Of a stretch of DNA of 64,000 nt, positions 1-64,000 are shown one piece after another. The stretch's first letter is position 1. Every line of letters begins with the position of its first letter. Both the position numbers and the translations under genes were made by a program. The notes under the pieces were generated by a model. That model was not told the DNA's origin, did no database searches, and worked only from the letters and a program-made list of their open reading frames with translations. The DNA is taken from positions 1 to 64,000 of IMG/VR virus record IMGVR_UViG_3300042372_000291. One strand, given 5' to 3'. This DNA is from a virus.

Positions 1-2220
1 TGCGCTAGACAAATTTGCATTAAGTGGCATTGCTCCAAGAACATAATTACTTTGTTTTTGTACAGATGAATTAACTGTTTTGGTAAAATCATCACCTGCT
101 ACCTCCCATAAAAGAACTGGAAGATAGGTCCAATTTTTTTCACGATCAATCATTGATGCTAGCTTTATTGATGGATAAGTTCTTTGAATATATCTAGTTG
201 TATAATTTATCTTTCCATTATTATATACTTTAGTATCTTGAGATGAAATTGAAACTATATTTGGAAGTGTTCCAGATGTGGCATTTTGCACTACACCAGT
301 ATTTGTTTGATTATTAGATCCAGAAAGAACGATATCAGTTGCTCTATCATCAATATTTGGCATTAGATAGTTTTTGCTCATTACTACAAAATTATTATAT
401 TCGTCAAAAAACATAGCTGTTTGTGTTGATATAGCTAACTGATTTAATATTTCTGCAACATTTTGATCTGGGGCGACAAAGAAATACGGAATAATTGGTT
501 CATCTTCATCTGGAATTCGTTTAAACGTATAATTTGAAAAACCAATAAAATCCAACATTGTTGAAATAGCAAAACTTAAAGACACATCTGTTAATAATAG
601 TCTTGGCGCAGGCATAGACTCTAAAAAGAAAAAGAAATCACGAAGACTAAGCGATATAGTTCCAGCAGTTATGTCTGCTTGTGGCATACCTTCTGAATAT
701 AAAGACTTTATTGGAACATAATAATCAAACTCATCAACGTTTTGAATTATTTCATAAAAAGTAAATTTAATATTTTTTCTTACATACCCAGAAATAATAC
801 TGGATGAATTATTTTCATTAAATGCTTGATCATCATCAAAGATAGACATTTGACCAACTGAAGCAAGCAATTGTCCAACTGGAAGAGAAGTTACTCCAAT
901 GTCTGATAAAACTTTAGTAATTTTATACTCAATAACTTTATCTGAAATATCGGCAACTAATCTTGGTGACATTTCAATTAAATCAAATGTTGAGTCAAAC
1001 TTGTTCATTGTTTCAACAGAAATTCTTATGCCACGAATATATTCAAACTCTCTATACTTTGTGCCACCATTAACTGAATCTGTAAAACTTAGTGGTGATG
1101 TAAAGTCAGTTACAAAGCCTGTGTTCTTGTTTATAGAATCATCACTAAGTGTCCAGCCGTAATCTGGGATAAACTGCTCGTACTCTTCGCCAGTCCAAAT
1201 AAAAAATGTTCCAACATCATTTTGATTTTCTATAACAAGATATGAATATCCAACTATTGATTTTTCTGGAAGCAATGTTTCGGAAGAAAGAGTTTCAGCA
1301 AATATAAAAATAGGTTTATATTTATCTGGAACGATTAAACCATATTGAATATCAACATATCCGTCAGGCCCTATTATTGGAGAGTTATCATTTCTTACTG
1401 AATTTTCATCAAAAGAAATTGCGCTTACCCAGTTATCTCCCTTTAAATATTCTATTTTCCATTTAACTGGAGTTGTTTTATTTGTGTTTCCATACAATGG
1501 GTCTGCTATCTGCCCAGTGGCTGTTGCAAATGGCCCTAAATCAATATCTCCAACATTTGTTTGCATTTTTACAACTAGCCTATTTGCTGGAACATTGTTT
1601 TTGTATACCACAAATGGAACAGCATCATCAATATAATTTAATCCATTAGATATATTTGTAGCAATACCACGCTCAATATTATCCTCTGTTCTAAAAGAAG
1701 TCCAATATCTAAACTGGTCATATCTTGATCCCATGTAGTACCGTGGTCTTTGTGCAAATGCTCCATTAGCTTTTTCAATCAATGATTGATATTGTGCAGT
1801 ATTGGGAAGTGTCAACGCTGTAGTAGTAAAATTACTAATATTATTATTTTCAAAAAATACTGCTTTATTAATTCCAGATCGTGGCCTAAATGGTTTTAAA
1901 CAATCTTCTAGAGAATATAGCATTTTTGTTTTTTCATCTTTAAGTGTAAATTTTTGAGGGGTCCCAGAATTAGTAAATCCGCCATCTACAACTACGTCTG
2001 CATTTGTAGCTCCTGTATAATAATTTCCAGTATCAACGGGATCAAACATTATTGGAAGTGTTCTGTATTGAACATTATTTCCAATTGGTCTATACCTATA
2101 ATTGCCAGTTTTAAAAATATTATCTGGCATATTCATATTCCACTCAGCCAAAACTAAAGACTTTAGCTGTATTGTTGCTGATGTTTCTAAGTGGGTCTTT
2201 AATGCTTCACTAATAAACAT
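1..2220 (-). CDS. Large minor tail / baseplate protein, 3' end outside window
   Basis: An uninterrupted minus-strand frame of 740 codons runs from an ATG at 2220 to the left edge with no stop, so the C-terminus is missing. The start codon directly abuts the stop of the next gene upstream (2221), which suggests translational coupling. The protein begins MFISEALKTHLETSATIQ and is rich in Asn, Tyr, Phe and Ser like a beta-rich virion protein. It lies at the end of the tail operon, after the tape measure and a small distal-tail-like gene, where tail-tip or baseplate proteins are usually encoded. I recognise no catalytic motif. Tail-tip assignment rests on position and size. Confidence 0.72.
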   Translation of the reverse strand, partial: MFISEALKTHLETSATIQLKSLVLAEWNMNMPDNIFKTGNYRYRPIGNNVQYRTLPIMFDPVDTGNYYTGATNADVVVDGGFTNSGTPQKFTLKDEKTKMLYSLEDCLKPFRPRSGINKAVFFENNNISNFTTTALTLPNTAQYQSLIEKANGAFAQRPRYYMGSRYDQFRYWTSFRTEDNIERGIATNISNGLNYIDDAVPFVVYKNNVPANRLVVKMQTNVGDIDLGPFATATGQIADPLYGNTNKTTPVKWKIEYLKGDNWVSAISFDENSVRNDNSPIIGPDGYVDIQYGLIVPDKYKPIFIFAETLSSETLLPEKSIVGYSYLVIENQNDVGTFFIWTGEEYEQFIPDYGWTLSDDSINKNTGFVTDFTSPLSFTDSVNGGTKYREFEYIRGIRISVETMNKFDSTFDLIEMSPRLVADISDKVIEYKITKVLSDIGVTSLPVGQLLASVGQMSIFDDDQAFNENNSSSIISGYVRKNIKFTFYEIIQNVDEFDYYVPIKSLYSEGMPQADITAGTISLSLRDFFFFLESMPAPRLLLTDVSLSFAISTMLDFIGFSNYTFKRIPDEDEPIIPYFFVAPDQNVAEILNQLAISTQTAMFFDEYNNFVVMSKNYLMPNIDDRATDIVLSGSNNQTNTGVVQNATSGTLPNIVSISSQDTKVYNNGKINYTTRYIQRTYPSIKLASMIDREKNWTYLPVLLWEVAGDDFTKTVNSSVQKQSNYVLGAMPLNANLSSA

Positions 2221-2859
2221 TTAGACCTCTTCCAGAGTTACCGAAATATTCCAAAGATCAAAGTTGTTACCGCCACGTTTTACAACAGAGTAGCTGAAAT
2301 CAGAAAAATATACCTGAATAATTTCATTATATTTATTTAGATTACCAAAAGCAGTATTATCATCACCAAAATTAGAATATTTGTCATATGCAAGATACAT
2401 CCAGAATGGTCCAGGGTGTGAGTTATACCAATCAAGTATTTCTACACCTCCTGCGCCACCATCTGTTGTAAATTCTTGAGTATTGTTTTGATATGGAGAA
2501 ATACCTGTATCTGGATCAAACTCAGCATTCTGATAAAAAGATCTAGATGGTAGAAGAGTCCATGAGACTGAAATTTGCATTTTATCTGCTATATGATAAG
2601 AACGCATACGGCCATTAATTGTTCTTTGTCTTTGCTCAATTCTTTGTGGAGAAAATGACATTTCTCCTCTATTATGATCTGAAAGAATTATAAATTGATC
2701 AATAAGATTTTCATTAGTACCGCCTGGAACATCGGCTCCAACCTCATACCCATTGGGCACATATAAGCCATTGGCAAGAGTTCCTGCGTTATCTGACCAT
2801 AATATTGCCTGTGGTCTTTGATAGCGTCTACGGCCAGTAATATAGGCTGATGTAGCCAT
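2221..2859 (-). CDS. Minor tail protein (distal-tail-like)
   Basis: A 212-residue protein whose ATG overlaps the tape-measure stop in a TAATG junction, so it is probably translated by re-initiation after the tape measure. In siphovirus gene order the first gene after the tape measure usually encodes the distal tail (Dit-like) protein, and length and composition fit. It has an N-terminal basic run (ITGRRRYQRPQ) and a central segment (MQISVSWTLLPSR) in a beta-rich sequence. No enzyme motif is visible. The function is inferred from synteny; a generic minor tail protein is the alternative. Confidence 0.7.
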   Translation of the reverse strand: MATSAYITGRRRYQRPQAILWSDNAGTLANGLYVPNGYEVGADVPGGTNENLIDQFIILSDHNRGEMSFSPQRIEQRQRTINGRMRSYHIADKMQISVSWTLLPSRSFYQNAEFDPDTGISPYQNNTQEFTTDGGAGGVEILDWYNSHPGPFWMYLAYDKYSNFGDDNTAFGNLNKYNEIIQVYFSDFSYSVVKRGGNNFDLWNISVTLEEV

Positions 2860-5800
2860 TATCGTTGTCCCCTAATTCTCTGTGAATCAATATATTTAAT
2901 CTCATTCATAACTGCTCTAGCAATGTTATCTGGAGAAGCATTTGTTCCACCTACATTGATTCCTACACTATAATTATACACGTTATTGGTGTTATTTGTG
3001 TTATCTCCAGTTGCTGCTCTTACTGGCATAGATATAACATTTCCAGTACCGCCATATGTTGGTGCCGACAATGATTTAGAAAATGCTGGCATTCTCATAT
3101 TATTCATTGCTTCCAATTCTGGTAAATATTTAGATGTTGCAACTTTATTAACAACGAATTCTCCAGGGGTTAGCATTGCTGGAATAATATCTGTTCCTCT
3201 TGCTTTTCCACCTACCGCAAAATATTTAGGCTTAACCATTCCTCCAGAGGACATCATTTGCGTGTCAAATCTTCCTCCGCCAGCACCTCCACTACCGCCA
3301 ACTGTTACTGGAAGATTTCCTATATTTGCATTCTTAGCATATAGCTCATTTGCTTCTGCAAGAGCAGCATCTGCCTCTGCTTTCTTTCTTAATAGTTCAT
3401 CAAACTTCCACCATTGACCAGAATTTGCTGCATCATCAAATGCATTTGCTGCATTTTCTGCAGATAGCAATGCTGCATCCAATAACTCTGCTGATTCAAT
3501 AAGAGCATCTAGTGCTGCTGCTGCATCTGCCTCTGCTGCTGCTATTACAGACGCATCGTTTCCATCAACAACTAAATCACCGTTGTCATCAATTTCTGTG
3601 TTTCCGCCTATTACAATATTACTTTTAATTTTACCCTTAATACTATTAAATGCTGCAACAATTCCATCAACAATACTTTTCATTGTTGCAAGCTCACCCA
3701 TATTTATTTCTTTTAAGGCAAGCTCATATGCATCAAGAGCAAGCCCAGTTGCTTCCCATGATAATCTTTCTTTATCTATTGCATCTATTTTTGCATCTAG
3801 GATTGCTTGATGCTTATCTACCTGTGCTTGCAAATCATCTAAACGATTTTGAGCATTAGCCAAATCTTTAGTTCTATAATCATCAATAGCTTTTTCATGA
3901 CCACGGATTGCAAGAATAAGACCCTCTCTTGCTTCTTGCTTTAAATAAAGGCTGTCTTCAAGCTTAACAATTTCTTCTTGATTTTTCTTTTTTGCTTGCT
4001 CAAGATTAAATGATTTTTGACTAATCTGAAACTGCTCTTCTTCAATTTGCTTTCTTGTCATCCCAGATGCAGATACTAAAGATCCCAATTCTTGTTGTCT
4101 TGCAGCATTTATCAAATTACCCGACTGTTGTGCTGCAGCACTTGCTGCTTGAGATCTCATTTCTTGTGCAGCTTTTGCTGCAGAAGCAATATCTCCTTGA
4201 CTTAAAGCGCTAGCAAGATCAAGCTGTCCCTTTTGCTGATTAATAATATCTTGATTGATTTGAGAAACTTGCTCTAATGCCTTTGCTTGTGCATCATACT
4301 TCTCATTAATTTTATCCGCAGCACGATCCATTAACTCAAGATCATTAGATAAAATTGTAGATCTACCTGATAACGCAGATAAAGGTCTATCATATACTTC
4401 TTCAATAGTTCTTTGCATATCGTTAATTTCTTCTTGCAAGTCTGCCATTGGTATATCAAATTCATATTTAACCTTTAAGTTAATAGCATCAATCTTATCT
4501 TGCTCTTCTTGAATCTTTTTATTAATATCATCAATATCCTTTTGCGCTACCTTAATTTTTAATCTTATATCAAAGGTGTCTGTGTCAAACTTGTTTTGAG
4601 CCTGTGCTGCCTGAAGATCAAGAACCTCTTTATTAAATGTAATTGCTTCTCGTGCTTTCTCCTGCATTGTTTTTTGTTGTTCAGCTTGTTTCTTTAAAAG
4701 TCCTAAATATTTTTCTGTTTTAGCAATAATTTCATCAATACCTTGTCCAGTTACAACAGCCATTACATATGCTTGGTTCTTTAATATTTCTAAAATAGTT
4801 TGTTCATCTATTTGTTTGTTTTTCAAAATATCATATGCTTTTGCTTGGTTTTCTAATGAATCAATTTGATTATCTAATGATGTTAAAGCTTCATCTTTCT
4901 TTAAAGCTATTGTCTCTTTTATTTTTTCATTTAATTTAGTTCTTTCATCAATTGAAAGAGACAAAAATCCTTGGTCTGCAATCATTGCAACCATAGTCTC
5001 ATCTTGCAAAATTCTTTCAATTTCCATGCGGTTATAACCCTGCTTGACTAATATCTTGTATGCATCAACTTGTCTTTTTATTCCAGCATTTTCTTCATCT
5101 ATTTTCTTAATAAGTTCAGCAGCAGCAAGACTTCTTAGGCCAGCGTTGATGATTCTGAAGTCATTATTTATTCCCTTTACGTTGCCACCCTTTCCAAGTA
5201 TTAAAAAGTCTTTCGCAAAATTCTTAAATTCATCTGCGCTAAATCCTTCAATAATGCCCATAAACTCTTCACTAAGAACAATTCCAGTGTCTTTTGCAGA
5301 TTTTCTTATAGCATCAAGTGCACCCTTTTGATATTGCAATACTGGATTAACAGTATCCGAAGTTTTTTCTCCATAGAATTTTCTTAATTCTTTAAGAGGT
5401 GACAGCGCATCAAAGCTGCTTTCTTTAAGAAGCTTTAGTCTTTGTCCAATATCTTGTAGCCAAGACCCCTTAGATCCACCCTCTTTGCTCTCTGCAGGGA
5501 CTGCTCCTGGCACTTTAGATGTATCTGTTGGATCATATCCAAATATTTCAGTAAGAGCTTTTGCTTCTGCATTCTTTCTAATAGCAGATCCTTCTTTAGC
5601 ATTTGTCTGTAACCATCTAGAGTATCTTTCTGCATATTGAGGAATAATTGATTTATCGCTAGTTGCTTTTTGATAAGCTGCTTCTAGTTCTCTGCTAACA
5701 ACACTTTCAAATGAATCTGATGTTTTTAAAGTTGTTAGTGTAAATACTGCTTGGAACCTTAGCTCCTTTGGAAGTTTAGATATAACATCCCATTGATCAA

Positions 5801-8800
5801 TAGCATTTTGTAATGTAGTTGGAACTGCCTGTCCAGATTTAGTCAAATCTTCTTTTACCTTAGTTAATACATCTAAGCTTATTTGTCCATCTGGTATTAA
5901 TTTCTTAAGTAATCCAATTTCTTTTCCAAGCTTTAACATATCTTTATAATCTTCTGGGTTAGTTTCCATGTCTAAAATTATGCCAATATACTTAGGAATT
6001 TTAATTAATTCTTCTATACCAGCAAGAGTAGCGTCTGCTTCTTCTTTATCTTTTCTTTGAATATCAAGAAATAGCTGTTTTCTATTTTTTTCGTTTGGAA
6101 TAAATGTCATTATTGTTGAAAGGCGCTGTAATCCTTCAGTTCCTTGAACATCAATAAGTGCAGTTAATTGTTTTTCTGCTTTCTTGGTGTCTGAAGATAG
6201 ATTTTGAACAACCATTGCTGCTTCTCTTGGAGTCAAAACATCAGAGTCTATTAGTGTTTGAATTTTGAGAGTAATTGCATCGCCTTCACCCCTACCAAAT
6301 TTTCCTTCAAGTAAACTTGTTAGTGTTGTAAGATCTGCTGTTGCAGCTGCATTTCCTTTAAATTTTTCTTTTAATCCTATGTCAAATGACTCCATAAACT
6401 TTTCACGTAAAGCGCCACGTTCTGTACCACCAGGAATAAAAGTTTCCCAAAATGTTCTTTTATCTATTTGCTCAAATTGTGTGCCAACATCTCTTAAAAT
6501 ATCTCCTTGAGCTTTTCTAATATCTTTTCCGCCAGAAGCTCTTTGTGCTTCGAGATCTAAAATTCTTGATTCAATATCTGCACGTTCTTTTGCTGTTTTA
6601 GCTGCTTTCTTTTTTGCCTCTAGATTTTTAATGGCAATTCCTATTTCAACATTTAGTGCATCCAGTGCCTGTTGAGATGCCTTCATATTTTCAGATGCTA
6701 TGCCCTGGAATAATCCTGCTGCTTTTCCAATTGCTTGTTTTTCTTTACCTTGTTGGAATTTTCTTATTCCTAATTCAATACCACCAAAAATAATAGTTCC
6801 AAGAATTGCAGATGCCCATCCAGCAATTGGAACTGTTGCTGAAGCCTTAGAAGCAATGTTCATGGCACGAGCACCAGTTGCTATTTTACCTAATGCTCCA
6901 ACCTTACCCGCAGCATCTCCAGCCATAGCAACATTCATTGCTCCGACACCGTATGCTGCTGCTCCAGCAGCTGGTATAGCACCTAAAGCTAGTTGTCTGC
7001 CTTCTGCTCCACCAATTCCAACAATACCACTTCTTTGTTGTCCAATAACATTCTGTAAATTTGCAAATGCGCCACGTTGCAATTCTTTATTGCTGGCAAT
7101 GATGTCAAGCTGTACCTGTAATGGTTTTTCTAAAATGTTTTGTCCATTTGGACCAATAAGCTCTGTCAGTCTGCTACGAACATCCAGCTCAAGCCTTGCA
7201 TCTTTTAAATCTCTTGTTATAGCAATAGCAATAGACTCTGCCTGAATTGCAGTTAAAACTCCCTGAGAAACTCCAGTAGCAAGCTGACCTACTAAAGATC
7301 TAGCACCAGCATCTACTCCAAGAGTAGCTACAGTTTGATCAAATGCTGCCTTAAGTTGCTTTCCATAATCAGAGTTGCTAATTATATTTTTACCAAAATC
7401 CATACTTACTGGAACAATTTCTGTTGTTCTTGATCTACGCTTTGCTTCTTCTTCTTGTGCTATTGAAACAGTACCAGTTATCTTGCCCAAAGCTTCAAGA
7501 TTATCAGTAGTCATCATCATAGACTTGGCTTGTTTTTGTCCATCAATAATAGATTTTTTTATTTGTGCTGATTGCAATTTAAACAGTGCTGTTATTCCAA
7601 TAACACTAGCAATCATCATTTTTAATGGTGAATTAATCATTGGAAGCAATCCAGCAAAAACAGTAAGCGCCATAATGAGATTCATGTTTTGACCAGCAAA
7701 ACTCTCTGGTTTGGCCATTCCATACATCATTGCCATAGAGCCAGCCATGCTTGCTGCCATAGATGGCATCATTAAAGCATTTGTGCGTTGCATTCTTACA
7801 TTTTGTCTATAATTTCTTTTTTCTGCGTAGCTTAATTTTCTTCCGCTTTCTGGATCAGTATCTGGAACTTTTCCATATCCCAACATTAATCCTGGGATAC
7901 CTCTTGTTCTTGCTAATCTTCTTTCTTCCTGTGCTGTTTGTTTTGCTGTTTGAGTAGAAGATTTTGTAGCATCTGTATCACCTTGTACTGCTGCAGTATT
8001 TTTTTCTACTGAATCTTTTAAATCTGAAAATACTGGCATTGGAACTGTTCTGGCTGCAGATTTTGCTACTGCGTCAGCCAAGTTTTTTGTTTCAGATCCT
8101 GTAGCTCTAGACCCAATCTGTCTTGCTTTATTCTTAAGCTTATCTAAATTGCTTTCTTCAAACCCTGGAACCTGATCTGCCACAATAGATCTAATAAGTG
8201 GCATATACTTTTCACTTTGTCTTGCTGGAATTACAGCCTCTCCAGGAGACAACATTGCTGGCTGAATATCTCCTGCACCCTTTGGGCCAGGTACAGAGAT
8301 AATTCCATTTGCCAAATTCATTGTCTTTGGCATTCTCTTCATCATTGCATTGTCTACAATAACAAAATCGTCATAAAACGATGGTTTTCTATTTATACGA
8401 TATTGTAGTGCTGCTAACAAACCTTGCTGTCTTGCAGATAAATCTTGTCCTAAAGATTTTTTGTTTTGTCTTTTAAGAAGTAAACTGTTAATAATTTCTT
8501 GTGCTTGTACAGCATTTAATGGGTGTGCACCAGACACATTTCCCATTTTAGTTCCAATAAGTGCTTTATTAAACCAGTCCCAGTCTCTAGCTATTTTATC
8601 TGGAGTCCATGATCCAGCTCTTTCTGTACCAACCTCTCTTATATGGCTTGGCGCAAGTCTTTTAGCCTCAAAGTTTAAAGTACTAAAAACTTCTGGTGAT
8701 AAAACACGTCTTAAATATTCTTTTTCTTCTGTTTCTAAATAATTCTTTAACTTTAATAGATGTGGATTTTTTGATTTAAGAAGTAGATCATATCTTTTAT

Positions 8801-11438
8801 TTGCTACATCTATACCTTGAGTTCTATTTCTTGCTTGTCCCCATTTTGGAAGTGTTTTATAAAACTCTGAGGGAGTAATTGTTCTTCCTTGGTGTGGTGC
8901 TCTTGGATTTTTACCACCGCCTGGTCTTTTTATTTGTTTAATAATTTCTGATAAAGTTTTACTTCCTTCACCAGATGAAACCATAAACTCTTGATGCTCT
9001 TTCATAGCACCTTGTAATTTTGGAAGACCGTCTTTCTTAATATAGAAAAAGGCATCTCCAGCCATAACTTTAATTAAACCATTAGACGATTCTTCAAATA
9101 CAAGTCCAGGGATTTGTGGAATTAATGGTTTTGCATTTATAGATAATCCTTTACGAGCAGCATCTCTTGCTGCATACCTTGCTTGTTGCGCTTCACGAAA
9201 TGCTGCAGGTCCTGCTGATAATGGAACTCCTTTTCCAACAGTTGATGCTGCTCCAAATGCTGGGAATAATCCTCCAGCAAAACCTGGAACCTTATCTTGA
9301 ATAATTTGACTAATAAATCCAGAATATTTCTCTGATTGTTTTGCTGGAATGACTGCTTCTCCAGGGGAGAGCATTGATGGAACGATATCTCCTGCACCTC
9401 TTGGACCTGGCACTGAAGTAGTACCTGTTGCAAATCTTTTAGGAGGAACTCCTCTTCCAGGCATAAACAGACCTGGATTTTTTGAAGCAAAACCACCCAT
9501 TGCAACATTTGCTTGATTGTATGTAGCAATAAGAGAAGCAAGAGCTTGCTGCTCTAATCTATAGGCTGCAGAAAGCTGTTCGTGTTTTGAGTACAAAGAA
9601 TTTGTTACAGATATATTTTCTAATTCTTCATTAGTTAAGTATTGTGTTTTTAATGCAGCATCGGATGATCCGTATGCTAGTTGCTGATATCCTTTTCTTA
9701 AAAGGTTTACACCTTTAAGCCCATTAGCAAAAGCGTTAGCAATAAGACCAAAAGTCATTAAGAATATTGGACCCAAACCTCCAATAATACCAACAATAAC
9801 AGCAATAGCTTTTTTAACACCATCTGGAAGCTTGCTAAATTTTTCTGCAATTTTTCCAATATACTCAATTACTGGGGTTAAAACTTCTGCAAATAGCTGG
9901 CCAATAGGGGCAATTGCTTTCTTTAATCTTTCTACTGCTCCTGCTAACTTGTTCATTGGAGAATCTGCTTGAACTTTTAATTCTCGCTCTGTTAGTATTG
10001 CTAACTCTTCTACAGATGCATTAGCAAGTTGTAAAACACGTGCAGCCTGAGAACCTTCTTTTGTTACGTTATTAAGAAGTGCCGAAATTCTAGCAAACTG
10101 ATATTTACCAAATATTTGTTCAATAATTCTTGATTTTTGTAAATCTGTAAGTGGTTGTAATGACTTTGCAAAAGCCATAATTATATTTCGTAAGTTTCCA
10201 GCATTTTCTTCTACAATGCCTTTTAAATTAATGCCAAGCTCTGCTGCACTAGCAGATGCTTTTTTGCTAGGATTAATTAAAGATGCAAGACCTGACTTAA
10301 GTGCGTTAGCTCCTTGTGCAGCACTAATACCACCTTCTTGCATGGCTGCCATAAAGAATGCAAGATCTTTAACATCTCCACCTAATTGCTGAACAACTGG
10401 AGCAACACGTGGAATAGCTTCTGTTAAATCTTCAAGAGCAACAACGGTTTGGTTTTCAACTGCGTTTAAAAAATCTATTGTTCCAGAGAGTTTGCTCTCA
10501 TCAATCTGAAATGCATTTCTAAGAGCAATCGTAGTTTCAAGTGCTTTTTCTTGTGCAACTCCTCCAAGAACCGCAAGCTTGTTAGTTTGTTCTACTAAGT
10601 TTTCTAAACCTTTACCACTAAAGCCAGCAGCGGCTGCCTCAGCAGCCATTCCAATAGTGTCTGCTACCTTTAATCCATACTTAGTATACTCATCAGCAAG
10701 TGCACGAATATTTTTTAACGCCTGATCCGTTGCTCCCTGATCTGTAAAAATATCACCATAAACCTTTTTAAATCTAATTACTTGGGTTTCAATTTCTTTA
10801 AAAGTTTTTACTGCCTGTGCACCAAAAAGCATAAGAGGAATAGTAAAACCAACCATAAGTTGGCGACCAGCCCACTGTGTATTTTTACCAAAATTTAAAA
10901 GTTTTGTTGCGCCGTCATCAAGAAGCTTATTAAATATTTGTTGACGCTGAACAGCCATCATTAGCTGTGTTGTTACGTCTTTATAATTTAAAGCTTTTGG
11001 TGTAAATTTAAGAGCATTCATTGCTCCTTGGGCATCACGCCCTAACTGTACATACTGCTGCTGTAATACTTTAACACGTTTTTCAACAAGCTTTCCTACA
11101 GTATCAAATTCATTACCAAAAAGTCTTCCAAATGTTTTTGTAGATGCCATTCCATAGCGGAAATACTCTTTGAGAGAAAGCTTAGATTTATCAAGAGAAG
11201 ATGCAAATTGCTCACTAGCAGTTCTCATTCTGCCAACAGAAGCAGTCCATTGGCCTGTTGCATTTACATTATGAAGTAATGATTGTGCATATTTTGATTG
11301 AGCTTGTGATGCAGTTTTTGTTCCAACTACAAGAGCACGGTTAAGGGCAGTTAATTCTTTCTCAAGGGCACGAAGTTGTGCCATAGCCTGAGTTGTATCA
11401 ATATTAATAAAAATATTGCTATTAACATCTCCTGCCAT
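2859..11438 (-). CDS. Tail tape measure protein
   Basis: At 2859 residues this is by far the longest gene. The N-terminal quarter matches the phage tape-measure core: helical, Ala/Gly-rich, with a MAAEAAAAGFSGKGLENL-type segment near residues 260-290. Hydrophobic stretches that could insert in membrane occur near residues 530-565, 1250-1290 and 1480-1560. The remainder is mostly long coiled coil. A motif of the form PGP(R/K)GAGDI-PAMLSPGEAVIPA occurs near residues 680 and 1060, with a degenerate copy near 2750 (GTDIIPAMLTPGEFVVNK). It sits between the tail assembly chaperones and the minor tail genes, as in other siphoviruses. At about 1.5 angstrom per residue a tail of roughly 400 nm is implied (inference). 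The start is preceded by TAGGAG. Confidence 0.96.
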   Translation of the reverse strand: MAGDVNSNIFINIDTTQAMAQLRALEKELTALNRALVVGTKTASQAQSKYAQSLLHNVNATGQWTASVGRMRTASEQFASSLDKSKLSLKEYFRYGMASTKTFGRLFGNEFDTVGKLVEKRVKVLQQQYVQLGRDAQGAMNALKFTPKALNYKDVTTQLMMAVQRQQIFNKLLDDGATKLLNFGKNTQWAGRQLMVGFTIPLMLFGAQAVKTFKEIETQVIRFKKVYGDIFTDQGATDQALKNIRALADEYTKYGLKVADTIGMAAEAAAAGFSGKGLENLVEQTNKLAVLGGVAQEKALETTIALRNAFQIDESKLSGTIDFLNAVENQTVVALEDLTEAIPRVAPVVQQLGGDVKDLAFFMAAMQEGGISAAQGANALKSGLASLINPSKKASASAAELGINLKGIVEENAGNLRNIIMAFAKSLQPLTDLQKSRIIEQIFGKYQFARISALLNNVTKEGSQAARVLQLANASVEELAILTERELKVQADSPMNKLAGAVERLKKAIAPIGQLFAEVLTPVIEYIGKIAEKFSKLPDGVKKAIAVIVGIIGGLGPIFLMTFGLIANAFANGLKGVNLLRKGYQQLAYGSSDAALKTQYLTNEELENISVTNSLYSKHEQLSAAYRLEQQALASLIATYNQANVAMGGFASKNPGLFMPGRGVPPKRFATGTTSVPGPRGAGDIVPSMLSPGEAVIPAKQSEKYSGFISQIIQDKVPGFAGGLFPAFGAASTVGKGVPLSAGPAAFREAQQARYAARDAARKGLSINAKPLIPQIPGLVFEESSNGLIKVMAGDAFFYIKKDGLPKLQGAMKEHQEFMVSSGEGSKTLSEIIKQIKRPGGGKNPRAPHQGRTITPSEFYKTLPKWGQARNRTQGIDVANKRYDLLLKSKNPHLLKLKNYLETEEKEYLRRVLSPEVFSTLNFEAKRLAPSHIREVGTERAGSWTPDKIARDWDWFNKALIGTKMGNVSGAHPLNAVQAQEIINSLLLKRQNKKSLGQDLSARQQGLLAALQYRINRKPSFYDDFVIVDNAMMKRMPKTMNLANGIISVPGPKGAGDIQPAMLSPGEAVIPARQSEKYMPLIRSIVADQVPGFEESNLDKLKNKARQIGSRATGSETKNLADAVAKSAARTVPMPVFSDLKDSVEKNTAAVQGDTDATKSSTQTAKQTAQEERRLARTRGIPGLMLGYGKVPDTDPESGRKLSYAEKRNYRQNVRMQRTNALMMPSMAASMAGSMAMMYGMAKPESFAGQNMNLIMALTVFAGLLPMINSPLKMMIASVIGITALFKLQSAQIKKSIIDGQKQAKSMMMTTDNLEALGKITGTVSIAQEEEAKRRSRTTEIVPVSMDFGKNIISNSDYGKQLKAAFDQTVATLGVDAGARSLVGQLATGVSQGVLTAIQAESIAIAITRDLKDARLELDVRSRLTELIGPNGQNILEKPLQVQLDIIASNKELQRGAFANLQNVIGQQRSGIVGIGGAEGRQLALGAIPAAGAAAYGVGAMNVAMAGDAAGKVGALGKIATGARAMNIASKASATVPIAGWASAILGTIIFGGIELGIRKFQQGKEKQAIGKAAGLFQGIASENMKASQQALDALNVEIGIAIKNLEAKKKAAKTAKERADIESRILDLEAQRASGGKDIRKAQGDILRDVGTQFEQIDKRTFWETFIPGGTERGALREKFMESFDIGLKEKFKGNAAATADLTTLTSLLEGKFGRGEGDAITLKIQTLIDSDVLTPREAAMVVQNLSSDTKKAEKQLTALIDVQGTEGLQRLSTIMTFIPNEKNRKQLFLDIQRKDKEEADATLAGIEELIKIPKYIGIILDMETNPEDYKDMLKLGKEIGLLKKLIPDGQISLDVLTKVKEDLTKSGQAVPTTLQNAIDQWDVISKLPKELRFQAVFTLTTLKTSDSFESVVSRELEAAYQKATSDKSIIPQYAERYSRWLQTNAKEGSAIRKNAEAKALTEIFGYDPTDTSKVPGAVPAESKEGGSKGSWLQDIGQRLKLLKESSFDALSPLKELRKFYGEKTSDTVNPVLQYQKGALDAIRKSAKDTGIVLSEEFMGIIEGFSADEFKNFAKDFLILGKGGNVKGINNDFRIINAGLRSLAAAELIKKIDEENAGIKRQVDAYKILVKQGYNRMEIERILQDETMVAMIADQGFLSLSIDERTKLNEKIKETIALKKDEALTSLDNQIDSLENQAKAYDILKNKQIDEQTILEILKNQAYVMAVVTGQGIDEIIAKTEKYLGLLKKQAEQQKTMQEKAREAITFNKEVLDLQAAQAQNKFDTDTFDIRLKIKVAQKDIDDINKKIQEEQDKIDAINLKVKYEFDIPMADLQEEINDMQRTIEEVYDRPLSALSGRSTILSNDLELMDRAADKINEKYDAQAKALEQVSQINQDIINQQKGQLDLASALSQGDIASAAKAAQEMRSQAASAAAQQSGNLINAARQQELGSLVSASGMTRKQIEEEQFQISQKSFNLEQAKKKNQEEIVKLEDSLYLKQEAREGLILAIRGHEKAIDDYRTKDLANAQNRLDDLQAQVDKHQAILDAKIDAIDKERLSWEATGLALDAYELALKEINMGELATMKSIVDGIVAAFNSIKGKIKSNIVIGGNTEIDDNGDLVVDGNDASVIAAAEADAAAALDALIESAELLDAALLSAENAANAFDDAANSGQWWKFDELLRKKAEADAALAEANELYAKNANIGNLPVTVGGSGGAGGGRFDTQMMSSGGMVKPKYFAVGGKARGTDIIPAMLTPGEFVVNKVATSKYLPELEAMNNMRMPAFSKSLSAPTYGGTGNVISMPVRAATGDNTNNTNNVYNYSVGINVGGTNASPDNIARAVMNEIKYIDSQRIRGQR

Positions 11439-11463
11439 TAACCGTTACTCCTATATTAACTTA

Positions 11464-11790
11464 TTACTGCTCTGATGCCAAAGCTAGAAGAGCTGAGTCT
11501 GAAAGGTTAATTCCAGAAGCTGCTTCTATAATTTGATAAACTGTTGGTAAGTCAATAACTTCCTCAAGCTTATCTGTGTCATCCCCCAAATCTGGCTTGT
11601 ACTGTTGCATTGCAATCTGTACACATTCCATTAGCAGTGTCATAGACTTATCATTGTCATTTTGAACTGCACCAAGACCTTCAAACTTCTTCATAAACTG
11701 ACGAAGAAGAGAGATTTTCAGTGGTCTTACCTTGATTTTGGTTCCGTCAATAAGGGTAATTATTTTTTCCTCATGCACGGTTGTAGCCAT
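11464..11790 (-). CDS. Tail assembly chaperone (short paralogue)
   Basis: A 108-residue protein directly upstream of the tape measure, the usual place of the lambda gpG-type chaperone. Its N-terminal part (LIDGTKIKVRPLKISLLRQF) and middle (EEVIDLPTVYQIIEAA) closely parallel those of the neighbouring 239-residue gene (LIDGTEIEISPLKIKYLRRF; EELIDLPNLYKLVNTS), so the two are tandem paralogues. An AAGGAGGATCA ribosome binding site and its own extended -10 promoter precede it. Only 25 bases separate its stop from the tape measure, leaving no room for a frameshifted T domain. It should bind the tape measure and hold it for tube polymerisation (family knowledge). Confidence 0.8.
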   Translation of the reverse strand: MATTVHEEKIITLIDGTKIKVRPLKISLLRQFMKKFEGLGAVQNDNDKSMTLLMECVQIAMQQYKPDLGDDTDKLEEVIDLPTVYQIIEAASGINLSDSALLALASEQ

Positions 11791-11817
11791 TGATCCTCCT
11801 TATATATAAGTATGTTA

Positions 11818-11826
11818 ATTATAGCA
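11818..11826 (-). promoter_or_regulatory. Extended -10 promoter for short chaperone/tape measure
   Basis: On the minus strand this reads TGCTATAAT, a perfect extended -10 element, 27 bases upstream of the ATG with AAGGAGG in between. No clear -35 is present. It would drive the short chaperone and the tape-measure operon. Confidence 0.6.
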
Positions 11827-11834
11827 CGAATAGG

Positions 11835-12554
11835 CTAATTTTTCATAAGGCCTGGGTCTCTTGCATCCTCATATTCAAGACCCATTCCAATTCCAAATCC
11901 TGCTTTTTTAGCATTTTGTCCTTGCAAAGCTAATACATCATTACTATCTGTAGTCTGACCCTTGCTAAATACCCTGGCTTTTAGGTCTTCCCATTCTTTT
12001 TGACCACGTTCTTTCCCAGACTCTTTATCTAAGTCCACACCTTGAATTGCTGCTAAAAATTTTTTTTCTTGATAATCTAAATCTCTCAAAGATGAAAGCG
12101 TAGCAAGTAGCTCTGGCATTGATATATTTTTTTCTAATTCTTCATAATCTTTCCAAATACCAAGCAAAAATATTTCTGACTCTAGCCGTGCTAAGTCTAA
12201 ATCATCCCATGTTTGTCCAGATGCTTCTTTGTTAATAGCCTGCTCTTTTAATGTTTTGTCAGAGTCTTGTTCTATTTTTAATGTTCCAGAGGTATTTACT
12301 AATTTGTATAAATTTGGAAGATCAATTAGCTCTTCTAAATCATCTATAGTTTTTATTTGTGGATAAAACTGTTGGCAGGCAACAATGCCACATAAAGAAA
12401 GCCAGGACAGACTTTCTATCTCATTTTCGGCATTTTTTATTTGATTAAAAAATTCCATAAAGCGTCTAAGATATTTAATTTTTAATGGTGATATTTCTAT
12501 CTCAGTTCCATCAATTAAATAAATATAATCATAGTTATATACCTGTGTTGCCAT
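11835..12554 (-). CDS. Tail assembly chaperone (long paralogue)
   Basis: A 239-residue protein whose first ~100 residues match the downstream 108-residue chaperone. An extra ~130-residue helical, charged C-terminal part follows and ends in DARDPGLMKN. Its layout mimics the G plus T fusion that lambda-like phages make by frameshifting, but here the long form is its own gene placed before the short one. A TGATAGAAT -10-like element lies 7 bases before the ATG with no Shine-Dalgarno. Chaperone function is inferred from paralogy and position. Confidence 0.72.
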   Translation of the reverse strand: MATQVYNYDYIYLIDGTEIEISPLKIKYLRRFMEFFNQIKNAENEIESLSWLSLCGIVACQQFYPQIKTIDDLEELIDLPNLYKLVNTSGTLKIEQDSDKTLKEQAINKEASGQTWDDLDLARLESEIFLLGIWKDYEELEKNISMPELLATLSSLRDLDYQEKKFLAAIQGVDLDKESGKERGQKEWEDLKARVFSKGQTTDSNDVLALQGQNAKKAGFGIGMGLEYEDARDPGLMKN

Positions 12555-12573
12555 TTTATCTATTCTATCATAA

Positions 12574-12607
12574 CAACAAAGCCCACCCCCGAAGGGATGG
12601 GCTTGTT
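12574..12607 (-). terminator. Stem-loop terminator after major tail protein
   Basis: AACAAAGCCCA pairs with TGGGCTTGTT (one bulged base) around a short C/G-rich loop. It lies just after the major tail protein stop on the minus strand. The following T-run is weak, so it may attenuate rather than end transcription, letting major tail protein be made in excess over the chaperones. Confidence 0.6.
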
Positions 12608-12624
12608 ATTAATCTAAAATTAGA

Positions 12625-13260
12625 TTATGATGCTGGAGCCCAAGTACGATCTACGATCTTACCATATGACCCAGATGTGTCTTCTGGAAGAAGACGGAAT
12701 GAAACCTCGAACATTGATGCTTCGTCACGCTTTGCAGATACAGTCACATTCTCAATTGAGAGTGCACGGTATGCTGAATAAACACGCTCAACATATGCGG
12801 AGTCTTCGCAGTCTCCAGTTCCAGGTCCAACAGCAACAATACCACGCTCTACTGGGCACTCACCAATATCTCCTGCGGAGAGATTAAGTGTTTGTCCATT
12901 AGAAGATGACTTTGTTCCTGTAAGTTCATCTGAGCTAAAAGCAAGAGCCAATAGAAGGTTCTCAAGTGTAGCTTCAGCAAAAGCAGTAGCAAGATTTACT
13001 TGCATACCCTGCTTGTATAGTTTAGCAACGTCAAGAATCTGGTCAACCTGTACTTCACCGAAGTCTGGTTGGAACTGCAATTCAAGACCGTTCATGGTAT
13101 AACCTACGTTTGTATAAGCTGCATCATCAGAAAGGGTATCCTTAAAAGACTCAGAACTTACGAACGGCTCCAGTGTACCTGGAGTAAGGGTTGTATCTGC
13201 TACGAAAAGTGCAGCAGCACCAACGATAATGTTGGTCGACGTACCACGAGTATATGCCAT
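12625..13260 (-). CDS. Major tail (tube) protein
   Basis: A 211-residue beta-rich protein starting MAYTRGTSTNIIVGAAALFV, between the tail terminator and the tail assembly chaperones, which is the standard place of the siphovirus tail tube gene. It contains VGYTMNGLELQFQPDFGEV and lies alone between its own promoter (13321) and a stem-loop (12574), as expected of a protein made in many copies. An AGAGGTGAAAAA ribosome binding site precedes the ATG. There is no second sheath-like gene nearby, which argues against a contractile tail. Confidence 0.85.
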   Translation of the reverse strand: MAYTRGTSTNIIVGAAALFVADTTLTPGTLEPFVSSESFKDTLSDDAAYTNVGYTMNGLELQFQPDFGEVQVDQILDVAKLYKQGMQVNLATAFAEATLENLLLALAFSSDELTGTKSSSNGQTLNLSAGDIGECPVERGIVAVGPGTGDCEDSAYVERVYSAYRALSIENVTVSAKRDEASMFEVSFRLLPEDTSGSYGKIVDRTWAPAS

Positions 13261-13320
13261 TTTTTCACCTCTACTTTCAATAGAATCTATATGAAGTTTT
13301 TGGCGGGTTTCCTCTCCTTA

Positions 13321-13329
13321 ATTATAACA
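13321..13329 (-). promoter_or_regulatory. Extended -10 promoter for major tail protein
   Basis: The minus strand reads TGTTATAAT about 60 bases upstream of the major tail protein ATG, in the short gap after the tail terminator gene. No good -35 is visible. Confidence 0.6.
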
Positions 13330-13334
13330 TTGTT

Positions 13335-13961
13335 TTATATAATAATTTTATTAGCAGGCTTAGGCTCTGGTGCCCATTCATTATTTGTAAGCCCTGGCAT
13401 TTGATGATAGTCAAAATCAATAATGACTTTATTTCCAGCATAGGTTCTGGCTGTTCCAAAGTCAATAATATCTCTTACCTCTTCTAGCTGATATACCTTG
13501 AAATTATGAAAGTAAAACATATTATTTATTGGGTTTTCATTTTCATTAAGTCTAATTTGTCTATTAGAACACCAGTCGTTTACCTCTTCGGCAGACTCAT
13601 CTCCACGATCTAGCAGTCTAAGAACCTCTTCAAGTACCTGAATCATATTTGGGACTGCATTTTCTTCTGTTGCATAAAAGTAATATAGGATTTGTTCACA
13701 CTTAATATGAGGAAATGGCTTTCTTCTCATTCTAAACATTCTATCCCAAGTAGCCATTACACCCTCAAAGCCGTATTGTTGAACCTGTGATGGAGTAAGT
13801 GTATCTGGATTAATCAAAACAAAGTTTTCTGTTAAATCATCAATTGACGATGGAACAGATGGAAAAAGCGGTACACCAATTCCAACAGTAGTAGCAAGCT
13901 TTGCCTGTAAATATTTGTTAACCCATAGTACTGGTGTATTCAGAGATGTTGTATCTGCCAT
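13335..13961 (-). CDS. Tail terminator protein (putative)
   Basis: A 208-residue protein overlapping the upstream gene by one base at a TAATG junction and directly preceding the major tail protein. Family order (adaptor, stopper, gp10-like, terminator, tube) predicts the tail terminator ring that caps the tube. It has helical segments (PNMIQVLEEVLRLLDRG) followed by beta strands and a Pro-rich tail (WAPEPKPANKIII). Sequence alone would not identify it; confidence comes from synteny and size. Confidence 0.62.
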   Translation of the reverse strand: MADTTSLNTPVLWVNKYLQAKLATTVGIGVPLFPSVPSSIDDLTENFVLINPDTLTPSQVQQYGFEGVMATWDRMFRMRRKPFPHIKCEQILYYFYATEENAVPNMIQVLEEVLRLLDRGDESAEEVNDWCSNRQIRLNENENPINNMFYFHNFKVYQLEEVRDIIDFGTARTYAGNKVIIDFDYHQMPGLTNNEWAPEPKPANKIII

Positions 13962-14638
13962 TATCTATTAACTCCTGCATTTGCTATCCATCTAAAACCT
14001 GTTTCAATGCCCTTTGATCTACCGCCCTTTTTTGCAGACCGCAGATTCTTCTTATATAGTATAGGATTGTTTAAATAATCATATACGCCAGTTGATCTTA
14101 AAAATGCTTGTGTAAAATATTTACTAAAGAAACTATCAAAAACATCTTCAAATGATCCTTGTGTTTGTATTCCTCCAGGATTGTCTACGTACACTGGATT
14201 TTTTGTAAATACCGTTTCTCCATTTTCCTCAAATACAAGTACATCTGACTTAGATGGTCGAATAACAACTGGAATTCCCTGCTCCATAATTCTAGCCTTA
14301 TCATAAAATGGAACATTAGATCCATTTTTGATAGATGTTGATTGTTTAAAAGTAGATATAAAAGATAGTCCAAGATTGCTTACTGTGTATTGAATATCAA
14401 ATAATCTAGATCCAGAGTTTCCTACTCTATCCCATTCATAAATATGGTGAAGAGCATTTGGGTTCATTCTTGCATTAGCGTCTATATATTCTTCAAGAAC
14501 CTCTTTTACCATACCGCCAATATTGTTTAAAAACACAGATTTTCCAGCTTTTACTCCATCAATGAACCCATAAGAATATTCTATAATATTGTTCATTTCT
14601 TTTTGAAATTGCTTGCTACTGATAGACATTTTAATCAT
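13961..14638 (-). CDS. HK97 gp10-like neck/tail completion protein
   Basis: A 225-residue basic protein with N-terminal SISSKQFQKEMNNIIEYSYG and a long helix, followed by KARIMEQGIPVVIRPS, the 'glue' pattern typical of HK97 gp10-like proteins, in which a minor-capsid-like fold is followed by a PVVIRPS-like strand. It overlaps the stopper gene by four bases. The C-terminus is Lys/Arg-rich (KKNLRSAKKGGRSKG). It probably helps join head and tail. Assigned by synteny and weak motif similarity. Confidence 0.6.
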   Translation of the reverse strand: MIKMSISSKQFQKEMNNIIEYSYGFIDGVKAGKSVFLNNIGGMVKEVLEEYIDANARMNPNALHHIYEWDRVGNSGSRLFDIQYTVSNLGLSFISTFKQSTSIKNGSNVPFYDKARIMEQGIPVVIRPSKSDVLVFEENGETVFTKNPVYVDNPGGIQTQGSFEDVFDSFFSKYFTQAFLRSTGVYDYLNNPILYKKNLRSAKKGGRSKGIETGFRWIANAGVNR

Positions 14639-15084
14639 AGGTCGCTGGCCTGATTCTCTGATCTACGAACGATTAACTTATAGTATTCTATTGATCCAAA
14701 TGGACCAACTACTGGCTCTTGTGTTGCTATTTCAAATATAGTAGACTTTCCAGCTCTTGGGCCTGCTGTTTCTAAATAAATTGGGCTATCATTTTTAGTT
14801 CTAATATTAGTAATAATTATATTAGTTATTGCTTCCTTTGATTCGTGGGAAGAAATTCTAATATCCAATCTTGATCTTCCTATTAGTGATGATTCTTGAT
14901 TAATTTTTACATTTGGTTTTACATCTTCTGCCCATGCAGTCCCAGCTACAGAAAAATCACAAGCAAAAGTTCTGTCTAAAACCCAAGTCTTTTTTAGGTT
15001 TCCATATGCCTGTTGCTCTACTATTGGATAGTATACATCTGCTTTAAGTGGATACATAAAGTCTGTGTCTTCACAGATTACCAT
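14635..15084 (-). CDS. Head closure / head-tail stopper protein (putative)
   Basis: A 149-residue beta-rich protein between the adaptor and the gp10-like gene, overlapping both by 1-4 bases. The length and the RSRLDIRISSHESKEAI segment fit the small beta-barrel stopper that seals the connector after packaging. No diagnostic residues are visible; the call is from gene order. Confidence 0.58.
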   Translation of the reverse strand: MVICEDTDFMYPLKADVYYPIVEQQAYGNLKKTWVLDRTFACDFSVAGTAWAEDVKPNVKINQESSLIGRSRLDIRISSHESKEAITNIIITNIRTKNDSPIYLETAGPRAGKSTIFEIATQEPVVGPFGSIEYYKLIVRRSENQASDL

Positions 15085-16052
15085 TATAGTACTCCAGGTG
15101 TACCGAAGTTTGTTATATACTTTTCTAAAATTTTATCTACAACAAGATTTCCAGTACCGCCAAAAGATTCTTTTTCAAATTCAATTCTAAATTGATCTGT
15201 TGAATATTTAGATACATATCTCTTGTGATAATCAAGCTTTCCACATTTTAGATCTTCAATTAACATCATAACTGCATCTTTAATATCGTACGGAACTACC
15301 TTATACCCAGTTTCTAGTGAGAATAAATAGTTCCATCCCATTGGAAATGTAACTCCTGGAGCAACTGCCAAAGTGTTTGGGCTGTCTTCTGTATCATATA
15401 AATACAAAGAATCTGAGTATGCCAAAGGAACTCCCTTGGGGTTTCCAGTCATTCTTATATATGAATCATCTTGCTGCACCCAGTCTTTAATGATAGATGT
15501 TTTATCTTTAGTAAGCAAATAATTCCATTGACCTATAGCTTGTGGATCTTGACTATAATCCCAAACAAGTGAGTTATTTTCATATGCCTTTAAAATTTTG
15601 TATGTTCTATCCCATACTGGCATAAAGTCAGTATTGTTTCCTATTGTTTCATACCATGATCTTTCAAAATAAAAACCGCCAGGAACCATGGCATCTATTA
15701 TTGCTCTTGCTAAACCTTCTAGTTGAACATATTCATTTTTTTCTGTTGCAGTAGTTCCAAGAGAGTATGGGTCAACATATGGCCTCATAATCTCAAGATT
15801 GTCCTCTACAACTATTTCTGACTGCTCACCATCAACATCATCGTAAATTGCTAAATAGTATGATTCATCATATGTATTAAATAATGAAGGCAATGTATAC
15901 TCTATCTTAGAGTCTGAGTTAGATGTTAAGTTTTCTTCTACCTCTACAACGTTTCTAGAACTATCTTGAATAACAAGGATATAGTCACTATTTGCCTGTG
16001 GCACATCATAGGTAATTGAAAGCGGATATGGTGGTAAGCGCAAAACCTGCAT
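15084..16052 (-). CDS. Head-tail adaptor protein with N-terminal beta domain
   Basis: A 322-residue protein. Roughly residues 1-95 look like an Ig-like domain (PPYPLSITYDVPQANSDYI) and residues ~100-322 like a helical connector adaptor (IIDAMVPGGFYFERSW; DIKDAVMMLIEDLKCG). Adaptors are normally 100-150 residues, so the extra N-terminal domain is unusual. It joins the stopper in a TAATG junction. The adaptor call comes from its position after the capsid gene and the helical core. Confidence 0.6.
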   Translation of the reverse strand: MQVLRLPPYPLSITYDVPQANSDYILVIQDSSRNVVEVEENLTSNSDSKIEYTLPSLFNTYDESYYLAIYDDVDGEQSEIVVEDNLEIMRPYVDPYSLGTTATEKNEYVQLEGLARAIIDAMVPGGFYFERSWYETIGNNTDFMPVWDRTYKILKAYENNSLVWDYSQDPQAIGQWNYLLTKDKTSIIKDWVQQDDSYIRMTGNPKGVPLAYSDSLYLYDTEDSPNTLAVAPGVTFPMGWNYLFSLETGYKVVPYDIKDAVMMLIEDLKCGKLDYHKRYVSKYSTDQFRIEFEKESFGGTGNLVVDKILEKYITNFGTPGVL

Positions 16053-16408
16053 TATATTTTGCCGTAATGTTTAGCTACTTCAGCTGGAGATGCCTCACGG
16101 ACACCTTTTTGCTTAAGCCACTTTACAGACTCCTCCTTTGTGACAATGTTATACCCCTTTTCAAGGCTTCCCACGCCACTCCAATGAAGATTCTTTGCTG
16201 AAAACAAAGCTACTTTCTTTTTTGGAGACTCTTGTTCCTTTTTTGCTTTTGTTTTTTCTTCTGTAGGTACAAAAGGAAGTATTGCTTCTAATATCTCTAC
16301 CTTAGTATTTGCACCGACAAGATCAATATGATTCTTTTTAGCATATGCTCTTAATTGTGGAACTGTCTTTTTCTTAAATTCTTCTACTGCTTCTAATGTT
16401 GTTGTCAT
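16052..16408 (-). CDS. SAP/Rho-N-like small head protein
   Basis: A 118-residue protein. The ATG at 16408 is chosen because GGAGG lies 5 bases before it; an upstream GTG at 16420 overlaps that ribosome binding site. The N-terminal half (TVPQLRAYAKKNHIDLVGAN then TKVEILEAI) matches the short two-helix SAP/Rho-N-type motif often found in actinophage genes between capsid and connector. A Lys/Glu linker and a second small domain (YNIVTKEESVKWLKQKGV) follow. Role unknown; possibly nucleic-acid or capsid binding. Confidence 0.6.
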   Translation of the reverse strand: MTTTLEAVEEFKKKTVPQLRAYAKKNHIDLVGANTKVEILEAILPFVPTEEKTKAKKEQESPKKKVALFSAKNLHWSGVGSLEKGYNIVTKEESVKWLKQKGVREASPAEVAKHYGKI

Positions 16409-16424
16409 TTTTTCCTCCACTGCT

Positions 16425-16433
16425 ATTATATCA
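16425..16433 (-). promoter_or_regulatory. Extended -10 promoter for connector operon
   Basis: The minus strand reads TGATATAAT 16 bases before the ATG at 16408. It probably drives the overlapping connector genes 16408 to 13335. Confidence 0.58.
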
Positions 16434-16441
16434 GAATTACA

Positions 16442-16654
16442 TTATTTGTACAAACTTTGTGGCTTTCTAACTCCTGCTGGAGTTCCACTCATAATTATAT
16501 TTTCTCCAAAATTTGCTGTAGGAATACATCCCATAGCAAATCTTTCTGTAATAATTCCATTAGGACCACTAATAACTGTTCCTATTCCACCAGCAGCTAT
16601 TGTACCGTCACCACTATGCTGATGGTCTACTACTGGATTTCCTGGATATGACAT
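16442..16654 (-). CDS. Small head protein sharing the capsid N-terminal motif
   Basis: A 70-residue protein next to the major capsid gene, with TAGGAGAC before its ATG. Its first ~24 residues (YPGNPVVDHQHSGDGTI then AAGGIG) match the N-terminus of the major capsid protein (YPGAPTVAHQHAGDGAF then ASGDIG). The rest (FAMGCIPTANFGENIIM) is different. It may be a head decoration or capsid-associated protein that shares an N-terminal targeting or metal-binding (HQH) element. That role is inference; the similarity itself is direct. Confidence 0.6.
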   Translation of the reverse strand: MSYPGNPVVDHQHSGDGTIAAGGIGTVISGPNGIITERFAMGCIPTANFGENIIMSGTPAGVRKPQSLYK

Positions 16655-16673
16655 ATTGTCTCCTAATGCGTAA

Positions 16674-16699
16674 GGAGGGCAGGTTTTACGCTGCCCTCC
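16674..16699 (-). terminator. GC-rich stem-loop after major capsid gene
   Basis: GGAGGGCAG and CTGCCCTCC form a perfect 9-bp stem with an 8-base loop just downstream of the capsid gene on the minus strand. Few T residues follow, so it may attenuate transcription or protect the capsid mRNA 3' end. Confidence 0.6.
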
Positions 16700-16720
16700 C
16701 TACAAAATAGTTTTTACAAA

Positions 16721-17860
16721 CTATGCGGTTGGGTCAACTGCTGCATCTGCATAAGCAACTGCATCAAGTTCTTCCCACTGAATACCAAAGCGGACGAATA
16801 CTGTGTATTCAATTGTATCCTTCTTTGGCTTGTATTCACGGTTTACAGTGATATCACGCTGGAAGCCCCATACACGGTTTGCAGGGAATGTCAAATCGAC
16901 ATAATCTGCTGGGTAATAAGGAACTTCTTGTACATCAATTCCGAGAACACGAGTTGTACGTGCTCCACCGAATGTCTGACCAACGCCATCAAGATATGAC
17001 TGACGATTGCGCTCTGTACCACCAGTACGTGGTGCAAATGCTTCAGCAATAGCGTCAGCAAGTGTACCGTTGTTCTTAACGATACCCTGGAATGCATCTG
17101 TACCAGCATAGAACTTTAGGTTCTGCTTTAGTGCACGATACTTACGTGGCATTGCAAGGATAATATCCTGCATTACTTCTGTTGTCCAGTTGTCATCGCT
17201 TACTGTAACAAGTGCTTCGTGAGCATCTGATCCAGTTGTAACCTTGTTAACGAAACCTTCCATAATTGAAAGGAATGGTGAAGTTGTACCATCGCCATTA
17301 ATAGCTAGGTCTTCAATATCATTAGCAAATGCATTGGTCATCAAGCGAACTAGATGATCTTCCAACGCACCTCCTTCAATATTGTCTTCAAGTGCTTCAG
17401 TTGAAACTTCCCAGTCAAGACGAATCTTCTTTGTAGTCAATTCAACCTTTGAGAATGTTGCACCTGCGTTTGTGTAGTCGTTGCTTGCCTGTGCAGCAGC
17501 ACGGATTACACGCTCACCAACGTTAACTTTTTCAAGTTCCATTGTATTTGCTCGCATAGTAACTCTACGACCATCTTTGGCGAGAACTGTTGCATCCCAC
17601 ACATAGTCGATGAAGCGGCGAGCCTGCTCTGGAAGTAGTATACCGCCTGGAGTACCAGTTGGATTAACTGCGTTTGGTCCTGCGGTTGTACCCCATGCAG
17701 GGGTTGCAATGTTACCTAGGTTTGCACCAATATCATTTGATGTAGGGCTTGTAGCCGTAGCACCTCCGATATCACCTGAAGCAAAAGCACCATCACCTGC
17801 GTGTTGGTGTGCTACGGTTGGAGCACCTGGATAATTTTTTACGATTTCTTGTTCCGACAT
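16721..17860 (-). CDS. Major capsid protein (HK97 fold)
   Basis: A 379-residue protein after the protease-scaffold gene. The ATG at 17860 is preceded by AGGAGG at an 8-base spacing; a GTG at 17869 lies inside that site and is unlikely to be used. After a flexible N-terminus with HQHAGDG, the body shows HK97-type features: a spine-helix region (LPEQARRFIDYVWDATVL), an N-arm/E-loop-like beta region (KKIRLDWEVSTEALEDNI), NAFANDIEDLAINGDG in the P-domain and DITVNREYKPKKDTIEYTVF near the C-terminus. It is flanked by a stem-loop, which fits high expression. Confidence 0.92.
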   Translation of the reverse strand: MSEQEIVKNYPGAPTVAHQHAGDGAFASGDIGGATATSPTSNDIGANLGNIATPAWGTTAGPNAVNPTGTPGGILLPEQARRFIDYVWDATVLAKDGRRVTMRANTMELEKVNVGERVIRAAAQASNDYTNAGATFSKVELTTKKIRLDWEVSTEALEDNIEGGALEDHLVRLMTNAFANDIEDLAINGDGTTSPFLSIMEGFVNKVTTGSDAHEALVTVSDDNWTTEVMQDIILAMPRKYRALKQNLKFYAGTDAFQGIVKNNGTLADAIAEAFAPRTGGTERNRQSYLDGVGQTFGGARTTRVLGIDVQEVPYYPADYVDLTFPANRVWGFQRDITVNREYKPKKDTIEYTVFVRFGIQWEELDAVAYADAAVDPTA

Positions 17861-17887
17861 ATTGTTCACCTCCTAGTGAATATTACC

Positions 17888-18475
17888 TTATTTAAATAGG
17901 TCGGCATTTGTGAGGAAACGGCCGCCCCATAGGGATTTTTGAGTTCTCGTTTCTGAAAACTCCTGCACGATCTCGCCTAGATCGCCAGACTTGCGGAAAG
18001 CTGTATCTTTTTCTACAAGATCAACTCGCTTTCCAAACTCATTAAAAGAACCCTTTACTTGGCTAACCTCACTTGCTACAGACTTTACTTCACCTGTAAC
18101 GGTTTCAAGGGACTTTGTTATTGCATCAACATTGGCTTGCATAGCCTTAACTGTTTCTGCAAGATTGCTCAAGGCATTAGTTAGAGAATTATTAATATCG
18201 GCAACAGACTTTGCAATCTCTGCTGTTGCATCAACAACTGCATCTACTGACTTTTCTGCTGCTTCTTCAGCAACTGGAGCATCTGCAAATGGTGCATCTA
18301 CTTCTGGTGCTGCCTCTACCGCTGGCTCTGCTGCAGGTGCTTCTTCCGCAGGAACTTCTGCTGGAACATCTGCTACAGCGTCTGCTGGAGCCTCTGGAGC
18401 AACCTCAACATTTTCAACAACTTCGTCAGACTTTGCAATCTCTACATTATCTACGATTGTGGTTTCTTCTGTCAT
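17888..18475 (-). CDS. Nested in-frame scaffold protein (internal start)
   Basis: Inside the protease gene an in-frame ATG at 18475 (MTEETTIVDNVE) is preceded by AAGGAGG 8 bases upstream, a better ribosome binding site than that of the full gene. Translation from here would give a 195-residue product containing only the acidic Ala/Glu/Pro-rich region and the C-terminal coiled coil, which is what a scaffold needs. Lambda makes its scaffold Nu3 from an internal start in the protease gene C in the same way (established). The internal site is seen directly; its use is inferred. Confidence 0.7.
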   Translation of the reverse strand: MTEETTIVDNVEIAKSDEVVENVEVAPEAPADAVADVPAEVPAEEAPAAEPAVEAAPEVDAPFADAPVAEEAAEKSVDAVVDATAEIAKSVADINNSLTNALSNLAETVKAMQANVDAITKSLETVTGEVKSVASEVSQVKGSFNEFGKRVDLVEKDTAFRKSGDLGEIVQEFSETRTQKSLWGGRFLTNADLFK

Positions 18476-19216
18476 AGGATTTTCCTCCTTTGTCATCTTA
18501 ATTGTTCTAATGCCTTTTGCACTATCAACTAAGAACTTTACTGTTTTTATATCTTCTTGATCTTCAACAAATCCAATATTCTTCATAGAAGAATTACAAG
18601 ATGGACAACTTTCATCTGCATCTTTTGATAAACGAACAATGTCATCCGTACCGCACCAATAAACTGTATCAACTACAGCTTTTGCAAGATATCCACCAAG
18701 CTGACCCTTTTCAATTGAGATAACATTAGCAAATTGATTTGCTGGATTGTCTACAAGAGAAAGTTCATGTAAGTCGTATTCTTTAATTATACGCACTGAT
18801 TTATCAACTTTTTCATCGTACATATCTTCAGTTTTTGTTATATTGCCACCGATAGAAAAACCAGTTAGTGTGCCGTCAAGAACTTTTTCCCAAGTATCTT
18901 GTGCACCTTTTGAAACATATGCAGAGACGTATACACCACTATAAAACTTTTTATCTTTTGGGTCAAAATAACGATCTTCTTTAAAAGAAACAACCTTTCC
19001 TACAGCGCTAGGCTGATGCATTTCACGAAGATTTCCACGGAATTTTTTAAATGCCTCTATACTTGCTTCTGTGGTAACAATGTCACCCTGCTTATCTACA
19101 TTATCTAAAGTAGCAAAGCCAGAAACAATGCGGCGTTCTTGATCTACCTTGCCAATTGGCATAGAGAAGCGAACGTTGTCACCATCAGTAATCCAGTGTG
19201 CTTTATTTATAGTCAT
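17888..19216 (-). CDS. Prohead protease fused to scaffold
   Basis: A 442-residue two-part protein. Residues 1-175 resemble XkdF/S78-type prohead serine proteases: a conserved beta core (RIVSGFATLDNVDKQGDIV), a likely catalytic His67 (REMHQPSAVG), a likely Ser121 (LTGFSIGG) and the family ELSLVDNPANQ motif at 151-161. A small Cys cluster (C188, C204, C207) follows. From about residue 248 the sequence is Ala/Glu/Val/Pro-rich and then coiled coil, like a scaffold. Cleavage probably matures the capsid and removes scaffold. A TGATATAAT element lies 9 bases before the ATG. An internal start for the scaffold part is given separately. Confidence 0.85.
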   Translation of the reverse strand: MTINKAHWITDGDNVRFSMPIGKVDQERRIVSGFATLDNVDKQGDIVTTEASIEAFKKFRGNLREMHQPSAVGKVVSFKEDRYFDPKDKKFYSGVYVSAYVSKGAQDTWEKVLDGTLTGFSIGGNITKTEDMYDEKVDKSVRIIKEYDLHELSLVDNPANQFANVISIEKGQLGGYLAKAVVDTVYWCGTDDIVRLSKDADESCPSCNSSMKNIGFVEDQEDIKTVKFLVDSAKGIRTIKMTKEENPMTEETTIVDNVEIAKSDEVVENVEVAPEAPADAVADVPAEVPAEEAPAAEPAVEAAPEVDAPFADAPVAEEAAEKSVDAVVDATAEIAKSVADINNSLTNALSNLAETVKAMQANVDAITKSLETVTGEVKSVASEVSQVKGSFNEFGKRVDLVEKDTAFRKSGDLGEIVQEFSETRTQKSLWGGRFLTNADLFK

Positions 19217-19225
19217 GGCAGTATT

Positions 19226-19234
19226 ATTATATCA
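19226..19234 (-). promoter_or_regulatory. Extended -10 promoter for protease-scaffold gene
   Basis: The minus strand reads TGATATAAT, ending 9 bases before the ATG at 19216 with no Shine-Dalgarno between, so transcripts would carry only about three leader bases. Confidence 0.55.
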
Positions 19235-19256
19235 TTTGTTTATAATAGTTTCTCAA

Positions 19257-20921
19257 CTATTGAGATGATCTTCCCTCACCTTGTGGATTTCTTCCAGAAA
19301 TAGTAGTAGGGGAATCTGAAGCATTATTTGTTCTCTCTGCGTCTCTTTCTCTGGTGCCAGCTAAGTTTGCTCTGGCATCAGTGGCTTGTCGTGGAGACAT
19401 TATAAAAGGGCTATCACCATCTGGGCGTTGTGACATATTAAGCATTTCACGAGCCTCATTAGGGGTGATAACCTGGGTTTTTACATAGCGCTCAATAATC
19501 TGAGACTGTGCAATTTCATCTGTTAGAGTCAATTCATTAAACTTTAACTCTAAAATATCAGTCTTTTCTTTAATAATCTTATTTACAATTTTCTCTAAAT
19601 GACGTTGAGCTGGGCGAGATACCTGCTCTTTAAATGTTCTGTCTTGAGAAAGAGCTGCAGCAATAGCAGCAGAATCAGATCCACCTAGTTTGGAAATAGG
19701 GACTTGATGGGCTATTAAAATCTCATCACGGTTTTGTTTACGATATTTTTCAAACGATCCTTCTTGAACGCCACTTTCAATAGGCTGCATATTGAAATCA
19801 ACTTTATTATTATCAGTGTCTCCAGGAAGAGGTATATAGAGGGTTCTATGATTCTGACCCTTTAAGCTAGTCTGCATAAACCTAAACATCTTGTCTTCTG
19901 CATCAGCAGATAGCTTTGCACCTTTAACAGTAATTATATATCTTGGCACCGCTTTATTTTGGAAATAATCAATATTGTATTGTGCTGCTAAAGAGTCTCC
20001 TATTAAAGCAGAAATTGCAGACAAAACATCTGGAACACCGTAATATGTATTTAATGGAGAATACTGCTTAAAATGCAAGATTTCATTTGGTCTTGGATCG
20101 GATGTAAGTGGGTTATTGTTTGTAGCTCCAAAATTTCTAAAATATACTAACTTCTGTCCAATAATTTGTACATATCCGTCACGTAAACGTCGAACACGAA
20201 TTGTTGTTGCTGGTATATGCCCAACATATCCAATTTCTCCAGTTACCGTTCTACCAATTTCAAGGAATCCATTTCCAGTTGCCTGTACGTCGGTATAAAA
20301 CTTTTCCATTGTTTGCTGAAATGTGTCTTCATCATTAAGAGATTCTAGCCAATCACGAACCTCTAACTTCATTCTTTCAATACGGCGACGAGCACGATCT
20401 ACTTGTTCTGCATCATCATTCATTTCAAATCTAAGCATTGTACGATCTGTTAAATCAAATTTATATCCAAGTCCTACAACGTTTTCCACTTTAGCATCAA
20501 TAGCAGCATGATTAGCAAAAGAAGTATCATAATAGCTTGCTAATTCATATGTGTTATACGGTGGTGTAATTACGTCAAATAGACCGTATCCATTTCTATA
20601 TACCGTTCCAGGATTTATCTGTTTTGACTGAGCTCCGTCTTGACCGCTTTGAAATGCTCCAGCATTTTCTAAATATCTTGGAGTTGGCTCTACTGCTGGA
20701 TATCTTGGGCTGTAGACATCTGATGGAGGAACATATTTTGAAATATTTCTTGTTGTCCTACGCTTAAAGTTTGTATCTATTCCAGAAAGATCTTTTAATT
20801 GATCCCAGGACTTTAAAAATGGATCTTTTTCTTTAAAAGTATTTTCATCATGATACTCTGTATTTAAACTTGCTTGAATATATTCAAAATCTTCACTCAT
20901 TCTCGTACGCATCTCTTCCAT
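19257..20921 (-). CDS. Portal protein
   Basis: A 554-residue protein upstream of the protease-scaffold gene. It has portal-family features: a central EILHFKQYSPLNTYYGVPDV segment, a stem region (YNIDYFQNKAVPRYIITV) and a helical crown (QDRTFKEQVSRPAQRHLEKI). This resembles PBSX/HK97-type portals. The first ATG has no good ribosome binding site and overlaps the upstream gene by 29 bases; an ATG at 20900 (MSEDF), overlapping the upstream stop by 8 bases, is a plausible alternative start. It forms the dodecameric DNA entry channel. No terminase gene precedes it here, which is unusual. Confidence 0.9.
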   Translation of the reverse strand: MEEMRTRMSEDFEYIQASLNTEYHDENTFKEKDPFLKSWDQLKDLSGIDTNFKRRTTRNISKYVPPSDVYSPRYPAVEPTPRYLENAGAFQSGQDGAQSKQINPGTVYRNGYGLFDVITPPYNTYELASYYDTSFANHAAIDAKVENVVGLGYKFDLTDRTMLRFEMNDDAEQVDRARRRIERMKLEVRDWLESLNDEDTFQQTMEKFYTDVQATGNGFLEIGRTVTGEIGYVGHIPATTIRVRRLRDGYVQIIGQKLVYFRNFGATNNNPLTSDPRPNEILHFKQYSPLNTYYGVPDVLSAISALIGDSLAAQYNIDYFQNKAVPRYIITVKGAKLSADAEDKMFRFMQTSLKGQNHRTLYIPLPGDTDNNKVDFNMQPIESGVQEGSFEKYRKQNRDEILIAHQVPISKLGGSDSAAIAAALSQDRTFKEQVSRPAQRHLEKIVNKIIKEKTDILELKFNELTLTDEIAQSQIIERYVKTQVITPNEAREMLNMSQRPDGDSPFIMSPRQATDARANLAGTRERDAERTNNASDSPTTISGRNPQGEGRSSQ

Positions 20922-21291
20922 GTTTATTTAATGTATCTTGTGCAGCCTTCCAAGCTCCAAGATCGTTCATAGATGGAATAAGCCCTTGCTTCATTCTATC
21001 TAACTGCTCAGAATGCTCTTCTTCTGAAATTCTTGTTAGGCCAGGAATAAATACTGCCTCTCCTTCACCATCATCACCATAATACTTTGCTGCATTCTTA
21101 AGTTTGGTAATCTGTGCTATATCTCCACGTACAGATTCAATATTTAGTACGCTACCTTCTCCATCAGTGAACCATTTTCCATCTGATTTCTTATAAACAT
21201 ATAGACCCCAGTTATATTTTTTTTCAATTACCTGACGACGCACATTTTTGACAAGTGGTTTACCAGTTTTTTGACTAATTAAAGGATTCAT
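20893..21291 (-). CDS. Hypothetical protein upstream of portal
   Basis: A 132-residue protein with a basic N-terminus (KTGKPLVKNVRRQVIEKK then YNWGLYVY) and a helical C-terminus (MKQGLIPSMNDLGAWKAAQD). It overlaps the portal gene. A TGGTATACT -10 lies 7 bases before its ATG with no Shine-Dalgarno, so it is probably a leaderless message. I do not recognise the family. Its place suggests a head- or packaging-related role. Confidence 0.65.
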   Translation of the reverse strand: MNPLISQKTGKPLVKNVRRQVIEKKYNWGLYVYKKSDGKWFTDGEGSVLNIESVRGDIAQITKLKNAAKYYGDDGEGEAVFIPGLTRISEEEHSEQLDRMKQGLIPSMNDLGAWKAAQDTLNKHGRDAYENE

Positions 21292-21298
21292 GTACTAA

Positions 21299-21307
21299 AG
21301 TATACCA
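21299..21307 (-). promoter_or_regulatory. Extended -10 for portal operon (leaderless)
   Basis: The minus strand reads TGGTATACT with 7 bases to the ATG at 21291. It would place the transcription start at or next to the start codon. Confidence 0.55.
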
Positions 21308-21309
21308 GA

Positions 21310-24300
21310 CTATACTGGTGTACCCACCCTTATAGTCCAAGTTGTTTGACTATATACCTTTATTTTATCTGCATCTACCATAAGTCCCTCGTCATCATCA
21401 ATTATTATTTTGTTTGTTCCAACATAAGATTTATATACGTCGGACGGATTTACACCATATAGCTCTGAGGCAGATATTATTAAAACACCTTCCCATGTAT
21501 AGTTATTTAGCCAATATACCCACTCATATTGAGATAAACCATCTTCTTTTACTCTAGCCCATGGTCTATTTATTGTACTTTGAACCTGCTGCAAGCTATT
21601 GGCTTGATAATACGCAATATTATTAAATACTATAGGGCCATTAAGATTAAGTGATCCAAGATATGAGTCAAACACGAGAGATGTTGAAAACGCTACTCCA
21701 AGAACTCCCCACTCTTTTACTGTAATTACTGGCTCACGAACTATTGCCCCATTCCAATAATACGATATTCCATTTGATGGTAATCCAGTTGACTTATTAA
21801 TTGCATATACTGTTGCTCTGTCTGCTGAATCACTGTTTGGCTGCATATAAAACTCAATAGTGTCGCCTTTATAATCTATTTCAAATAATTTAACAGAGTC
21901 ACCTGGAAATTCATCATTATCACACCTCATCCATAGTTGGATAGCGCTTATTCTATAGTTGTTTGATAAATTTGAATTAATGGGCATTGATATTCCACGA
22001 TCTATAAGTGGACTATAATCTCCTCTTACCTCTATACCAGATGTTCTAGTTAGATATAGGTATGGGGTGCTTCCTTTATAAATACTAAATGGATTTTTTG
22101 CTTTATAGTCATAATAAAATCCAGACCTTGTGTAGGGAAATAAATTAGATCCAAATCTTGTGCCAACTGGAGTAGCGGAGCTATTACTTAATGCTTGAGA
22201 TGTTATCTCTAGTTTTTTAAGATTTATAGGTTTACTTAAAATTCCACGAATATTAAAATCTAGATGATACACCAATGCCATCTTGTTAAAATCAATACCC
22301 ACGCCTGGATAAATTATTGTGTTATCAACAACCTCAAACTTTGTTGATTCCCAATTTGGAAAATCTGATACATTGATAACAGAAGATAGCGATGCTGGCT
22401 CTATATTTGCAAAATAAGACTCTGGAGCATTTGCTCCATCTTTAATATACTGAATGCTTATATAGCTACGTATTGATGCATCTTGTGTGTCGTATTGATA
22501 AAAACTAATAGCATTTTCACTCATGTCTTGATAATCGTCCCAGCCAGTTAAAAGCTTATTATCTAAATCTGCGTATGGTTTAACTGGACTAGAAGAATAT
22601 TCTGCTTTTAATTCATTATACGTCCATGTAGTTGTTTGCTCTACTTCAGAAACTGAAGCTGGTTTTGGATAGTTAATATTAAACTGCAAAAAATCTAAAT
22701 CATAATATGTGTTTCCAACATCGTTTGTCACATACTGGCCAAAATATGAAAGTGGCAAATAGTCTTCCCATGATCCAGCCACGCCTATGTCTAAAAAGTA
22801 TGTTCCATAGGCTTCTGTTGGCAACAATGTATAGCTAGCAGTGTGCTGTAATAACTCTATTGCATTTAATGATTCTTCACTACCAGTTGCTAGGTAGCTA
22901 TCCAAAATAACAAATCCATCAGAATCAAAATTATTTTTTATCTTATCATAGTTGTATGATGTACATAATCCAACAGAGTATATTTTTCCAGTAAATTGCC
23001 TGTCTCCAATATTATCGCCAGCAATATAAATATTTAATCCGTTTTGATTTCCAAAAAATGCAGAAACATATCCACCAAATTTTTGTGAAATTGTGGAAAC
23101 ATTAACTCCTACAGCAAACTTTTCATCTTCAACTATAATATCTGTTCTATAGATTTCTTGATTATTTCCATTATAATTTATAGAATAAACTATCTCGTCT
23201 AAATCTTTGTATATAATAAAATAGTTTCCTGTTATAGAGCTATATATTTTAAACAATATCTCTGTTGTTAATAAATTATCTGATGAAAATACTCCATAGA
23301 GTGCAGATATAGGTGAACCTAAAATGTTAAACTTATTAAAATTAAAATAACAATTATCTGAATTCCAAGAGCTATTAGGCCTAAATGTAATAAACCTGTA
23401 ATCTAAAGAGTTTTGCTCTAATAAGTTATCTTCATACAAATCATCTAATGTTTTTGTATTTAAAACTATATCTGGCAAAGAGTATTGTGGTGTTGATAAA
23501 AATAAACCAGTTGCATTTAAATTATCAAAGGTTCCTTGTTCCCATGTTCCAATATCTGGATAAATATAATTATTTGTGTAATCAGAAAATGGATAATCTA
23601 TAAAAGCTGATGTTCCTCCGTACCCAGAGTTAATTCCTTCTGGAGAAAGAACTCCTTGCCCGTATACCCATCTTCTTTTTGCCACATTGTTAGCAACTGA
23701 ATACGGATAAATTGCAATACAATCAATTTCTATTGGAGTAATGTCTTGGTATGAATAAAATCCAAGCCAGTCCTGGTCGTCTCCGTATTCATTTAGTTTT
23801 TCTGGCAAAGTCAAGCTTGATGTCATAATATTTAGGTTGATTATTTCTTCACCATTAAGAAGAACGGTGGCAGAGTTACGAATAACTCTGACATGAATCA
23901 GCATTGGTCTAAACCATTCACCAACAAAGTATGAAGAAAATTGTTTTCCAATAACTAATGTTAAAAATCCAGACTCTACGTATAATCCATCGGAAGATCC
24001 TATTGGACCAAATATTTTTCTTGCTTCATATGCACTAGAATTAATTCTAATCCAAAACTCAACAGTATATTCTTTATACTGACCATCTTTATTTAAAAAT
24101 CCATAACCTGGAACTATTAGCGAAGGCTCTTGTAAATTTTCACTATTTGGCCTTAGTCTTGTAATATTGGATCCACCGTATACCATCGGTAATCCTGTAT
24201 TTCTTGCTTTAAGACTATTGCTATCAACAAGATAATATCCAACATCTCCACCAAGACCATAAGGGTCTGACGGTATGCACTGACTAGTTGATAGTGCAAT

Positions 24301-24936
24301 ATTAGAAGGCAAAGAAATTGGTGTCACACCAAGAGAGTAAGCATTAAAATCTTCAGACCACTGTCCAAGAGTTATTCCGTTTAAATAAAAAACATAGTCT
24401 GACGATGATGCTCCGCCATCTGTATAAGTAAATTGTATAACAAGCCTTAAGTCGGTATTTTCTTCTGGTATTGTAAATGTTTCAGAAACAAATGACCAAA
24501 ACTGAAAAACAGAAGTATTAAAGGTTTTAAGATTTTGAATTATTTGCGATGTTGTTGTATCTGTGTATTCATATCCTATAGAAACAGAAGAAAGGTATGC
24601 GCTATCAGAATAGAAATATGATCCAACACTAAATGTTTTTAATTCTTGACTTAGGTTAGAAAAATTTATTATATTGTCGCTTACCAAAGAAACTGTTTTA
24701 ATATTTCCAGCAGGAACATCGCCTTCTATCATAGCCATGTAGCTAGTTAAAAACGGTTGATTCAAGCTAGATGTGCTTGTTGTAACAGTACAGCCTGTTG
24801 CTATCCACTCATCTTGTATATTTCTTTGTAATTCTGATATCAAAGAAATATAATCAGATTTGTCGTCTAAAGCCCAAAGAGCTAACGGTTGCTCTGAATA
24901 TACTTTCTCTGCATATAGATTAGATGGGGTAGTCAT
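21310..24936 (-). CDS. Large LamG/concanavalin-like structural protein
   Basis: A 1208-residue beta-rich protein with a LamG-like jelly-roll near residues 275-420: KEYTVEFWIRINS, then FLTLVIGK, HVRVIRNSATVLLNGEEI and CIAIYPYSV, the usual strand pattern of laminin-G/concanavalin folds in actinophage tail proteins. A second, weaker copy is near residues 1010-1120 (ISAIQLWMRCDNDEFPG). No signal peptide. It probably binds host surface glycan or decorates the virion. It is preceded by a TGCTATAAT promoter and TAGGAG. Its place between ribonucleotide reductase and portal is unusual for a tail protein. Confidence 0.72.
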   Translation of the reverse strand: MTTPSNLYAEKVYSEQPLALWALDDKSDYISLISELQRNIQDEWIATGCTVTTSTSSLNQPFLTSYMAMIEGDVPAGNIKTVSLVSDNIINFSNLSQELKTFSVGSYFYSDSAYLSSVSIGYEYTDTTTSQIIQNLKTFNTSVFQFWSFVSETFTIPEENTDLRLVIQFTYTDGGASSSDYVFYLNGITLGQWSEDFNAYSLGVTPISLPSNIALSTSQCIPSDPYGLGGDVGYYLVDSNSLKARNTGLPMVYGGSNITRLRPNSENLQEPSLIVPGYGFLNKDGQYKEYTVEFWIRINSSAYEARKIFGPIGSSDGLYVESGFLTLVIGKQFSSYFVGEWFRPMLIHVRVIRNSATVLLNGEEIINLNIMTSSLTLPEKLNEYGDDQDWLGFYSYQDITPIEIDCIAIYPYSVANNVAKRRWVYGQGVLSPEGINSGYGGTSAFIDYPFSDYTNNYIYPDIGTWEQGTFDNLNATGLFLSTPQYSLPDIVLNTKTLDDLYEDNLLEQNSLDYRFITFRPNSSWNSDNCYFNFNKFNILGSPISALYGVFSSDNLLTTEILFKIYSSITGNYFIIYKDLDEIVYSINYNGNNQEIYRTDIIVEDEKFAVGVNVSTISQKFGGYVSAFFGNQNGLNIYIAGDNIGDRQFTGKIYSVGLCTSYNYDKIKNNFDSDGFVILDSYLATGSEESLNAIELLQHTASYTLLPTEAYGTYFLDIGVAGSWEDYLPLSYFGQYVTNDVGNTYYDLDFLQFNINYPKPASVSEVEQTTTWTYNELKAEYSSSPVKPYADLDNKLLTGWDDYQDMSENAISFYQYDTQDASIRSYISIQYIKDGANAPESYFANIEPASLSSVINVSDFPNWESTKFEVVDNTIIYPGVGIDFNKMALVYHLDFNIRGILSKPINLKKLEITSQALSNSSATPVGTRFGSNLFPYTRSGFYYDYKAKNPFSIYKGSTPYLYLTRTSGIEVRGDYSPLIDRGISMPINSNLSNNYRISAIQLWMRCDNDEFPGDSVKLFEIDYKGDTIEFYMQPNSDSADRATVYAINKSTGLPSNGISYYWNGAIVREPVITVKEWGVLGVAFSTSLVFDSYLGSLNLNGPIVFNNIAYYQANSLQQVQSTINRPWARVKEDGLSQYEWVYWLNNYTWEGVLIISASELYGVNPSDVYKSYVGTNKIIIDDDEGLMVDADKIKVYSQTTWTIRVGTPV

Positions 24937-24953
24937 TATTTTCTCCTACCCCA

Positions 24954-24962
24954 ATTATAGCA
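24954..24962 (-). promoter_or_regulatory. Extended -10 promoter for LamG-like gene
   Basis: The minus strand reads TGCTATAAT 17 bases before the ATG, with TAGGAG between. Confidence 0.55.
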
Positions 24963-24963
24963 G

Positions 24964-26994
24964 TTAGGATATTTTTATCATACATGTATCTGTAGTGCAG
25001 TATGCTTCGCCTTCAGCTTCTAAATTGTCTACCCCATCATAAATAGCAGACCAATTAATCTTTTTAATCTGTCCAATATATGCGTTATATTCATCCTTAG
25101 TAATCTGGGTATATGGTTGCTGAGGGTATGTTTTATTACCCATTGGCAAGAAGGATACTGCTTTTAGCTGACCCTCATACATATGAAGTGCTGGAGCTAC
25201 ATGCTTTGTTTCTGTTTCTTTATCAAATGAAAGAGTAACTGAAACACCATTATCTGACCAATATTTTTGAGTTGTTGCAGCAAGTGCAATCTTTTCAAAT
25301 AATGTTACATCTTTTTCAGAGCGTGGATGTCCAGAATGTACTGGGAAATATACAACAGTTGTATTTGCAGATACTAAATCTGCTTCCATTTTATATCCCG
25401 CTGCTTTAAACAAACTGATCATAGGATCTTGATTGCCAAAACGAATTGCACGAAGGAAAAAGTTTCCTCCTGGCCCCCAGTGAACACCTGGAGTTGCTCC
25501 AGATAGTAGTGATACTGAACCTGATGGCTTAACCGTTGTTACACGAATTGATTCACGAACACACAACCATTCAGAATATGAGTGATCATATTTACGAATT
25601 GTCTTATATCCCTCATCCATCCATTCACGAACTGCTGGCAAACCCTTTTGATCAGCAAAGGATGCAATGCCAGTGAGGGATGTTCCTATGCGACGATTGC
25701 GCTGCATAATGCCATTTGTAATCTGCCAATGTGTAGGCACAAGTGTAACTGTCTTTCCATACAAATATGCAAACTTTAGAGTACGCAAAAAGTCTTCTTT
25801 AGATTCATGACGATTTAAATGTACTTCAACTAAAGTACAGAGCTCATAACTCTCTAATGGTTGTTCGGCACATGGATTAAATCCCATCACACGATAGTCT
25901 TTACCATCTGCAGGATCTGCAAGACGACCAAAGTTTCTAGCAACATCTAACCAAATAAATCCTGGCTCTCCATTATCTGCAATTAAATCAACATAATCTT
26001 CATACTTAGTTCCAACTGAAGCAGAAATAGAATTATTACTCATCCATGCCCATCCTGGATTTTCTGGATCAAAAGAATTTCTATCTGGAAAAACTTCTGC
26101 ATTTTTTAAATTAATAAAGTTTTTATCTTCTGGAGCTCCCAACGCTAAAGTAGCAGAGCGACGAACATTTCCAGCAACAACACAAGTTCCAATAAGATTT
26201 ACAACATCTACAATTGCACGAGAATCAAGAGTCTGTCCTGATCTGTCTCCAATTACAGTACGCAAAGTATCATGTAATTTAATCAAAGGAGCTGGGCCAG
26301 ATGCTGTTCCGCCAAAACCTTTAATTGGTGCTCCTAATGGTCTAATCTCAGAATAATCAAAATTAATCTTAGCCTGACCTTGTTTCAAATATGAATTAAG
26401 TAATAGTCTTACAGACTCTACCCATCCTTCTCTTGTATCAGGTATAACGTATGTTATTTCTTCTTTAGTGTTAGAGTATATTTCCATACCCTTTTCTTGT
26501 CCAAGAGTGTCAAACCCTACTCCTACTCCAAGCATTAGGGCATCCATAACCCAGGCAAAAAGGGCTCCAGGGTCGTTTCTATCTATGTCCCTAGTAGAAA
26601 CCATGGCGCAGTTCTGTAAAGCTGCAGAATTGCGTCTTTCCATTGTCATAGGGGTGCCAAAAGCCCATAGCCCACGTCCTGGTGGAGTCCACTTAAGATT
26701 AAACATACGGTCATAAGCTTCTTGAGCAGATTTTTGTGCCTTATTGTCATTCCATGGAAGACGATTTTCTTTGGCATGGTTTTTTTGCACTGAATACATA
26801 CCCTCAATTACACGCTTACAAACCTCATGCCAGCGTTCTTTCATTCCATTTTCTTTGATTCTTGAATAAGTACGAATAAAAGTGATCTCACCTAAAGAAT
26901 TGCCACCTGCGTCGGTAAATCCAAAAGGAGGTTCAACCTCTTTATACTTGTTTACAAATTCATCCAATAACCTAAAAGAAAATACATCTGACAT
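24964..26994 (-). CDS. Class II (adenosylcobalamin-dependent) ribonucleotide reductase
   Basis: A 676-residue monomeric ribonucleoside-triphosphate reductase of the Lactobacillus leichmannii type. Visible landmarks are PPGRGLWAFGTPM, the first redox cysteine in AALQNCAMVS, a GTCVVAGNVRRSATLALG segment, the radical/active-site motif NPCAEQ, the second redox cysteine in ESYELCTLVEV, the phosphate-binding TVKPSGSVSLLSGATPGVHW and a C-terminal shuttle pair CTTDTC. All catalytic cysteines are present, so it should be active. It supplies dNTPs independently of oxygen. It lies between fibre and head genes with its own promoter and palindrome, and a terminator just upstream isolates it from the fibres. 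Confidence 0.96.
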   Translation of the reverse strand: MSDVFSFRLLDEFVNKYKEVEPPFGFTDAGGNSLGEITFIRTYSRIKENGMKERWHEVCKRVIEGMYSVQKNHAKENRLPWNDNKAQKSAQEAYDRMFNLKWTPPGRGLWAFGTPMTMERRNSAALQNCAMVSTRDIDRNDPGALFAWVMDALMLGVGVGFDTLGQEKGMEIYSNTKEEITYVIPDTREGWVESVRLLLNSYLKQGQAKINFDYSEIRPLGAPIKGFGGTASGPAPLIKLHDTLRTVIGDRSGQTLDSRAIVDVVNLIGTCVVAGNVRRSATLALGAPEDKNFINLKNAEVFPDRNSFDPENPGWAWMSNNSISASVGTKYEDYVDLIADNGEPGFIWLDVARNFGRLADPADGKDYRVMGFNPCAEQPLESYELCTLVEVHLNRHESKEDFLRTLKFAYLYGKTVTLVPTHWQITNGIMQRNRRIGTSLTGIASFADQKGLPAVREWMDEGYKTIRKYDHSYSEWLCVRESIRVTTVKPSGSVSLLSGATPGVHWGPGGNFFLRAIRFGNQDPMISLFKAAGYKMEADLVSANTTVVYFPVHSGHPRSEKDVTLFEKIALAATTQKYWSDNGVSVTLSFDKETETKHVAPALHMYEGQLKAVSFLPMGNKTYPQQPYTQITKDEYNAYIGQIKKINWSAIYDGVDNLEAEGEAYCTTDTCMIKIS

Positions 26995-27029
26995 TTAAAA
27001 TTAAAACCTCTCACTAAAATATTAATAGA

Positions 27030-27063
27030 ACTTTGTTAATCACAAAGTACTGTAAGTATATCA
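27030..27063 (-). promoter_or_regulatory. Promoter and operator-like palindrome of ribonucleotide reductase
   Basis: The minus strand has TGATATACT (27055-27063), an extended -10. Immediately downstream, at the predicted start of transcription, is a perfect inverted repeat of 7-bp arms, ACTTTGT-TAATC-ACAAAGT (27030-27048). It could be an operator or a 5' RNA hairpin. No cobalamin riboswitch is recognisable. Confidence 0.5.
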
Positions 27064-27080
27064 CAAAATTTACAATAAGA

Positions 27081-27106
27081 AAAACCCCTATATTTCAAGG
27101 GGTTTT
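27081..27106. terminator. Terminator after tail fibre operon
   Basis: AAAACCCC pairs with GGGGTTTT around a 10-base loop. On the minus strand it is followed by a T-rich run, a good intrinsic terminator for the fibre genes. Two more perfect hairpins precede it in that direction (27134-27158 and 27114-27134), giving three in a row. Confidence 0.8.
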
Positions 27107-27156
27107 AACTTATTCAACCTTTAGTTTAGGTTGAGTACTTTTGTTTTATTAAAGTA

Positions 27157-28674
27157 CTAAGATGTTGCTAGGTCTCCAAGAAGTACCCATGTGTCAGTAT
27201 TTCTCTTAATAAGAGTTGCAGTTGACCACTGAGTTCTTAGCTTTAATGTAGTAGCAGTATTTATTGTTACTCCACCAGTTGCTACCACTGTAGTTTGTCC
27301 AGCCCCAGTTTGTACTAAGTTTATCTGTGTTCCTACTGGATACGCTACAGAAGAATTTAAAGGAACTGTTAGGTTATTTGCTGAAGCTACGTTCATTTCA
27401 ACAACCTTATCTTTATCAGCTAAAACCAATGTATAAGATGCTGTTTGAGCATTTGTTTTCAATGTAGATGATGCAAATTCACGAGCAGTAGATCCATCAC
27501 CGACAAGAATCTTATCAAGTGTTGAATCCCATGCAATTACACCTTCTGTAGTTGAAGATGATGTAGAAAGTGTTAGAGTTGGTGTTGTAATTGTAGGGCT
27601 TGTAAGTGTTTTATTTGTTAAAGTTTGTGCTGTAGAAAGATCAGCTGTTACTCCTGTGTTTATACTAAATGATGTTCCAGTTAGTGTAAGTCCATTACCA
27701 GCGGTATATGTTCCAGCTCCAGAGAATTGACTAAATGCTATTGGGTCAGTTCCTACAGTACCTACTGTGTTTGTTTGTACCCAGCCAGTATTATCATTTA
27801 CAGTACCGCCAGTTACGAATACAAAGTCTCCGCCATCAATTTCTGCTGGGGTATCAAAATCTGTTGCACGAGAAGGTGCTCCAGAAGCTGCTACAACATA
27901 AATACCATTTTGAGACTGTGTTGTTTGATTCTTTACAAGAATTCTGTTTCCAGTAGCTAAAGTAACACCGTCAAGAATATCTCCATTTTCAACATCAGTT
28001 GCAAGTGTAATATTTGCAGTTGTTGCTGCTACAGCTGATGGGTGAATATGAAGTCCTTCTGCAACTGCATCAACATATTGTTTTGTTGCTGCCTGCAGAG
28101 CGTCTGATGGGTCTGCATGAAGAGTTAGGTATCCAGTCATAGTGGATCCTGTTGTATAAACTCCATTTGTTACTGTGCCAGCATTACCGCTGACATTTCC
28201 TGTTACGTTACCTGTGACATTTCCTGTTACGTTACCTGTAAGATTTGCAGTAACTGTTCCAAAAGTAACATTATCTGTTGTTGCTACAGCCTGACCAATT
28301 GACAATGTAATTGTGCTATTTGGATCATCGTAAACTTTTGTTACACCAGTCCCGCCTACAAGAACATCGTTCATCTCGTCTGCAGTAATTTCACCAAGAT
28401 CTGGAATCTGAGAAGATGTAAGCTTTCCGCTACCATCAAGTGTTGCTACACCATTGGCTACAGCAAGATCAGCTGTTTCTACATAATCACCAAGAGTTGT
28501 ATCAAGTGCTGTCTCATCAATAAAATAATCTAGGCTAGACCAAGTATTTGTACCGTCGCCAATTTTAAGTTTGTTTGTATCTGATTCCCAGCCAATTTCA
28601 CCAGCATTGAGAACAGGATTCGCAGTGGTCCATTGGCTGGCAGTACCTCTGCGCTGTTGCATTCTTGTTGCCAT
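27157..28674 (-). CDS. Tail fibre with shared modules
   Basis: A 505-residue modular fibre. It starts with the phage-fibre motif RRGTASQWTTANPVLNAGEI and KIGDGTNTW. A (NVTG)n stretch follows near residues 143-165, then a ~140-residue module (AATKQYVDAVAEGLHIH to AFSQFSGAGTY) shared with the 591-residue fibre downstream in the array, then a Thr/Leu repeat linker (LTNKTLTSPTITTPTLTL) and a C-terminal ~85-residue module (SYTLVLADKDKVVEMN to WVLLGDL) shared with the protein at 35798-36580. It is preceded by a TGTTATAAT promoter and GGAGG. It probably forms a trimeric receptor-binding fibre. Confidence 0.8.
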   Translation of the reverse strand: MATRMQQRRGTASQWTTANPVLNAGEIGWESDTNKLKIGDGTNTWSSLDYFIDETALDTTLGDYVETADLAVANGVATLDGSGKLTSSQIPDLGEITADEMNDVLVGGTGVTKVYDDPNSTITLSIGQAVATTDNVTFGTVTANLTGNVTGNVTGNVTGNVSGNAGTVTNGVYTTGSTMTGYLTLHADPSDALQAATKQYVDAVAEGLHIHPSAVAATTANITLATDVENGDILDGVTLATGNRILVKNQTTQSQNGIYVVAASGAPSRATDFDTPAEIDGGDFVFVTGGTVNDNTGWVQTNTVGTVGTDPIAFSQFSGAGTYTAGNGLTLTGTSFSINTGVTADLSTAQTLTNKTLTSPTITTPTLTLSTSSSTTEGVIAWDSTLDKILVGDGSTAREFASSTLKTNAQTASYTLVLADKDKVVEMNVASANNLTVPLNSSVAYPVGTQINLVQTGAGQTTVVATGGVTINTATTLKLRTQWSTATLIKRNTDTWVLLGDLATS

Positions 28675-28705
28675 TGATATTCCTCCGTTAGCAATCTATG
28701 TTCAT

Positions 28706-28714
28706 ATTATAACA
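28706..28714 (-). promoter_or_regulatory. Extended -10 promoter for tail fibre
   Basis: The minus strand reads TGTTATAAT about 30 bases before the ATG at 28674, with GGAGG in between. Confidence 0.55.
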
Positions 28715-28719
28715 GATAA

Positions 28720-29181
28720 TTAGTTAAAGTTATCTGTTGCAATTCCGCCATCCCAGAGGTAAACCCAGGAGTTCGTATTGTAGGATCCTGCATCTTCAAA
28801 ATCACCAGCTGATTCTGTTACCAGTCCAGCGTCTTTGAAAATACTAACCACAAGACCAGTTCCATCGATAGCAGTATCGTGAATGTGTTGTGGTAAGTCT
28901 GTTGTATCTATAACAAATGCAATTGGATTCCATGTAGAGTTATAGTAAACAAACAGTCTTTGTTCTACTGAATCAAAATATAGTTCTCCATTAGTAGCAC
29001 TAAGTGGAGCAGAAGATTCTACTGGAACTATTACTGTATCAAATAAGTCATCTACGTAATCTTTTGTAGTTGCATGTGTTCCAAGAGTAGGGGTGGCAAC
29101 AGTAACTGTGCCTCCAAAAGTACCGCCCAAAGTTACACTAAGGCCGTTCTTTACCTTGAAGTCTTTGTCTGTTGTTGCCAT
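28720..29181 (-). CDS. Short tail fibre protein
   Basis: A 153-residue protein whose N-terminus (DKDFKVKNGLSVTLGG) matches that of the next fibre (TKDFKVKNGLIVEGST), probably a common virion attachment peptide. The centre (NGELYFDSVEQRLFVYYNST) is a small beta module seen in phage fibres. An AAGGAGTAAGGG ribosome binding site precedes the ATG. It lacks the repeat region of its neighbours and may be an alternative or truncated fibre. Confidence 0.7.
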   Translation of the reverse strand: MATTDKDFKVKNGLSVTLGGTFGGTVTVATPTLGTHATTKDYVDDLFDTVIVPVESSAPLSATNGELYFDSVEQRLFVYYNSTWNPIAFVIDTTDLPQHIHDTAIDGTGLVVSIFKDAGLVTESAGDFEDAGSYNTNSWVYLWDGGIATDNFN

Positions 29182-29201
29182 CCCTTACTCCTTAACTTTT
29201 A

Positions 29202-30977
29202 TTACTTAATTAAAGTTCCAACAACAGCAACATCTGTGTTGTTGTTAATTGTTGTTACTCTTATTCTTACGTCTGCACCAGAAACATCTGCAGTAACATC
29301 AAATAGATTTCCATTTGTGCCAACCATTGCATATTCTGTAATTGCTACGTTATTTGAAGCATCAAGAGTCAAAAGAATCTCAGATACTTCTGTGTGAGAA
29401 GCTGTTTGAGCCTTTATGATAAACTTTGCAGAACGATATGTTGCATGTGCAAAATCATATGCTGTAACTGTGCTCGCTGTAGCAACTGTTGAAGTTGCTG
29501 CAACATGTGTTACAACATTGTTAATATCTACTTCTGTAAAGTTTGGAACTACTGCCTCAAGAGCAGATACTGCACGAGCATCTGTAAAGTAAAGATTTGT
29601 TCCTTCAGCAAGAGCTGTTGTGTTGTGATTTGCAAGGCTTGACACTGTACCAGTAACATTACCTGTTACATCTCCAGTTACGTTTCCTGAAACGTTTCCA
29701 GTAAGATCACCAGTAACATTTCCAGTAACATTTCCAGTTAGATTTCCAGTTACGTCGCCAGTTACGTTGCCAGACACGTTGCCTGTAAGATCACCAGTTA
29801 CGTTACCAGATACATTTCCAGTTACGTCGCCAGTTACGTTACCAGAAAGGTTTCCAGTTACGTCGCCGTTAACATTTCCTGTTACGTTACCTGTAAGGTC
29901 TGCTGTAACAGTAGATAAAGTAATATTATCTTGTAGTGCAAATGTATTTCCAGTAAGATCAAGGTTTGTTCCTGCCTGATATGTGCCAGCACCTGAGAAC
30001 TGTGTAAATAGAATTGGAGAAGATCCAATTGTAGTTACTACCTGTGTCTGTACCCATCCAGTATCTCCGTATGTTGAACCGCCTTCTACGAATGTGAAGT
30101 CTCCAGGTACAACTTCTGTTGGTGTATCAAAGTCTGAAGCACGTGACCATGCTCCAACAGCTGCAACGTAAATACCATTCTGTGAAGTAGTTGACTGATC
30201 CTTAACAAGGATACGGTCTCCCGCAACTGTCTGGTATCCATCAATCATTAGCAAGCCACCAGTTGCTAAATCAATATTTGCTGTAGTAGCAGCCTTTGAT
30301 GAAGCGTGAATGTTCAAGCCTTCAGCTACAGAATCAACATATGCCTTTGTTGCTGCATCATCTGCAGCACTTGGTGTATCTAGATTTGTAACTCTAAATC
30401 CACCTGCATTAAGATCAGTTCCAAGTGTTTTATTAGAAACTGTTTGATTTCCTGTGTCAGTTAATACTGAGCTATCAATTGCTATTGCACCAGCTTCAAT
30501 ATGAAGACCAGTGCCTAGGTCAGCAGAAAAAGCTCCGCTTGTTGAATTATAATCAAGTCCGTCTCCTGCAGATACTGCTCCACGAGCAAGTGTGTCTGAG
30601 AAGTACTTGTTTGTTGTACCTTCTGCCAAATCATCAGTGTCATGATTTGAAATATCTGATACTGTACCAGTTACGTTGCCAGTAACATCACCTGTAACGT
30701 TACCTGAAACGTTTCCTGTTACGTTACCAGTTAAATCACCAGTTACGTTACCAGACAATGAAGCAGTTATTGTTCCTGCAGCAAAGTTTCCTGAAGCATC
30801 ACGTAGTACAACTGTGTTTGGTGTGTTAGAAGGTGTCGCTGCTCCGCCAATCAAACCAATGATATAAGTTTGATCTGCTTCGCTCTTTGTAAGAATGTCA
30901 TAATTATTGATGGTACCTGTAGAACCTTCAACAATCAGACCATTCTTTACCTTAAAGTCTTTTGTGACTGTTGCCAT
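29202..30977 (-). CDS. Long repeat-containing tail fibre
   Basis: A 591-residue fibre. It opens with the shared DFKVKNGL attachment motif and then carries two tracts of four-residue repeats (N/D)(V/L)(T/S)G: a short one near residues 72-103 and a long one of about 85 residues near 356-442. Between them is the ~140-residue module also found in the 505-residue fibre. The C-terminal ~80 residues (SAKFIIKAQTASHTEVSE to VAVVGTLIK) recur in the 148-residue protein upstream. The repeats suggest a beta-helical shaft. It is translationally close to its neighbours (AGGAG sites). Confidence 0.8.
   Translation of the reverse strand: MATVTKDFKVKNGLIVEGSTGTINNYDILTKSEADQTYIIGLIGGAATPSNTPNTVVLRDASGNFAAGTITASLSGNVTGDLTGNVTGNVSGNVTGDVTGNVTGTVSDISNHDTDDLAEGTTNKYFSDTLARGAVSAGDGLDYNSTSGAFSADLGTGLHIEAGAIAIDSSVLTDTGNQTVSNKTLGTDLNAGGFRVTNLDTPSAADDAATKAYVDSVAEGLNIHASSKAATTANIDLATGGLLMIDGYQTVAGDRILVKDQSTTSQNGIYVAAVGAWSRASDFDTPTEVVPGDFTFVEGGSTYGDTGWVQTQVVTTIGSSPILFTQFSGAGTYQAGTNLDLTGNTFALQDNITLSTVTADLTGNVTGNVNGDVTGNLSGNVTGDVTGNVSGNVTGDLTGNVSGNVTGDVTGNLTGNVTGNVTGDLTGNVSGNVTGDVTGNVTGTVSSLANHNTTALAEGTNLYFTDARAVSALEAVVPNFTEVDINNVVTHVAATSTVATASTVTAYDFAHATYRSAKFIIKAQTASHTEVSEILLTLDASNNVAITEYAMVGTNGNLFDVTADVSGADVRIRVTTINNNTDVAVVGTLIK
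29650..29909 (-). repeat. Long (N/D)VTG-coding tandem repeat
   Basis: A 12-base unit coding for (N/D)-(V/L/I)-(T/S)-G is repeated about 21 times inside the 591-residue fibre gene. Third-base differences between units show it is old or under selection at protein level. Confidence 0.85.
30668..30762 (-). repeat. Short (N/D)VTG-coding tandem repeat
   Basis: A second tract of the same 12-base unit, about 8 copies, near the 5' end of the same fibre gene. A third, shorter tract lies in the neighbouring fibre near 28180-28255. Confidence 0.8.
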
Positions 30978-30997
30978 TTTTTATCTCCTAAGTTAAA

Positions 30998-31444
30998 TTA
31001 AGCCTTGAGTCCCATACGTGCAAAACGTACAGTTATAGGCGTAATACCCACTTGCGGTGTTACAGTTATGTTAACCGTTCCACCTGCTTTAGAGACGCTA
31101 ACGGTGCCAATATTCCCATCGTTGTCTATTGTTCCATACTCTGTGACTGATACATCTTCATTATCAATTAGTATGGTCAATTCTGTTGCGTAGAATAAAT
31201 TATCTCCCGCACTTGTTTTAGAAATTCCAATTAAGTACTTTACCATTCTCCAGCTTGCTGCGGTAAAGTTATCAATTACAGTTGCATTTTCAATTCCTGT
31301 AATTGTATTTTCATTATTACCAAATGTACCAAGGTCTAACGCTTGCGCTGCAGTGGTATCAATAAGGTCTGCGTAATCTTCTTGAGACGGACGATCACCA
31401 GTCTCATACTTAGATTTTACGGATGCAATTGATATACGGGCCAT
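30998..31444 (-). CDS. Small fibre-associated protein
   Basis: A 148-residue protein. Its C-terminal ~85 residues (WRMVKYLIGISKTSAGDN, DNEDVSVTEYGTI) are homologous to the C-terminal module of the adjacent 591-residue fibre (YRSAKFIIKAQTASHTEV; NNVAITEYAMV). The N-terminus (ISIASVKSKYETGDRPSQED) is unique. A TGTTATAAT element ends 6 bases before the ATG, so the message is predicted leaderless. It may be a fibre tip or connector. Confidence 0.7.
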   Translation of the reverse strand: MARISIASVKSKYETGDRPSQEDYADLIDTTAAQALDLGTFGNNENTITGIENATVIDNFTAASWRMVKYLIGISKTSAGDNLFYATELTILIDNEDVSVTEYGTIDNDGNIGTVSVSKAGGTVNITVTPQVGITPITVRFARMGLKA

Positions 31445-31450
31445 GAGTAA

Positions 31451-31459
31451 ATTATAACA
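31451..31459 (-). promoter_or_regulatory. Extended -10, leaderless start
   Basis: TGTTATAAT on the minus strand, then 6 bases, then the ATG at 31444. No Shine-Dalgarno is present. Confidence 0.6.
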
Positions 31460-31467
31460 TATTTTTG

Positions 31468-31689
31468 TTAAAGAATATAGTTAGAAAAACCAATAACTTG
31501 TAAAGGAATGGGCGGTACATTAGATGGACTAACTCCAGGAACTTGTATTGCAGTAAATCTAACTCTAAATGGCAAAACCTCTTCAATTACTGATAATTTT
31601 GAAGGACCAAGTATTGTTGAGTTAAAACCTTCTAACTCTATATTTTTTGTTAATACAAATGGATTGTTTAATATTTTTGAAGAAGCCAT
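31468..31689 (-). CDS. Small hypothetical virion-region protein
   Basis: A 73-residue protein (MASSKILNNPFVLTKNIELE). Its start overlaps the upstream gene's stop by one base in a TAATG junction, supporting that it is real. Its Val/Pro-rich centre (RFTAIQVPGVSPSNVPPIPL) suggests a small beta structure. Family not recognised; structural by context. Confidence 0.6.
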   Translation of the reverse strand: MASSKILNNPFVLTKNIELEGFNSTILGPSKLSVIEEVLPFRVRFTAIQVPGVSPSNVPPIPLQVIGFSNYIL

Positions 31690-32102
31690 TATGGAGTAAC
31701 ATCCTCAAGCACAACGATATACCCTTGTGCTACTGTCCAAACAATTTCATCACTTGGAAGAGATAGCTCAATATCAAAAATATCATTGGTTTGAAGAAGT
31801 TCAGAATCTGATGCACTTAAAAATACAGTAAATTCTCCTGGACCATCATCAGCATCTGCTGCTGGTGTCAAAGTCAAAATAACTGTTGCATCATCTGTAA
31901 TTTTTCCAGGTACTACTGGAGGATTTGGTCTTGCTATATCCATAACAATTGTCCAATCTGGAATATTTAATGGTTGACGATTATCATCAGTTACATAAAC
32001 ACGAAATGAAGATGTATCTCCATTAACAATTGTCCATTTTACTTGTGGTGGTGCTGAACCAATATCGTACTGATTTTGTCCGCTTCCTCTGTATGTTGCC
32101 AT
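31689..32102 (-). CDS. BppU-like Ig-fold baseplate/fibre protein
   Basis: A 137-residue protein. The ATG at 32102 (MATYRGSGQ) overlaps the upstream stop in TAATG and is preferred to an upstream in-frame start inside that gene. It shows the pattern of phage upper-baseplate N-domains: VKWTIVNGDTSSFRVYV near the start and GYIVVLEDVTP at the end. Two further proteins here (37192-37551, 38393-38806) share the layout. It probably anchors fibres or adhesins. Confidence 0.62.
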   Translation of the reverse strand: MATYRGSGQNQYDIGSAPPQVKWTIVNGDTSSFRVYVTDDNRQPLNIPDWTIVMDIARPNPPVVPGKITDDATVILTLTPAADADDGPGEFTVFLSASDSELLQTNDIFDIELSLPSDEIVWTVAQGYIVVLEDVTP

Positions 32103-32617
32103 TATGCTAAACCTGCTTTCAATGATCCCCAAGTACCGTTGCCTTTTGGACTTCTAAATAATAAAGATCCAGTTGATGCATTTGATGATAAAACAATTCC
32201 AATAGCACCAGAGCCTAAAGCGGCATTGTTAGTAAGTCCGCCAGAATTCCCAACATATAAAATATCTCCAGCTGCAAATGATGATGTATCAATATTGTTA
32301 AATACACCAGAAACTAAAATCTCTCCATCGCTACCATTTGTAATATTTGACAACGCTAAACCAACAACTGGGAATGTTGTTAGATCTGTTGCTTCACATT
32401 TTGCAACTGTTGTTTTTGTAGAAAATCCAGTTACATAAACTGGATCGCCTTTATTGATTGTTACTCCGCTATTATTTCTAACTTCTGTATCTTGAATTGC
32501 AATTGTCTGTAAAACTAAATCTAATCTTTGTGCAAGTGCTGCAAAATCTCCAGCTACGTCAACATTATCTGTTGGAAGTGGGTAAGGTAAATCAAATACT
32601 GGTGTCTCTGCTGCCAT
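32102..32617 (-). CDS. Fibre/decoration protein
   Basis: A 171-residue protein. Residues 40-60 (DTEVRNNSGVTINKGDPVYV) and FPVVGLALSNITNGSDGEI resemble the small beta-barrel (DUF2190-like) domains of phage decoration and fibre proteins. The first gene of its operon; TGCTATAAT ends 9 bases before the ATG with no Shine-Dalgarno, so it is near-leaderless. It is divergent from the lysozyme gene. Confidence 0.65.
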   Translation of the reverse strand: MAAETPVFDLPYPLPTDNVDVAGDFAALAQRLDLVLQTIAIQDTEVRNNSGVTINKGDPVYVTGFSTKTTVAKCEATDLTTFPVVGLALSNITNGSDGEILVSGVFNNIDTSSFAAGDILYVGNSGGLTNNAALGSGAIGIVLSSNASTGSLLFRSPKGNGTWGSLKAGLA

Positions 32618-32626
32618 GATTAATAT

Positions 32627-32635
32627 ATTATAGCA
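32627..32635 (-). promoter_or_regulatory. Extended -10, divergent from lysozyme promoter
   Basis: TGCTATAAT on the minus strand, 9 bases before the ATG at 32617. Confidence 0.55.
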
Positions 32636-32646
32636 TTAAAACTAAC

Positions 32647-32676
32647 TTGACTAGTGAGTAATATTTATGTTATACT
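32647..32676 (+). promoter_or_regulatory. Strong promoter of the lysozyme gene
   Basis: TTGACT (32647-32652), an 18-base spacer and TATACT (32671-32676) preceded by TGT, so both a -35 and an extended -10. This is the best consensus promoter in the structural half and the only plus-strand one there. Confidence 0.75.
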
Positions 32677-32681
32677 AGTGC

Positions 32682-32704
32682 TATGGCACTGTTAAGGTGC
32701 CATA
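32682..32704 (+). promoter_or_regulatory. 5' leader hairpin of the lysozyme mRNA
   Basis: TATGGCAC and GTGCCATA form a perfect 8-bp stem with a 7-base loop at the predicted 5' end of the transcript (start near 32683). It could stabilise the mRNA or be a binding site for a regulator. Confidence 0.55.
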
Positions 32705-32724
32705 TGCATTTTAGGAGGAAAAAC

Positions 32725-33276
32725 TTGATAAACAATAAAATGCTGGTAGGGGTAATTAGTGGTGCGTTTCTGTTAGTATCTATTTTAGGTGCTATACCGT
32801 CACATGCTGCTAAAAATAATTTATCTAAACAGGAAGTATCTAACCTTGCCACCCTAGAGGTGGCTTTTGTGCTATCTGAGGATAAAAATAACAAAATACT
32901 TACTAAGTATGAAAATGCGACAAGTTTGACTGACAGCCAGTTGGTTGAATTACTTAAGGCAGTAGGGTTCAAAGGAAAAGGTCTTAGAACTGCTTGGGCA
33001 GTTGCAAAGGCTGAATCCAATGGTCGTCCATTTGCTTTTAATGGAAACACCAATACTGGAGACTCCTCATTTGGAATCTTTCAGATCAATATGCTTGGCA
33101 CACTTGGTCCAGACAGACGAGATAAATTTGAGCTAGATCTTAATGCTGAGTTATTTAGCCCTGTCAAAAACGCTGAAATTGTCTATCATATGACAAAAGG
33201 TGGTATTGATTGGAGTTCATGGTCATCTTATAATAAAGGTGCTCATTACAAATGGCTAAATAAATTTCCAAACTAG
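32725..33276 (+). CDS. Secreted lysozyme/transglycosylase-like endolysin
   Basis: The TTG at 32725 is the start because AGGAGG lies 6 bases upstream; the product is 183 residues. It has a signal peptide (MINNKMLVGVISGAFLLVSI, then AIPSHAA with a likely cleavage after AHA-type residues). The mature C-terminal part has a lysozyme-like core: AWAVAKAESNGRPFAFN with a catalytic-type Glu, then SSFGIFQINMLG and YHMTKGGIDWSSW. The signal peptide means it could be exported by the host Sec system and so need no large holin pore. It is the only plus-strand gene in 1-40 kb, with its own promoter and terminator. Confidence 0.85.
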   Translation: MINNKMLVGVISGAFLLVSILGAIPSHAAKNNLSKQEVSNLATLEVAFVLSEDKNNKILTKYENATSLTDSQLVELLKAVGFKGKGLRTAWAVAKAESNGRPFAFNGNTNTGDSSFGIFQINMLGTLGPDRRDKFELDLNAELFSPVKNAEIVYHMTKGGIDWSSWSSYNKGAHYKWLNKFPN

Positions 33277-33292
33277 CTATTTAGCTATAAAG

Positions 33293-33322
33293 ATCCCTCC
33301 CTGAAACATGGGAGGGATTTTT
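33293..33322. terminator. Bidirectional terminator after lysozyme
   Basis: ATCCCTCCC and GGGAGGGAT form a perfect 9-bp stem with an 8-base loop followed by a T-run. It separates two convergent genes and has A/T flanks on both sides. Confidence 0.88.
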
Positions 33323-34041
33323 TATTTATAGACCTTAGACTGTCTAAAAAATTTTTTATAAGAACTATAAAATACTGATCTTAAAAGACTTAAATCTTTT
33401 TTAGCTTTAATAATTGTTTTTTCATTATTTTCTGTATTCATTGTCCAGCTATCTCTTTTAAATGGAATGACTTGAACCATTGGAGTTCCTGCTGGTATTG
33501 TTCCTTCATAATTAATATCTTTTAACATAAAGGGAAAATTTATTGGTCCGTGATATTTGTCGGTATCTACTACGCCAGAAAATACAGTAAATGGTAGATC
33601 ATGGTGTATTGGTGGTATAAAAAGACAAGAATACCCTGGCGGGGTTTCTATTATCCAATCGTTTACAAATTTTGGAATACCAGCTTTTGACCCTAGATGC
33701 AATGGATAAACTTCTGCCTGACCTCTTGGATGTATTTCAATTCCAGGTCCAGAAGGCCAGTAGTAGTGTGGAGCTATTTCTCCAGTATCTTCATTTTCTT
33801 TTTGTACTATATAAAAATCTGTTGGTGTTTTTAACATATAGCCAGAAGATATTGCATCAAATACTGGCATACAACGTTTTATTGTTGCAGTAGTTTCATT
33901 ATGTACTGTTGCATCTTCAATTTTTGCATCTTCTACATATGCTTGAGTTTTTTTATACCATTCTGGTATATTTTTACTAGCTGGTTCTGGTGGATTGACA
34001 TGGTTATTGCCATCAACATGTACAAAATTTATTTTTTTCAT
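33322..34041 (-). CDS. DUF6065-like protein, copy A
   Basis: A 239-residue protein (start ATG at 34041 after GGGGGGTAG). It belongs to a family with four members in this window. Shared landmarks are an N-terminal NIPEWYKKT, a central CMPVFDAISSGYML, TPPGYSCLFIPPIHH and a C-terminal SGVVDTDKYHG then IPAGTPMVQVIPFKRDSW. I think this is the DUF6065 group. The last block follows the order of dUTPase/dCTP-deaminase motifs (PPG..., G(V/I)ID.DY.G, (K/A)G..(I/M).Q(L/V)I), which suggests a trimeric dUTPase-like barrel; that is inference, and no catalytic role is shown. Confidence 0.7.
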   Translation of the reverse strand: MKKINFVHVDGNNHVNPPEPASKNIPEWYKKTQAYVEDAKIEDATVHNETTATIKRCMPVFDAISSGYMLKTPTDFYIVQKENEDTGEIAPHYYWPSGPGIEIHPRGQAEVYPLHLGSKAGIPKFVNDWIIETPPGYSCLFIPPIHHDLPFTVFSGVVDTDKYHGPINFPFMLKDINYEGTIPAGTPMVQVIPFKRDSWTMNTENNEKTIIKAKKDLSLLRSVFYSSYKKFFRQSKVYK

Positions 34042-34074
34042 TCTACCCCCCAAAAAAAATATTATTGTTAAATA

Positions 34075-34419
34075 TTAAATTTGAACTGCAATCCAAGAGA
34101 TTGTTGTTTCGTCCCATACAAATCTAATATTTGCTTGTGGATCATCTGTTGGTGGGGCAATTGGTGGCATCCAACCAGTTGCACCGTTTGGAAATTCTCC
34201 CCAAACCCAGGATTCAAATGGTTTTGGAGATTTAAATACTGAACCATCATAAGATGCATCAACCATAACATGATGATTAAATCTATCTTCAACTAAAACA
34301 TATAAATCTGATTCTTGAAGCTCTTTAACGTGATCTAAAAATGATTCGGATGGATCTTCAAACACAAGAATGTTTTTTACTATACCATCTTTTATAAAAG
34401 CATAAACTGTTTCAGCCAT
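34075..34419 (-). CDS. Small fibre-region protein with Trp-rich tail
   Basis: A 114-residue protein (MAETVYAFIKDGIVKNILVF). The C-terminal part (GWMPPIAPPTDDPQANIRFV then WDETTISW) is a motif frequently seen in small proteins beside phage fibres. It begins right after the adhesin stop with AAGGA. It may be a fibre chaperone or attachment protein. Family uncertain. Confidence 0.6.
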   Translation of the reverse strand: MAETVYAFIKDGIVKNILVFEDPSESFLDHVKELQESDLYVLVEDRFNHHVMVDASYDGSVFKSPKPFESWVWGEFPNGATGWMPPIAPPTDDPQANIRFVWDETTISWIAVQI

Positions 34420-34431
34420 TTTTATTATCCT

Positions 34432-35760
34432 TTACTTTTCATAAATAACAACTCGTCCAGTACCGCCAGATCCAGCTCCGTATGGTCCAAAATATTTGCT
34501 TCCATAATAGTTGCAGCCAAATCCACCAGCTCCTCCTCCGCCACCTCCTGGTGAGCCTCCTGAATTTCCAGAGCTTCCGTTGTTAGATTCACTGTCGCTT
34601 CCTCTACCACCGCTACCACCGCTTGGTGATCCTCCACCACCACCAGAACCACCGCTTCCTCCTCCAGCATATGGATAAAAGCTCCAGTGATTCCAACCAT
34701 TTCCACCAGATCCACCTCCACCACCATATGTAACTGTTCCAGGTAGATTTGTTCCGCTTAAAGTTATTGATGTTGCGGCTCCACCAGTTTGACCTGCAGA
34801 TCCGTTTGAAGTAGTGTTATTATTTGCTCCAGAGCCACCACCTCCAACAGAAGAATTTGCTGGACCAGAAGATGAATTTGCAATACCAGAAATAGATGAG
34901 GCTCCGCCATTACTTCCAACAGTGATTGTTAAATTTTGTCCGCCAGATACTGGATAGTCTTTAAATGCACATGCACTACCACCAGCTCCTCCTCGTCCAC
35001 CGTACCCAGGTGCCCATTGTCCCCATGGTCCACCATAGCCTTGAGCTCCTTGGCCATTGGTTCCACCAGCAACTAATATAGCAGCAATCTGTGTTTTACC
35101 AGAACTTACTGTGTGTGTTGTAGATGAGTTATATGTGATAGCAGATCCATATTGTGGTGTATCTGTTGTAATTGAATTAGATGCTGATGAAGCAGGTGAT
35201 GTTCCATTAGCATTTGTTGCTGTAACTGTAAATGTATATGAAGTTGCTCCAGTAAGACCGCTTACAGATATTGGACTTGATAAACCTGATCCACTACCAC
35301 CAGATGGTGATGATGTGGCTGTAAATGCTGTAATGGCAGATCCGCCAGTTGCATTTGCAGTATATCCTACTGTTGCAGTATTTACACCAGTTTTTGTTGC
35401 AGAACCAATTGTTGGTGCTTGTGGAATAGTTGTAGCAGTAATGCTATTAGATGCTGCAGAAGGGTTTCCAGTTCCAGCAGCATTTGTACCAGTTACAGTA
35501 AAGGTGTATGCTGTTGCAGACTGTAGACCTGTAACTGTTAAAGGAGAAGATGCCCCAGTTGCCGTGTATCCTCCTGGAGAGGATGTTACTGTGTAAGATG
35601 TAGCGGGTGCACCTGATGCACTTGGTGTAAATGTTACAGTGGCAGCACCATTATTATAGGAACGACCTGTTCCTGCATCTGTTGCTGTACCAATTGTTGG
35701 TGGCTGTGGCTGCAAAAAGTTTTTGGTATTTTGCGATCCAGTAATTCCGATAATAGGCAT
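34432..35760 (-). CDS. Adhesin: two FN3 domains plus glycine-rich gp38-like tip
   Basis: A 442-residue protein. Residues 15-110 and 112-200 are two fibronectin type III domains (TSYTVTSSPGGYTATGASSP; GLTGATSYTFTVTATNANG). Residues ~225-442 are glycine-rich with many GGGGSGG-type segments separated by aromatic, serine-rich loops (GWNHWSFYPYAGGGSGG). This is the composition of the polyglycine-sandwich receptor-binding tip of T-even gp38 adhesins (family knowledge). TGATATAAT and AAGGAG precede it. It is probably the main receptor-binding tip. Confidence 0.78.
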   Translation of the reverse strand: MPIIGITGSQNTKNFLQPQPPTIGTATDAGTGRSYNNGAATVTFTPSASGAPATSYTVTSSPGGYTATGASSPLTVTGLQSATAYTFTVTGTNAAGTGNPSAASNSITATTIPQAPTIGSATKTGVNTATVGYTANATGGSAITAFTATSSPSGGSGSGLSSPISVSGLTGATSYTFTVTATNANGTSPASSASNSITTDTPQYGSAITYNSSTTHTVSSGKTQIAAILVAGGTNGQGAQGYGGPWGQWAPGYGGRGGAGGSACAFKDYPVSGGQNLTITVGSNGGASSISGIANSSSGPANSSVGGGGSGANNNTTSNGSAGQTGGAATSITLSGTNLPGTVTYGGGGGSGGNGWNHWSFYPYAGGGSGGSGGGGGSPSGGSGGRGSDSESNNGSSGNSGGSPGGGGGGAGGFGCNYYGSKYFGPYGAGSGGTGRVVIYEK

Positions 35761-35779
35761 ATATGTCTCCTTTGTGAAT

Positions 35780-35788
35780 ATTATATCA
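35780..35788 (-). promoter_or_regulatory. Extended -10 promoter for adhesin
   Basis: TGATATAAT on the minus strand, 19 bases before the ATG at 35760, with AAGGAG between. Confidence 0.6.
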
Positions 35789-35797
35789 TGTATTTTA

Positions 35798-36580
35798 TTA
35801 GAAGGCTAGGTCGCCGTACAAAATAAATGATGTTGGTGTTATACAAACTAGGGTAGCTGCTGAATATTGTGTTCTTAAATTTAAAGATGGTGTAGCATTT
35901 ACAGTAACCCCAGAAGCGCCAACAACAGATACCTGACCTGATCCAGACTGTGCGATATTAATTTGTTGTCCAGCAGTAAAGGTAGAGTCTGGCACTGTAA
36001 CAGATATTGATGAACTATTGGTAAATCTAACAAGTTTGCTATTAGCATCTGTAGCAACTAAAGTATATGAAGTTCCAGACTGATCATTTATTGTTAAAGC
36101 TTTATCTTCTTTTGTGTCTAATCCAGTTTTTAAAGCATTTGCTGTTGGAGCTAATACGGTTGATGTGCTAGCATATGTATCGTTAAGCTGAACAATACCT
36201 GCCCCTGTTGTAGACGCTGTTGGAAGAGCACTCCATTTAATTCCAAGAGTTTGTGAATTATCTGCTGTAAGAACGAAATTATTACTTCCAACGGAAAGTT
36301 TAGATGGGTTATCGGATGAAAGTCCAACTATTAAATCACCTTTAGCATCAATGATAGCTTTAGAAATTGATCCTGAAGGGTCTAAATTTGTTATTTGATC
36401 TTGTAAATCATTTAATGTATAGGCAATAGACGGATTTATTAATTCTGCTGGGTCTTCATTTTCTGGATCATAAGCAAGAGATCCATAATGATAAAGTTTG
36501 AAGGCTGCCTGAATGTCTGCTGAGTCTGCGTACCCAGGTATTTCAGTGGGGTAAAGAAAACCGATAGATTCAGAAGCCAT
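35798..36580 (-). CDS. Tail fibre with shared C-terminal module
   Basis: A 260-residue fibre. The middle (KAIIDAKGDLIVGLSSDNPS, then VLTADNSQTLGIKW) is a common actinophage fibre segment. The last ~90 residues (SYTLVATDANSKLVRFTNSS to FILYGDLAF) are homologous to the C-terminus of the 505-residue fibre at 27157. TGCTATAAT plus AGGTGAT precede it. It is probably receptor-binding or a fibre trimerisation tip. Confidence 0.72.
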   Translation of the reverse strand: MASESIGFLYPTEIPGYADSADIQAAFKLYHYGSLAYDPENEDPAELINPSIAYTLNDLQDQITNLDPSGSISKAIIDAKGDLIVGLSSDNPSKLSVGSNNFVLTADNSQTLGIKWSALPTASTTGAGIVQLNDTYASTSTVLAPTANALKTGLDTKEDKALTINDQSGTSYTLVATDANSKLVRFTNSSSISVTVPDSTFTAGQQINIAQSGSGQVSVVGASGVTVNATPSLNLRTQYSAATLVCITPTSFILYGDLAF

Positions 36581-36597
36581 TGCATATCACCTTTGTT

Positions 36598-36606
36598 ATT
36601 ATAGCA
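36598..36606 (-). promoter_or_regulatory. Extended -10 promoter for 35798 fibre
   Basis: TGCTATAAT on the minus strand, overlapping the stop of the preceding gene. Confidence 0.55.
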
Positions 36607-37195
36607 CAATCGTTATAAATGTATGAGCAGAAAACGGTATTGGGGAAACACCGCTATCAAGGTTTGACCAAGAAGATCCAGAGTATTCTGCTGCCTTAAA
36701 ATTAATAACTAAGTCTGTGCCAGATATGGCTACAGATGAAATTGAAGATGCAATTGGATTATTGTTTACCAAGCTATATTGTATAGAAAAGTTTGAAGCC
36801 ACAAGTGATGCAGCTGGAATAGATGTAATGTTAGAAATAGGAATTTCTATAGTTCCATCCCCATCAGTAAAATATACGTCGTGTATATCTGAATATATGG
36901 TAGGATTTATTTTTATTAATTTAAACCAAGCATTTGAGCTACCGCCTGCACCAGTTCTATATTGATATAAGTAAGAGTAGTCTGATCCAGGTGCTGCATT
37001 TATATAGTAATCATTTATGTATAAATCTTGTCCAAAAATTTGACCTCCAGAAGTAAAGTCTGCTGGCTCTCCAATTCCAGAAAATATCTTGCTTCCTCTT
37101 TGTCCAGTTGGACCGTAATCTAGCAAAAGCTCTATTGTATCTGGAGGAGCAAGAACTGTTAAGTCATCAGTAGATATTACAACTTCAGTTGTCAT
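36599..37195 (-). CDS. Fibre/adhesin region protein
   Basis: A 198-residue protein. Residues 20-75 hold a collagen-like GPTGQRGSKIFSGIGEP segment and a beta module (YINAAPGSDYSYLYQYR) like those in phage fibre spikes; the C-terminal ~100 residues look like an Ig-type domain. It overlaps the upstream BppU-like gene by 4 bases (ATGA). Structural by context. Confidence 0.65.
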   Translation of the reverse strand: MTTEVVISTDDLTVLAPPDTIELLLDYGPTGQRGSKIFSGIGEPADFTSGGQIFGQDLYINDYYINAAPGSDYSYLYQYRTGAGGSSNAWFKLIKINPTIYSDIHDVYFTDGDGTIEIPISNITSIPAASLVASNFSIQYSLVNNNPIASSISSVAISGTDLVINFKAAEYSGSSWSNLDSGVSPIPFSAHTFITIVL

Positions 37196-37551
37196 GCTGG
37201 AGTGGCTCCGCTTACGTGGTCTGTTACAGATATTGTTCCAGTAAGCAAGGTATACACAACACCTGCTCCATTATCTATTTGAATATCATAAACATATGAC
37301 GTTCCAGCATTTAAAAGTAATCCCTCTGAAGGCTGTATAGTACAAGTTACAACATTTTCTCCTATATTTACAACAGCATCACAATCTACCTGTGTGGCCC
37401 CGTCACCACGTGAAGTTGCTACTGTAAAAAGAGCATTATTTTCATAATCTTCTAAATCAAAAACACTACCATCAGAATTTTTTGGACGGATTTTAAATTG
37501 ATACGTGTCACCACGATAATAACTAAAATTATATGTACCTGGAAATGCCAT
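37192..37551 (-). CDS. BppU-like Ig-fold protein
   Basis: A 119-residue protein with the baseplate-upper-protein pattern: NFSYYRGDTYQFKIRPK near the start, YVYDIQIDNGAGVVYTLLTG and TISVTDHVSG at the end. It is related in layout to 31689-32102 and 38393-38806. TGGTATAAT and AGGAGG precede it. It probably connects an adhesin to the baseplate. Confidence 0.68.
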   Translation of the reverse strand: MAFPGTYNFSYYRGDTYQFKIRPKNSDGSVFDLEDYENNALFTVATSRGDGATQVDCDAVVNIGENVVTCTIQPSEGLLLNAGTSYVYDIQIDNGAGVVYTLLTGTISVTDHVSGATPA

Positions 37552-37566
37552 TATTCCTCCTGCTTT

Positions 37567-37575
37567 ATTATACCA
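37567..37575 (-). promoter_or_regulatory. Extended -10 promoter for BppU-like operon
   Basis: TGGTATAAT on the minus strand, 15 bases upstream of the ATG at 37551, with AGGAGG between. Confidence 0.55.
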
Positions 37576-38295
37576 TTATGAAACTGATATATATATTGAT
37601 TTTACTCTAAATATAGCGTCATGATCAGTTCTTAGTTGTGGCATACCGCCAGCTGCCTGGATGCCCTTGTTTTCCACAAAAATAGTATGCTCCATAGATA
37701 AGTCATATACGAATTGATATTTTAAAGAACCCACATATGTTGTTGGATGGTCATCTGCTCCAGATAGGTGTGTTCTAAACCAAACCTCAGTATTATTAGT
37801 AAAAGTCTCTAATTCTATATCATAACGAATTGTTACAATTGAACCTATTTTTAATGTTTTAAAGTTTATCTTTTGTATTTCACTACTCCACAAAGATACT
37901 GATTCTTTTGGCAAATAAAGTTCATTAGTAAAAGATCCTTTATTATCTACCCCAAATCTTACCCATCCATCATTTCCTCTATCTGCGCCAGATCTAATAT
38001 CTTTTCTTTCTAGATTATCGTATCTTGCCCATCCTATATTTTGTTCTGAAGGAGATAGTATATTTTTGCCATCTTTTCCATTAATACCGTCTCTACCAGC
38101 TGGGCCTGGATCACCTTTTGCACCTTGTTGCCCCTGTGGTCCAGAATCTCCTTTTGGTCCTTTTGGTCCAGGCTCTCCCTGTGGTCCAGGAACTGCGATA
38201 TACATTGCAGGATCAACAATAAGCGAATTATCTACGTTGTCTGAATATTTTTTCTTTTTTGAAGCGGCATTTGGAAAGTCCATGCTTTTAGCCAT
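37576..38295 (-). CDS. Collagen-like fibre protein
   Basis: A 239-residue protein with about 14 Gly-X-Y triplets near residues 35-76 (GPQGEPGPKGPKGDSG and onward to GKDGKN), enough for a short collagen triple helix. A ~150-residue beta C-terminal head follows (LWSSEIQKINFKTLKIGSIV). TAGGAG precedes the ATG. Phage collagen-like proteins are trimeric fibres or head/tail decorations (established). Confidence 0.8.
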   Translation of the reverse strand: MAKSMDFPNAASKKKKYSDNVDNSLIVDPAMYIAVPGPQGEPGPKGPKGDSGPQGQQGAKGDPGPAGRDGINGKDGKNILSPSEQNIGWARYDNLERKDIRSGADRGNDGWVRFGVDNKGSFTNELYLPKESVSLWSSEIQKINFKTLKIGSIVTIRYDIELETFTNNTEVWFRTHLSGADDHPTTYVGSLKYQFVYDLSMEHTIFVENKGIQAAGGMPQLRTDHDAIFRVKSIYISVS

Positions 38296-38306
38296 ACAGA
38301 CTCCTA

Positions 38307-38393
38307 CTACTTTTTAACTTTAAATACTTTATTATTTATTTTAATAACTGGTGGAAATTTATCTTTAACTACTGTAACTTTGACTACTGGCAT
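38307..38393 (-). CDS. 28-residue basic microprotein
   Basis: MPVVKVTVVKDKFPPVIKIN followed by eight more mostly basic residues. Its ATG overlaps the stop of the upstream BppU-like gene (TAATG), the same coupling used by other genes here, which supports that it is translated. Function unknown. Confidence 0.5.
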   Translation of the reverse strand: MPVVKVTVVKDKFPPVIKINNKVFKVKK

Positions 38394-38806
38394 TATAGGC
38401 TGCCTCCTGGAGTAACATCACCAAGAACGCAGATAGTTCCTATAACTGGTGTCCAAGTTGTACTTGGCTCAGTAGCTCCACTAACTGTAGCTCCTGGTAT
38501 CACTACCTGTAAATCAAAAGGTAGCTCTGCAACAACTGTTGTATATTTGCTTCCCCAGTATTCAGTTATTGTTGAGGGAATTTGTATTTCAGCATACCCA
38601 TCTCCAGATACTACTGGTAGATCGTCTAAGACCTGTCCGTTAGCATCGTATGATGTTGCGGTATATCCCCAACCATCGGTATCAAAATATGTAGACTCAT
38701 CATCTTCAAAAAATTCTATCTTTAAAGTAGCGTCATCGCCACGTACAACAGTCCATTGAATGTAAGCTGGACTTGCTCCATGTTTTTCGATTGTTGGGGT
38801 GCACAT
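38393..38806 (-). CDS. BppU-like Ig-fold protein, leaderless
   Basis: A 137-residue protein with IQWTVVRGDDATLKIEFFED near the N-terminus and IGTICVLGDVTPGG at the end, like the other two BppU-like proteins. TGGTATAAT ends 6 bases before the ATG and there is no Shine-Dalgarno. It begins the small unit that also makes the 28-residue peptide and the collagen-like protein. Confidence 0.65.
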   Translation of the reverse strand: MCTPTIEKHGASPAYIQWTVVRGDDATLKIEFFEDDESTYFDTDGWGYTATSYDANGQVLDDLPVVSGDGYAEIQIPSTITEYWGSKYTTVVAELPFDLQVVIPGATVSGATEPSTTWTPVIGTICVLGDVTPGGSL

Positions 38807-38812
38807 AATGAA

Positions 38813-38821
38813 ATTATACCA
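38813..38821 (-). promoter_or_regulatory. Extended -10, leaderless start
   Basis: TGGTATAAT on the minus strand, exactly 6 bases before the ATG at 38806. Confidence 0.6.
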
Positions 38822-38830
38822 TTAAATAAG

Positions 38831-38884
38831 GCTGAACCCGCTAGGGGCAGTGGGGGTGGGTAGAGAGCAACCTAGCGGGTCAGC
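38831..38884 (-). ncRNA. Candidate small RNA: long hairpin behind its own promoter
   Basis: On the minus strand TGTTATAAT (38891-38899) is followed by 6 bases and then a 54-base hairpin. GCTGACCCGCTAGG-type and CCTAGCGGGTTCAGC-type arms pair over 14 bp with one bulge; the loop is purine-rich with G-runs on the plus strand. The 6-base distance equals that from -10 to the start codon at leaderless genes here, so the RNA would begin with the stem. It ends just upstream of the next promoter. It could be a small RNA or a strong terminator. Confidence 0.5.
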
Positions 38885-38899
38885 ATATAGATTATAACA

Positions 38900-39094
38900 T
38901 TTGTTTATTAAAAAACGGACATTTTATATCAAACCAGACAGTGTTATTAAAAGTTATAAAAGAGTTATAAAGTAAAAGCGGTATAAAGTTGAAAAAGCCA
39001 GAGAACACGTGTATACTTTAAATATATATAAAAGAAAAGAATATCTTAATAAATTTAATATCTTTTATATATTATATATAGTAAATAATAAAAA
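38900..39094. other. AT-rich non-coding gap with a 12-bp inverted repeat
   Basis: I see no gene here. Positions 39024-39035 (ATATATAAAAGA) and 39061-39072 (TCTTTTATATAT) are perfect inverted repeats around a 25-base AT loop, just after the putative holin gene on the minus strand. It may act as a transcription end. Confidence 0.45.
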
Positions 39095-39319
39095 TTACTT
39101 ATTATGATTTTCTAGATGGGTAATCATCATATCAAACATTTTATCCATTTTATCTTCAAGCCGTGTTACTTGATCTTTCATTGAAGATCCACTATTTGGC
39201 TTTAATTCAGAAATAATTTGTTCAACGTATTTTATCACTATCCATCTCCCTATAACTCCGACAGCTCCAAGTATGGATATAATCGTTAAAACAAATCCTG
39301 CCCAATCTTGTGCTGACAT
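39095..39319 (-). CDS. Putative holin (small membrane protein)
   Basis: A 74-residue protein with one strong N-terminal membrane segment (FVLTIISILGAVGVIGRWIV) and a charged, coiled-coil C-terminus (SMKDQVTRLEDKMDKMFDMM). This is the layout of many one-TM actinophage holin-like proteins. TGATATAAT lies 7 bases before the ATG (leaderless). It is not next to the lysozyme gene (32725), so the assignment is tentative; another small membrane gene lies at 58100. Confidence 0.55.
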   Translation of the reverse strand: MSAQDWAGFVLTIISILGAVGVIGRWIVIKYVEQIISELKPNSGSSMKDQVTRLEDKMDKMFDMMITHLENHNK

Positions 39320-39326
39320 AAAACAA

Positions 39327-39335
39327 ATTATATCA
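39327..39335 (-). promoter_or_regulatory. Extended -10, leaderless start of holin-like gene
   Basis: TGATATAAT on the minus strand, 7 bases before the ATG at 39319. Confidence 0.55.
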
Positions 39336-39352
39336 TTATTTGAAACAAAATA

Positions 39353-39925
39353 TTAGCCAACTTGGTTAATTGTAACAATGGCCGAAGGAATTGCTGGTCC
39401 ACCCATAGACCCAGTATTATACTCCACTACAATATTTAAATTATCGGTAGCCCAATATAATTCTAAATAATCTCCAACATTCATTTGTTGAAAAAAGTTC
39501 CATGCAGCAACAATATATGGACTATTAGTATTAACCGCCACACGTGTATTAGTATCTGGAACTGCTATTCCATTTTTTGTAAGCCAAATTTCAGCAGTTG
39601 TTCCATTTCCACCACCGCCACGATTATGTAACTGAAGAGAAAATGCAAGATTATATATTCCAGCATTTGCTGCAACTATTCTTGTATTACCACTTCTAGA
39701 AAAACCACTAACAATATCTTGTTGTCTAATTAAAACTGCTTGACCAACTGAAGCAATTGCTGCTATTTGATCTCCTGTATCATACCAAGATCCATAAGAT
39801 CCAAATCCTCCAGCTGTTCCTGGATTACCTTGTGGACCTTGCGGACCAGTTTCTCCTTGAGGACCTTGTGGGCCAGTCGGACCTGGTATTGAAGCAGCGT
39901 CTGGTGGTGTATAGAAACGTGCCAT
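39353..39925 (-). CDS. Collagen-like protein with C1q/TNF-like head
   Basis: A 190-residue protein. Residues 13-43 are Gly-X-Y repeats (IPGPTGPQGPQGETGPQG). The remainder looks like a C1q/TNF-type jelly roll: AGIYNLAFSLQLHNRGG, TAEIWLTKNG and FQQMNVGDYLELYWAT, the usual strand order. Trimerisation through the collagen stem is likely. It overlaps the upstream gene by one base (TAATG). Confidence 0.78.
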   Translation of the reverse strand: MARFYTPPDAASIPGPTGPQGPQGETGPQGPQGNPGTAGGFGSYGSWYDTGDQIAAIASVGQAVLIRQQDIVSGFSRSGNTRIVAANAGIYNLAFSLQLHNRGGGGNGTTAEIWLTKNGIAVPDTNTRVAVNTNSPYIVAAWNFFQQMNVGDYLELYWATDNLNIVVEYNTGSMGGPAIPSAIVTINQVG

Positions 39926-40206
39926 TATGATCCTTGTTCAAGCGCTGTACTAAGTACTGCTACGTTAAGCCCATTCGTACTTGAAATAGCATACATAGAA
40001 TCTTTTCCATTTAGTTCAATTGAAATTGCATGGCTTGGGTCAATTCTAAATCCATAATTTGAGGATGTTAAATTCTCGCCGCCAATATAGATATATCCTT
40101 CGGAATTTACATTTTGCATAGTAAGATCCACGCCTGAGTGAGTTCCTGGCGGGCTCAAAAGAACAGGAGATGATGTAGTTAATGTCACAATTTTATGTGC
40201 TGTCAT
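39925..40206 (-). CDS. Small structural protein, leaderless
   Basis: A 93-residue protein (MTAHKIVTLTTSSPVLLSPP). The ATG at 40206 is chosen because TGTTATAAT ends 6 bases upstream, as in other leaderless genes; a longer in-frame version starting at 40296 would place the promoter inside the gene. The GYIYIGGENLTSSNYGFRID segment is typical of small phage fibre or decoration domains. It is the promoter-proximal gene of the collagen-like unit. Confidence 0.6.
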   Translation of the reverse strand: MTAHKIVTLTTSSPVLLSPPGTHSGVDLTMQNVNSEGYIYIGGENLTSSNYGFRIDPSHAISIELNGKDSMYAISSTNGLNVAVLSTALEQGS

Positions 40207-40212
40207 ATAGGT

Positions 40213-40221
40213 ATTATAACA
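40213..40221 (-). promoter_or_regulatory. Extended -10, leaderless start
   Basis: TGTTATAAT on the minus strand, 6 bases before the ATG at 40206. Confidence 0.6.
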
Positions 40222-40348
40222 GAAAATACGACGGTATAAAGCGACGCCGAAAATAGAGATATAAACCCCTCTATAGACAATACATGAATGAAACATTCAC
40301 TATGTCTGGATATTAGTTAATATCTTCTTATAGGCTATAATCATATAT

Positions 40349-40549
40349 ATGTCAGATGATGTAAAACCATGGGATTTATTAAATCCTAATAAACCTAGAA
40401 GCTCAGAAGAATTGGCTGAATACCGTTTAGACATTTGTAAGGCATGTCCTGCATATCGTCCTAAAACCAATACATGCCGCAAATGCGGATGTTTCATGAA
40501 GCTTAAGACATCTTTGCAGGATGCCAAATGTCCTATCGGTAAATGGTGA
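40349..40549 (+). CDS. Zinc-ribbon microprotein
   Basis: A 66-residue protein with ICKACPAYRPKTNTCRKCGC and a final CPIGKW, i.e. four to five Cys in a zinc-ribbon spacing. Similar short proteins are common in phage genomes. TATAAT lies 7 bases before the ATG with no Shine-Dalgarno (leaderless). It is convergent with the methyltransferase gene, sharing only a 1-base boundary. Confidence 0.72.
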   Translation: MSDDVKPWDLLNPNKPRSSEELAEYRLDICKACPAYRPKTNTCRKCGCFMKLKTSLQDAKCPIGKW

Positions 40550-41185
40550 TTACAAGACTTTTACAAGTACTTGCTGTCTATTCAATCCCATATACTTATA
40601 TTCAATATTATGTTCTTGAACAAACTCTTTCCATGCTTTAAATTGATGTTCTCTCCAATTTGGATACCCGAAATATTCACCAAATAAAATAACAGTTCCA
40701 GAATTAATTCGCTCTGGCCCTGATGCATTAAGAATAGCACTTGTTGATTCATAGGTATCAGAATCTATATGTAGATATGCAAATTCCCCTGGATTTTCTT
40801 CTAGCCATCCAGGAAGAGATTCATCAAACCATCCTTTTACAAAAGTTACATTTGGCTCTAGGTGTTCAATTTTATCTACCGCAAATGATCCTGCCTGCCA
40901 TTCATAACCTTCCCAGTCTACTTTTAAACCTTCCATTGAATCAAAGGCGTATACAGTTTTATCTGGGACCTTCTTTGAAATATAGTTAACAGAGTTTCCT
41001 TGCCATACGCCAAATTCTGCAATGTGTCCTTCTTTAGAAATTATCTCTAGTGAATAGTCCCACATTCTTTGCTTGCTTTCATCAAACATTATTATGGCTC
41101 TTGGCATTTTTTCTTTTGCATAGTTTGCAGAGTCAATTAAAGACTCTTCAAATAGTACATGCGCTACTCGTCTCATAATAAACAT
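40550..41185 (-). CDS. TylF-like O-methyltransferase
   Basis: A 211-residue SAM-dependent methyltransferase of the macrocin-O-methyltransferase (TylF) type: an SAM-binding glycine motif (HIAEFGVWQGNSVNYI), VYAFDSMEGL with the ribose-binding acidic residue, and a metal-binding LHIDSDTYEST. Its likely substrate is a sugar hydroxyl in a glycan. TGATATAAT and AAGGAG precede it. With the sulfotransferase nearby it suggests sugar tailoring. Confidence 0.8.
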   Translation of the reverse strand: MFIMRRVAHVLFEESLIDSANYAKEKMPRAIIMFDESKQRMWDYSLEIISKEGHIAEFGVWQGNSVNYISKKVPDKTVYAFDSMEGLKVDWEGYEWQAGSFAVDKIEHLEPNVTFVKGWFDESLPGWLEENPGEFAYLHIDSDTYESTSAILNASGPERINSGTVILFGEYFGYPNWREHQFKAWKEFVQEHNIEYKYMGLNRQQVLVKVL

Positions 41186-41215
41186 ATATTCTCCTTTTTT
41201 AAAATTATATCATAT

Positions 41216-41944
41216 TTATGGTTTCTGATGATCTGGAAAGTCATTTCCATACACATCCTTGCCTAAAAAATAAAAGCGATTTACATGATTTTTTAATGTT
41301 GGCTCTACATCTTTTCTAAAATTACTAAAGTCTTTTATAGACTGTTTTTCCTCATCAACCGTGTTTTTATCAAAAATATCACTAGCATTTTTTAAATCAA
41401 AGCTATCTGGAAAATATCTTTGAACAGGCATTATCGCAGCAATCGGTGCACCCTTTTTATATTTAACAGTTAGGTCTGGTATCTGTACCTTTATATTAAT
41501 AGTAAAGTTATGTCTTAGGTTATCTGTTTCTATTGATCCAGACATTACCGTTGAATTTGGAATTATATAGTTTGGTGGATTTATTGTCATTAGATTGATA
41601 CCAGGAGGTGTTCTTAAGACAAATGGTAGGCCTACTGTAAATATACCGCTTCCAAAATGAGAATCAACACTTATCTTGCTGTTGTCGCTATATCCATCTC
41701 TTTCTATGACTAAATCTTCTATTGAGTCCCCACCATTCCATGTTACAGAAAAATCGTAATCGACTGCAACCAGAAAACCGTATTGATTTGCTATAGTTAA
41801 AGGAAGACATCTATAGAAGTGTGGTGTAAACCAAGATCTTTTCTTGTCTGGTTTAAAGATAATATCGCTATAGTCAACATTATCACCTTGATTTGGTATC
41901 AAAGCTATAGTATTGTCTGGAACTTTTTTATTTTTATTTATCAT
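41216..41944 (-). CDS. DUF6065-like protein, divergent copy D
   Basis: A 242-residue protein; the ATG at 41944 (MINKNKKVP) follows AAGGGTACT and is preferred to a TTG at 41956. It is the most divergent member of the four-copy family: RTPPGINLMTINPPNYI, then SGSIETDNLRHNF and YKKGAPIAAIMPVQRYF align with the conserved C-terminal block of copies A-C, but the N-terminal part differs. TGATATAAT lies 15 bases before the start. Function unknown. Confidence 0.65.
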   Translation of the reverse strand: MINKNKKVPDNTIALIPNQGDNVDYSDIIFKPDKKRSWFTPHFYRCLPLTIANQYGFLVAVDYDFSVTWNGGDSIEDLVIERDGYSDNSKISVDSHFGSGIFTVGLPFVLRTPPGINLMTINPPNYIIPNSTVMSGSIETDNLRHNFTINIKVQIPDLTVKYKKGAPIAAIMPVQRYFPDSFDLKNASDIFDKNTVDEEKQSIKDFSNFRKDVEPTLKNHVNRFYFLGKDVYGNDFPDHQKP

Positions 41945-41959
41945 AGTACCCTTCAAAAA

Positions 41960-41968
41960 ATTATATCA
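41960..41968 (-). promoter_or_regulatory. Extended -10 of copy D, divergent from sulfotransferase
   Basis: TGATATAAT on the minus strand, 15 bases before the ATG at 41944. The plus-strand -10 of the sulfotransferase (TATAAT, 41976-41981) is only 8 bases away, so the two promoters are back to back. Confidence 0.55.
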
Positions 41969-41987
41969 TATGATGTATAATCTATAT

Positions 41988-42794
41988 GTGGGTAAACAAT
42001 ATTTCTTCTTAGCTGGCTTGTTTCGTTCAGGTAATACTTTGTTGTCTAGTATATTAAATCAAAATCCTAATATATATAGCAGCCCGATTAGTGTTGTTTC
42101 AGAAATACTTTGGCAAACGCACCTTATCAAAAATTCACAACATTATAAAATGAACAAAGATAAAAGCCAGCTTGACAACTTTGCTAGATCAGTTATGGAT
42201 GTATATTATAAAGATATAGATAAACCAATAATAATTGATAGAGAAAAGGGTTGGGCTACCCCGCCAAATTTATCTTTAATAAAAAAATATATAACGCCTA
42301 CACCTAAAATAATTTATACTACTAGGCCAACGCTTGAAGTGATTGCATCTTTAATTAAGACTGGGCGTGATGTTTATCTTGATTCAATGCATAGCTCTAA
42401 CTATATATATAAAAACTATTTATCAGAAAACGATAATTTAGCAGATTTTATAATGTCAAATGAAGGAGTTATGAATAATGCATTTAGTGCAATTAATTCA
42501 ATAAATGACCCAGAAAATGCTGGTGTGTTTTATGTGGTTGATTACCATGATTTAGTTAATACCCCCGAAAAAGTTATTGATGGTTTATATGATTTTTTAG
42601 AAATTGAAAAATTTAATCATGATTTTAATAATATAAAAACCTTAGAAGTTTATGATGACTCTAGTGCAGGACTTTACGAAAACTTACATAAGATTAGAGA
42701 ATTGCTGTCGTTAAGCGATACGGATCCACAAAGTTATTTTTCAGAATATATAATTAATAAATATAAAAACTATAATCTATCTACTTTTATTTAA
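41988..42794 (+). CDS. Sulfotransferase
   Basis: A 268-residue PAPS-dependent sulfotransferase. The GTG at 41988 is chosen because TATAAT (41976-41981) ends exactly 6 bases earlier and the P-loop starts a few residues in. Visible motifs are the 5'-phosphosulfate loop (AGLFRSGNTLLSSIL), the 3'-phosphate region (IYTTRPTLEVIASLIKTGRD) and VVDYHDLVNTPEKVI near residue 190. Sulfotransferases usually modify glycans or small molecules; in a phage a sugar or host surface target is likely (inference). It is the only plus-strand enzyme in this block. Confidence 0.82.
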   Translation: MGKQYFFLAGLFRSGNTLLSSILNQNPNIYSSPISVVSEILWQTHLIKNSQHYKMNKDKSQLDNFARSVMDVYYKDIDKPIIIDREKGWATPPNLSLIKKYITPTPKIIYTTRPTLEVIASLIKTGRDVYLDSMHSSNYIYKNYLSENDNLADFIMSNEGVMNNAFSAINSINDPENAGVFYVVDYHDLVNTPEKVIDGLYDFLEIEKFNHDFNNIKTLEVYDDSSAGLYENLHKIRELLSLSDTDPQSYFSEYIINKYKNYNLSTFI

Positions 42795-43500
42795 AGTGTT
42801 TTTTTGTCCAAAACTTTTTTACATAATTATTAACTAGTGTTCCTTTAACATACTTGTCAATAATTATAGGCAGCTCGCCTTCTTTTAAAAATGAAAAAGA
42901 AGATTCCCAGTCATCACGTTTAAATGGGATCAGCTGTATCATTGGTGTCCCTTGTTCTACCACACCCTCAAACCCTTCTTTTACAAATACAGGTGGAGAA
43001 AGTGGATGTTTTGTTGAATCATAATCAATTATTGCAGACATACACCTAAAAGGTGAGTTTGGATATCCTACAGGTGGAATTACTAATAAAGAGTATCCTT
43101 TTGGAAGTTGTGGTATCCATGGATTTAGATATTTAAATTGTTGAAATGAATATCCGTCAGGAATGTCTATATCTTGGTTTCCATGTAAATCAAATACTGG
43201 TTTATTTACTCTCCAATTTATTGACAAGTTTCCTTCTGTATTTTCAACTGTTACCCCCGCCCATAGAGGAATTATATATCCAGATGTTAATAGATCTAGC
43301 ATTGGTGTGCATTTTTTAAAAGTTGCATTAGACTCTTGATTACGTATAACTATCTTCTTGCCGTCGGGGTTTTCAGGCATTCTTGCATAAGGATCTGCAT
43401 TCTTCCACCAGGAAGGTAGGTATTGCGATGTTGGAACTGGTCTTGGAGCGACCTCATAGTGATATTCGCTTAAAGCTACAAATTCAATTTCTTTTGTCAT
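42787..43500 (-). CDS. DUF6065-like protein, copy B
   Basis: A 237-residue protein close to copy C: YLPSWWKNADPYARM, ATFKKCTPMLDLLTSGYIIP, LPKGYSLLVIPPVGY, SAIIDYDSTKHP and EQGTPMIQLIPFKRDDWESS. TGCTATACT (43515-43523) and AAAGGG precede it. Its 3' end overlaps that of the convergent sulfotransferase by 8 bases. Function unknown; see the finding on the four-copy family. Confidence 0.7.
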   Translation of the reverse strand: MTKEIEFVALSEYHYEVAPRPVPTSQYLPSWWKNADPYARMPENPDGKKIVIRNQESNATFKKCTPMLDLLTSGYIIPLWAGVTVENTEGNLSINWRVNKPVFDLHGNQDIDIPDGYSFQQFKYLNPWIPQLPKGYSLLVIPPVGYPNSPFRCMSAIIDYDSTKHPLSPPVFVKEGFEGVVEQGTPMIQLIPFKRDDWESSFSFLKEGELPIIIDKYVKGTLVNNYVKKFWTKKHFK

Positions 43501-43514
43501 ATTTACCCTTTAAA

Positions 43515-43523
43515 AGTATAGCA
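43515..43523 (-). promoter_or_regulatory. Extended -10 of copy B
   Basis: TGCTATACT on the minus strand, 14 bases before the ATG at 43500, with AAAGGG between. Confidence 0.5.
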
Positions 43524-43643
43524 TAATTTCACTTTTACGAAAATCTGAAAATTTTTCTAAGATGTATGATACATATAATTTAAAAAATAATCAAAAATAA
43601 ATAGTGAGCACACCACTGGTGCCACCATTTATTCTGATCACTA

Positions 43644-43672
43644 CCGCCCCCAGTTATCTGAGGGGAGCGGTG
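43644..43672 (-). terminator. Stem-loop at the end of the small minus-strand operon
   Basis: ACCGC-CCCCAG and CTGAGGGG-A-GCGGT fold into a GC-rich hairpin overlapping the last codons of the 60-residue gene, with AT-rich sequence beyond. It probably ends the small leftward unit starting at 44202. Confidence 0.55.
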
Positions 43673-43836
43673 CCCTGTAAATAGCCGTCAATGCCAAGCA
43701 AATCACAAGTGATTTTTACACGTTGATTTTTCTTGAGAGATTTCTTATACATCTCCATAAAATAATAAACGTTTTCTTTTGTTGGCAAATCCATGTTAAA
43801 CTCTTTGCCGTTCATGCTAGTTATCTTTAGTTTCAT
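43654..43836 (-). CDS. 60-residue hypothetical protein
   Basis: MKLKITSMNGKEFNMDLPTK, then a helix and QRVKITCDLLGIDGYLQG. AAAGAAG precedes the ATG, and the gene overlaps the 37-residue gene upstream. Family not recognised. Last of four tiny leftward genes. Confidence 0.55.
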   Translation of the reverse strand: MKLKITSMNGKEFNMDLPTKENVYYFMEMYKKSLKKNQRVKITCDLLGIDGYLQGTAPLR

Positions 43837-43930
43837 TTGTTTCTTCTTTCTTGTAATGGTCTCGTGGATAATTGTTTATAGTACCGCCTGACTTTAGCCA
43901 AGCCCTGCGCCTTTCTAGTTCCTCACTCAT
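43817..43930 (-). CDS. 37-residue microprotein
   Basis: Starts MSEELERRRAWLKSGGTINN, then YPRDHYKKEETNETKDN. The ATG overlaps the upstream stop in an ATGA arrangement and the 3' end overlaps the next gene, so it fits a coupled operon. Function unknown. Confidence 0.5.
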   Translation of the reverse strand: MSEELERRRAWLKSGGTINNYPRDHYKKEETNETKDN

Positions 43931-44028
43931 ACACACTTGCAAGGGTCTATTCTTGTTTCGTGTTCATCAAATAAAATAATTCCTGTGTCTCCACATGTCT
44001 CGCATGTGTGTGCGTACATTGCGCTCAT
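43927..44028 (-). CDS. 33-residue zinc-ribbon microprotein
   Basis: MSAMYAHTCETCGDTGIILF then DEHETRIDPCKCV. CETCGDTG and DPCKC give four Cys in a rubredoxin/DnaJ-like zinc spacing. Its start abuts the preceding stop. It may be a small regulator or host-protein inhibitor (inference). Confidence 0.55.
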   Translation of the reverse strand: MSAMYAHTCETCGDTGIILFDEHETRIDPCKCV

Positions 44029-44202
44029 TTACTTACCCGCTCTCTTAGCAACGATAGCCTCTATCTGTGCTAGTTGTTCTGGTGTAGCGTTGCGAAACGC
44101 TTTCACACTTTCTCTAATCCATGGTGACTTAGCCATAGCCTTCTCATGCTCTATTGCATAGCGAGCCTGTTGTTCTTGACGTATTCTGTTTAGTGTATCC
44201 AT
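44029..44202 (-). CDS. 57-residue helical microprotein
   Basis: MDTLNRIRQEQQARYAIEHE, then mostly helix to AKRAGK. AAAGG lies about 12 bases before the ATG. The TAGGA inverted repeat at 44228-44246 sits directly upstream. First gene of the leftward four-gene unit. Confidence 0.5.
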   Translation of the reverse strand: MDTLNRIRQEQQARYAIEHEKAMAKSPWIRESVKAFRNATPEQLAQIEAIVAKRAGK

Positions 44203-44605
44203 TTAATGGGCTACCTTTCTTTAGTTTGTATAGGACTATCCTATACTAGGGGACTGACAAATTGGGGTCTTATTTGCTTAGGCTCACTGTGATTTGCATC
44301 ACATTTATTTGCTAAGGCTCATACCTTTTTTGTCACTATTTAATTTTGATAGGAGTATCCTAACACATACCCCGCCAAAAGTCAAGTCCTAACACGGCGT
44401 GTCGCATGTGATTTAGACCACATAATCTCCCCCCGCAGTCGGGCGTGTCGTTTTGTCGAAAAAAGTTATCCACAGGGGTGATGTGGATAAGTCATGTGAC
44501 CCTTATCACAAAAATAGTTTTGCGACACTCCCGAGAAACGGGCTAATTTGTCAGTGGTCTATGTTAGGATACATAGTATAAAGATAAAAAAGAAAGGAGA
44601 ACCAA
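44203..44605. promoter_or_regulatory. Divergent control region between leftward and rightward small genes
   Basis: No gene is seen. In order it holds: a perfect inverted repeat GTATAGGA-CTA-TCCTATAC (44228-44246); a CRP-like TGTGA-TTTGCA-TCACA (44288-44303); a second TAGGA-GTA-TCCTA repeat (44350-44362); a GGCGTGTCG (44396-44404); an imperfect CRP-like site (44407-44422); a CCCG-CAGT-CGGG hairpin and second GGCGTGTCG (44430-44450); two DnaA boxes (44466-44490); a CRP-like TGTGA-CCCTTA-TCACA (44495-44510); and a TAGGAT -10 (44565-44570) for the gene at 44606. It looks like the master early switch of this arm. Confidence 0.65.
44466..44490. promoter_or_regulatory. Pair of inverted consensus DnaA boxes
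   Basis: TTATCCACA (44466-44474) and its exact inverse TGTGGATAA (44482-44490) with a 7-base GC-rich spacer. A perfect DnaA-box match on both strands suggests that host DnaA binds here, for regulation or as part of an origin. Confidence 0.65.
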
Positions 44606-44830
44606 ATGTTCTCACTAAAGTATAAAGTAGAGTATAACTCTAATCCTAACTACCCTCTATCAAAAGAGTTTGGTAATGTATCTATAACAGTACCTAGCGA
44701 ACAATACGCTAATGACTACTTAGACCTAGTATCTCAGAAAGGTACTATCCTAGAAGTTTCTCTAACAGAGTTAGAAAACTACACACCTAGCAAGCGCATG
44801 GTGTACGCTACTACTAGAAGTTGGGAGTAA
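44606..44830 (+). CDS. 74-residue early hypothetical protein
   Basis: MFSLKYKVEYNSNPNYPLSK, beta-rich and without recognised motifs. AGAAAGGAG lies just before the ATG. It is the first rightward gene after the control region and is followed by two still smaller genes in the same unit. Function unknown. Confidence 0.65.
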   Translation: MFSLKYKVEYNSNPNYPLSKEFGNVSITVPSEQYANDYLDLVSQKGTILEVSLTELENYTPSKRMVYATTRSWE

Positions 44831-44834
44831 TCTA

Positions 44835-44942
44835 ATGGATAAAGTTAGAAACCTAGAATTAGAAAACTATCTTGATGAACCTCAAGATGAATTAGCAACA
44901 AGGTTAGATAACCTAATCAAGAAAGGAGTGTACACTAAATGA
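44835..44942 (+). CDS. 35-residue early microprotein
   Basis: MDKVRNLELENYLDEPQDEL, acidic and helical. Its end overlaps the next ATG (ATGA). It carries the ribosome binding site AGAAAGGAG of the next gene inside its own codons, a sign of tight packing. Confidence 0.5.
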   Translation: MDKVRNLELENYLDEPQDELATRLDNLIKKGVYTK

Positions 44943-45085
44943 AAAAAAATGTACTAATTAGTTTCGTTACTGATGCAGAAACAGATCTGCAAGCAATCTT
45001 TGCACTAAACAGAATAATGGAGAAGCTCCCTGAATCTGATTTAGAAAAGTTTGAAGCATTTGAAGTTTTAGATGCTGTTCAATAA
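44939..45085 (+). CDS. 48-residue early microprotein
   Basis: MKKNVLISFVTDAETDLQAI then an acidic helical tail (PESDLEKFEAFEVLDAVQ). It follows AGAAAGGAGTG. It ends just before a strong terminator. Function unknown. Confidence 0.55.
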   Translation: MKKNVLISFVTDAETDLQAIFALNRIMEKLPESDLEKFEAFEVLDAVQ

Positions 45086-45090
45086 ATAAG

Positions 45091-45122
45091 TTTTTGCGGA
45101 AATAAAACACCGCAAAAATTTT
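45091..45122. terminator. Intrinsic terminator
   Basis: TTTTTGCGG pairs perfectly with CCGCAAAAA over a 10-base loop and is followed by TTTT. The A/T symmetry makes it work on both strands. Confidence 0.85.
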
Positions 45123-45130
45123 CGACAAAA

Positions 45131-45206
45131 TGTGGGGCAAATCACAATATCTCATCGGCGTGTCGCCTTGACTTTTTGGGGTTTCTCGTGTAGTATTCTA
45201 CCTATA
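45131..45206 (+). promoter_or_regulatory. Early promoter 1 with CRP-like half palindrome
   Basis: TGTGG-GGCAAA-TCACA (45131-45146), GGCGTGTCG (45167-45175), then TTGACT (45178-45183), 17 bases and TAGTAT (45201-45206). It drives transcription into a second promoter rather than a visible gene, so it may be the upstream of a tandem pair. Confidence 0.6.
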
Positions 45207-45230
45207 CAATTAAATAAATAGCAAAAAAGG

Positions 45231-45306
45231 TGTGACGCAATTCACATTCAAAATGTCCTAAATGTCCGAATTTAGATTTGATTTTGTCAGCCAAAAATGC
45301 TAGACT
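45231..45306 (+). promoter_or_regulatory. Early promoter 2 with CRP-like palindrome
   Basis: TGTGA-CGCAAT-TCACA (45231-45246) lies 31 bases upstream of TTGATT (45278-45283), a 17-base spacer (TTGTCAGCCAAAAATGC) and TAGACT (45301-45306). The palindrome centre is at about -74.5. Confidence 0.7.
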
Positions 45307-45340
45307 TACAGAGTAACAAACTAAAGAAAGGTGACAACTA

Positions 45341-45541
45341 ATGTCAGCAAACATCTACACAATAGAAAGCCTACTCGTAGGAAAAACTTATCGCTCAAAA
45401 ACCTTAACGGGTGAAATTGTTTCAGCAGAAAAACACCCTTCCCCTGTATGGTATGAGAACGCAGAGGCGTATCTCGTAGAGGTTAGAAATCAAAATGGCG
45501 GTTATGCTTATCGCACTCTCGCAGTATCAACAGAAAACTAA
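45341..45541 (+). CDS. 66-residue KOW/SH3-like protein
   Basis: A small beta protein. LLVGKTYRSKTLTGEIVSAE followed by YLVEVRNQNGGYAYRTLAV follows the pattern of two later genes (48725, 49497): G-x-Y-x-S-x-x-TG-x-I then a strand with V-x-V/R and a final basic strand. The start follows AAGAAAGGTG. It is probably a nucleic-acid or protein-binding SH3-like fold (inference). Confidence 0.62.
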   Translation: MSANIYTIESLLVGKTYRSKTLTGEIVSAEKHPSPVWYENAEAYLVEVRNQNGGYAYRTLAVSTEN

Positions 45542-45555
45542 GAAAGGAAAACTAA

Positions 45556-45699
45556 ATGACACTAGAGGAATTTAGACAGTATCAACAAGCCCAATACGCA
45601 AAACAGCGTGAGGCTAATAAAGAAAAAATCAACGCTATGTTTCATAGTAACTCTCGCCCATTAAATAATTCACACCTACTAAAGAAAGCAGAAAACTAA
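45556..45699 (+). CDS. 47-residue helical microprotein
   Basis: MTLEEFRQYQQAQYAKQREA, basic and helical (LLKKAEN at the end). AAGAAAGG precedes the ATG. No family recognised. Confidence 0.55.
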   Translation: MTLEEFRQYQQAQYAKQREANKEKINAMFHSNSRPLNNSHLLKKAEN

Positions 45700-45701
45700 A
45701 A

Positions 45702-45959
45702 ATGACTAACACTACTTACACAGACTTCCCATTCACCGCTAAGGGAATCAACTTTGTTTCAAGAGTTTATTCTAACTCTCCATTCCTTTCACGCATTCAG
45801 CAATTGCCAGCAGGCGTATTTGAAAGCATGAACATTGACGCAGTTTCAGATTTGCTAACTATTGAAAAAGAATACACCCTAGATGAGGTTCAAGCAGAAC
45901 TAGACCGAGTCAATGCAGGCGGAAGCCATGCGTTTATTTTGTTAGGAGAAAACAACTAA
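45702..45959 (+). CDS. 85-residue early hypothetical protein
   Basis: MTNTTYTDFPFTAKGINFVS with helical middle (FESMNIDAVSDLLTIEKEYT). Its stop overlaps the next ATG. No recognised motif. Preceded by AAGAAAG. Confidence 0.62.
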   Translation: MTNTTYTDFPFTAKGINFVSRVYSNSPFLSRIQQLPAGVFESMNIDAVSDLLTIEKEYTLDEVQAELDRVNAGGSHAFILLGENN

Positions 45960-46150
45960 TGATGACACGAAAAGACTATGTAAAAACTTCAAACATTCTA
46001 AAGGGTTTTTCTGATGAAATTCATCCAGCAGTTTTTGAGGATTTGGTTGAGGAGTTTTGTCAATACTTTGCAAGCGATAATGAAAACTTTGATAAAGTAA
46101 GATTTGAAAAGGCTTGCGGTGTTGATGAGTTAGGATTGATGCTAGCATGA
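45959..46150 (+). CDS. 63-residue early hypothetical protein
   Basis: An acidic helical protein (HPAVFEDLVEEFCQYFASDN). TTAGGAG lies upstream within the previous gene. Two ATGs in tandem (45959, 45962) are both usable. Function unknown. Confidence 0.6.
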   Translation: MMTRKDYVKTSNILKGFSDEIHPAVFEDLVEEFCQYFASDNENFDKVRFEKACGVDELGLMLA

Positions 46151-46245
46151 ATAGATTTATAACTTCCCTTGTTCAAATTCTTTTGTGGTTTCCAGTTATT
46201 CTTATTTTAGTATTTGCATACAGAGAACGCAAAAAGCAAAAGTAA
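46147..46245 (+). CDS. 32-residue membrane peptide
   Basis: MNRFITSLVQILLWFPVILI then LVFAYRERKKQK: one membrane-spanning segment and a basic cytoplasmic tail. The ATG overlaps the preceding stop. It could be a small inhibitor or pore peptide. Not recognised. Confidence 0.55.
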   Translation: MNRFITSLVQILLWFPVILILVFAYRERKKQK

Positions 46246-46253
46246 AAAAAGAT

Positions 46254-46277
46254 CCTAAGCATGATTTAAAACTGCTT
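46254..46277 (+). repeat. Intergenic hairpin element R1
   Basis: CCT followed by AAGCA, a 11-base A/T loop and TGCTT. It is a member of the repeated stem-loop family (see findings), and its A:T closing pair replaces the G:C of the others, a compensatory change. Confidence 0.62.
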
Positions 46278-46333
46278 GAAGCTTCAACTAAAATTTTCGA
46301 CCCCCGCAGTCGGGCGTGTCGCTTTACGTACGA

Positions 46334-46398
46334 TGTGATTTTTACCACAATTTTGAGCGGCGTGTCGTTTTGATTTTGTCGGTGATAAATGATAGGAT
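46334..46398 (+). promoter_or_regulatory. Early promoter 3 with CRP-like palindrome
   Basis: TGTGA-TTTTTA-CCACA (46334-46349), GGCGTGTCG (46359-46367), TTGATT (46370-46375), 17 bases and TAGGAT (46393-46398). Palindrome centre at about -63.5. Confidence 0.65.
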
Positions 46399-46427
46399 TA
46401 CAGAGTAATTAAATGAAAGGAAAACTA

Positions 46428-46592
46428 ATGAGTGAGTTTATTTTAATTAAGTCAGTATGCGGAGAAAAGGGTTCTTTCGTAGATGTCTATGATTTAGACC
46501 TTAACCCTCATGGAGTTGTTTGTTGTGATAATTGTCGCAGCATTGTGGCTACTCGTGAAAATTGGTTTGCCGAACACGGCGTGTCGGTTTGA
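46428..46592 (+). CDS. 54-residue zinc-finger-like protein
   Basis: MSEFILIKSVCGEKGSFVDV, then a centre with VVCCDNCRSIVATRENW (three Cys close together plus one near the start). AAAGGAAAAC precedes the ATG. Its last codons contain a GGCGTGTCG repeat and its stop codon overlaps the -35 of the next promoter. Confidence 0.58.
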   Translation: MSEFILIKSVCGEKGSFVDVYDLDLNPHGVVCCDNCRSIVATRENWFAEHGVSV

Positions 46593-46617
46593 TTTTGTCA
46601 GACCACTATGGTAAGTT
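46589..46617 (+). promoter_or_regulatory. Early promoter 4
   Basis: TTGATT (46589-46594), 17 bases, TAAGTT (46612-46617). The spacer begins TTGTCAG as in promoter 2. No CRP-like palindrome nearby. Confidence 0.55.
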
Positions 46618-46645
46618 TGCAGTATTGAAAGAAAGGAAATGAAAA

Positions 46646-46846
46646 ATGGATAGAATAGAATACGCAGTAGAAAGAATTCACAATTGTGATGAGTGTGGAG
46701 GAACGGGCTCTCAGTTTTGGGCTAATGGTGAAGACTATGACTTTGAGACTTGTGAGGAGTGTAATCCTCACGAACTAATCTTTGACTATGATGGAAATGT
46801 AGTTTGGGATAACGGAACGCTATTTACAACACAGGAGGCTAACTAA
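46646..46846 (+). CDS. Zinc-ribbon microprotein
   Basis: A 66-residue protein with HNCDECGGTGSQFW and FETCEECNPHEL, two CxxC pairs about 22 residues apart, i.e. a zinc ribbon. AGAAAGGAAATG precedes the ATG. It may bind nucleic acid or a host protein. Confidence 0.65.
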   Translation: MDRIEYAVERIHNCDECGGTGSQFWANGEDYDFETCEECNPHELIFDYDGNVVWDNGTLFTTQEAN

Positions 46847-46847
46847 A

Positions 46848-47141
46848 ATGGGAAGTAATTTTGCTAATGATTTAGTTACGCTTGGAGATTTGGGTATTGT
46901 CTTAGACATTGAAAGTCAGATAGGTATGCACCTTCAGGCTAATCATTATCCACCTGTTCCCAAGTCTATGGTCAAGCCTTGTGTTGAGGCTATTGATGCA
47001 GTAAATGATTTAGGACTATGGAATTTGGACATTGAGTTGCCTGAAGGTATCTCATGGCGTGGTTTGACTACCGCCCCCGCTTCGGCTATTATTGAAGCAC
47101 ACCACTTAGACGCTTGGATTATTGAACGAGAGGAATACTAA
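46848..47141 (+). CDS. 97-residue early hypothetical protein
   Basis: MGSNFANDLVTLGDLGIVLD; helical and mixed, with LPEGISWRGLTTAPASAIIE near the C-terminus. ACAGGAGG precedes the ATG inside the previous gene. No family recognised. Confidence 0.62.
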   Translation: MGSNFANDLVTLGDLGIVLDIESQIGMHLQANHYPPVPKSMVKPCVEAIDAVNDLGLWNLDIELPEGISWRGLTTAPASAIIEAHHLDAWIIEREEY

Positions 47142-47142
47142 A

Positions 47143-47352
47143 ATGGAATACACTTACTCACTTACTACCTCGTATGACGGGGAACTAGTAAACACCTTGC
47201 GAGTATCAGACATGATGGAAGCAGTAGACGCATGGAATAAATGCGTAGACTATGGAAATGCTAAAGACTATGCTACTTATAACCTATCAGACCCAACAGG
47301 TAAAATGTATACAAAAACTTTCTATGCCAATGGCGAAGTAGTTATAAAATAG
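47143..47352 (+). CDS. 69-residue early hypothetical protein
   Basis: Starts at the ATG after GAGAGGAATAC. MEYTYSLTTSYDGELVNTLR, then a helix (MMEAVDAWNKCVDYG) and a final strand. An alpha-beta fold with no known motif. Confidence 0.6.
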   Translation: MEYTYSLTTSYDGELVNTLRVSDMMEAVDAWNKCVDYGNAKDYATYNLSDPTGKMYTKTFYANGEVVIK

Positions 47353-47359
47353 GTATACA

Positions 47360-47572
47360 ATGAAAACTATGGATTATCGCATGGTTGATGTTCTCAACGC
47401 AGACCAATTAGAAGTAAATGATCTAATTGGTGTTGCGGATGAGATTGTAAAAGTTATTTCAATTGCCCCGCTTTCTGATGGGTTTTCACTTGTAATTGAA
47501 AATGAATTTGGTGAAAAAGATTTAATTGAAATTCTTGATGATGAACAATTTGAGTTATTTATTTTAGAATAA
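47360..47572 (+). CDS. 70-residue early hypothetical protein
   Basis: MKTMDYRMVDVLNADQLEVN, a beta-rich, acidic protein (FGEKDLIEILDDEQFEL). Preceded by TAGG. No recognised family. Confidence 0.6.
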   Translation: MKTMDYRMVDVLNADQLEVNDLIGVADEIVKVISIAPLSDGFSLVIENEFGEKDLIEILDDEQFELFILE

Positions 47573-47629
47573 AAGCTGCAAAAAATTTCGAGGGGCCCGA
47601 AATGTCCGAATTGCCCCTTTACGTCCGAT

Positions 47630-47658
47630 TTGATTTTTTCCCCTATTTCTGATAAGAT
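47630..47658 (+). promoter_or_regulatory. Early promoter 5 (leaderless)
   Basis: TTGATT (47630-47635), 17 bases, TAAGAT (47653-47658), then 6 bases to the ATG at 47665. Seen directly; leaderless use inferred. Confidence 0.6.
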
Positions 47659-47664
47659 TATTCT

Positions 47665-47811
47665 ATGTTTAAGAAATCTAGTGAACAATTACGTCATCTG
47701 CAGGAGCTACGCAGATCTAATGCCGCTACCCCTTTACGTAACAAGAAAAAATACACTAGACAAAGTAACAAAAAAATGTTAGACTTAGAAAGTAAAGAGA
47801 GGCCCCAATGA
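47665..47811 (+). CDS. 48-residue basic microprotein, leaderless
   Basis: MFKKSSEQLRHLQELRRSNA followed by a Lys/Arg/Gln-rich tail. The ATG is 6 bases after a TAAGAT -10. Its stop overlaps the next ATG (ATGA). It may bind nucleic acid (inference from charge). Confidence 0.58.
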   Translation: MFKKSSEQLRHLQELRRSNAATPLRNKKKYTRQSNKKMLDLESKERPQ

Positions 47812-48527
47812 AATTAAAACGCTCTAATGATAGGAAAGTTACTAATGCTGTATCACCAAATGGAAAAACACCAACAATCGCCAACACTTTTGGATTACCT
47901 AGCGGCAAGGCTTACTCATGTCCTGGTGAGACCTCTGTATGCGCTAAAGTATGCTACGCAGGAAAGCTTGAAAAAGTCTACAAAGGTGTAAGAGATACAC
48001 TATTACACAATTGGAATTTATTAAAAGACGCAGACCATGACACAATGGAAGCATTACTTACAGACATGATTAATGATTTCAAGAAAGACTGTGAAAAACG
48101 AGAAGCCCCAATGTTATTTAGAATTCACTGGGATGGCGATTTCTTTAGTGACGAGTACGCATTCGCATGGAAGCATGTTATCTTAAATAATCCTGATGTT
48201 CAATTCTGGGTTTATACACGAGTAGCCTCTGCTGCCAATATGTTAAAAGATATAGATAACCTATCTCTCTATTTCTCAACAGATAGTGAGAATAAAGAAG
48301 TTGCTATTAGTCTTAATAAAGATAAGGGAATTCGTTTAGCATACCTTGCCGATACCTTCGCAATTGGGCAGGCAGATCTAAAGGCAATGATAGGCAAGCC
48401 TGGCGCTAAGTGCCCTGAAAATAAAAAAGCAATTCCGTTAATTGACAAAGAGGGCTCTGCCTGTGTAAAATGTTCTCTGTGTGTCTATAATAAGGCGGAC
48501 ATAGTATTCTCTGCTAAAAAGCGGTAG
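47808..48527 (+). CDS. Gp88-family protein
   Basis: A 239-residue protein of the Gp88 family (PF17338-type, common in mycobacteriophages). The N-terminal half has FGLPSGKAYSCPGETSVC and KVCYAGKL, a Cys-rich segment that probably binds metal; RIHWDGDFFSDEYAFAW and FWVYTRVASAANML follow; the C-terminus has CPENKKAIPLID and SACVKCSLCVY. The biochemical role is not established. It is translationally coupled to the small basic gene upstream. Confidence 0.82.
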   Translation: MKLKRSNDRKVTNAVSPNGKTPTIANTFGLPSGKAYSCPGETSVCAKVCYAGKLEKVYKGVRDTLLHNWNLLKDADHDTMEALLTDMINDFKKDCEKREAPMLFRIHWDGDFFSDEYAFAWKHVILNNPDVQFWVYTRVASAANMLKDIDNLSLYFSTDSENKEVAISLNKDKGIRLAYLADTFAIGQADLKAMIGKPGAKCPENKKAIPLIDKEGSACVKCSLCVYNKADIVFSAKKR

Positions 48528-48550
48528 AGATAAACAGAAAGGCAAAACTA

Positions 48551-48616
48551 GTGGAACTAATAATCCTATTAGGCATAGCCCTGCTAGCAACACTAATAAT
48601 GGCTGGGGGGAAGTGA
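48551..48616 (+). CDS. 21-residue hydrophobic peptide
   Basis: GTG start after AGAAAGGC; the product is MELIILLGIALLATLIMAGG and a final Lys, almost entirely membrane-inserting. Very short, but with a proper ribosome binding site, so possibly a small toxin-like or holin-like peptide. Confidence 0.4.
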   Translation: MELIILLGIALLATLIMAGGK

Positions 48617-48690
48617 TTTACCTCACAAATCTCAAATAATGAGATTTTTAGGGAAAATAACTTGACAAAGCCAAAAATAAATGAAATAAT
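48612..48690 (+). promoter_or_regulatory. Early promoter 6 with CRP-like palindrome
   Basis: AGTGA-TTTACC-TCACA (48612-48627), TTGACA (48662-48667), 17 bases, AATAAT (48685-48690). Palindrome centre at about -77.5. Confidence 0.6.
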
Positions 48691-48724
48691 AAATACCATA
48701 ACCAACAACAAAGGAGAAATACAA

Positions 48725-48889
48725 ATGACAGTATCAGTATCAACTTACAAGGTCGGCGACACTTACACTTCACAGAAGTCAAAGGTCACAGGCGTTATCA
48801 AGGAAATCGTACCAACAGACAAGAACACAGTTCGTGTCAAACTTGATGTAGAAGGTCAGACACGCTGGACAACTTGGAAAGCAAACTAA
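48725..48889 (+). CDS. 54-residue KOW/SH3-like protein
   Basis: The ATG at 48725 follows AAAGGAG and is preferred to an upstream start at 48662. MTVSVSTYKVGDTYTSQKSK, then VTGVIKEIVPTDKNTVRVKL. It is a close paralogue of the gene at 49497 and more distantly of 45341. A small beta barrel is likely. Function unknown. Confidence 0.68.
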   Translation: MTVSVSTYKVGDTYTSQKSKVTGVIKEIVPTDKNTVRVKLDVEGQTRWTTWKAN

Positions 48890-48913
48890 TTCCTAACAAA
48901 AAACAGGAAAAGT

Positions 48914-48939
48914 CCTGAGCATGACTACTAAAACTGCTC
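48914..48939 (+). repeat. Intergenic hairpin element R2
   Basis: CCTGAGCATGACTACTAAAA then CTGCTC: 5-bp stem GAGCA/TGCTC. It lies 25 bases after a stop codon. Confidence 0.65.
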
Positions 48940-48942
48940 AAT

Positions 48943-48971
48943 TTGATTTCTTATCTAATAAATGTTAGACT
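48943..48971 (+). promoter_or_regulatory. Early promoter 7
   Basis: TTGATT (48943-48948), 17 bases, TAGACT (48966-48971), right after element R2. Confidence 0.6.
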
Positions 48972-49012
48972 AGATACCCCCAACAAAACACCAACAGAAA
49001 GGTAATACATAA

Positions 49013-49435
49013 ATGGCACGACAGAAAGCAATTAGCGTAAAAATCGCAACACCAAAGGTAATCAAGGCACTAGAAACTCGTCTAGCAGAACTAGAAAAGA
49101 ACTATGCCTCACAAGAAGCCAACGAAGCAAAGCATGAAAAGGCTATGGAGAAGTGGCGCAAGGAAGTAGCAAAGTTCGCTATGGCTAATTTTGCTAAGGC
49201 AGAAAACTTCCGCACAAACTATCGCTCATGGAACAAGACACTCAATGTTGATTTTGATTTAACAGTTAGTGAAACAGACTTTCCTAAAGAGCCTGAGAAG
49301 GACTACGAAGTTCTACACCGCCACTCATACAATGAGATGAAAGAGGAGTTATCTAACGCTATCCGTATTCTCAAGATGACAGATGAGGAAGTAGTTTCTA
49401 CTTCTACTTACAACGCTATCGCCCGATACTTGTAA
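49013..49435 (+). CDS. 140-residue coiled-coil protein
   Basis: A helical, charged protein (KALETRLAELEKNYASQEAN; MEKWRKEVAKFAMANFAKAE) with a possible coiled coil over residues 15-70 and a conserved-looking middle (NYRSWNKTLNVDFDL). AGAAAGG precedes the ATG. Not recognised. Confidence 0.65.
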   Translation: MARQKAISVKIATPKVIKALETRLAELEKNYASQEANEAKHEKAMEKWRKEVAKFAMANFAKAENFRTNYRSWNKTLNVDFDLTVSETDFPKEPEKDYEVLHRHSYNEMKEELSNAIRILKMTDEEVVSTSTYNAIARYL

Positions 49436-49444
49436 AATTACTTT

Positions 49445-49468
49445 CCTGAGCATGAAATAAAACTGCTC
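49445..49468 (+). repeat. Intergenic hairpin element R3
   Basis: CCTGAGCATGAAATAAAACT then GCTC: stem GAGCA/TGCTC, 13 bases after a stop codon. Confidence 0.65.
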
Positions 49469-49496
49469 AACACCCCAACTAAGAAAGGAAAATAAA

Positions 49497-49664
49497 ATGA
49501 CACTAGGCGGATACACTTACCAAATTGGTGATTTATTTACAACAAGCAAGACAGGCGTTACAGGACGAATTGAAAAGTTTGTTCCACAAAGTAAAAATGT
49601 AACTCGTGTAATGTTGCGCTTAGCAAACGGACAACAGCGTTTTGCTATGGTAAAAACCTACTAA
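49497..49664 (+). CDS. 55-residue KOW/SH3-like protein
   Basis: MTLGGYTYQIGDLFTTSKTG, then VTGRIEKFVPQSKNVTRVML. It is a paralogue of the gene at 48725; the ATG follows AGAAAGGAAAAT. The two are separated by one unrelated gene, so this is not a simple tandem duplication. Confidence 0.66.
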   Translation: MTLGGYTYQIGDLFTTSKTGVTGRIEKFVPQSKNVTRVMLRLANGQQRFAMVKTY

Positions 49665-49673
49665 TAAAATTAT

Positions 49674-49697
49674 CCTGAGCATGATAAAAAACTGCTC
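49674..49697 (+). repeat. Intergenic hairpin element R4
   Basis: CCTGAGCATGATAAAAAACT then GCTC: stem GAGCA/TGCTC, 12 bases after a stop. A-rich sequence and AAATTTTCGAG follow. Confidence 0.66.
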
Positions 49698-49715
49698 AAA
49701 AAATTTTCGAGAAAA

Positions 49716-49779
49716 TGTGACCAAGATCACACAGCAGCTTTACGGGGGATTTGTATTTTTTCCATATTTCTGCTAGACT
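49716..49779 (+). promoter_or_regulatory. Early promoter 8 with perfect CRP-like palindrome
   Basis: TGTGA-CCAAGA-TCACA (49716-49731), TTTACG, TTGTAT (49751-49756), 17 bases, TAGACT (49774-49779). Palindrome centre at about -62.5. Confidence 0.72.
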
Positions 49780-49809
49780 TGGTATATACCCAAAGAAAGG
49801 ATGCCCCTA

Positions 49810-50073
49810 ATGATATCAACCGCATTAGCAATACAAGACGCAACAAAAGAAGCAATTCACGACGAGGATGTTATGGACATGGCTCGCTCTATTTATCTAA
49901 GCAGACATGAAGTTTCTGAGGATGAGTTTATCAGAATGATGTACATTTATTCTGCTCATTTGTCTGCTATGACTGCTACTCTAGTTACTCATGCTTGCTT
50001 GACTGAAAGCCAACTAAATGATATGCTAGAAACAATAAAAGAAATGGAAGCCCTAGGAAAGGATATAGAATAA
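49810..50073 (+). CDS. 87-residue helical early protein
   Basis: The ATG at 49810 (MISTALAIQDATKEAI) is 8 bases after AGAAAGGA; an ATG at 49801 lies inside that ribosome binding site. All-helical, acidic (MARSIYLSRHEVSEDEF). The stop overlaps the next ATG. Not recognised. Confidence 0.6.
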   Translation: MISTALAIQDATKEAIHDEDVMDMARSIYLSRHEVSEDEFIRMMYIYSAHLSAMTATLVTHACLTESQLNDMLETIKEMEALGKDIE

Positions 50074-50483
50074 TGGAAGAAACAAATACACACTACATGA
50101 CACGAGAGTTTCTTGAAACTACCCTTGTACAAAACAAGGAGCGCATTCAGCAACTTGAAGAGCACATACAGACAGTAACTCAGCGCTCATATGGTGAGGC
50201 TGCAGAGCGTAACCGTATGCGTAATGAAATGCAAGAATGGACCTTAGAAAACTTAAGCGACGGTACCATTTCAGAAGGTTCTGCAGAAGAGATTGCAAGC
50301 ATTTGCGGTTTTGAGTTAACAAATGAATTTGAATTAGAGGTTACAGTTCAATATTCAGTTACAGTTAATGCTCGTGATGAAGAATCAGCAATTAATTTAA
50401 TTCATGATATTGATTTTGATTCAGTGTCATATCCTGAAGGTGTTACATATCTATCATCCACTGTTGACAGAATAGATTTGTGA
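50073..50483 (+). CDS. 136-residue early protein
   Basis: N-terminal half helical (KERIQQLEEHIQTVTQRSYG), then a small alpha-beta domain (FELEVTVQYSVTVNARDEES and INLIHDIDFDSVSYPEG). The C-terminal region resembles small ferredoxin-like domains. It overlaps the preceding gene by one base. Function unknown. Confidence 0.62.
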   Translation: MEETNTHYMTREFLETTLVQNKERIQQLEEHIQTVTQRSYGEAAERNRMRNEMQEWTLENLSDGTISEGSAEEIASICGFELTNEFELEVTVQYSVTVNARDEESAINLIHDIDFDSVSYPEGVTYLSSTVDRIDL

Positions 50484-50501
50484 TAGGGGGCTATCCAAGG
50501 A

Positions 50502-50525
50502 CCTGAGCACGTCTTTAAACTGCTT
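50502..50525 (+). repeat. Intergenic hairpin element R5
   Basis: CCTGAGCACGTCTTTAAACT then GCTTT: GAGCA pairs with TGCTT using one G-T pair; 22 bases after a stop. Confidence 0.55.
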
Positions 50526-50599
50526 TCGCCAGGCTGATTAGGGCGATCATAGAAATACTATAGAGCTAGTTCATTGGGGGACTAAAAGAACCCATACTA

Positions 50600-50624
50600 C
50601 CTGAGCATGTAGGAAAAAGGCTCA
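50600..50624 (+). repeat. Intergenic hairpin element R6
   Basis: CCTGAGCATGTAGGAAAAAG then GCTCA: TGAGC/GCTCA stem, followed by AAAAAATTTTCGAC. Confidence 0.62.
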
Positions 50625-50641
50625 AAAAATTTTCGACCCGC

Positions 50642-50729
50642 TGTGATTTTGATCACATTTACGATGGTGTCCGATTTTTCCCAATTTCTAATAACCCTAT
50701 TTGACTTTGTCAGTCCTGTCTGCTAAGAT
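50642..50729 (+). promoter_or_regulatory. Early promoter 9 with perfect CRP-like palindrome
   Basis: TGTGA-TTTTGA-TCACA (50642-50657), TTTACG, TTGACT (50701-50706), 17 bases, TAAGAT (50724-50729). Palindrome centre at about -86.5. Confidence 0.72.
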
Positions 50730-50758
50730 TGATTCATATCAAGAAAGGATATTAATAA

Positions 50759-51775
50759 ATGGCACATGAACTAGAAACCCAAAATGGCGTTGCCTCATTC
50801 GCATCATTCCGTGAACCTGCTTGGCATGGTTTAGGAACTGTATTCACAGAAGAAAAAACAACAACAGAAATGTTGTCTGCTGCTAATCTATCTAATTGGA
50901 ATGTTCGTCTTGAAGACGTAAATATTCCATCTCACTTATCATCAGATAAGAATTACCAATATGTTGTTCGTACTAATCCTACTGACAATTCCCAGACAGA
51001 CATTTTAGGTGTTGTCGGTGAGCGTTACCATGTTTTGCAGAATGAGGATTTATTCTCATTTGGTGATAACATTCTTGACGGTGGAGGTCGTTGGGAAACT
51101 GCTGGCTCTATTCGTGGAGGTCGTGTAGTATTTGGTTCTCTTGCTCTTGAACGTGAGACAGTACTAGACCCTAGCGGTGTTGCAGATAAGGTAAAAACTT
51201 ATTTGCTCATTAACACATCACATGATGGCTCAATCGCTATTCAAGCAAGCATTACACCTGTTCGTGTAGTGTGCGCTAACACTCTCAATCTTGCTTTAGG
51301 CTCTAAGCGTGGCAAGAACGCTATCAAGCAATCTTTCAAAATCCGTCATACTCAGACGGCTAATGGTAAGGTTCAAATTGCTCGTGAGACTTTAGGTCTT
51401 GCTAATAAATACATGGACGCTTTTGATGTTATGGCTAAGGCTATGATTGAAAAAGAAATCACCGCTGGTCAATTCAATGACATTATTCTTGCTGCTTACC
51501 CTAAGCCTGAAAAAGATGCTAAGGGCGCAATCAAGAAGTGGGAAAACAAGGTTGATGTTATCAATGACATTTACACAGGCGAATTCAATGGTATGATTGC
51601 TAATACCGCTTGGGGTGCTTTCAATGCTCTAACTGAACGCCTTGATTGGCACCGCTCTGCTCGTGGTGGGAATAACGAAAGTATTCTTGCTGCTGCTTCT
51701 GGTTTTGATGCTACAATTACAGCAGAAAAAAATCGTTTGCTAAAAGTTGTAAAAGATGTTTTAGCGATAGCGTAA
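50759..51775 (+). CDS. DUF932 phage/plasmid-like protein
   Basis: A 338-residue member of the DUF932 (plasmid/phage-like) family. Landmarks are FREPAWHGLGTVFTEEKT near the start, VVGERYHVLQNEDLFSFGDN, RVVFGSLALERET and QASITPVRVVCANTLNLALG, then SFKIRHTQTANGKVQIARET. The family is widespread on phages and plasmids; its function is not settled. It has one of the strongest early promoters of the window and a standard AGAAAGGA site. Confidence 0.85.
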   Translation: MAHELETQNGVASFASFREPAWHGLGTVFTEEKTTTEMLSAANLSNWNVRLEDVNIPSHLSSDKNYQYVVRTNPTDNSQTDILGVVGERYHVLQNEDLFSFGDNILDGGGRWETAGSIRGGRVVFGSLALERETVLDPSGVADKVKTYLLINTSHDGSIAIQASITPVRVVCANTLNLALGSKRGKNAIKQSFKIRHTQTANGKVQIARETLGLANKYMDAFDVMAKAMIEKEITAGQFNDIILAAYPKPEKDAKGAIKKWENKVDVINDIYTGEFNGMIANTAWGAFNALTERLDWHRSARGGNNESILAAASGFDATITAEKNRLLKVVKDVLAIA

Positions 51776-51788
51776 ATAAATACGCAAC

Positions 51789-51814
51789 TCCTGAGTAAGA
51801 GTATAAACTGCTCA
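51789..51814 (+). repeat. Intergenic hairpin element R7
   Basis: CCTGAGTAAGAGTATAAACT then GCTCA: shorter TGAG/CTCA stem, 13 bases after a stop. Confidence 0.5.
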
Positions 51815-51880
51815 CTTTTTTATTTAGATCAAAAGCTGCTAAAAAAATTCGAAACCATGATATTTTTTTATATTGTTTAA

Positions 51881-51920
51881 TTACGAACGACTTGCTTTTT
51901 TCCCCAGTTTTTGGTATTCT
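51881..51920 (+). promoter_or_regulatory. Early promoter 10
   Basis: TTACGAAC (51881-51888), TTGCTT (51892-51897), 17 bases, TATTCT (51915-51920) with TGG before it. No CRP-like palindrome. Confidence 0.58.
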
Positions 51921-51946
51921 TTATTTACCACAGAAAGGAAAAATAA

Positions 51947-52180
51947 ATGTCTAGTTTTCTAGAAAATGAAAATCAAATGGTTATTGATGCTATCTATCAT
52001 GAGATTGGAGAAATGCTAGTTGAAGACTGGGTTAACTCCAATTTAGATGAAGGGCAGATGTTTGCAGATTTTAGATTTGCAGAGATGTCTGATGATAATT
52101 ACATTAAGGGTAGATTTAATCTATTCTATGATTTAAAACCAGGGGACCAATACTATCTAGAATGGGATGAGGAAGCATAA
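51947..52180 (+). CDS. 77-residue early hypothetical protein
   Basis: MSSFLENENQMVIDAIYHEI, an acidic alpha-beta protein ending PGDQYYLEWDEEA. ACAGAAAGG precedes the ATG, and the stop overlaps the next ATG (TAATG). Not recognised. Confidence 0.6.
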   Translation: MSSFLENENQMVIDAIYHEIGEMLVEDWVNSNLDEGQMFADFRFAEMSDDNYIKGRFNLFYDLKPGDQYYLEWDEEA

Positions 52181-52350
52181 TGTTGGGTTATGACTTAGAG
52201 GATTTAAACATAATGATGGATTCACTAGCAGAGGTTATTCAGATTGAAGAATCTTCTCAAACCCCGTCAATTTCTGATAGGAATCTAGGAGGACTTAAAA
52301 CAAGCTTGTTTTTCTTACAAGGCTTGTGGGCAGAAGGGTATTTTGACTGA
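52180..52350 (+). CDS. 56-residue early microprotein
   Basis: MLGYDLEDLNIMMDSLAEVI, acidic helices, then SQTPSISDRNLGGLKTSLFF. Translationally coupled to the previous gene. Function unknown. Confidence 0.52.
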   Translation: MLGYDLEDLNIMMDSLAEVIQIEESSQTPSISDRNLGGLKTSLFFLQGLWAEGYFD

Positions 52351-52356
52351 GGGGCA

Positions 52357-52423
52357 TGTGTCCTAAATCACACCCAAAAGGCTTTACGAACGCTTGACAA
52401 AAACCCCCATTTTTTGAGATAAT
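52357..52423 (+). promoter_or_regulatory. Early promoter 11 with CRP-like palindrome
   Basis: TGTGT-CCTAAA-TCACA (52357-52372), TTACGAAC (52384-52391), TTGACA (52394-52399), 18 bases, GATAAT (52418-52423). Palindrome centre at about -65.5. Confidence 0.65.
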
Positions 52424-52452
52424 TGCATTACGACCAACAGAAAGGACCCTAA

Positions 52453-53205
52453 ATGCCAAATTATTGTTTTAATACCTTGACTATTCAAGGACCGAAAGAA
52501 CAAGTAGACTCTATTAAGGCTAAGTTAAATGAGCCTTTTCAAAGACATCATGACCAATGGAATACAGAAACTCAGCAAATGGAAATAAAAGAGTATTTCT
52601 ATAATAATCCTGTGTTTGCATTTTGGAATATTTATAATCCAGTACAAGACGGTATCTCTAACGAGGTCTACCTAGGTCAGCCTGACCATACTATTCCATT
52701 TGCAGAACAAATGAAATTTAAGACTAATGATTGGTATTCATGGAATGTCCGTAATTGGGGAACCAAATGGGATGTTGCTGTAGGAGATGAAGATAACTAT
52801 CCTGATACAGAGTTATTAGAACATATGGATAGAGGAGAAGACCAGTGGGTTATTTATAAGTTCAATACCGCTTGGTCTCCACCTGCTCCTGCTATGGAGA
52901 AGTTGTCTGCTCTAGTTCCTAACTGTGTAGTTACTCTTTCCTTTGAGGAAGAAACAGGTTGGGGTGGCGAGTATGAGTTTGTCAATGGAGAAATGACTGC
53001 AGAATCTAATTATGATTCTAAGTGCCGTGACTGTGATGCAGAAGACCAAATGGAATACTGCGAAAACGATTGTGGAGAAATCTGCAGTGCTTGTCATTGG
53101 TTAGGTGAGGCAGACCTAGAGTGTGTTGCAGAATGTGATGAGCACAAGATATACTTGGACGAGGAACATGTACCAGATTACAGAAAGGATGAAATCAATG
53201 TCTAA
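52453..53205 (+). CDS. Api92-like protein with Cys-rich tail
   Basis: A 250-residue protein. The first ~170 residues match the Api92/YubB-like ferredoxin-fold family: MPNYCFNTLTIQGPKEQVDS, WYSWNVRNWGTKWD, YKFNTAWSPPAPAMEKLS. The C-terminal ~60 residues are Cys-rich (CRDCDAEDQMEYCENDCGEI, then CSACHWL), probably zinc-binding. The combination of an Api92-like domain with a zinc tail is unusual. The family occurs on phages and mobile elements; function unknown. AGAAAGGACC precedes it. Confidence 0.78.
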   Translation: MPNYCFNTLTIQGPKEQVDSIKAKLNEPFQRHHDQWNTETQQMEIKEYFYNNPVFAFWNIYNPVQDGISNEVYLGQPDHTIPFAEQMKFKTNDWYSWNVRNWGTKWDVAVGDEDNYPDTELLEHMDRGEDQWVIYKFNTAWSPPAPAMEKLSALVPNCVVTLSFEEETGWGGEYEFVNGEMTAESNYDSKCRDCDAEDQMEYCENDCGEICSACHWLGEADLECVAECDEHKIYLDEEHVPDYRKDEINV

Positions 53206-53401
53206 TTACTTATTAGAATATATGAAGATACATCTAATTAGTTTAGAACAAGATTTAGAGAATATAGCCCAAGAAATGGAATTGCTTGACCCTGAATCTA
53301 AAGCCTGTAAAGAATTAGACTATGAATATAATCATATGTCAGGACAGATTCTTTCTACCCGCCATTTTATACAGGTAGGAGAAGAACATGCAGGCAATTA
53401 A
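53198..53401 (+). CDS. 67-residue helical early protein
   Basis: The ATG at 53198 (MSNYLLEYMKIHLISL) follows AGAAAGGATG; a longer in-frame reading inside the previous gene is not supported. Helical, acidic. It overlaps the previous stop by 8 bases. Not recognised. Confidence 0.58.
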   Translation: MSNYLLEYMKIHLISLEQDLENIAQEMELLDPESKACKELDYEYNHMSGQILSTRHFIQVGEEHAGN

Positions 53402-53663
53402 TGAGTTAGAACCATATCTGCAGAAGGCTGTTGACGCTGGCATATCTGGATTGGATATCATGCACGGTCATCTCAAAACATTAATGCTGGAGGCTGAGCG
53501 GGAACTAGAAGAGGCAAGCCGCATTGAGATTGAGAACGACTATTCAGACGCAATAGAATCCATGGAGCGTAAATACTGGGAAGGCCAATGTGACGCTCTT
53601 TCACACCTATATGCATTAACATATCAACTATCATTTGCCATAGCAGAAAGGGACGGGCAATGA
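53388..53663 (+). CDS. 91-residue helical early protein
   Basis: MQAINELEPYLQKAVDAGIS, then HLKTLMLEAERELEEASRIE, all helix. AGGAGAAG precedes the ATG in the previous gene. Overlaps both neighbours. Not recognised. Confidence 0.6.
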   Translation: MQAINELEPYLQKAVDAGISGLDIMHGHLKTLMLEAERELEEASRIEIENDYSDAIESMERKYWEGQCDALSHLYALTYQLSFAIAERDGQ

Positions 53664-53995
53664 GTTTAGATCTACAAGAACAAACACGTATGCTAGATGT
53701 ATATCGTGATATTGAAGATATCATTGACAGAATTAGTAAACTTCCTATTGGAATGCCGCTAGTCTGGGTATATGTCTGGGATGTTGCTCGTCAACTATGG
53801 CATGACATCATGGAAGGTCAGGAAGAAGAATTCTGCACAGCCATGGATGAAGAAGAGATGTGGGAACTGTTTTGGACCCAGGCTGATAAGAATGGGTTTA
53901 CTTTAGAATACGGAACAGAGGACCTATATGAGTCTATCCGTGATTGGATGTTTGACCAGGGTATTATTGAAGAAGTAGAAGAGGAAGAGGAATGA
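53660..53995 (+). CDS. 111-residue acidic helical protein
   Basis: MSLDLQEQTRMLDVYRDIED, with an aromatic centre (MPLVWVYVWDVARQLWHD) and a very acidic end (IIEEVEEEEE). Overlaps both neighbours by 4 bases. Acidic small proteins of this sort are often DNA mimics or host-protein inhibitors (inference). Confidence 0.6.
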   Translation: MSLDLQEQTRMLDVYRDIEDIIDRISKLPIGMPLVWVYVWDVARQLWHDIMEGQEEEFCTAMDEEEMWELFWTQADKNGFTLEYGTEDLYESIRDWMFDQGIIEEVEEEEE

Positions 53996-54063
53996 TGTAC
54001 GAGCAGTTGACATTAAACTTAGATTTTGATATCATTGAGCAAACTATAGAAAGGGAAGAGTAA
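53992..54063 (+). CDS. 23-residue microprotein
   Basis: MMYEQLTLNLDFDIIEQTIE then REE. It links the preceding stop (ATGA) and the next start (TAATG). It may be a translational coupler more than a functional protein. Confidence 0.4.
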   Translation: MMYEQLTLNLDFDIIEQTIEREE

Positions 54064-54410
54064 TGGGAGCTCGTTGTACATTTGTATTTAAACAGTCAGA
54101 GGAGCAAGCTGTAGCACTATACAGTCATTGGGGTGAAGACTCTATGTATGAGGACCTAGCAGCAGCATTGCGACATGCAGCACCACGGGTAGGAGACCAA
54201 TCCTACTACGTAAGAATGGCAGTTAGTTATTTACTGCAGCATAGTATTTTGGATGAGACAGGTTATGGCCTATATGCATGTAATCCTAATGACCTAGGTT
54301 TCATGGACCATCCAATTGTAATTAATCTATTAGATAGTACAATTCAAGATGACACTGGAATTCACACTATTGATGAATTTGTTAATTATCATGCAGGCCT
54401 AAAGGTTTAG
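54063..54410 (+). CDS. 115-residue early hypothetical protein
   Basis: MGARCTFVFKQSEEQAVALY, then a helical region (LAAALRHAAPRVGDQSYYVR) and HPIVINLLDSTIQDDTGI. The opening resembles small proteins found in mycobacteriophages. AGAAAGGGAAG precedes the ATG. Last gene of the six-gene unit from 52453. Not identified. Confidence 0.62.
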   Translation: MGARCTFVFKQSEEQAVALYSHWGEDSMYEDLAAALRHAAPRVGDQSYYVRMAVSYLLQHSILDETGYGLYACNPNDLGFMDHPIVINLLDSTIQDDTGIHTIDEFVNYHAGLKV

Positions 54411-54416
54411 TTGAGG

Positions 54417-54506
54417 GTCCGTGTGGTGAGCGGACTGTATACGTGGGACGAGGGGTCCTCCCACGACAATAAGGGTGGAGCGCAGGCTGTGGTGGGCTTG
54501 CGCTCC
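54417..54506 (+). ncRNA. Three-hairpin GC-rich structured RNA candidate
   Basis: Three perfect stems in a row: GTCCG/CGGAC (54417-54435), CGTGGGA/TCCCACG (54442-54465) and GGAGCGCA/TGCGCTCC (54477-54506). The block is strikingly GC-rich inside AT-rich DNA and starts right after a stop codon. No T-run follows, so a plain terminator is a poor fit. It may be a small RNA or an mRNA 3' structure. Confidence 0.5.
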
Positions 54507-54543
54507 CCCAACATCTTTGATACAATAAGAGAGGGTATAAATA

Positions 54544-54783
54544 ATGACATACAGGATTAGTAAGGGGATTACCCCCGAAGAGCGAGTAGCCAAAAGACTA
54601 AAAACAATTGTAGAAGACTTAGATTTAGACCTAGAACAAACTGGAGTAATGCTTGCTAGAGTATTGCCACATTTGACTTATACAAGATTAGTCACTATGA
54701 TAGAAGCGGCACAAGAGGAAAAAGAGTTTATTCTAAACCCTAAGAAGCGACATGAAAGTTGGATACAAAATGGACTATGGTAA
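54544..54783 (+). CDS. 79-residue early hypothetical protein
   Basis: MTYRISKGITPEERVAKRLK, helical and basic at the start, then VMLARVLPHLTYTRLVTMIE. AGAGAGGG precedes the ATG and TGATACAAT lies about 25 bases upstream. Its end overlaps the next gene. Not recognised. Confidence 0.6.
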   Translation: MTYRISKGITPEERVAKRLKTIVEDLDLDLEQTGVMLARVLPHLTYTRLVTMIEAAQEEKEFILNPKKRHESWIQNGLW

Positions 54784-55078
54784 GGTAGCAGACATACTAG
54801 CAGTAATCTATAATGATGGTGTAGATTTAGAAGCAGTAGAATACCTGCCTTCTGAGTATTGGTTAGAGTGTGAGGACGGGATAACCCTTGCTACATTTAT
54901 TTCATCTGGTTGGGCAGAGCCTACCGAAATGGGTAAATCTCAGTTAGAGTATGCCTGGCGTGTTCTTTGTGCTGCCAGAAGTCTTGACCCTGAAATAATG
55001 TATGAAACTCCACTTGAGTTTTTTGAGGCACAGATAGTAGAAGCTGATGTTATCCCAATTGAGGAGGGTAGAAAGTAA
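54752..55078 (+). CDS. 108-residue early protein, paralogue of next gene
   Basis: MKVGYKMDYGKVADILAVIY; an alternative start is the ATG at 54770. Residues 45-108 (LATFISSGWAEPTEMGKSQL to TPLEFFEAQIVEAD) align with the following 94-residue gene. Helical; function unknown. Confidence 0.58.
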   Translation: MKVGYKMDYGKVADILAVIYNDGVDLEAVEYLPSEYWLECEDGITLATFISSGWAEPTEMGKSQLEYAWRVLCAARSLDPEIMYETPLEFFEAQIVEADVIPIEEGRK

Positions 55079-55362
55079 TGCTTGACTATAAAACAAAATG
55101 CAATATTCTATCAGATCTATGGGAGAACTATAGAGATGAAGAATCTTTTATAGATTTTATTGAATATAACGATCTTGGATTACCTATGGCATATATGCTA
55201 CGGGAAGGTTTAGTCAACGAGGTAACAGAAACAGGACAGTTATATATCAATGAGACATTTAATTTATTTATTGCTGCCCTTCAAATTAAAGAAGAAGAAA
55301 TCAAAGAAGGCACAACATTAGATATCTTATTAGATATGGCTGAGAAAAAGCAAAACCCATAA
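55078..55362 (+). CDS. 94-residue early protein, paralogue of previous gene
   Basis: MLDYKTKCNILSDLWENYRD; the LREGLVNEVTETGQLYINET and TTLDILLDMAE segments parallel the preceding gene. Tandem duplication is likely. AGGAGGG precedes the ATG. It is the last gene before the non-coding origin candidate. Confidence 0.6.
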   Translation: MLDYKTKCNILSDLWENYRDEESFIDFIEYNDLGLPMAYMLREGLVNEVTETGQLYINETFNLFIAALQIKEEEIKEGTTLDILLDMAEKKQNP

Positions 55363-56061
55363 GATTTTTCGACAAACCTTTTAGGAATTTATTAGATTAC
55401 GAACATCGAATATTTTTCCCATTTTTTTAGATTACGAACAAACAATATTTTTCCCCAAACCCTATATCCAAACATATCTATATCCTTATACCAGGTATAC
55501 TTCTTATAGTAGTAATTGGTATTCTTTATATACCCCGCCATTTTTGAAAAAATAAGATTACGAACGAGCTTTTTTAAGCCCAGCATTTTGACGGGCATCT
55601 TACCACACGACGGGCGTTTTGTCAAGGGGCGCAAAAAACGGGACGGTATAAAAAAGATTACAACCAATACCCTATATACAAACACTATATCCTGGATAAA
55701 ATAGATTACGAAAGCTATAAATTTTTTCCTGGATTTTCCAAATATTATCCATATATTTTATAACATTTTGTTATTGTTTTCCACAATTTTGAGCAATTTT
55801 TATAACATTTCTATATCAAATATTGAGACATGTTTTGCTCATATTGTGGGTAAATGGATACTTGACAAACAATTTGATATGTGGTATATGGGGAAATTCC
55901 CTGTTTTAAAATTTGGAAAGGGGGTTTTGCCGCTGCAGCATTACGAACGCCCCTCTTAAAAGTGGTCCATTCCCCACTATCCTCCACTTTCCTCCATTCA
56001 TAGAATATAAAATTATCCACAGTAAGATTTAAATGTGGATAAACCTGTGGATAACTATGAA
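55363..56061. other. Candidate replication origin: AT-rich, repeats and DnaA boxes
   Basis: A 700-base stretch without a credible gene. Five GATTACGAAC-like motifs (55395, 55430, 55556, 55656 variant, 55704) and a CATTACGAAC (55939) recur over its length, each often followed by a TTTTTCCC run. Its right end has three perfect DnaA boxes: TTATCCACA (56013-56021), TGTGGATAA (56034-56042) and TGTGGATAA (56046-56054). The arrangement (iterons, AT-rich segment, DnaA boxes) fits a replication origin. It may alternatively hold decayed promoter copies. Confidence 0.62.
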
Positions 56062-56694
56062 TTATTGCCTATATTTTTGTCTATTTATTTCCCAATTGTC
56101 AATATCTCTTGGTAGATCAAAGTCTTCTGTCCAATCATTTATCTTTACTACATCAAAGCTATGCTTGTTAGTTTTTAACTGTTCGTATAAACACCAACCA
56201 CCAGGTAGATTAAAATAATCAGAAGACTCTATAATAGAGCGTATTGTATTATCTAGTATAGGTATAGACTTTCCATTAAACCCAATTCCCCATATTTCTT
56301 TCCAAGGCTTTCCAGTTATCTCTGAAGCCCTATCCCTAAGATAAAATGATAGATCAGATTTATCATTCATTATTGTTTCAACTGCTTCATCTGTAAAATA
56401 TACATCTGCAAAAACGAGAATATTTCTCTCTGATGACCATATATCCCTGCTAGACCAAAACTTGGCTACATCTTTCCATGCTTTATCAACAGGGGGGACA
56501 TAGGTTTGAGCCCCATTTACGGTATCTTCTCCATCATTACACACTATAACAATATTATCTGTATACTTAGAAAACTGCCTATAAGTTCTTTCAATTAATA
56601 CTTCTTCTTCAATTAATAAACGATGCTTGGGGGTTCCCCTATAATTTCCCCACCTGGTTCCATTTCCTGCAGCTAATATTAAAACCTTTATCAT
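56062..56694 (-). CDS. Sugar nucleotidyltransferase
   Basis: A 210-residue nucleotidyltransferase of the GlmU/MobA-like superfamily: the NTP loop VLILAAGNGTRWGNYRG with TPKHRLLI, then VIVCNDGEDTV and an NILVFADVYFTDEA segment carrying the metal-binding Asp. It should activate a sugar phosphate for the glycosyltransferases at 58800-64000. TGGTATTCT ends 6 bases before the ATG (leaderless), back to back with the promoter of the plus-strand gene at 56729. Confidence 0.8.
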   Translation of the reverse strand: MIKVLILAAGNGTRWGNYRGTPKHRLLIEEEVLIERTYRQFSKYTDNIVIVCNDGEDTVNGAQTYVPPVDKAWKDVAKFWSSRDIWSSERNILVFADVYFTDEAVETIMNDKSDLSFYLRDRASEITGKPWKEIWGIGFNGKSIPILDNTIRSIIESSDYFNLPGGWCLYEQLKTNKHSFDVVKINDWTEDFDLPRDIDNWEINRQKYRQ

Positions 56695-56700
56695 AAATCA

Positions 56701-56722
56701 AGAATACCATATCTGGTATCAT
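56701..56722. promoter_or_regulatory. Two back-to-back leaderless promoters sharing a palindrome
   Basis: Minus strand TGGTATTCT (56701-56709) and plus strand TGGTATCAT (56714-56722) both stand 6 bases before their ATGs. The overlap contains a perfect inverted repeat ATACCA-TATC-TGGTAT (56704-56719), so a single dimeric regulator could control both. Confidence 0.6.
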
Positions 56723-56728
56723 AGATAT

Positions 56729-56884
56729 ATGTATTGTCGTCATGTTTATGAGTATGTTTATGCAGATATCTGCCCTCATTGTGGGAAAGATACTCATGAA
56801 ACTGATTGGAAATTTGAAGCAGAATTACATAAAGAGTGGATATCATCTGGTAAAGCATCTTCTCAGGGGTGGTGGTCTATCTAA
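56729..56884 (+). CDS. 51-residue zinc-ribbon protein, leaderless
   Basis: MYCRHVYEYVYADICPHCGK, then DTHETDWKFEAELHKEWISS. Two Cys pairs (C3 and CPHC) with His residues in a zinc-ribbon layout. The stop overlaps the next ATG (TAATG). Small DNA- or protein-binding role is likely (inference). Confidence 0.62.
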   Translation: MYCRHVYEYVYADICPHCGKDTHETDWKFEAELHKEWISSGKASSQGWWSI

Positions 56885-57108
56885 TGCCTAGCCAAGAATC
56901 AAAATGGTATAAAGATATAAGACTGATTAAGGCTTTGGACGAAATTCGTCAGAAGAATCTGGCCTTTATGTCTTATTGTTATTATTGTGACGCTAAGTCC
57001 ATAGATATAAAAGCAGTCAAAGAAAAGCTATATCCTGTATGTGAAAAACATGATCAGGAAAATAACATAAATAAACTATTGGAGTCTCAATCCTCATTTG
57101 AGGAATAA
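56884..57108 (+). CDS. 74-residue protein with Cys motif
   Basis: The ATG overlaps the stop of the preceding gene; an upstream reading is not supported. MPSQESKWYKDIRLIKALDE, then FMSYCYYCDAKSI (CxxC) and YPVCEKHDQENN. Helical with a zinc site. Function unknown. Confidence 0.6.
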   Translation: MPSQESKWYKDIRLIKALDEIRQKNLAFMSYCYYCDAKSIDIKAVKEKLYPVCEKHDQENNINKLLESQSSFEE

Positions 57109-57296
57109 TACGAGGGTAGATCAGTAAAATCCCCATATGCTTCTTCGCATAATGGGCAATAACTATTAGCAGTATTTGTTTGATCTAGGCTAATCAGCAA
57201 TAATCCCTTATCCTGCATATCTAATATTTCTGGATCTACTCGTCCATGGATTATAGGTATTAATTTAGCTTTACATGTTATACAGTTTGTTATCAT
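57087..57296 (-). CDS. Zinc-ribbon microprotein
   Basis: MITNCITCKAKLIPIIHGRV, then SYCPLCEEAYGDFTD: two CxxC pairs about 40 residues apart. The 3' end overlaps the convergent gene by 22 bases. A TGCTAAACT -10 lies 9 bases before the ATG. Function unknown. Confidence 0.6.
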   Translation of the reverse strand: MITNCITCKAKLIPIIHGRVDPEILDMQDKGLLLISLDQTNTANSYCPLCEEAYGDFTDLPSYYSSNED

Positions 57297-57336
57297 ACTA
57301 GGATAAGTTTAGCATACTTCTATATACCGCCCTGAT

Positions 57337-57437
57337 TTGCATACTGCCCATATATGCGCTATAATTGATACTAGAGACGTTAGCCCTCCCTTTCTGGGGC
57401 TATTTCCTCTTCTCCTGAGCATGAGGTTAAAAGGCTC
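57337..57437 (+). ncRNA. Promoter followed by two hairpins, no gene: small RNA candidate
   Basis: TTGCAT (57337-57342), 17 bases and TATAAT (57360-57365) predict a start near 57372. No ORF follows. Instead there is AGCCC-TCCCTTTCT-GGGGCT and then hairpin element R8 (GAGC/GCTC, 57417-57437), ending in a C/T-rich run before the next promoter (57448). The spacer contains ATACTGCCC, shared with two other promoters here. Confidence 0.45.
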
Positions 57438-57447
57438 CCTTTCTGTA

Positions 57448-57476
57448 TTGAAATACTGCCCATGTTGTGAGATAAT
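57448..57476 (+). promoter_or_regulatory. Early promoter 12 (leaderless, with ATACTGCCC spacer)
   Basis: TTGAAA (57448-57453), 17 bases, GATAAT (57471-57476), preceded by TGA, then 6 bases to the ATG at 57483. Confidence 0.65.
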
Positions 57477-57482
57477 GAATAT

Positions 57483-57671
57483 ATGAGTGATTTAGATGAA
57501 TTTATGAAAGACCCATGGAAACGATTTAATGAAATGCGTAAAACCCCACATGAATGTGATTATGACTATAGAATAGACTCATCAGGAACAATGTTTTTTG
57601 AAATATGTAAATTATGCTTAGATACAAAAGGGGTCGTTGAAATGAATAATAATGAGGAATTAAATGATTAA
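57483..57671 (+). CDS. 62-residue protein with Cys/His motif, leaderless
   Basis: MSDLDEFMKDPWKRFNEMRK, then TPHECDYDYRI and FEICKLCLDTKG, a likely zinc site. The next gene starts inside its last codons. Similar short actinophage proteins occur; function unknown. Confidence 0.6.
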   Translation: MSDLDEFMKDPWKRFNEMRKTPHECDYDYRIDSSGTMFFEICKLCLDTKGVVEMNNNEELND

Positions 57672-57777
57672 AAATGAATGTAAAAAATGTGAGATGAGCT
57701 TTAAAGATCCTTTATATTGGGATGTTCATCAAACTATGTCAGATAATAGTATTTGGTGTGTAGTTAGAAAACCTTAA
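57664..57777 (+). CDS. 37-residue zinc-finger microprotein
   Basis: MIKNECKKCEMSFKDPLYWD, then VHQTMSDNSIWCVVRKP. CKKC followed by a His and a third Cys gives a small zinc finger. Overlaps the previous gene by 8 bases. Confidence 0.5.
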   Translation: MIKNECKKCEMSFKDPLYWDVHQTMSDNSIWCVVRKP

Positions 57778-57841
57778 CCATACCGCCCTGTTTAGGGCAT
57801 ATGTTGGTTTTAGTTTTCTATTTTCCGCCGAACTTAAAAGA

Positions 57842-57870
57842 TTGACTTTGGCCTATTTTTTCGCTATACT
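57842..57870 (+). promoter_or_regulatory. Early promoter 13 (leaderless)
   Basis: TTGACT (57842-57847), 17 bases, TATACT (57865-57870), then 6 bases to the ATG at 57877. Confidence 0.68.
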
Positions 57871-57876
57871 TGATAT

Positions 57877-57981
57877 ATGGGTAGAGTTGTAATTTGTGAC
57901 ATTTGTAAAAAAGAAATAGAGTTGCGATGGGGCATTTTTGGACATGATACTTTATACCGTCATAGAAAGGAACATAAGTGA
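57877..57981 (+). CDS. 34-residue zinc-finger microprotein, leaderless
   Basis: MGRVVICDICKKEIELRWGI then FGHDTLYRHRKEHK: CDIC followed by a His-x3-Lys/Arg tail with two His, a C2H2-like finger. The next gene starts with GTG overlapping its stop. Probably nucleic-acid or protein binding (inference). Confidence 0.58.
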   Translation: MGRVVICDICKKEIELRWGIFGHDTLYRHRKEHK

Positions 57982-58103
57982 ACGAGCAAGAATTACGTGA
58001 ACAGATAGCAAAAGAGATTGAAACAATTGAAATTCAAACAAGTATTACAAACGCACTAGGTATGCGTATTATGGCTGCAAAAGTTGCAAGAGGAGAAAAA
58101 TGA
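57978..58103 (+). CDS. 41-residue helical microprotein
   Basis: GTG start overlapping the preceding stop. MNEQELREQIAKEIETIEIQ, then TSITNALGMRIMAAKVARG. It ends in GAGGAGAAAA, the ribosome binding site of the next gene. Confidence 0.5.
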   Translation: MNEQELREQIAKEIETIEIQTSITNALGMRIMAAKVARGEK

Positions 58104-58267
58104 AAAAACAAAAATATTTTACTAAAAACATAAATAATGAGTTGGAAGTCATTGATGAAGATATTGTTAATGATGTTATTAGGCAATACATTGAGAGAAA
58201 GTATATAGGGGTAATAGTACTATCTACCTTTATTATTAGCTTTCTTCTTGGAGTTATTGCTTCTTGA
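58100..58267 (+). CDS. 55-residue membrane protein
   Basis: Starts MKKQKYFTKNINNELEVIDE and ends with a single membrane segment (IGVIVLSTFIISFLLGVIAS). GAGGAG precedes the ATG and the stop overlaps the -35 of the SSB promoter. A C-terminal-anchored inhibitor or holin-like protein is possible. Not recognised. Confidence 0.58.
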   Translation: MKKQKYFTKNINNELEVIDEDIVNDVIRQYIERKYIGVIVLSTFIISFLLGVIAS

Positions 58268-58292
58268 CATACCGCCCCACTTATGCTAAACT
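58264..58292 (+). promoter_or_regulatory. Promoter of SSB with ATACCGCCC spacer
   Basis: TTGACA (58264-58269), 17 bases, TAAACT (58287-58292). The spacer begins TACCGCCCCA, matching those at 57337 and 57448. Confidence 0.68.
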
Positions 58293-58335
58293 ATTAAAGC
58301 AAGGGAATGCGTAACTATACAGAAAAGAGAGAGCA

Positions 58336-58713
58336 ATGAATCCTGAAATAACGCTAGTGGGTCGTCTTGGTACAGATCCAGAAAAAATCGGAGACAAGGG
58401 TGTACGTCTTCGTATTGTAACAAGTGATCGTGTAAAAAGTGCATCTGGTGAATGGTCGGACAAGGATACTTCTTGGTGGACTGTTAAGCTTTGGAATAAG
58501 CCAGCAGAGCAAGCATTTACAACGATTAAGAAGGGCCAAGAAGTTATGGTCCGTGGAACAATTTATCAAGACACTTGGACTGATAAAGATGGTTCAAGTC
58601 GTAGCACTTACGAAGTAAGAGGAGAGTCTATTGGAGTAACATCCTATACTCTTGCAAAGAATGCGTCGCCATCAATGGCAATGACAGTATCCACTGAGGA
58701 TCCGTGGAAATAA
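58336..58713 (+). CDS. ssb: Single-stranded DNA-binding protein
   Basis: A 125-residue SSB with the OB-fold landmarks: ITLVGRLGTDPEKI, RLRIVTSDR, DTSWWTVKLW and KGQEVMVRGTIYQDTWTDKD. The C-terminus ends EDPWK rather than the DDIPF of most bacterial SSBs, so its partner interactions may be different. AGAGAGAGC-type purine run precedes the ATG. It protects single-stranded DNA during replication. It is followed by a terminator. Confidence 0.93.
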   Translation: MNPEITLVGRLGTDPEKIGDKGVRLRIVTSDRVKSASGEWSDKDTSWWTVKLWNKPAEQAFTTIKKGQEVMVRGTIYQDTWTDKDGSSRSTYEVRGESIGVTSYTLAKNASPSMAMTVSTEDPWK

Positions 58714-58746
58714 AAATGCGTCATTAATATGACTTCATTGAAGATT

Positions 58747-58790
58747 GGAGGGCGGTAAGAATTGATAACTTCCGTCCTCCACTTCGGTGG
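58747..58790. terminator. Terminator between SSB and glycosyltransferase
   Basis: GGAGGGCGG pairs with CCGTCCTCC (one mismatch); overlapping it, CCAC-TTCG-GTGG forms a tight hairpin with a UUCG loop. It separates two convergent genes. Confidence 0.7.
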
Positions 58791-58799
58791 ATTGCAAAT

Positions 58800-59603
58800 T
58801 TAGCTATTATTATCGTCAATTGCTTTATTTAATACTGCAAAATCAACAAATGATCCAGTAAACAACATACTTCCCATATGCTGTAGTTTTACCCAAGGCA
58901 TTAACCAAGTTTTATATCCAATTTTATTTGCCCAACGTGTAAAGAAATAGTCCTCTGACAAATATGTATTGTCAATTTCATCAATCTTACAATCAAAATA
59001 AGCAAACATAGGTTCTTCAGTTTTTGCATTTACATATCTTTGCTCTGGGTATGCTTCGTAAAACTTTTCAAATACTTCTCTTGCAATGAGCATAAATCCA
59101 GTACTGCCATCTTTAATTTCTACTGGGTTGGTTAATGATATTTCTCTTTTTTCACCATAAAAATTAATACCGTATCTACCAGAATATTTCATATAATCAG
59201 ATTCTTGTTTAATTAGTCCAAGATCTTTTGCTTTTTGTATTCTGTCCCATACAATTGTTTTATGTGGATATGGTCCAACAATTATCTGCTTGTCATCGTT
59301 TGTAGCAGCAAGATATACAGCATGTATAAAATCAATATAATCAAAAGAGATATCGCCATCAATAAAAAATAGATAGTCGTAGTCACTATCTAAAAATTGT
59401 TTAACAATTTCGTTTCTTCCACGAGCAATCAGTGACTCTGAAGTTATATATGTCATTCCTAGCTTTATATTTTCTTTAGCACAAAAAATAGAAAGCCTCA
59501 TCATTGACTCAAAATAATTGGCAAAGCTCATACCGCCATACATTGGAGTACCAACCATGACGGATTTTCCTCTAACTACATTTAAATCTATATTGTTATC
59601 CAT
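58800..59603 (-). CDS. Family 2-like glycosyltransferase
   Basis: A 267-residue glycosyltransferase with a GT-A fold: VMVGTPMYGGMSFANYFESM, a nucleotide-binding DYDYLFFIDGDISFDYIDFI with the DGD metal motif, VEIKDGSTGFMLIAREVFEK and TYLSEDYFFTRWANKIGYKT, where the SED pattern is catalytic in this family. AGGAAAGGGG precedes the ATG. It probably adds a sugar to a glycan, protein or modified DNA base. It sits beside the ferredoxin unit, divergently. Confidence 0.8.
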   Translation of the reverse strand: MDNNIDLNVVRGKSVMVGTPMYGGMSFANYFESMMRLSIFCAKENIKLGMTYITSESLIARGRNEIVKQFLDSDYDYLFFIDGDISFDYIDFIHAVYLAATNDDKQIIVGPYPHKTIVWDRIQKAKDLGLIKQESDYMKYSGRYGINFYGEKREISLTNPVEIKDGSTGFMLIAREVFEKFYEAYPEQRYVNAKTEEPMFAYFDCKIDEIDNTYLSEDYFFTRWANKIGYKTWLMPWVKLQHMGSMLFTGSFVDFAVLNKAIDDNNS

Positions 59604-59633
59604 AATTCCCCTTTCCTAAATTATACACCATAG

Positions 59634-59662
59634 TTGCACTATTTGATGTTTTCTGATATCAT
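59634..59662 (+). promoter_or_regulatory. Promoter of small zinc protein and ferredoxin (leaderless)
   Basis: TTGCAC (59634-59639), 17 bases, TATCAT (59657-59662) with TGA before it, then 6 bases to the ATG at 59669. Confidence 0.62.
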
Positions 59663-59668
59663 GTATGT

Positions 59669-59797
59669 ATGGCTGAGGTATCTTTTAATATTACAAAAAT
59701 AGGTCACGAAGTGGTATTTTGTACCCTTTGTTTTGCCATGGTACCGTCAGACAAGCAGTCAAATCATGTTCGTTGGCACGATAGGATGAAAGAATAA
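59669..59797 (+). CDS. 42-residue zinc-finger microprotein, leaderless
   Basis: MAEVSFNITKIGHEVVFCTL, then CFAMVPSDKQSNHVRWHDRM. CTLC plus two closely spaced His residues give a C2H2-like site. It ends in TAATG, shared with the ferredoxin start, so they are coupled. Confidence 0.55.
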   Translation: MAEVSFNITKIGHEVVFCTLCFAMVPSDKQSNHVRWHDRMKE

Positions 59798-60033
59798 TGG
59801 CATACGTTATAACAGATGCATGTAATGATATTAAAGATAAATCTTGTATTGATGAATGCCCTGTAAATTGTATTTATGAAGGAGATCAACAGCTTTTCAT
59901 AAACCCAGATGACTGTATAGATTGCGGTGCTTGTGAGCCTGTTTGTCCAGTTAATGCAATATATTATCAAGATGATTTACCACAAAACAAAAAAATATTT
60001 ATAGAAATTAATAAAAATTTCTTTAATAACTAG
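59797..60033 (+). CDS. 7Fe ferredoxin (FdxA type)
   Basis: A 78-residue ferredoxin. The N-terminal cluster-binding segment is C9-(7 residues)-C17-xxx-C21-P (ACNDIKDKSCIDECPVNC) and the second is CIDCGACEPVCPVNAI, the patterns of 3Fe-4S plus 4Fe-4S ferredoxins typical of actinobacteria. Bacterial FdxA is about 105 residues, so this one is C-terminally short. It is an electron carrier; in a phage the partner is unknown. It is co-transcribed with a small zinc protein and a DUF6065-like gene. Confidence 0.9.
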   Translation: MAYVITDACNDIKDKSCIDECPVNCIYEGDQQLFINPDDCIDCGACEPVCPVNAIYYQDDLPQNKKIFIEINKNFFNN

Positions 60034-60043
60034 GGAATTGGTT

Positions 60044-60748
60044 ATGTCAAAAAAAATTATTTTTAAAGCAATGGATGAAGAAGGTTTTAATATTCAGGAT
60101 AGACCATATCCAGCATCCAAAGCTATTCCAGAATGGTGGAAAAATCATAGCATATATGATAATGGCTCAAACAAGCTTGAATTGATTAACAGAACTCCAA
60201 ACTTTTCTTTTAAAAAATGTACTCCAATGCTAGATGCATTAACGTCTGGCTATATAATACCCTTACACGCAGATGTATTAGTTTCAAGACAAGAAGACAG
60301 AGTTTTTCTATCTTGGAAAACAGAAAAAGATATTTTTCAACTACATGGTCAATCATCACATAATGTAGAAGCACCACCTGGATATAGTAATTTAGTTTTT
60401 AAATATTTAAATACTTGGATTCCAATTACTCCAAAGGGTTATTCTGTATTAATTACAAGTCCATTTGGATATAGAAATTTGCCAATGATGGCTATACCAG
60501 CTATAATTGACTCAGATAGATCTTTATTAGACATGGCAAACCCTATGTGGATTAAAGATGATTTTGAAGGCATTATAGAGAAAGGAACTCCATTGATACA
60601 AGTTACTCCATTTAAAAGAGATGATTGGGAAGCCTCTTTTGAGCACTTTAAAAAAGATGAATGGAAAACTCATACTGAAAAGAACTTTTCAGCAAACATA
60701 GTAGGACACTATATTAAGAATATTTGGTCAAAAAAAAACTATAAGTAG
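60044..60748 (+). CDS. DUF6065-like protein, copy C
   Basis: A 234-residue protein starting at MSKKIIF after AGGGA. It is close to copy B: IPEWWKNHSIYDNG, FSFKKCTPMLDALTSGYIIP, TPKGYSVLITSPFGYRNLP, PAIIDSDRSLLDM and IEKGTPLIQVTPFKRDDWEAS. Copies A and C share the same block at lower similarity. It is co-transcribed with ferredoxin. Function unknown; a dUTPase-like barrel is possible. Confidence 0.7.
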   Translation: MSKKIIFKAMDEEGFNIQDRPYPASKAIPEWWKNHSIYDNGSNKLELINRTPNFSFKKCTPMLDALTSGYIIPLHADVLVSRQEDRVFLSWKTEKDIFQLHGQSSHNVEAPPGYSNLVFKYLNTWIPITPKGYSVLITSPFGYRNLPMMAIPAIIDSDRSLLDMANPMWIKDDFEGIIEKGTPLIQVTPFKRDDWEASFEHFKKDEWKTHTEKNFSANIVGHYIKNIWSKKNYK

Positions 60749-60756
60749 GGGTAAAA

Positions 60757-60921
60757 ATGAAAACAATTAAGTATATCTTCAAACACCTTAAAATGTTTTT
60801 AAAGCAAAAAAGATGTAGTCATGAAAGTGTTGATATGTCATCATGTCCATTTACTGGAATGACATATAAAACATGCAATGCCTGCTGGAAAAGAATCTCT
60901 GCTACAAAAACAAACGATTAA
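60757..60921 (+). CDS. 54-residue zinc-ribbon protein
   Basis: MKTIKYIFKHLKMFLKQKRC, a basic amphipathic N-terminus, then SHESVDMSSCPFTGMTYKTC and NACWKRI. Four Cys in a zinc ribbon. AGGGG precedes the ATG. It ends just before the tRNA cluster. Confidence 0.55.
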   Translation: MKTIKYIFKHLKMFLKQKRCSHESVDMSSCPFTGMTYKTCNACWKRISATKTND

Positions 60922-60927
60922 GAACTT

Positions 60928-61004
60928 GCAGCAATAGCTCAGTTGGTTAGAGCCCCCGACTCATAATCGGGTCGTCGTAGGTTCAAGTCCTACTTGCTGC
61001 ACCA
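60928..61004 (+). tRNA. tRNA-Met (CAT anticodon), CCA encoded
   Basis: Full cloverleaf: acceptor GCAGCAA/TTGCTGC, D-arm AGCTCAGTTGGTTAGAGC, anticodon arm CCCGA-CTCATAA-TCGGG (CAT), T-arm GTAGG-TTCAAGT-CCTAC and ACCA at the end. A tRNA-Ile (CAU, lysidine) is an alternative that the sequence alone does not settle. Confidence 0.9.
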
Positions 61005-61005
61005 A

Positions 61006-61076
61006 GGGATTGAAGCATTAAAGTGATGCTCAGGACTTTTAATCCTGAGAAGAAGGAGCATTACCTTCCAGTCCTA
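61006..61076 (+). other. Non-canonical cloverleaf, Lys(TTT)-like or reversed hairpin element
   Basis: GGGATTG pairs with CAGTCCT (two G-T pairs), AGCAT/ATGCT, CAGGA/TCCTG around CTTTTAA (TTT in anticodon position) and GAAGG/CCTTC, with 7-base loops throughout. The D and T loops lack the conserved GG and TTCRA bases, so it is not a standard tRNA. Its reverse complement contains the CCTGAGCAT core of the R hairpin family. Confidence 0.4.
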
Positions 61077-61077
61077 C

Positions 61078-61151
61078 GCATCTGTAACTCAGTTGGTTAG
61101 AGTACCTGCCTTATATGCAGAGAGCCGTAGGTTCAAGTCCTACCAGATGTA
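61078..61151 (+). tRNA. tRNA-Ile (TAT anticodon)
   Basis: GCATCTG/CAGATGT acceptor, D-arm AACTCAGTTGGTTAGAGT, CCTGC-CTTATAT-GCAGA anticodon arm (TAT; one mismatch at the outer pair) and T-arm GTAGG-TTCAAGT-CCTAC. Reads the AUA codon, frequent in this AT-rich genome. Confidence 0.85.
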
Positions 61152-61155
61152 CGAT

Positions 61156-61227
61156 ACCTCTGTAACTCAGCGGAAGAGTAACGGACTTCTAATCCGTAAG
61201 TCGTAGGTTCGATCCCTACCAGGGGTG
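61156..61227 (+). tRNA. tRNA-Arg (TCT anticodon)
   Basis: ACCTCTG/CAGGGGT acceptor, D-arm AACTCAGCGGAAGAGT, anticodon arm ACGGA-CTTCTAA-TCCGT (TCT), T-arm GTAGG-TTCGATC-CCTAC. Reads AGA/AGG. Confidence 0.88.
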
Positions 61228-61248
61228 CTACAATTAATATTCATTTTA

Positions 61249-61322
61249 GGTCTGTTAGCTCAGTTGGTTAGAGCGCTACCCTGTCACGGTAGAGGTCGTG
61301 GGTTCAAGTCCCATACAGATCG
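61249..61322 (+). tRNA. tRNA-Asp (GTC anticodon)
   Basis: GGTCTGT/ACAGATC acceptor, AGCTCAGTTGGTTAGAGC D-arm, CTACC-CTGTCAC-GGTAG anticodon arm (GTC) and GTGGG-TTCAAGT-CCCAT T-arm. Confidence 0.9.
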
Positions 61323-61327
61323 CATAA

Positions 61328-61402
61328 GGCACTATCGTCTATCGGTTAGGACATCGCCCTTTCACGGCGGAAAGACGGGTTCGATTCCCGTTAGTGCTGC
61401 CA
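61328..61402 (+). tRNA. tRNA-Glu (TTC anticodon), CCA encoded
   Basis: GGCACTA/TAGTGCT acceptor, CGTCTATCGGTTAGGAC D-arm, TCGCC-CTTTCAC-GGCGG anticodon arm (TTC), ACGGG-TTCGATT-CCCGT T-arm, and a final GCCA. Confidence 0.92.
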
Positions 61403-61403
61403 A

Positions 61404-61412
61404 TGATATAAT
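61404..61412 (+). promoter_or_regulatory. Extended -10, leaderless start
   Basis: TGATATAAT directly after the tRNA-Glu CCA, then 6 bases to the ATG at 61419. Confidence 0.65.
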
Positions 61413-61418
61413 AAATAA

Positions 61419-61568
61419 ATGTCAATAGAAGAAGATATTAAAAACGTTTTATTTCAAATTGGTAAAGACATTAAAATACATAAAATAGACTCTCAAAATT
61501 CAATCATTGAAATAGACTATGATAAATACGTTAATGCTATAATTGATCTTATAAACAAAAAGGGGTAA
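61419..61568 (+). CDS. 49-residue microprotein, leaderless
   Basis: MSIEEDIKNVLFQIGKDIKI, then a strand and helix to DLINKKG. No Shine-Dalgarno; the ATG is 6 bases after TGATATAAT. Its last codons contain AAAAAGGGG, the ribosome binding site of the glycosyltransferase that follows. Function unknown. Confidence 0.6.
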   Translation: MSIEEDIKNVLFQIGKDIKIHKIDSQNSIIEIDYDKYVNAIIDLINKKG

Positions 61569-61570
61569 TC

Positions 61571-62512
61571 TTGGCAAAAATAGTTTTTCTTGGTAATTTT
61601 CGTGTTGACTATACTAGTGAAACGCATCATGCAAATACCCTGGAGTCTCTGGGTCATAAGGTAATAAGGCTTCAAGAATCTGAAGCAAAAAGTGAAGAAA
61701 TTTTAAAATATTCAATAGATTCAGACTTGTTTATTTGGGTTCATACACATGGCTGGAAAACTCCTGGAAAATTTGAAATGGACAAGGTTTTATTGACACT
61801 TTCCGATTATAAAATACCCACAATAACATATCATTTAGATTTATGGTTTGGTTTACAAAGACAAAAAGATTTAAATAAGCATCCAGTTTATAAAAATATA
61901 GGTCATTTTTTTACTGTTGACAAAAAGATGGCAGATTGGTTTAATTCTAAAACAAATGTACAGGGTCATTACGTACCTGCTGGTGTTTATGATAAAGAAT
62001 GTTACCTGAAAGATTTTCCTAAAACACATGATGTTATTTTTGTTGGAAGTAAAAGATATCACCCTGAGTGGGAATATAGACCTAAGTTGATTGATTGGTT
62101 AGAAGAAACATATTCAAATAAATTTGAGCATTATGGAAGCGGTGGAAAGCCATCAATTCGTGGAGCACAACTGAATAAGCTGTATGCAACATCAAAAATA
62201 GTTGTTGGTGATACTCTTTGTATAGGCTTTAAATACCCAGACTACTGGTCTGATCGGGTATATGAAACTATGGGTCGTGGTGGTTTTATTATTCATCCAT
62301 ATGTAAGAGGTATGGAAAGAGAATTTGAAGATAAAAAACATTTAGTGTTTTATGAATACGGAAACTTTGTTCAATTAAAAGAATTAATAGATTATTACTT
62401 AGAGCATGACGAAGAGCGTGAAGAAATTAGAAGAGCAGGGCACGAATTGGTTAAGTCTAACTATACCTATAAAAATAGATGGCAACAGATACTCAAGGAA
62501 TTGAATATATGA
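61571..62512 (+). CDS. Glycosyltransferase (GT-B type)
   Basis: A 313-residue protein with a TTG start after AAGGGG. N-terminal MAKIVFLGNFRVDYTSETHH and C-terminal half with KIVVGDTLCIGFKYPDYWSD, RVYETMGRGGFIIHPYVRG and a final helical HELVKSNYTYKNRW are the donor-site and closing helix of single-chain GT-B enzymes (Glyco_trans_1-like). It probably adds a sugar in the glycan pathway encoded here. Its end overlaps the next gene by 4 bases. Confidence 0.78.
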   Translation: MAKIVFLGNFRVDYTSETHHANTLESLGHKVIRLQESEAKSEEILKYSIDSDLFIWVHTHGWKTPGKFEMDKVLLTLSDYKIPTITYHLDLWFGLQRQKDLNKHPVYKNIGHFFTVDKKMADWFNSKTNVQGHYVPAGVYDKECYLKDFPKTHDVIFVGSKRYHPEWEYRPKLIDWLEETYSNKFEHYGSGGKPSIRGAQLNKLYATSKIVVGDTLCIGFKYPDYWSDRVYETMGRGGFIIHPYVRGMEREFEDKKHLVFYEYGNFVQLKELIDYYLEHDEEREEIRRAGHELVKSNYTYKNRWQQILKELNI

Positions 62513-63165
62513 TTTACACAGTCCCAGAAACCAGCACTGTAATTTTTGATGTTAGAGAAAACTACCTAACAGATCAAATTGTAATTAGAGAGATTTGGGA
62601 AGAAGATGTTTATGAGGTAAAAAATACACGATTTAATAATGGTGGGGTTGTAATTGATATTGGTGCAAATATTGGGGCATTCTCTCTATATGCTTCATAT
62701 CATGGAGCAATTGTGTATGCAATTGAACCTGAGCCACATAATCTAGAGGCATTAAAGAAGAATATTGAACTTAATAACAAAGAAGATAGTGTTTATGTAT
62801 GTCCATATGCAATAAGTGATTATAAAGGAACAGCAGTTATATCAGATGAAGGTGGCGGAGCAACAATCGTAGATGATGGTATCTTTGGTGCAGAGGTAGA
62901 GGTAATGCCATTAGATATGTTTTTTGATCTATATCACATAAAAGAAGTTGATGTTTTAAAGATAGATGTTGAAGGTGCAGAGCCAGAAATAATTCTTGGC
63001 GCTTCAAAAGAAACCCTGCAAAAATGTAAATATATTACTATGGAGTTTGATATTCGCACTGGAAATAGGCTTGGGGAAATGACACAAAAACTTTCCGAGA
63101 CACATCATGTTAGAACTATGGGCTCTTGGGAACGTGGAGGAATGGTTTGGGCATGGCTTTACTAG
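62509..63165 (+). CDS. FkbM-family methyltransferase
   Basis: A 218-residue methyltransferase; the ATG at 62509 follows AAGGA and overlaps the upstream stop. It has SAM-binding VVIDIGANIGAFSLYASYHG, the acidic YAIEPEPHN, and VDVLKIDVEGAEPEIILGA, the FkbM signature. The family methylates sugars and other hydroxyls. With TylF (40550) there are two sugar-type O-methyltransferases in the window. Confidence 0.85.
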   Translation: MIYTVPETSTVIFDVRENYLTDQIVIREIWEEDVYEVKNTRFNNGGVVIDIGANIGAFSLYASYHGAIVYAIEPEPHNLEALKKNIELNNKEDSVYVCPYAISDYKGTAVISDEGGGATIVDDGIFGAEVEVMPLDMFFDLYHIKEVDVLKIDVEGAEPEIILGASKETLQKCKYITMEFDIRTGNRLGEMTQKLSETHHVRTMGSWERGGMVWAWLY

Positions 63166-63848
63166 AGACAGATTATATAATTTGCATACCAGTATATAAA
63201 GTAACAGAGCGTGTATATAAATGCATGGAATCTATAAAAGATAAAAATGTTTTACTTATAGACAATAGTGGAAACAGAGAGTGTGAAATATTTGAAAAGA
63301 AGTATGGATTTCAAGTAGAGTATCAATCAGAAAATATTGGCTTAGCAAGAGCATGGAACATAGGATTAAAAAAGAATCATGAATGGACATTTGTTGTTTC
63401 ATCTTCAATGCTATTCAATAAGCCTTTTTCTCATATCGTTGATATGCTTGATGACTTTAAGGGCTTAATGTTTAGAACACAGCACGGTTGGCATCTTTGT
63501 GCAATAAATAAAAAGTTAGTTTTAGAAATTGGATATTTTGATGAAAATTTTTATCCATATAATTTTGATGATTGTGACTGGGATCAAAGAACAAGAGTAT
63601 TAAAAATAGCAGAGTATGGAAACCACGAAGTTGATGTAACATGTCAGATAGACGGCGCTGCAACAATAGACGGACTAAGAATTAAAATTGAACCGCTTCA
63701 TGATTACTTTAAGGCTAAGTGGGGTGGAGATAGAACAAGGGAAGGTTTTGGCGAGTATAAATATCCATTTAACGATCCAACAAAGTCTTTAGACTATTGG
63801 GAAGTAAATGATATAGCAACACTAAAGAAACGGTATGGGCTAAAATAA
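63153..63848 (+). CDS. Family 2-like glycosyltransferase
   Basis: A 231-residue GT-A enzyme. The ATG at 63153 (MALLETDYIICIPVYK) lies in the last codons of the preceding gene. Motifs are VLLIDNSGNRECEIF, NIGLARAWNIGLKKN, TFVVSSSMLFN (SSS in place of the usual DDD) and FYPYNFDDCDWDQRTRVLKI with the catalytic DDxD-type site. Its stop overlaps the next ATG. Likely works with the previous glycosyltransferase. Confidence 0.72.
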   Translation: MALLETDYIICIPVYKVTERVYKCMESIKDKNVLLIDNSGNRECEIFEKKYGFQVEYQSENIGLARAWNIGLKKNHEWTFVVSSSMLFNKPFSHIVDMLDDFKGLMFRTQHGWHLCAINKKLVLEIGYFDENFYPYNFDDCDWDQRTRVLKIAEYGNHEVDVTCQIDGAATIDGLRIKIEPLHDYFKAKWGGDRTREGFGEYKYPFNDPTKSLDYWEVNDIATLKKRYGLK

Positions 63849-64000
63849 TGAGAACAATAGGGGTTTTACCAGCATCTGGAAAAGCATCTAGAATTGGTGG
63901 CATACCAAAGTTTTGTTTGCCAATTTCAGATGAAAGATCTTTACTTCAATGGCATGTAGAGCAGATGCTAGAAGTGTGTGATGAAGTTCGTGTATCAACT
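63848..64000 (+). CDS. Nucleotidyltransferase, 3' end outside window
   Basis: Fifty-one codons from ATG to the right edge. MRTIGVLPASGKASRIGGIP then KFCLPI is the N-terminal NTP-binding loop of sugar-1-phosphate nucleotidyltransferases. It overlaps the preceding stop in TAATG, continuing the glycan operon. Only the start is visible. Confidence 0.72.
   Translation, partial: MRTIGVLPASGKASRIGGIPKFCLPISDERSLLQWHVEQMLEVCDEVRVST

Follow-up and report, generated by a model that had tools for sequence, protein, structure and literature searches.

The question raised by this locus is whether a gene-free interval in the genome of an uncultured phage serves as a replication origin and which initiator would act on it. 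A preliminary description had proposed such an origin from DnaA boxes and iterons. The window considered here comprises the first 64 kb of a linear virus record of 107,731 bases, and the interval (hereafter, the gap) spans positions 55363–56061. Our analyses lead us to favor, with appreciable reservation, the view that the gap is a replication origin that depends on host DnaA, is assisted by a promoter, and lies where a long terminal repeat has its inner edge. Such reliance on a host initiator would be unexpected for phages with a largely self-encoded replication machinery.

The source phage and its gene-free gap

The source phage is an uncultured actinophage distantly related to the Stanwilliamsviridae. 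Its portal is ~45% identical to those of Streptomyces phages of this family, and its DUF932 protein is ~53% identical to Stanwilliamsviridae counterparts. A WhiB gene at 72438–72611 of the record points to actinobacteria as hosts. The record encodes DNA polymerase III alpha, a DnaB-type helicase, primase, SSB, a RecA/UvsX recombinase, and terminase. A profile search of the record returned no match to PF00308 or PF08299, and a phage-encoded DnaA was therefore rejected.

Other genes of the record include a tryptophan halogenase (L009 5502–7058; Pfam E 3e-99) and four phrog_7084 paralogues (window 60038–60748, L009 15329–16072, L010 12608–13342, and L010 15254–16015), two of which sit among replication genes and are possibly mobile. 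A cluster of five tRNA genes was identified at 60928–61402 of the window (ARAGORN), with a sixth at 61006–61076 (Rfam) and three more at L009 13954–14176 (Rfam).

The gap comprises 699 bp without genes, as had been described, between a plus-strand ORF that ends at 55362 and a minus-strand gene at 56062–56694 (phrog_33187, E 3e-22). These neighbors converge, and the DnaA boxes in the gap are thus the promoter of neither. The region had been called AT-rich; its GC content is indeed lower than that of the whole record (0.329 vs. 0.355), but the difference is mild. Three perfect DnaA boxes (TTATCCACA) are present at 56013 (plus), 56034 (minus), and 56046 (minus), as previously noted, and one-mismatch boxes lie at 55745, 55777, and 55845. 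The record contains eight perfect boxes where a first-order Markov model predicts 1.55, and three within 50 bp occurred in none of 300 simulated genomes. Likewise, four copies of GATTACGAA within 320 bp occurred in none of 300 simulations. Of the six ATTACGAA repeats first reported, all in the same orientation, five are good copies and the sixth, at 55655, is degenerate. Their description as iterons holds insofar as they are oriented and conserved; they are spaced irregularly, not in tandem as iterons of plasmids are, and one copy lies at the predicted genome-end cut. The features of the region, including a promoter, 10-bp repeats, an inverted DnaA pair at 44466 (plus) and 44482 (minus), and a predicted terminal-repeat boundary that were not part of the preliminary description, are compiled in Table 1. 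GC skew was rejected as an origin marker; it is uninformative here because genes on each side are co-oriented, which confounds skew with gene orientation.

Table 1. Features of the gap and its surroundings, in window coordinates.
Feature	Position	Strand	Remarks
Oriented ATTACGA repeats	55395–55713	+	Exact GATTACGAA at 55395, 55430, 55556, and 55704; degenerate GATTACAAC at 55655
Repeat copy CATTACGAA / CATTACGAAC at module edge	55939–55948	+	ATTACG invariant in alignment; predicted inner edge of direct terminal repeat
Promoter-like TTGACA-N17-TATATG, directed into DnaA module	55862–55890	+	Spacer of 17 in 32/33 relatives
Three 10-bp repeats, (C)CTCCACT-like	55976–56002	+	Contain TCCAC, the DnaA box core in the opposite reading direction
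AT-rich candidate unwinding stretch with CAGTAAGAT	56003–56033		Contains plus-strand DnaA box 56013–56021; three triplets in window copy
Tandem DnaA boxes TGTGGATAA-ACC-TGTGGATAA	56034–56054	-	Perfect boxes, recurring in relatives
Predicted direct terminal repeat, ~12.4 kb, collapsed in assembly	43569–55940		Predicted from end motifs of relatives, not from virion ends
Second DnaA pair, inverted, upstream of gene array	44466–44490		44466 (+) / 44482 (-); among CRP-like sites and promoters

The early gene array has putative control sites of its own. Eleven of the 13 CRP/GlxR-like sites in the record (TGTGA-N6-TCACA, at most one mismatch) fall within the array (window 44288–52372), and six CGTGTCG words lie near these sites. 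Among relatives, 111 such sites were found in 187 kb of array, as compared to 8 in 81 kb beyond the module. The pattern suggests that host factors control the early promoters of the phage. The inverted DnaA boxes at 44466–44490, upstream of the array, form a hairpin that resembles a terminator, and similar boxes occur at several array promoters in relatives. Since the pair lies among CRP-like sites and promoters, it is probably regulatory, as are the boxes at array promoters.

Conservation of the module among relatives

Loci of relatives were collected through the DUF932 gene. Tandem TGTGGATAA boxes, 2–3 bp apart, were detected 4.2–6.8 kb downstream of this gene in 45 loci. The absence of the boxes in relatives had been put forward as grounds for abandoning the origin proposal, which survived this check. 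Alignment of 34 distinct loci reveals a conserved module of ~110 bp between unalignable flanks. Its elements follow in the order ATTACGAAC, TAAAAGTGCTCCAT, three 10-bp CTCCACT repeats, an AT-rich stretch, CAGTAA(G/C)AT, and the tandem DnaA boxes. A separate pattern scan of viral contigs yielded at least 120 matches, and the module is present in at least 102 dereplicated viral copies, although these share descent and their counts are not independent events. Among the matches listed, DUF932 lies 3.9–6.4 kb from the module on the same strand in all 43 module contigs with DUF932 in the locus. The repeats are consistently oriented: within 920 bp in 33 relatives, 162 ATTACGA-type repeats share the orientation of those in the window and none has the other.

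A 7-kb query identified no DNA-level relatives of the gap among isolate phages, and the module returned only short box matches there. The literature searched contained no report of DnaA boxes for this group of phages. Bacterial origins with the exact CAGTAASAT-box pattern were also considered and rejected: the same scan of bacterial and archaeal genomes (257 Gb) yielded seven matches where roughly on the order of ten are expected by chance.

In bacterial origins, the basal unwinding system (BUS) combines tandem DnaA boxes with DnaA-trios, triplets with a middle A. Following PMC8287927, we required tandem boxes at most 3 bp apart and, on the correct strand and no farther than 16 bp from a box, a minimum of three NAN triplets. 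The boxes at 56034–56054 are spaced accordingly, and three triplets adjoin them. Among the matches listed, 102 dereplicated copies have an A at every third base in the trio register at a frequency of 0.83, as compared to 0.49 and 0.30; shuffles gave a mean of 0.54 and a maximum of 0.61, and only positions outside the search pattern were used. Runs of middle-A triplets in these copies are mostly 5–8 long, whereas those in shuffled arms are 2–3 long. The window copy has an additional box inside the AT-rich stretch and a run of only three triplets, the minimum and common by chance. The trio signal thus characterizes the group and not the window copy. A -10 element could account for part of the A register.

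A TTGACA-N17-TATAAT-like promoter directed into the module was identified in 32 of 33 loci, whereas only 39 of 888 windows drawn at random from these loci contain one. Counting ORFs of 100 amino acids or more, the first one downstream reads rightward in 14 loci and leftward in 13 and is absent from 6; the promoter thus serves no conserved gene.

The terminal-repeat edge and competing readings

The Streptomyces phages Jay2Jay, Bmoc, and NootNoot have deposited terminal repeats of 11,438, 11,063, and 10,787 bp, respectively. In each of these, the repeat stops 1 nt before ATTACACAC, the counterpart of ATTACGAAC in the module, and the distance from ATTACACAC to the boxes is equivalent to that in the window. 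The DnaA boxes lie ~50–115 bp outside the repeat edge and the TTACGA repeats, in a single orientation, 212–725 bp inside it, with a pair 35–36 bp apart in Jay2Jay and NootNoot. The boxes and repeats of these three Boydwoodruffvirinae isolates thus lie at the edge of the terminal repeat; for the window, this position is predicted. A far-edge motif, TGTATG|ATACAT, occurs at the deposited end of the three phages, is matched by ATGTATGATACAT at 43562 of the window, and is found as TGTATGATACA in loci of 16 relatives. These matches to deposited ends suggest that the window carries a repeat from 43569 to ~55940 that was collapsed in assembly. Duplication of DUF932 was dismissed as proof of a resolved terminal repeat: the gene is single-copy in 11 of 13 long contigs and missing from the other two, which suggests that their repeats are collapsed or incomplete.

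Faust and Comrade have terminal repeats of only ~0.75 kb (first 40 bases tested), and their boxes and TTACGA repeats stay together 6–7 kb from this short repeat. The DnaA gap is located at 122.0 kb in Jay2Jay and at 123.6 kb in Faust. The element therefore does not move with the physical genome end, suggesting that the unit is not simply a packaging site.

The position at a terminal-repeat boundary opens rival readings, including an injection-stop signal and a packaging site, and it is on this point that the proposed origin, otherwise supported by boxes, trio register, promoter, replisome genes, and unconserved flanks, is to be qualified. In a T5-type injection stop, the terminal repeat with the early genes would enter the cell, entry would pause at the DnaA-box-rich boundary, and the rest would follow after early proteins. 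We know of no two-step DNA entry in this phage group. The gap lies where such a signal would be expected, a point against an origin: boxes and repeats occupy the inner edge of a long repeat with small early genes in Jay2Jay, Bmoc, NootNoot, and, as predicted from relatives, the window. Comparable boxes are present in T5-like phages, where they occupy non-coding DNA of the terminal repeats, and the proposed T5 signal is described as comprising repeats, palindromes, and DnaA boxes (2026 paper, PMC13250531). However, no T5 A1 or A2 homolog was detected among the array proteins scanned, and an injection stop needs neither a trio register nor an inward promoter; we regard this reading as improbable, if worth keeping in mind. 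A packaging or end-maturation site, where the small terminase, for which L010 2900–3439 is the candidate, would bind the ATTACGA repeats and the module would mark the terminal-repeat cut with the DnaA boxes secondary, agrees with the repeat edges of the three isolates and the TTACGA repeats just inside them. It is an unlikely explanation given that the DnaA boxes and the promoter are the best-conserved letters, and in its packaging-only form it is weakened by Faust and Comrade.

A regulatory or decoy role, in which the boxes would sequester host DnaA or keep the promoter from being transcribed, would fit their occurrence alongside CRP-like sites at array promoters. The boxes there probably have a regulatory function, and their presence also counts against an origin. 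A record with only eight perfect boxes, an unconserved downstream gene, a gap between converging genes, and the fact that a decoy needs no fixed geometry make this reading doubtful. Least probable by far is a structured non-coding RNA transcribed from the conserved promoter with the module as its body. Such an RNA would explain why the promoter is kept without a conserved downstream gene, but none of the 10 pairs in the consensus fold shows a compensatory change, the module region has no Rfam match, no terminator was found, and the invariant letters are those of the DnaA boxes; this reading was rejected.

We favor a replication origin because tandem boxes recur in 45 loci and the module in its many copies while the flanks cannot be aligned, because of the A excess in the trio register, the inward promoter without a conserved gene, and a phage replisome without DnaA, and because boxes and TTACGA repeats stay paired away from the ends of Faust and Comrade. 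In addition, the same tandem boxes immediately precede a gene that reads as DnaA in the two small-genome Actinomycetes examined. The minimal trio run of the window, the possible -10 element within the A register, and the boxes without trios in Faust weigh against an origin. At such an origin, host DnaA would bind the tandem boxes at 56034 and 56046, with the box at 56013 assisting in the window, and the DnaA oligomer would spread over the adjoining AT-rich stretch in trio register and open the DNA. Transcription from the promoter may aid opening or provide priming RNA. Following opening, the phage DnaB-type helicase would be loaded, and primase, SSB, and DNA polymerase III would take over. The ATTACGA and CTCCACT repeats may be further protein sites, for a phage initiator or terminase or as weak DnaA sites.

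Should the element prove to be an origin, host DnaA would be a requirement for a large group of environmental actinophages, and the role of DnaA boxes in T5-like terminal repeats could be tested in laboratory phages. The module also provides a sequence signature by which the putative origin and the edges of terminal repeats can be located in metagenomic contigs, which lose their ends during assembly.

Comparison with known systems

The module resembles the BUS of bacterial oriC (PMC8287927; PMC6669920) in its tandem consensus boxes separated by no more than 3 bp, short spacer, AT-richness, and run of middle-A triplets on the expected strand. It differs in residing on a phage genome without dnaA, in its inward promoter and 10-bp repeats, in a first triplet that often begins with T, and in the minimal run of the window.

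The corresponding gap of Stanwilliamsviridae (Jay2Jay, Bmoc, NootNoot, Faust, and Comrade) likewise adjoins the early array at the orthologous position and contains DnaA boxes and single-orientation TTACGA repeats, with a pair 35–38 bp apart in most. Neither the CTCCACT repeats nor the CAGTAA element is present in the versions from Streptomyces phages, in which inspection by eye showed no trio run; Faust has none either.

P1 oriR and pSC101 are iteron origins with DnaA boxes, and they share these, an AT-rich element, and directional repeats with the gap. Unlike theirs, the repeats of the gap are irregular rather than in tandem at helical spacing, and no adjacent Rep gene was recognized among its neighbors. 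T4 oriF and the primary origin of T7 combine a promoter with an unwinding element and lack DnaA boxes; transcription into an AT-rich element is the feature that they share with the gap.

Tandem DnaA boxes also occur ~340 bp from the left genome end of Squash-type Microbacterium phages (L256 340–370). Among T5-like phages (Demerecviridae), compared through the relatives Sw2, 8sent1748, and AmPh_EK80, CAGTARRAT lies beside DnaA-type boxes in the non-coding part of the terminal repeats, with trio runs of 4–6 in three phages examined (motif, boxes, and register at L251 ~1500–1545, L257 ~1001–1041, and L250 ~9120). Shared features are non-coding DNA close to where a ~10-kb terminal repeat has its inner edge, the boxes with CAGTARRAT, and separate oriented repeats. 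In contrast, the T5-like boxes lie inside the repeat rather than outside, the repeat family is GTGCRAATCCGAC, and phages and hosts are unrelated. We see a small chance that unrelated phages with long repeats (the freshwater actinophage group and T5-like phages) have arrived at one general solution, a host-DnaA unwinding module with an inward promoter at the inner terminal-repeat edge, that would serve both as an origin and as a boundary for genome entry or for terminal-repeat duplication in packaging.
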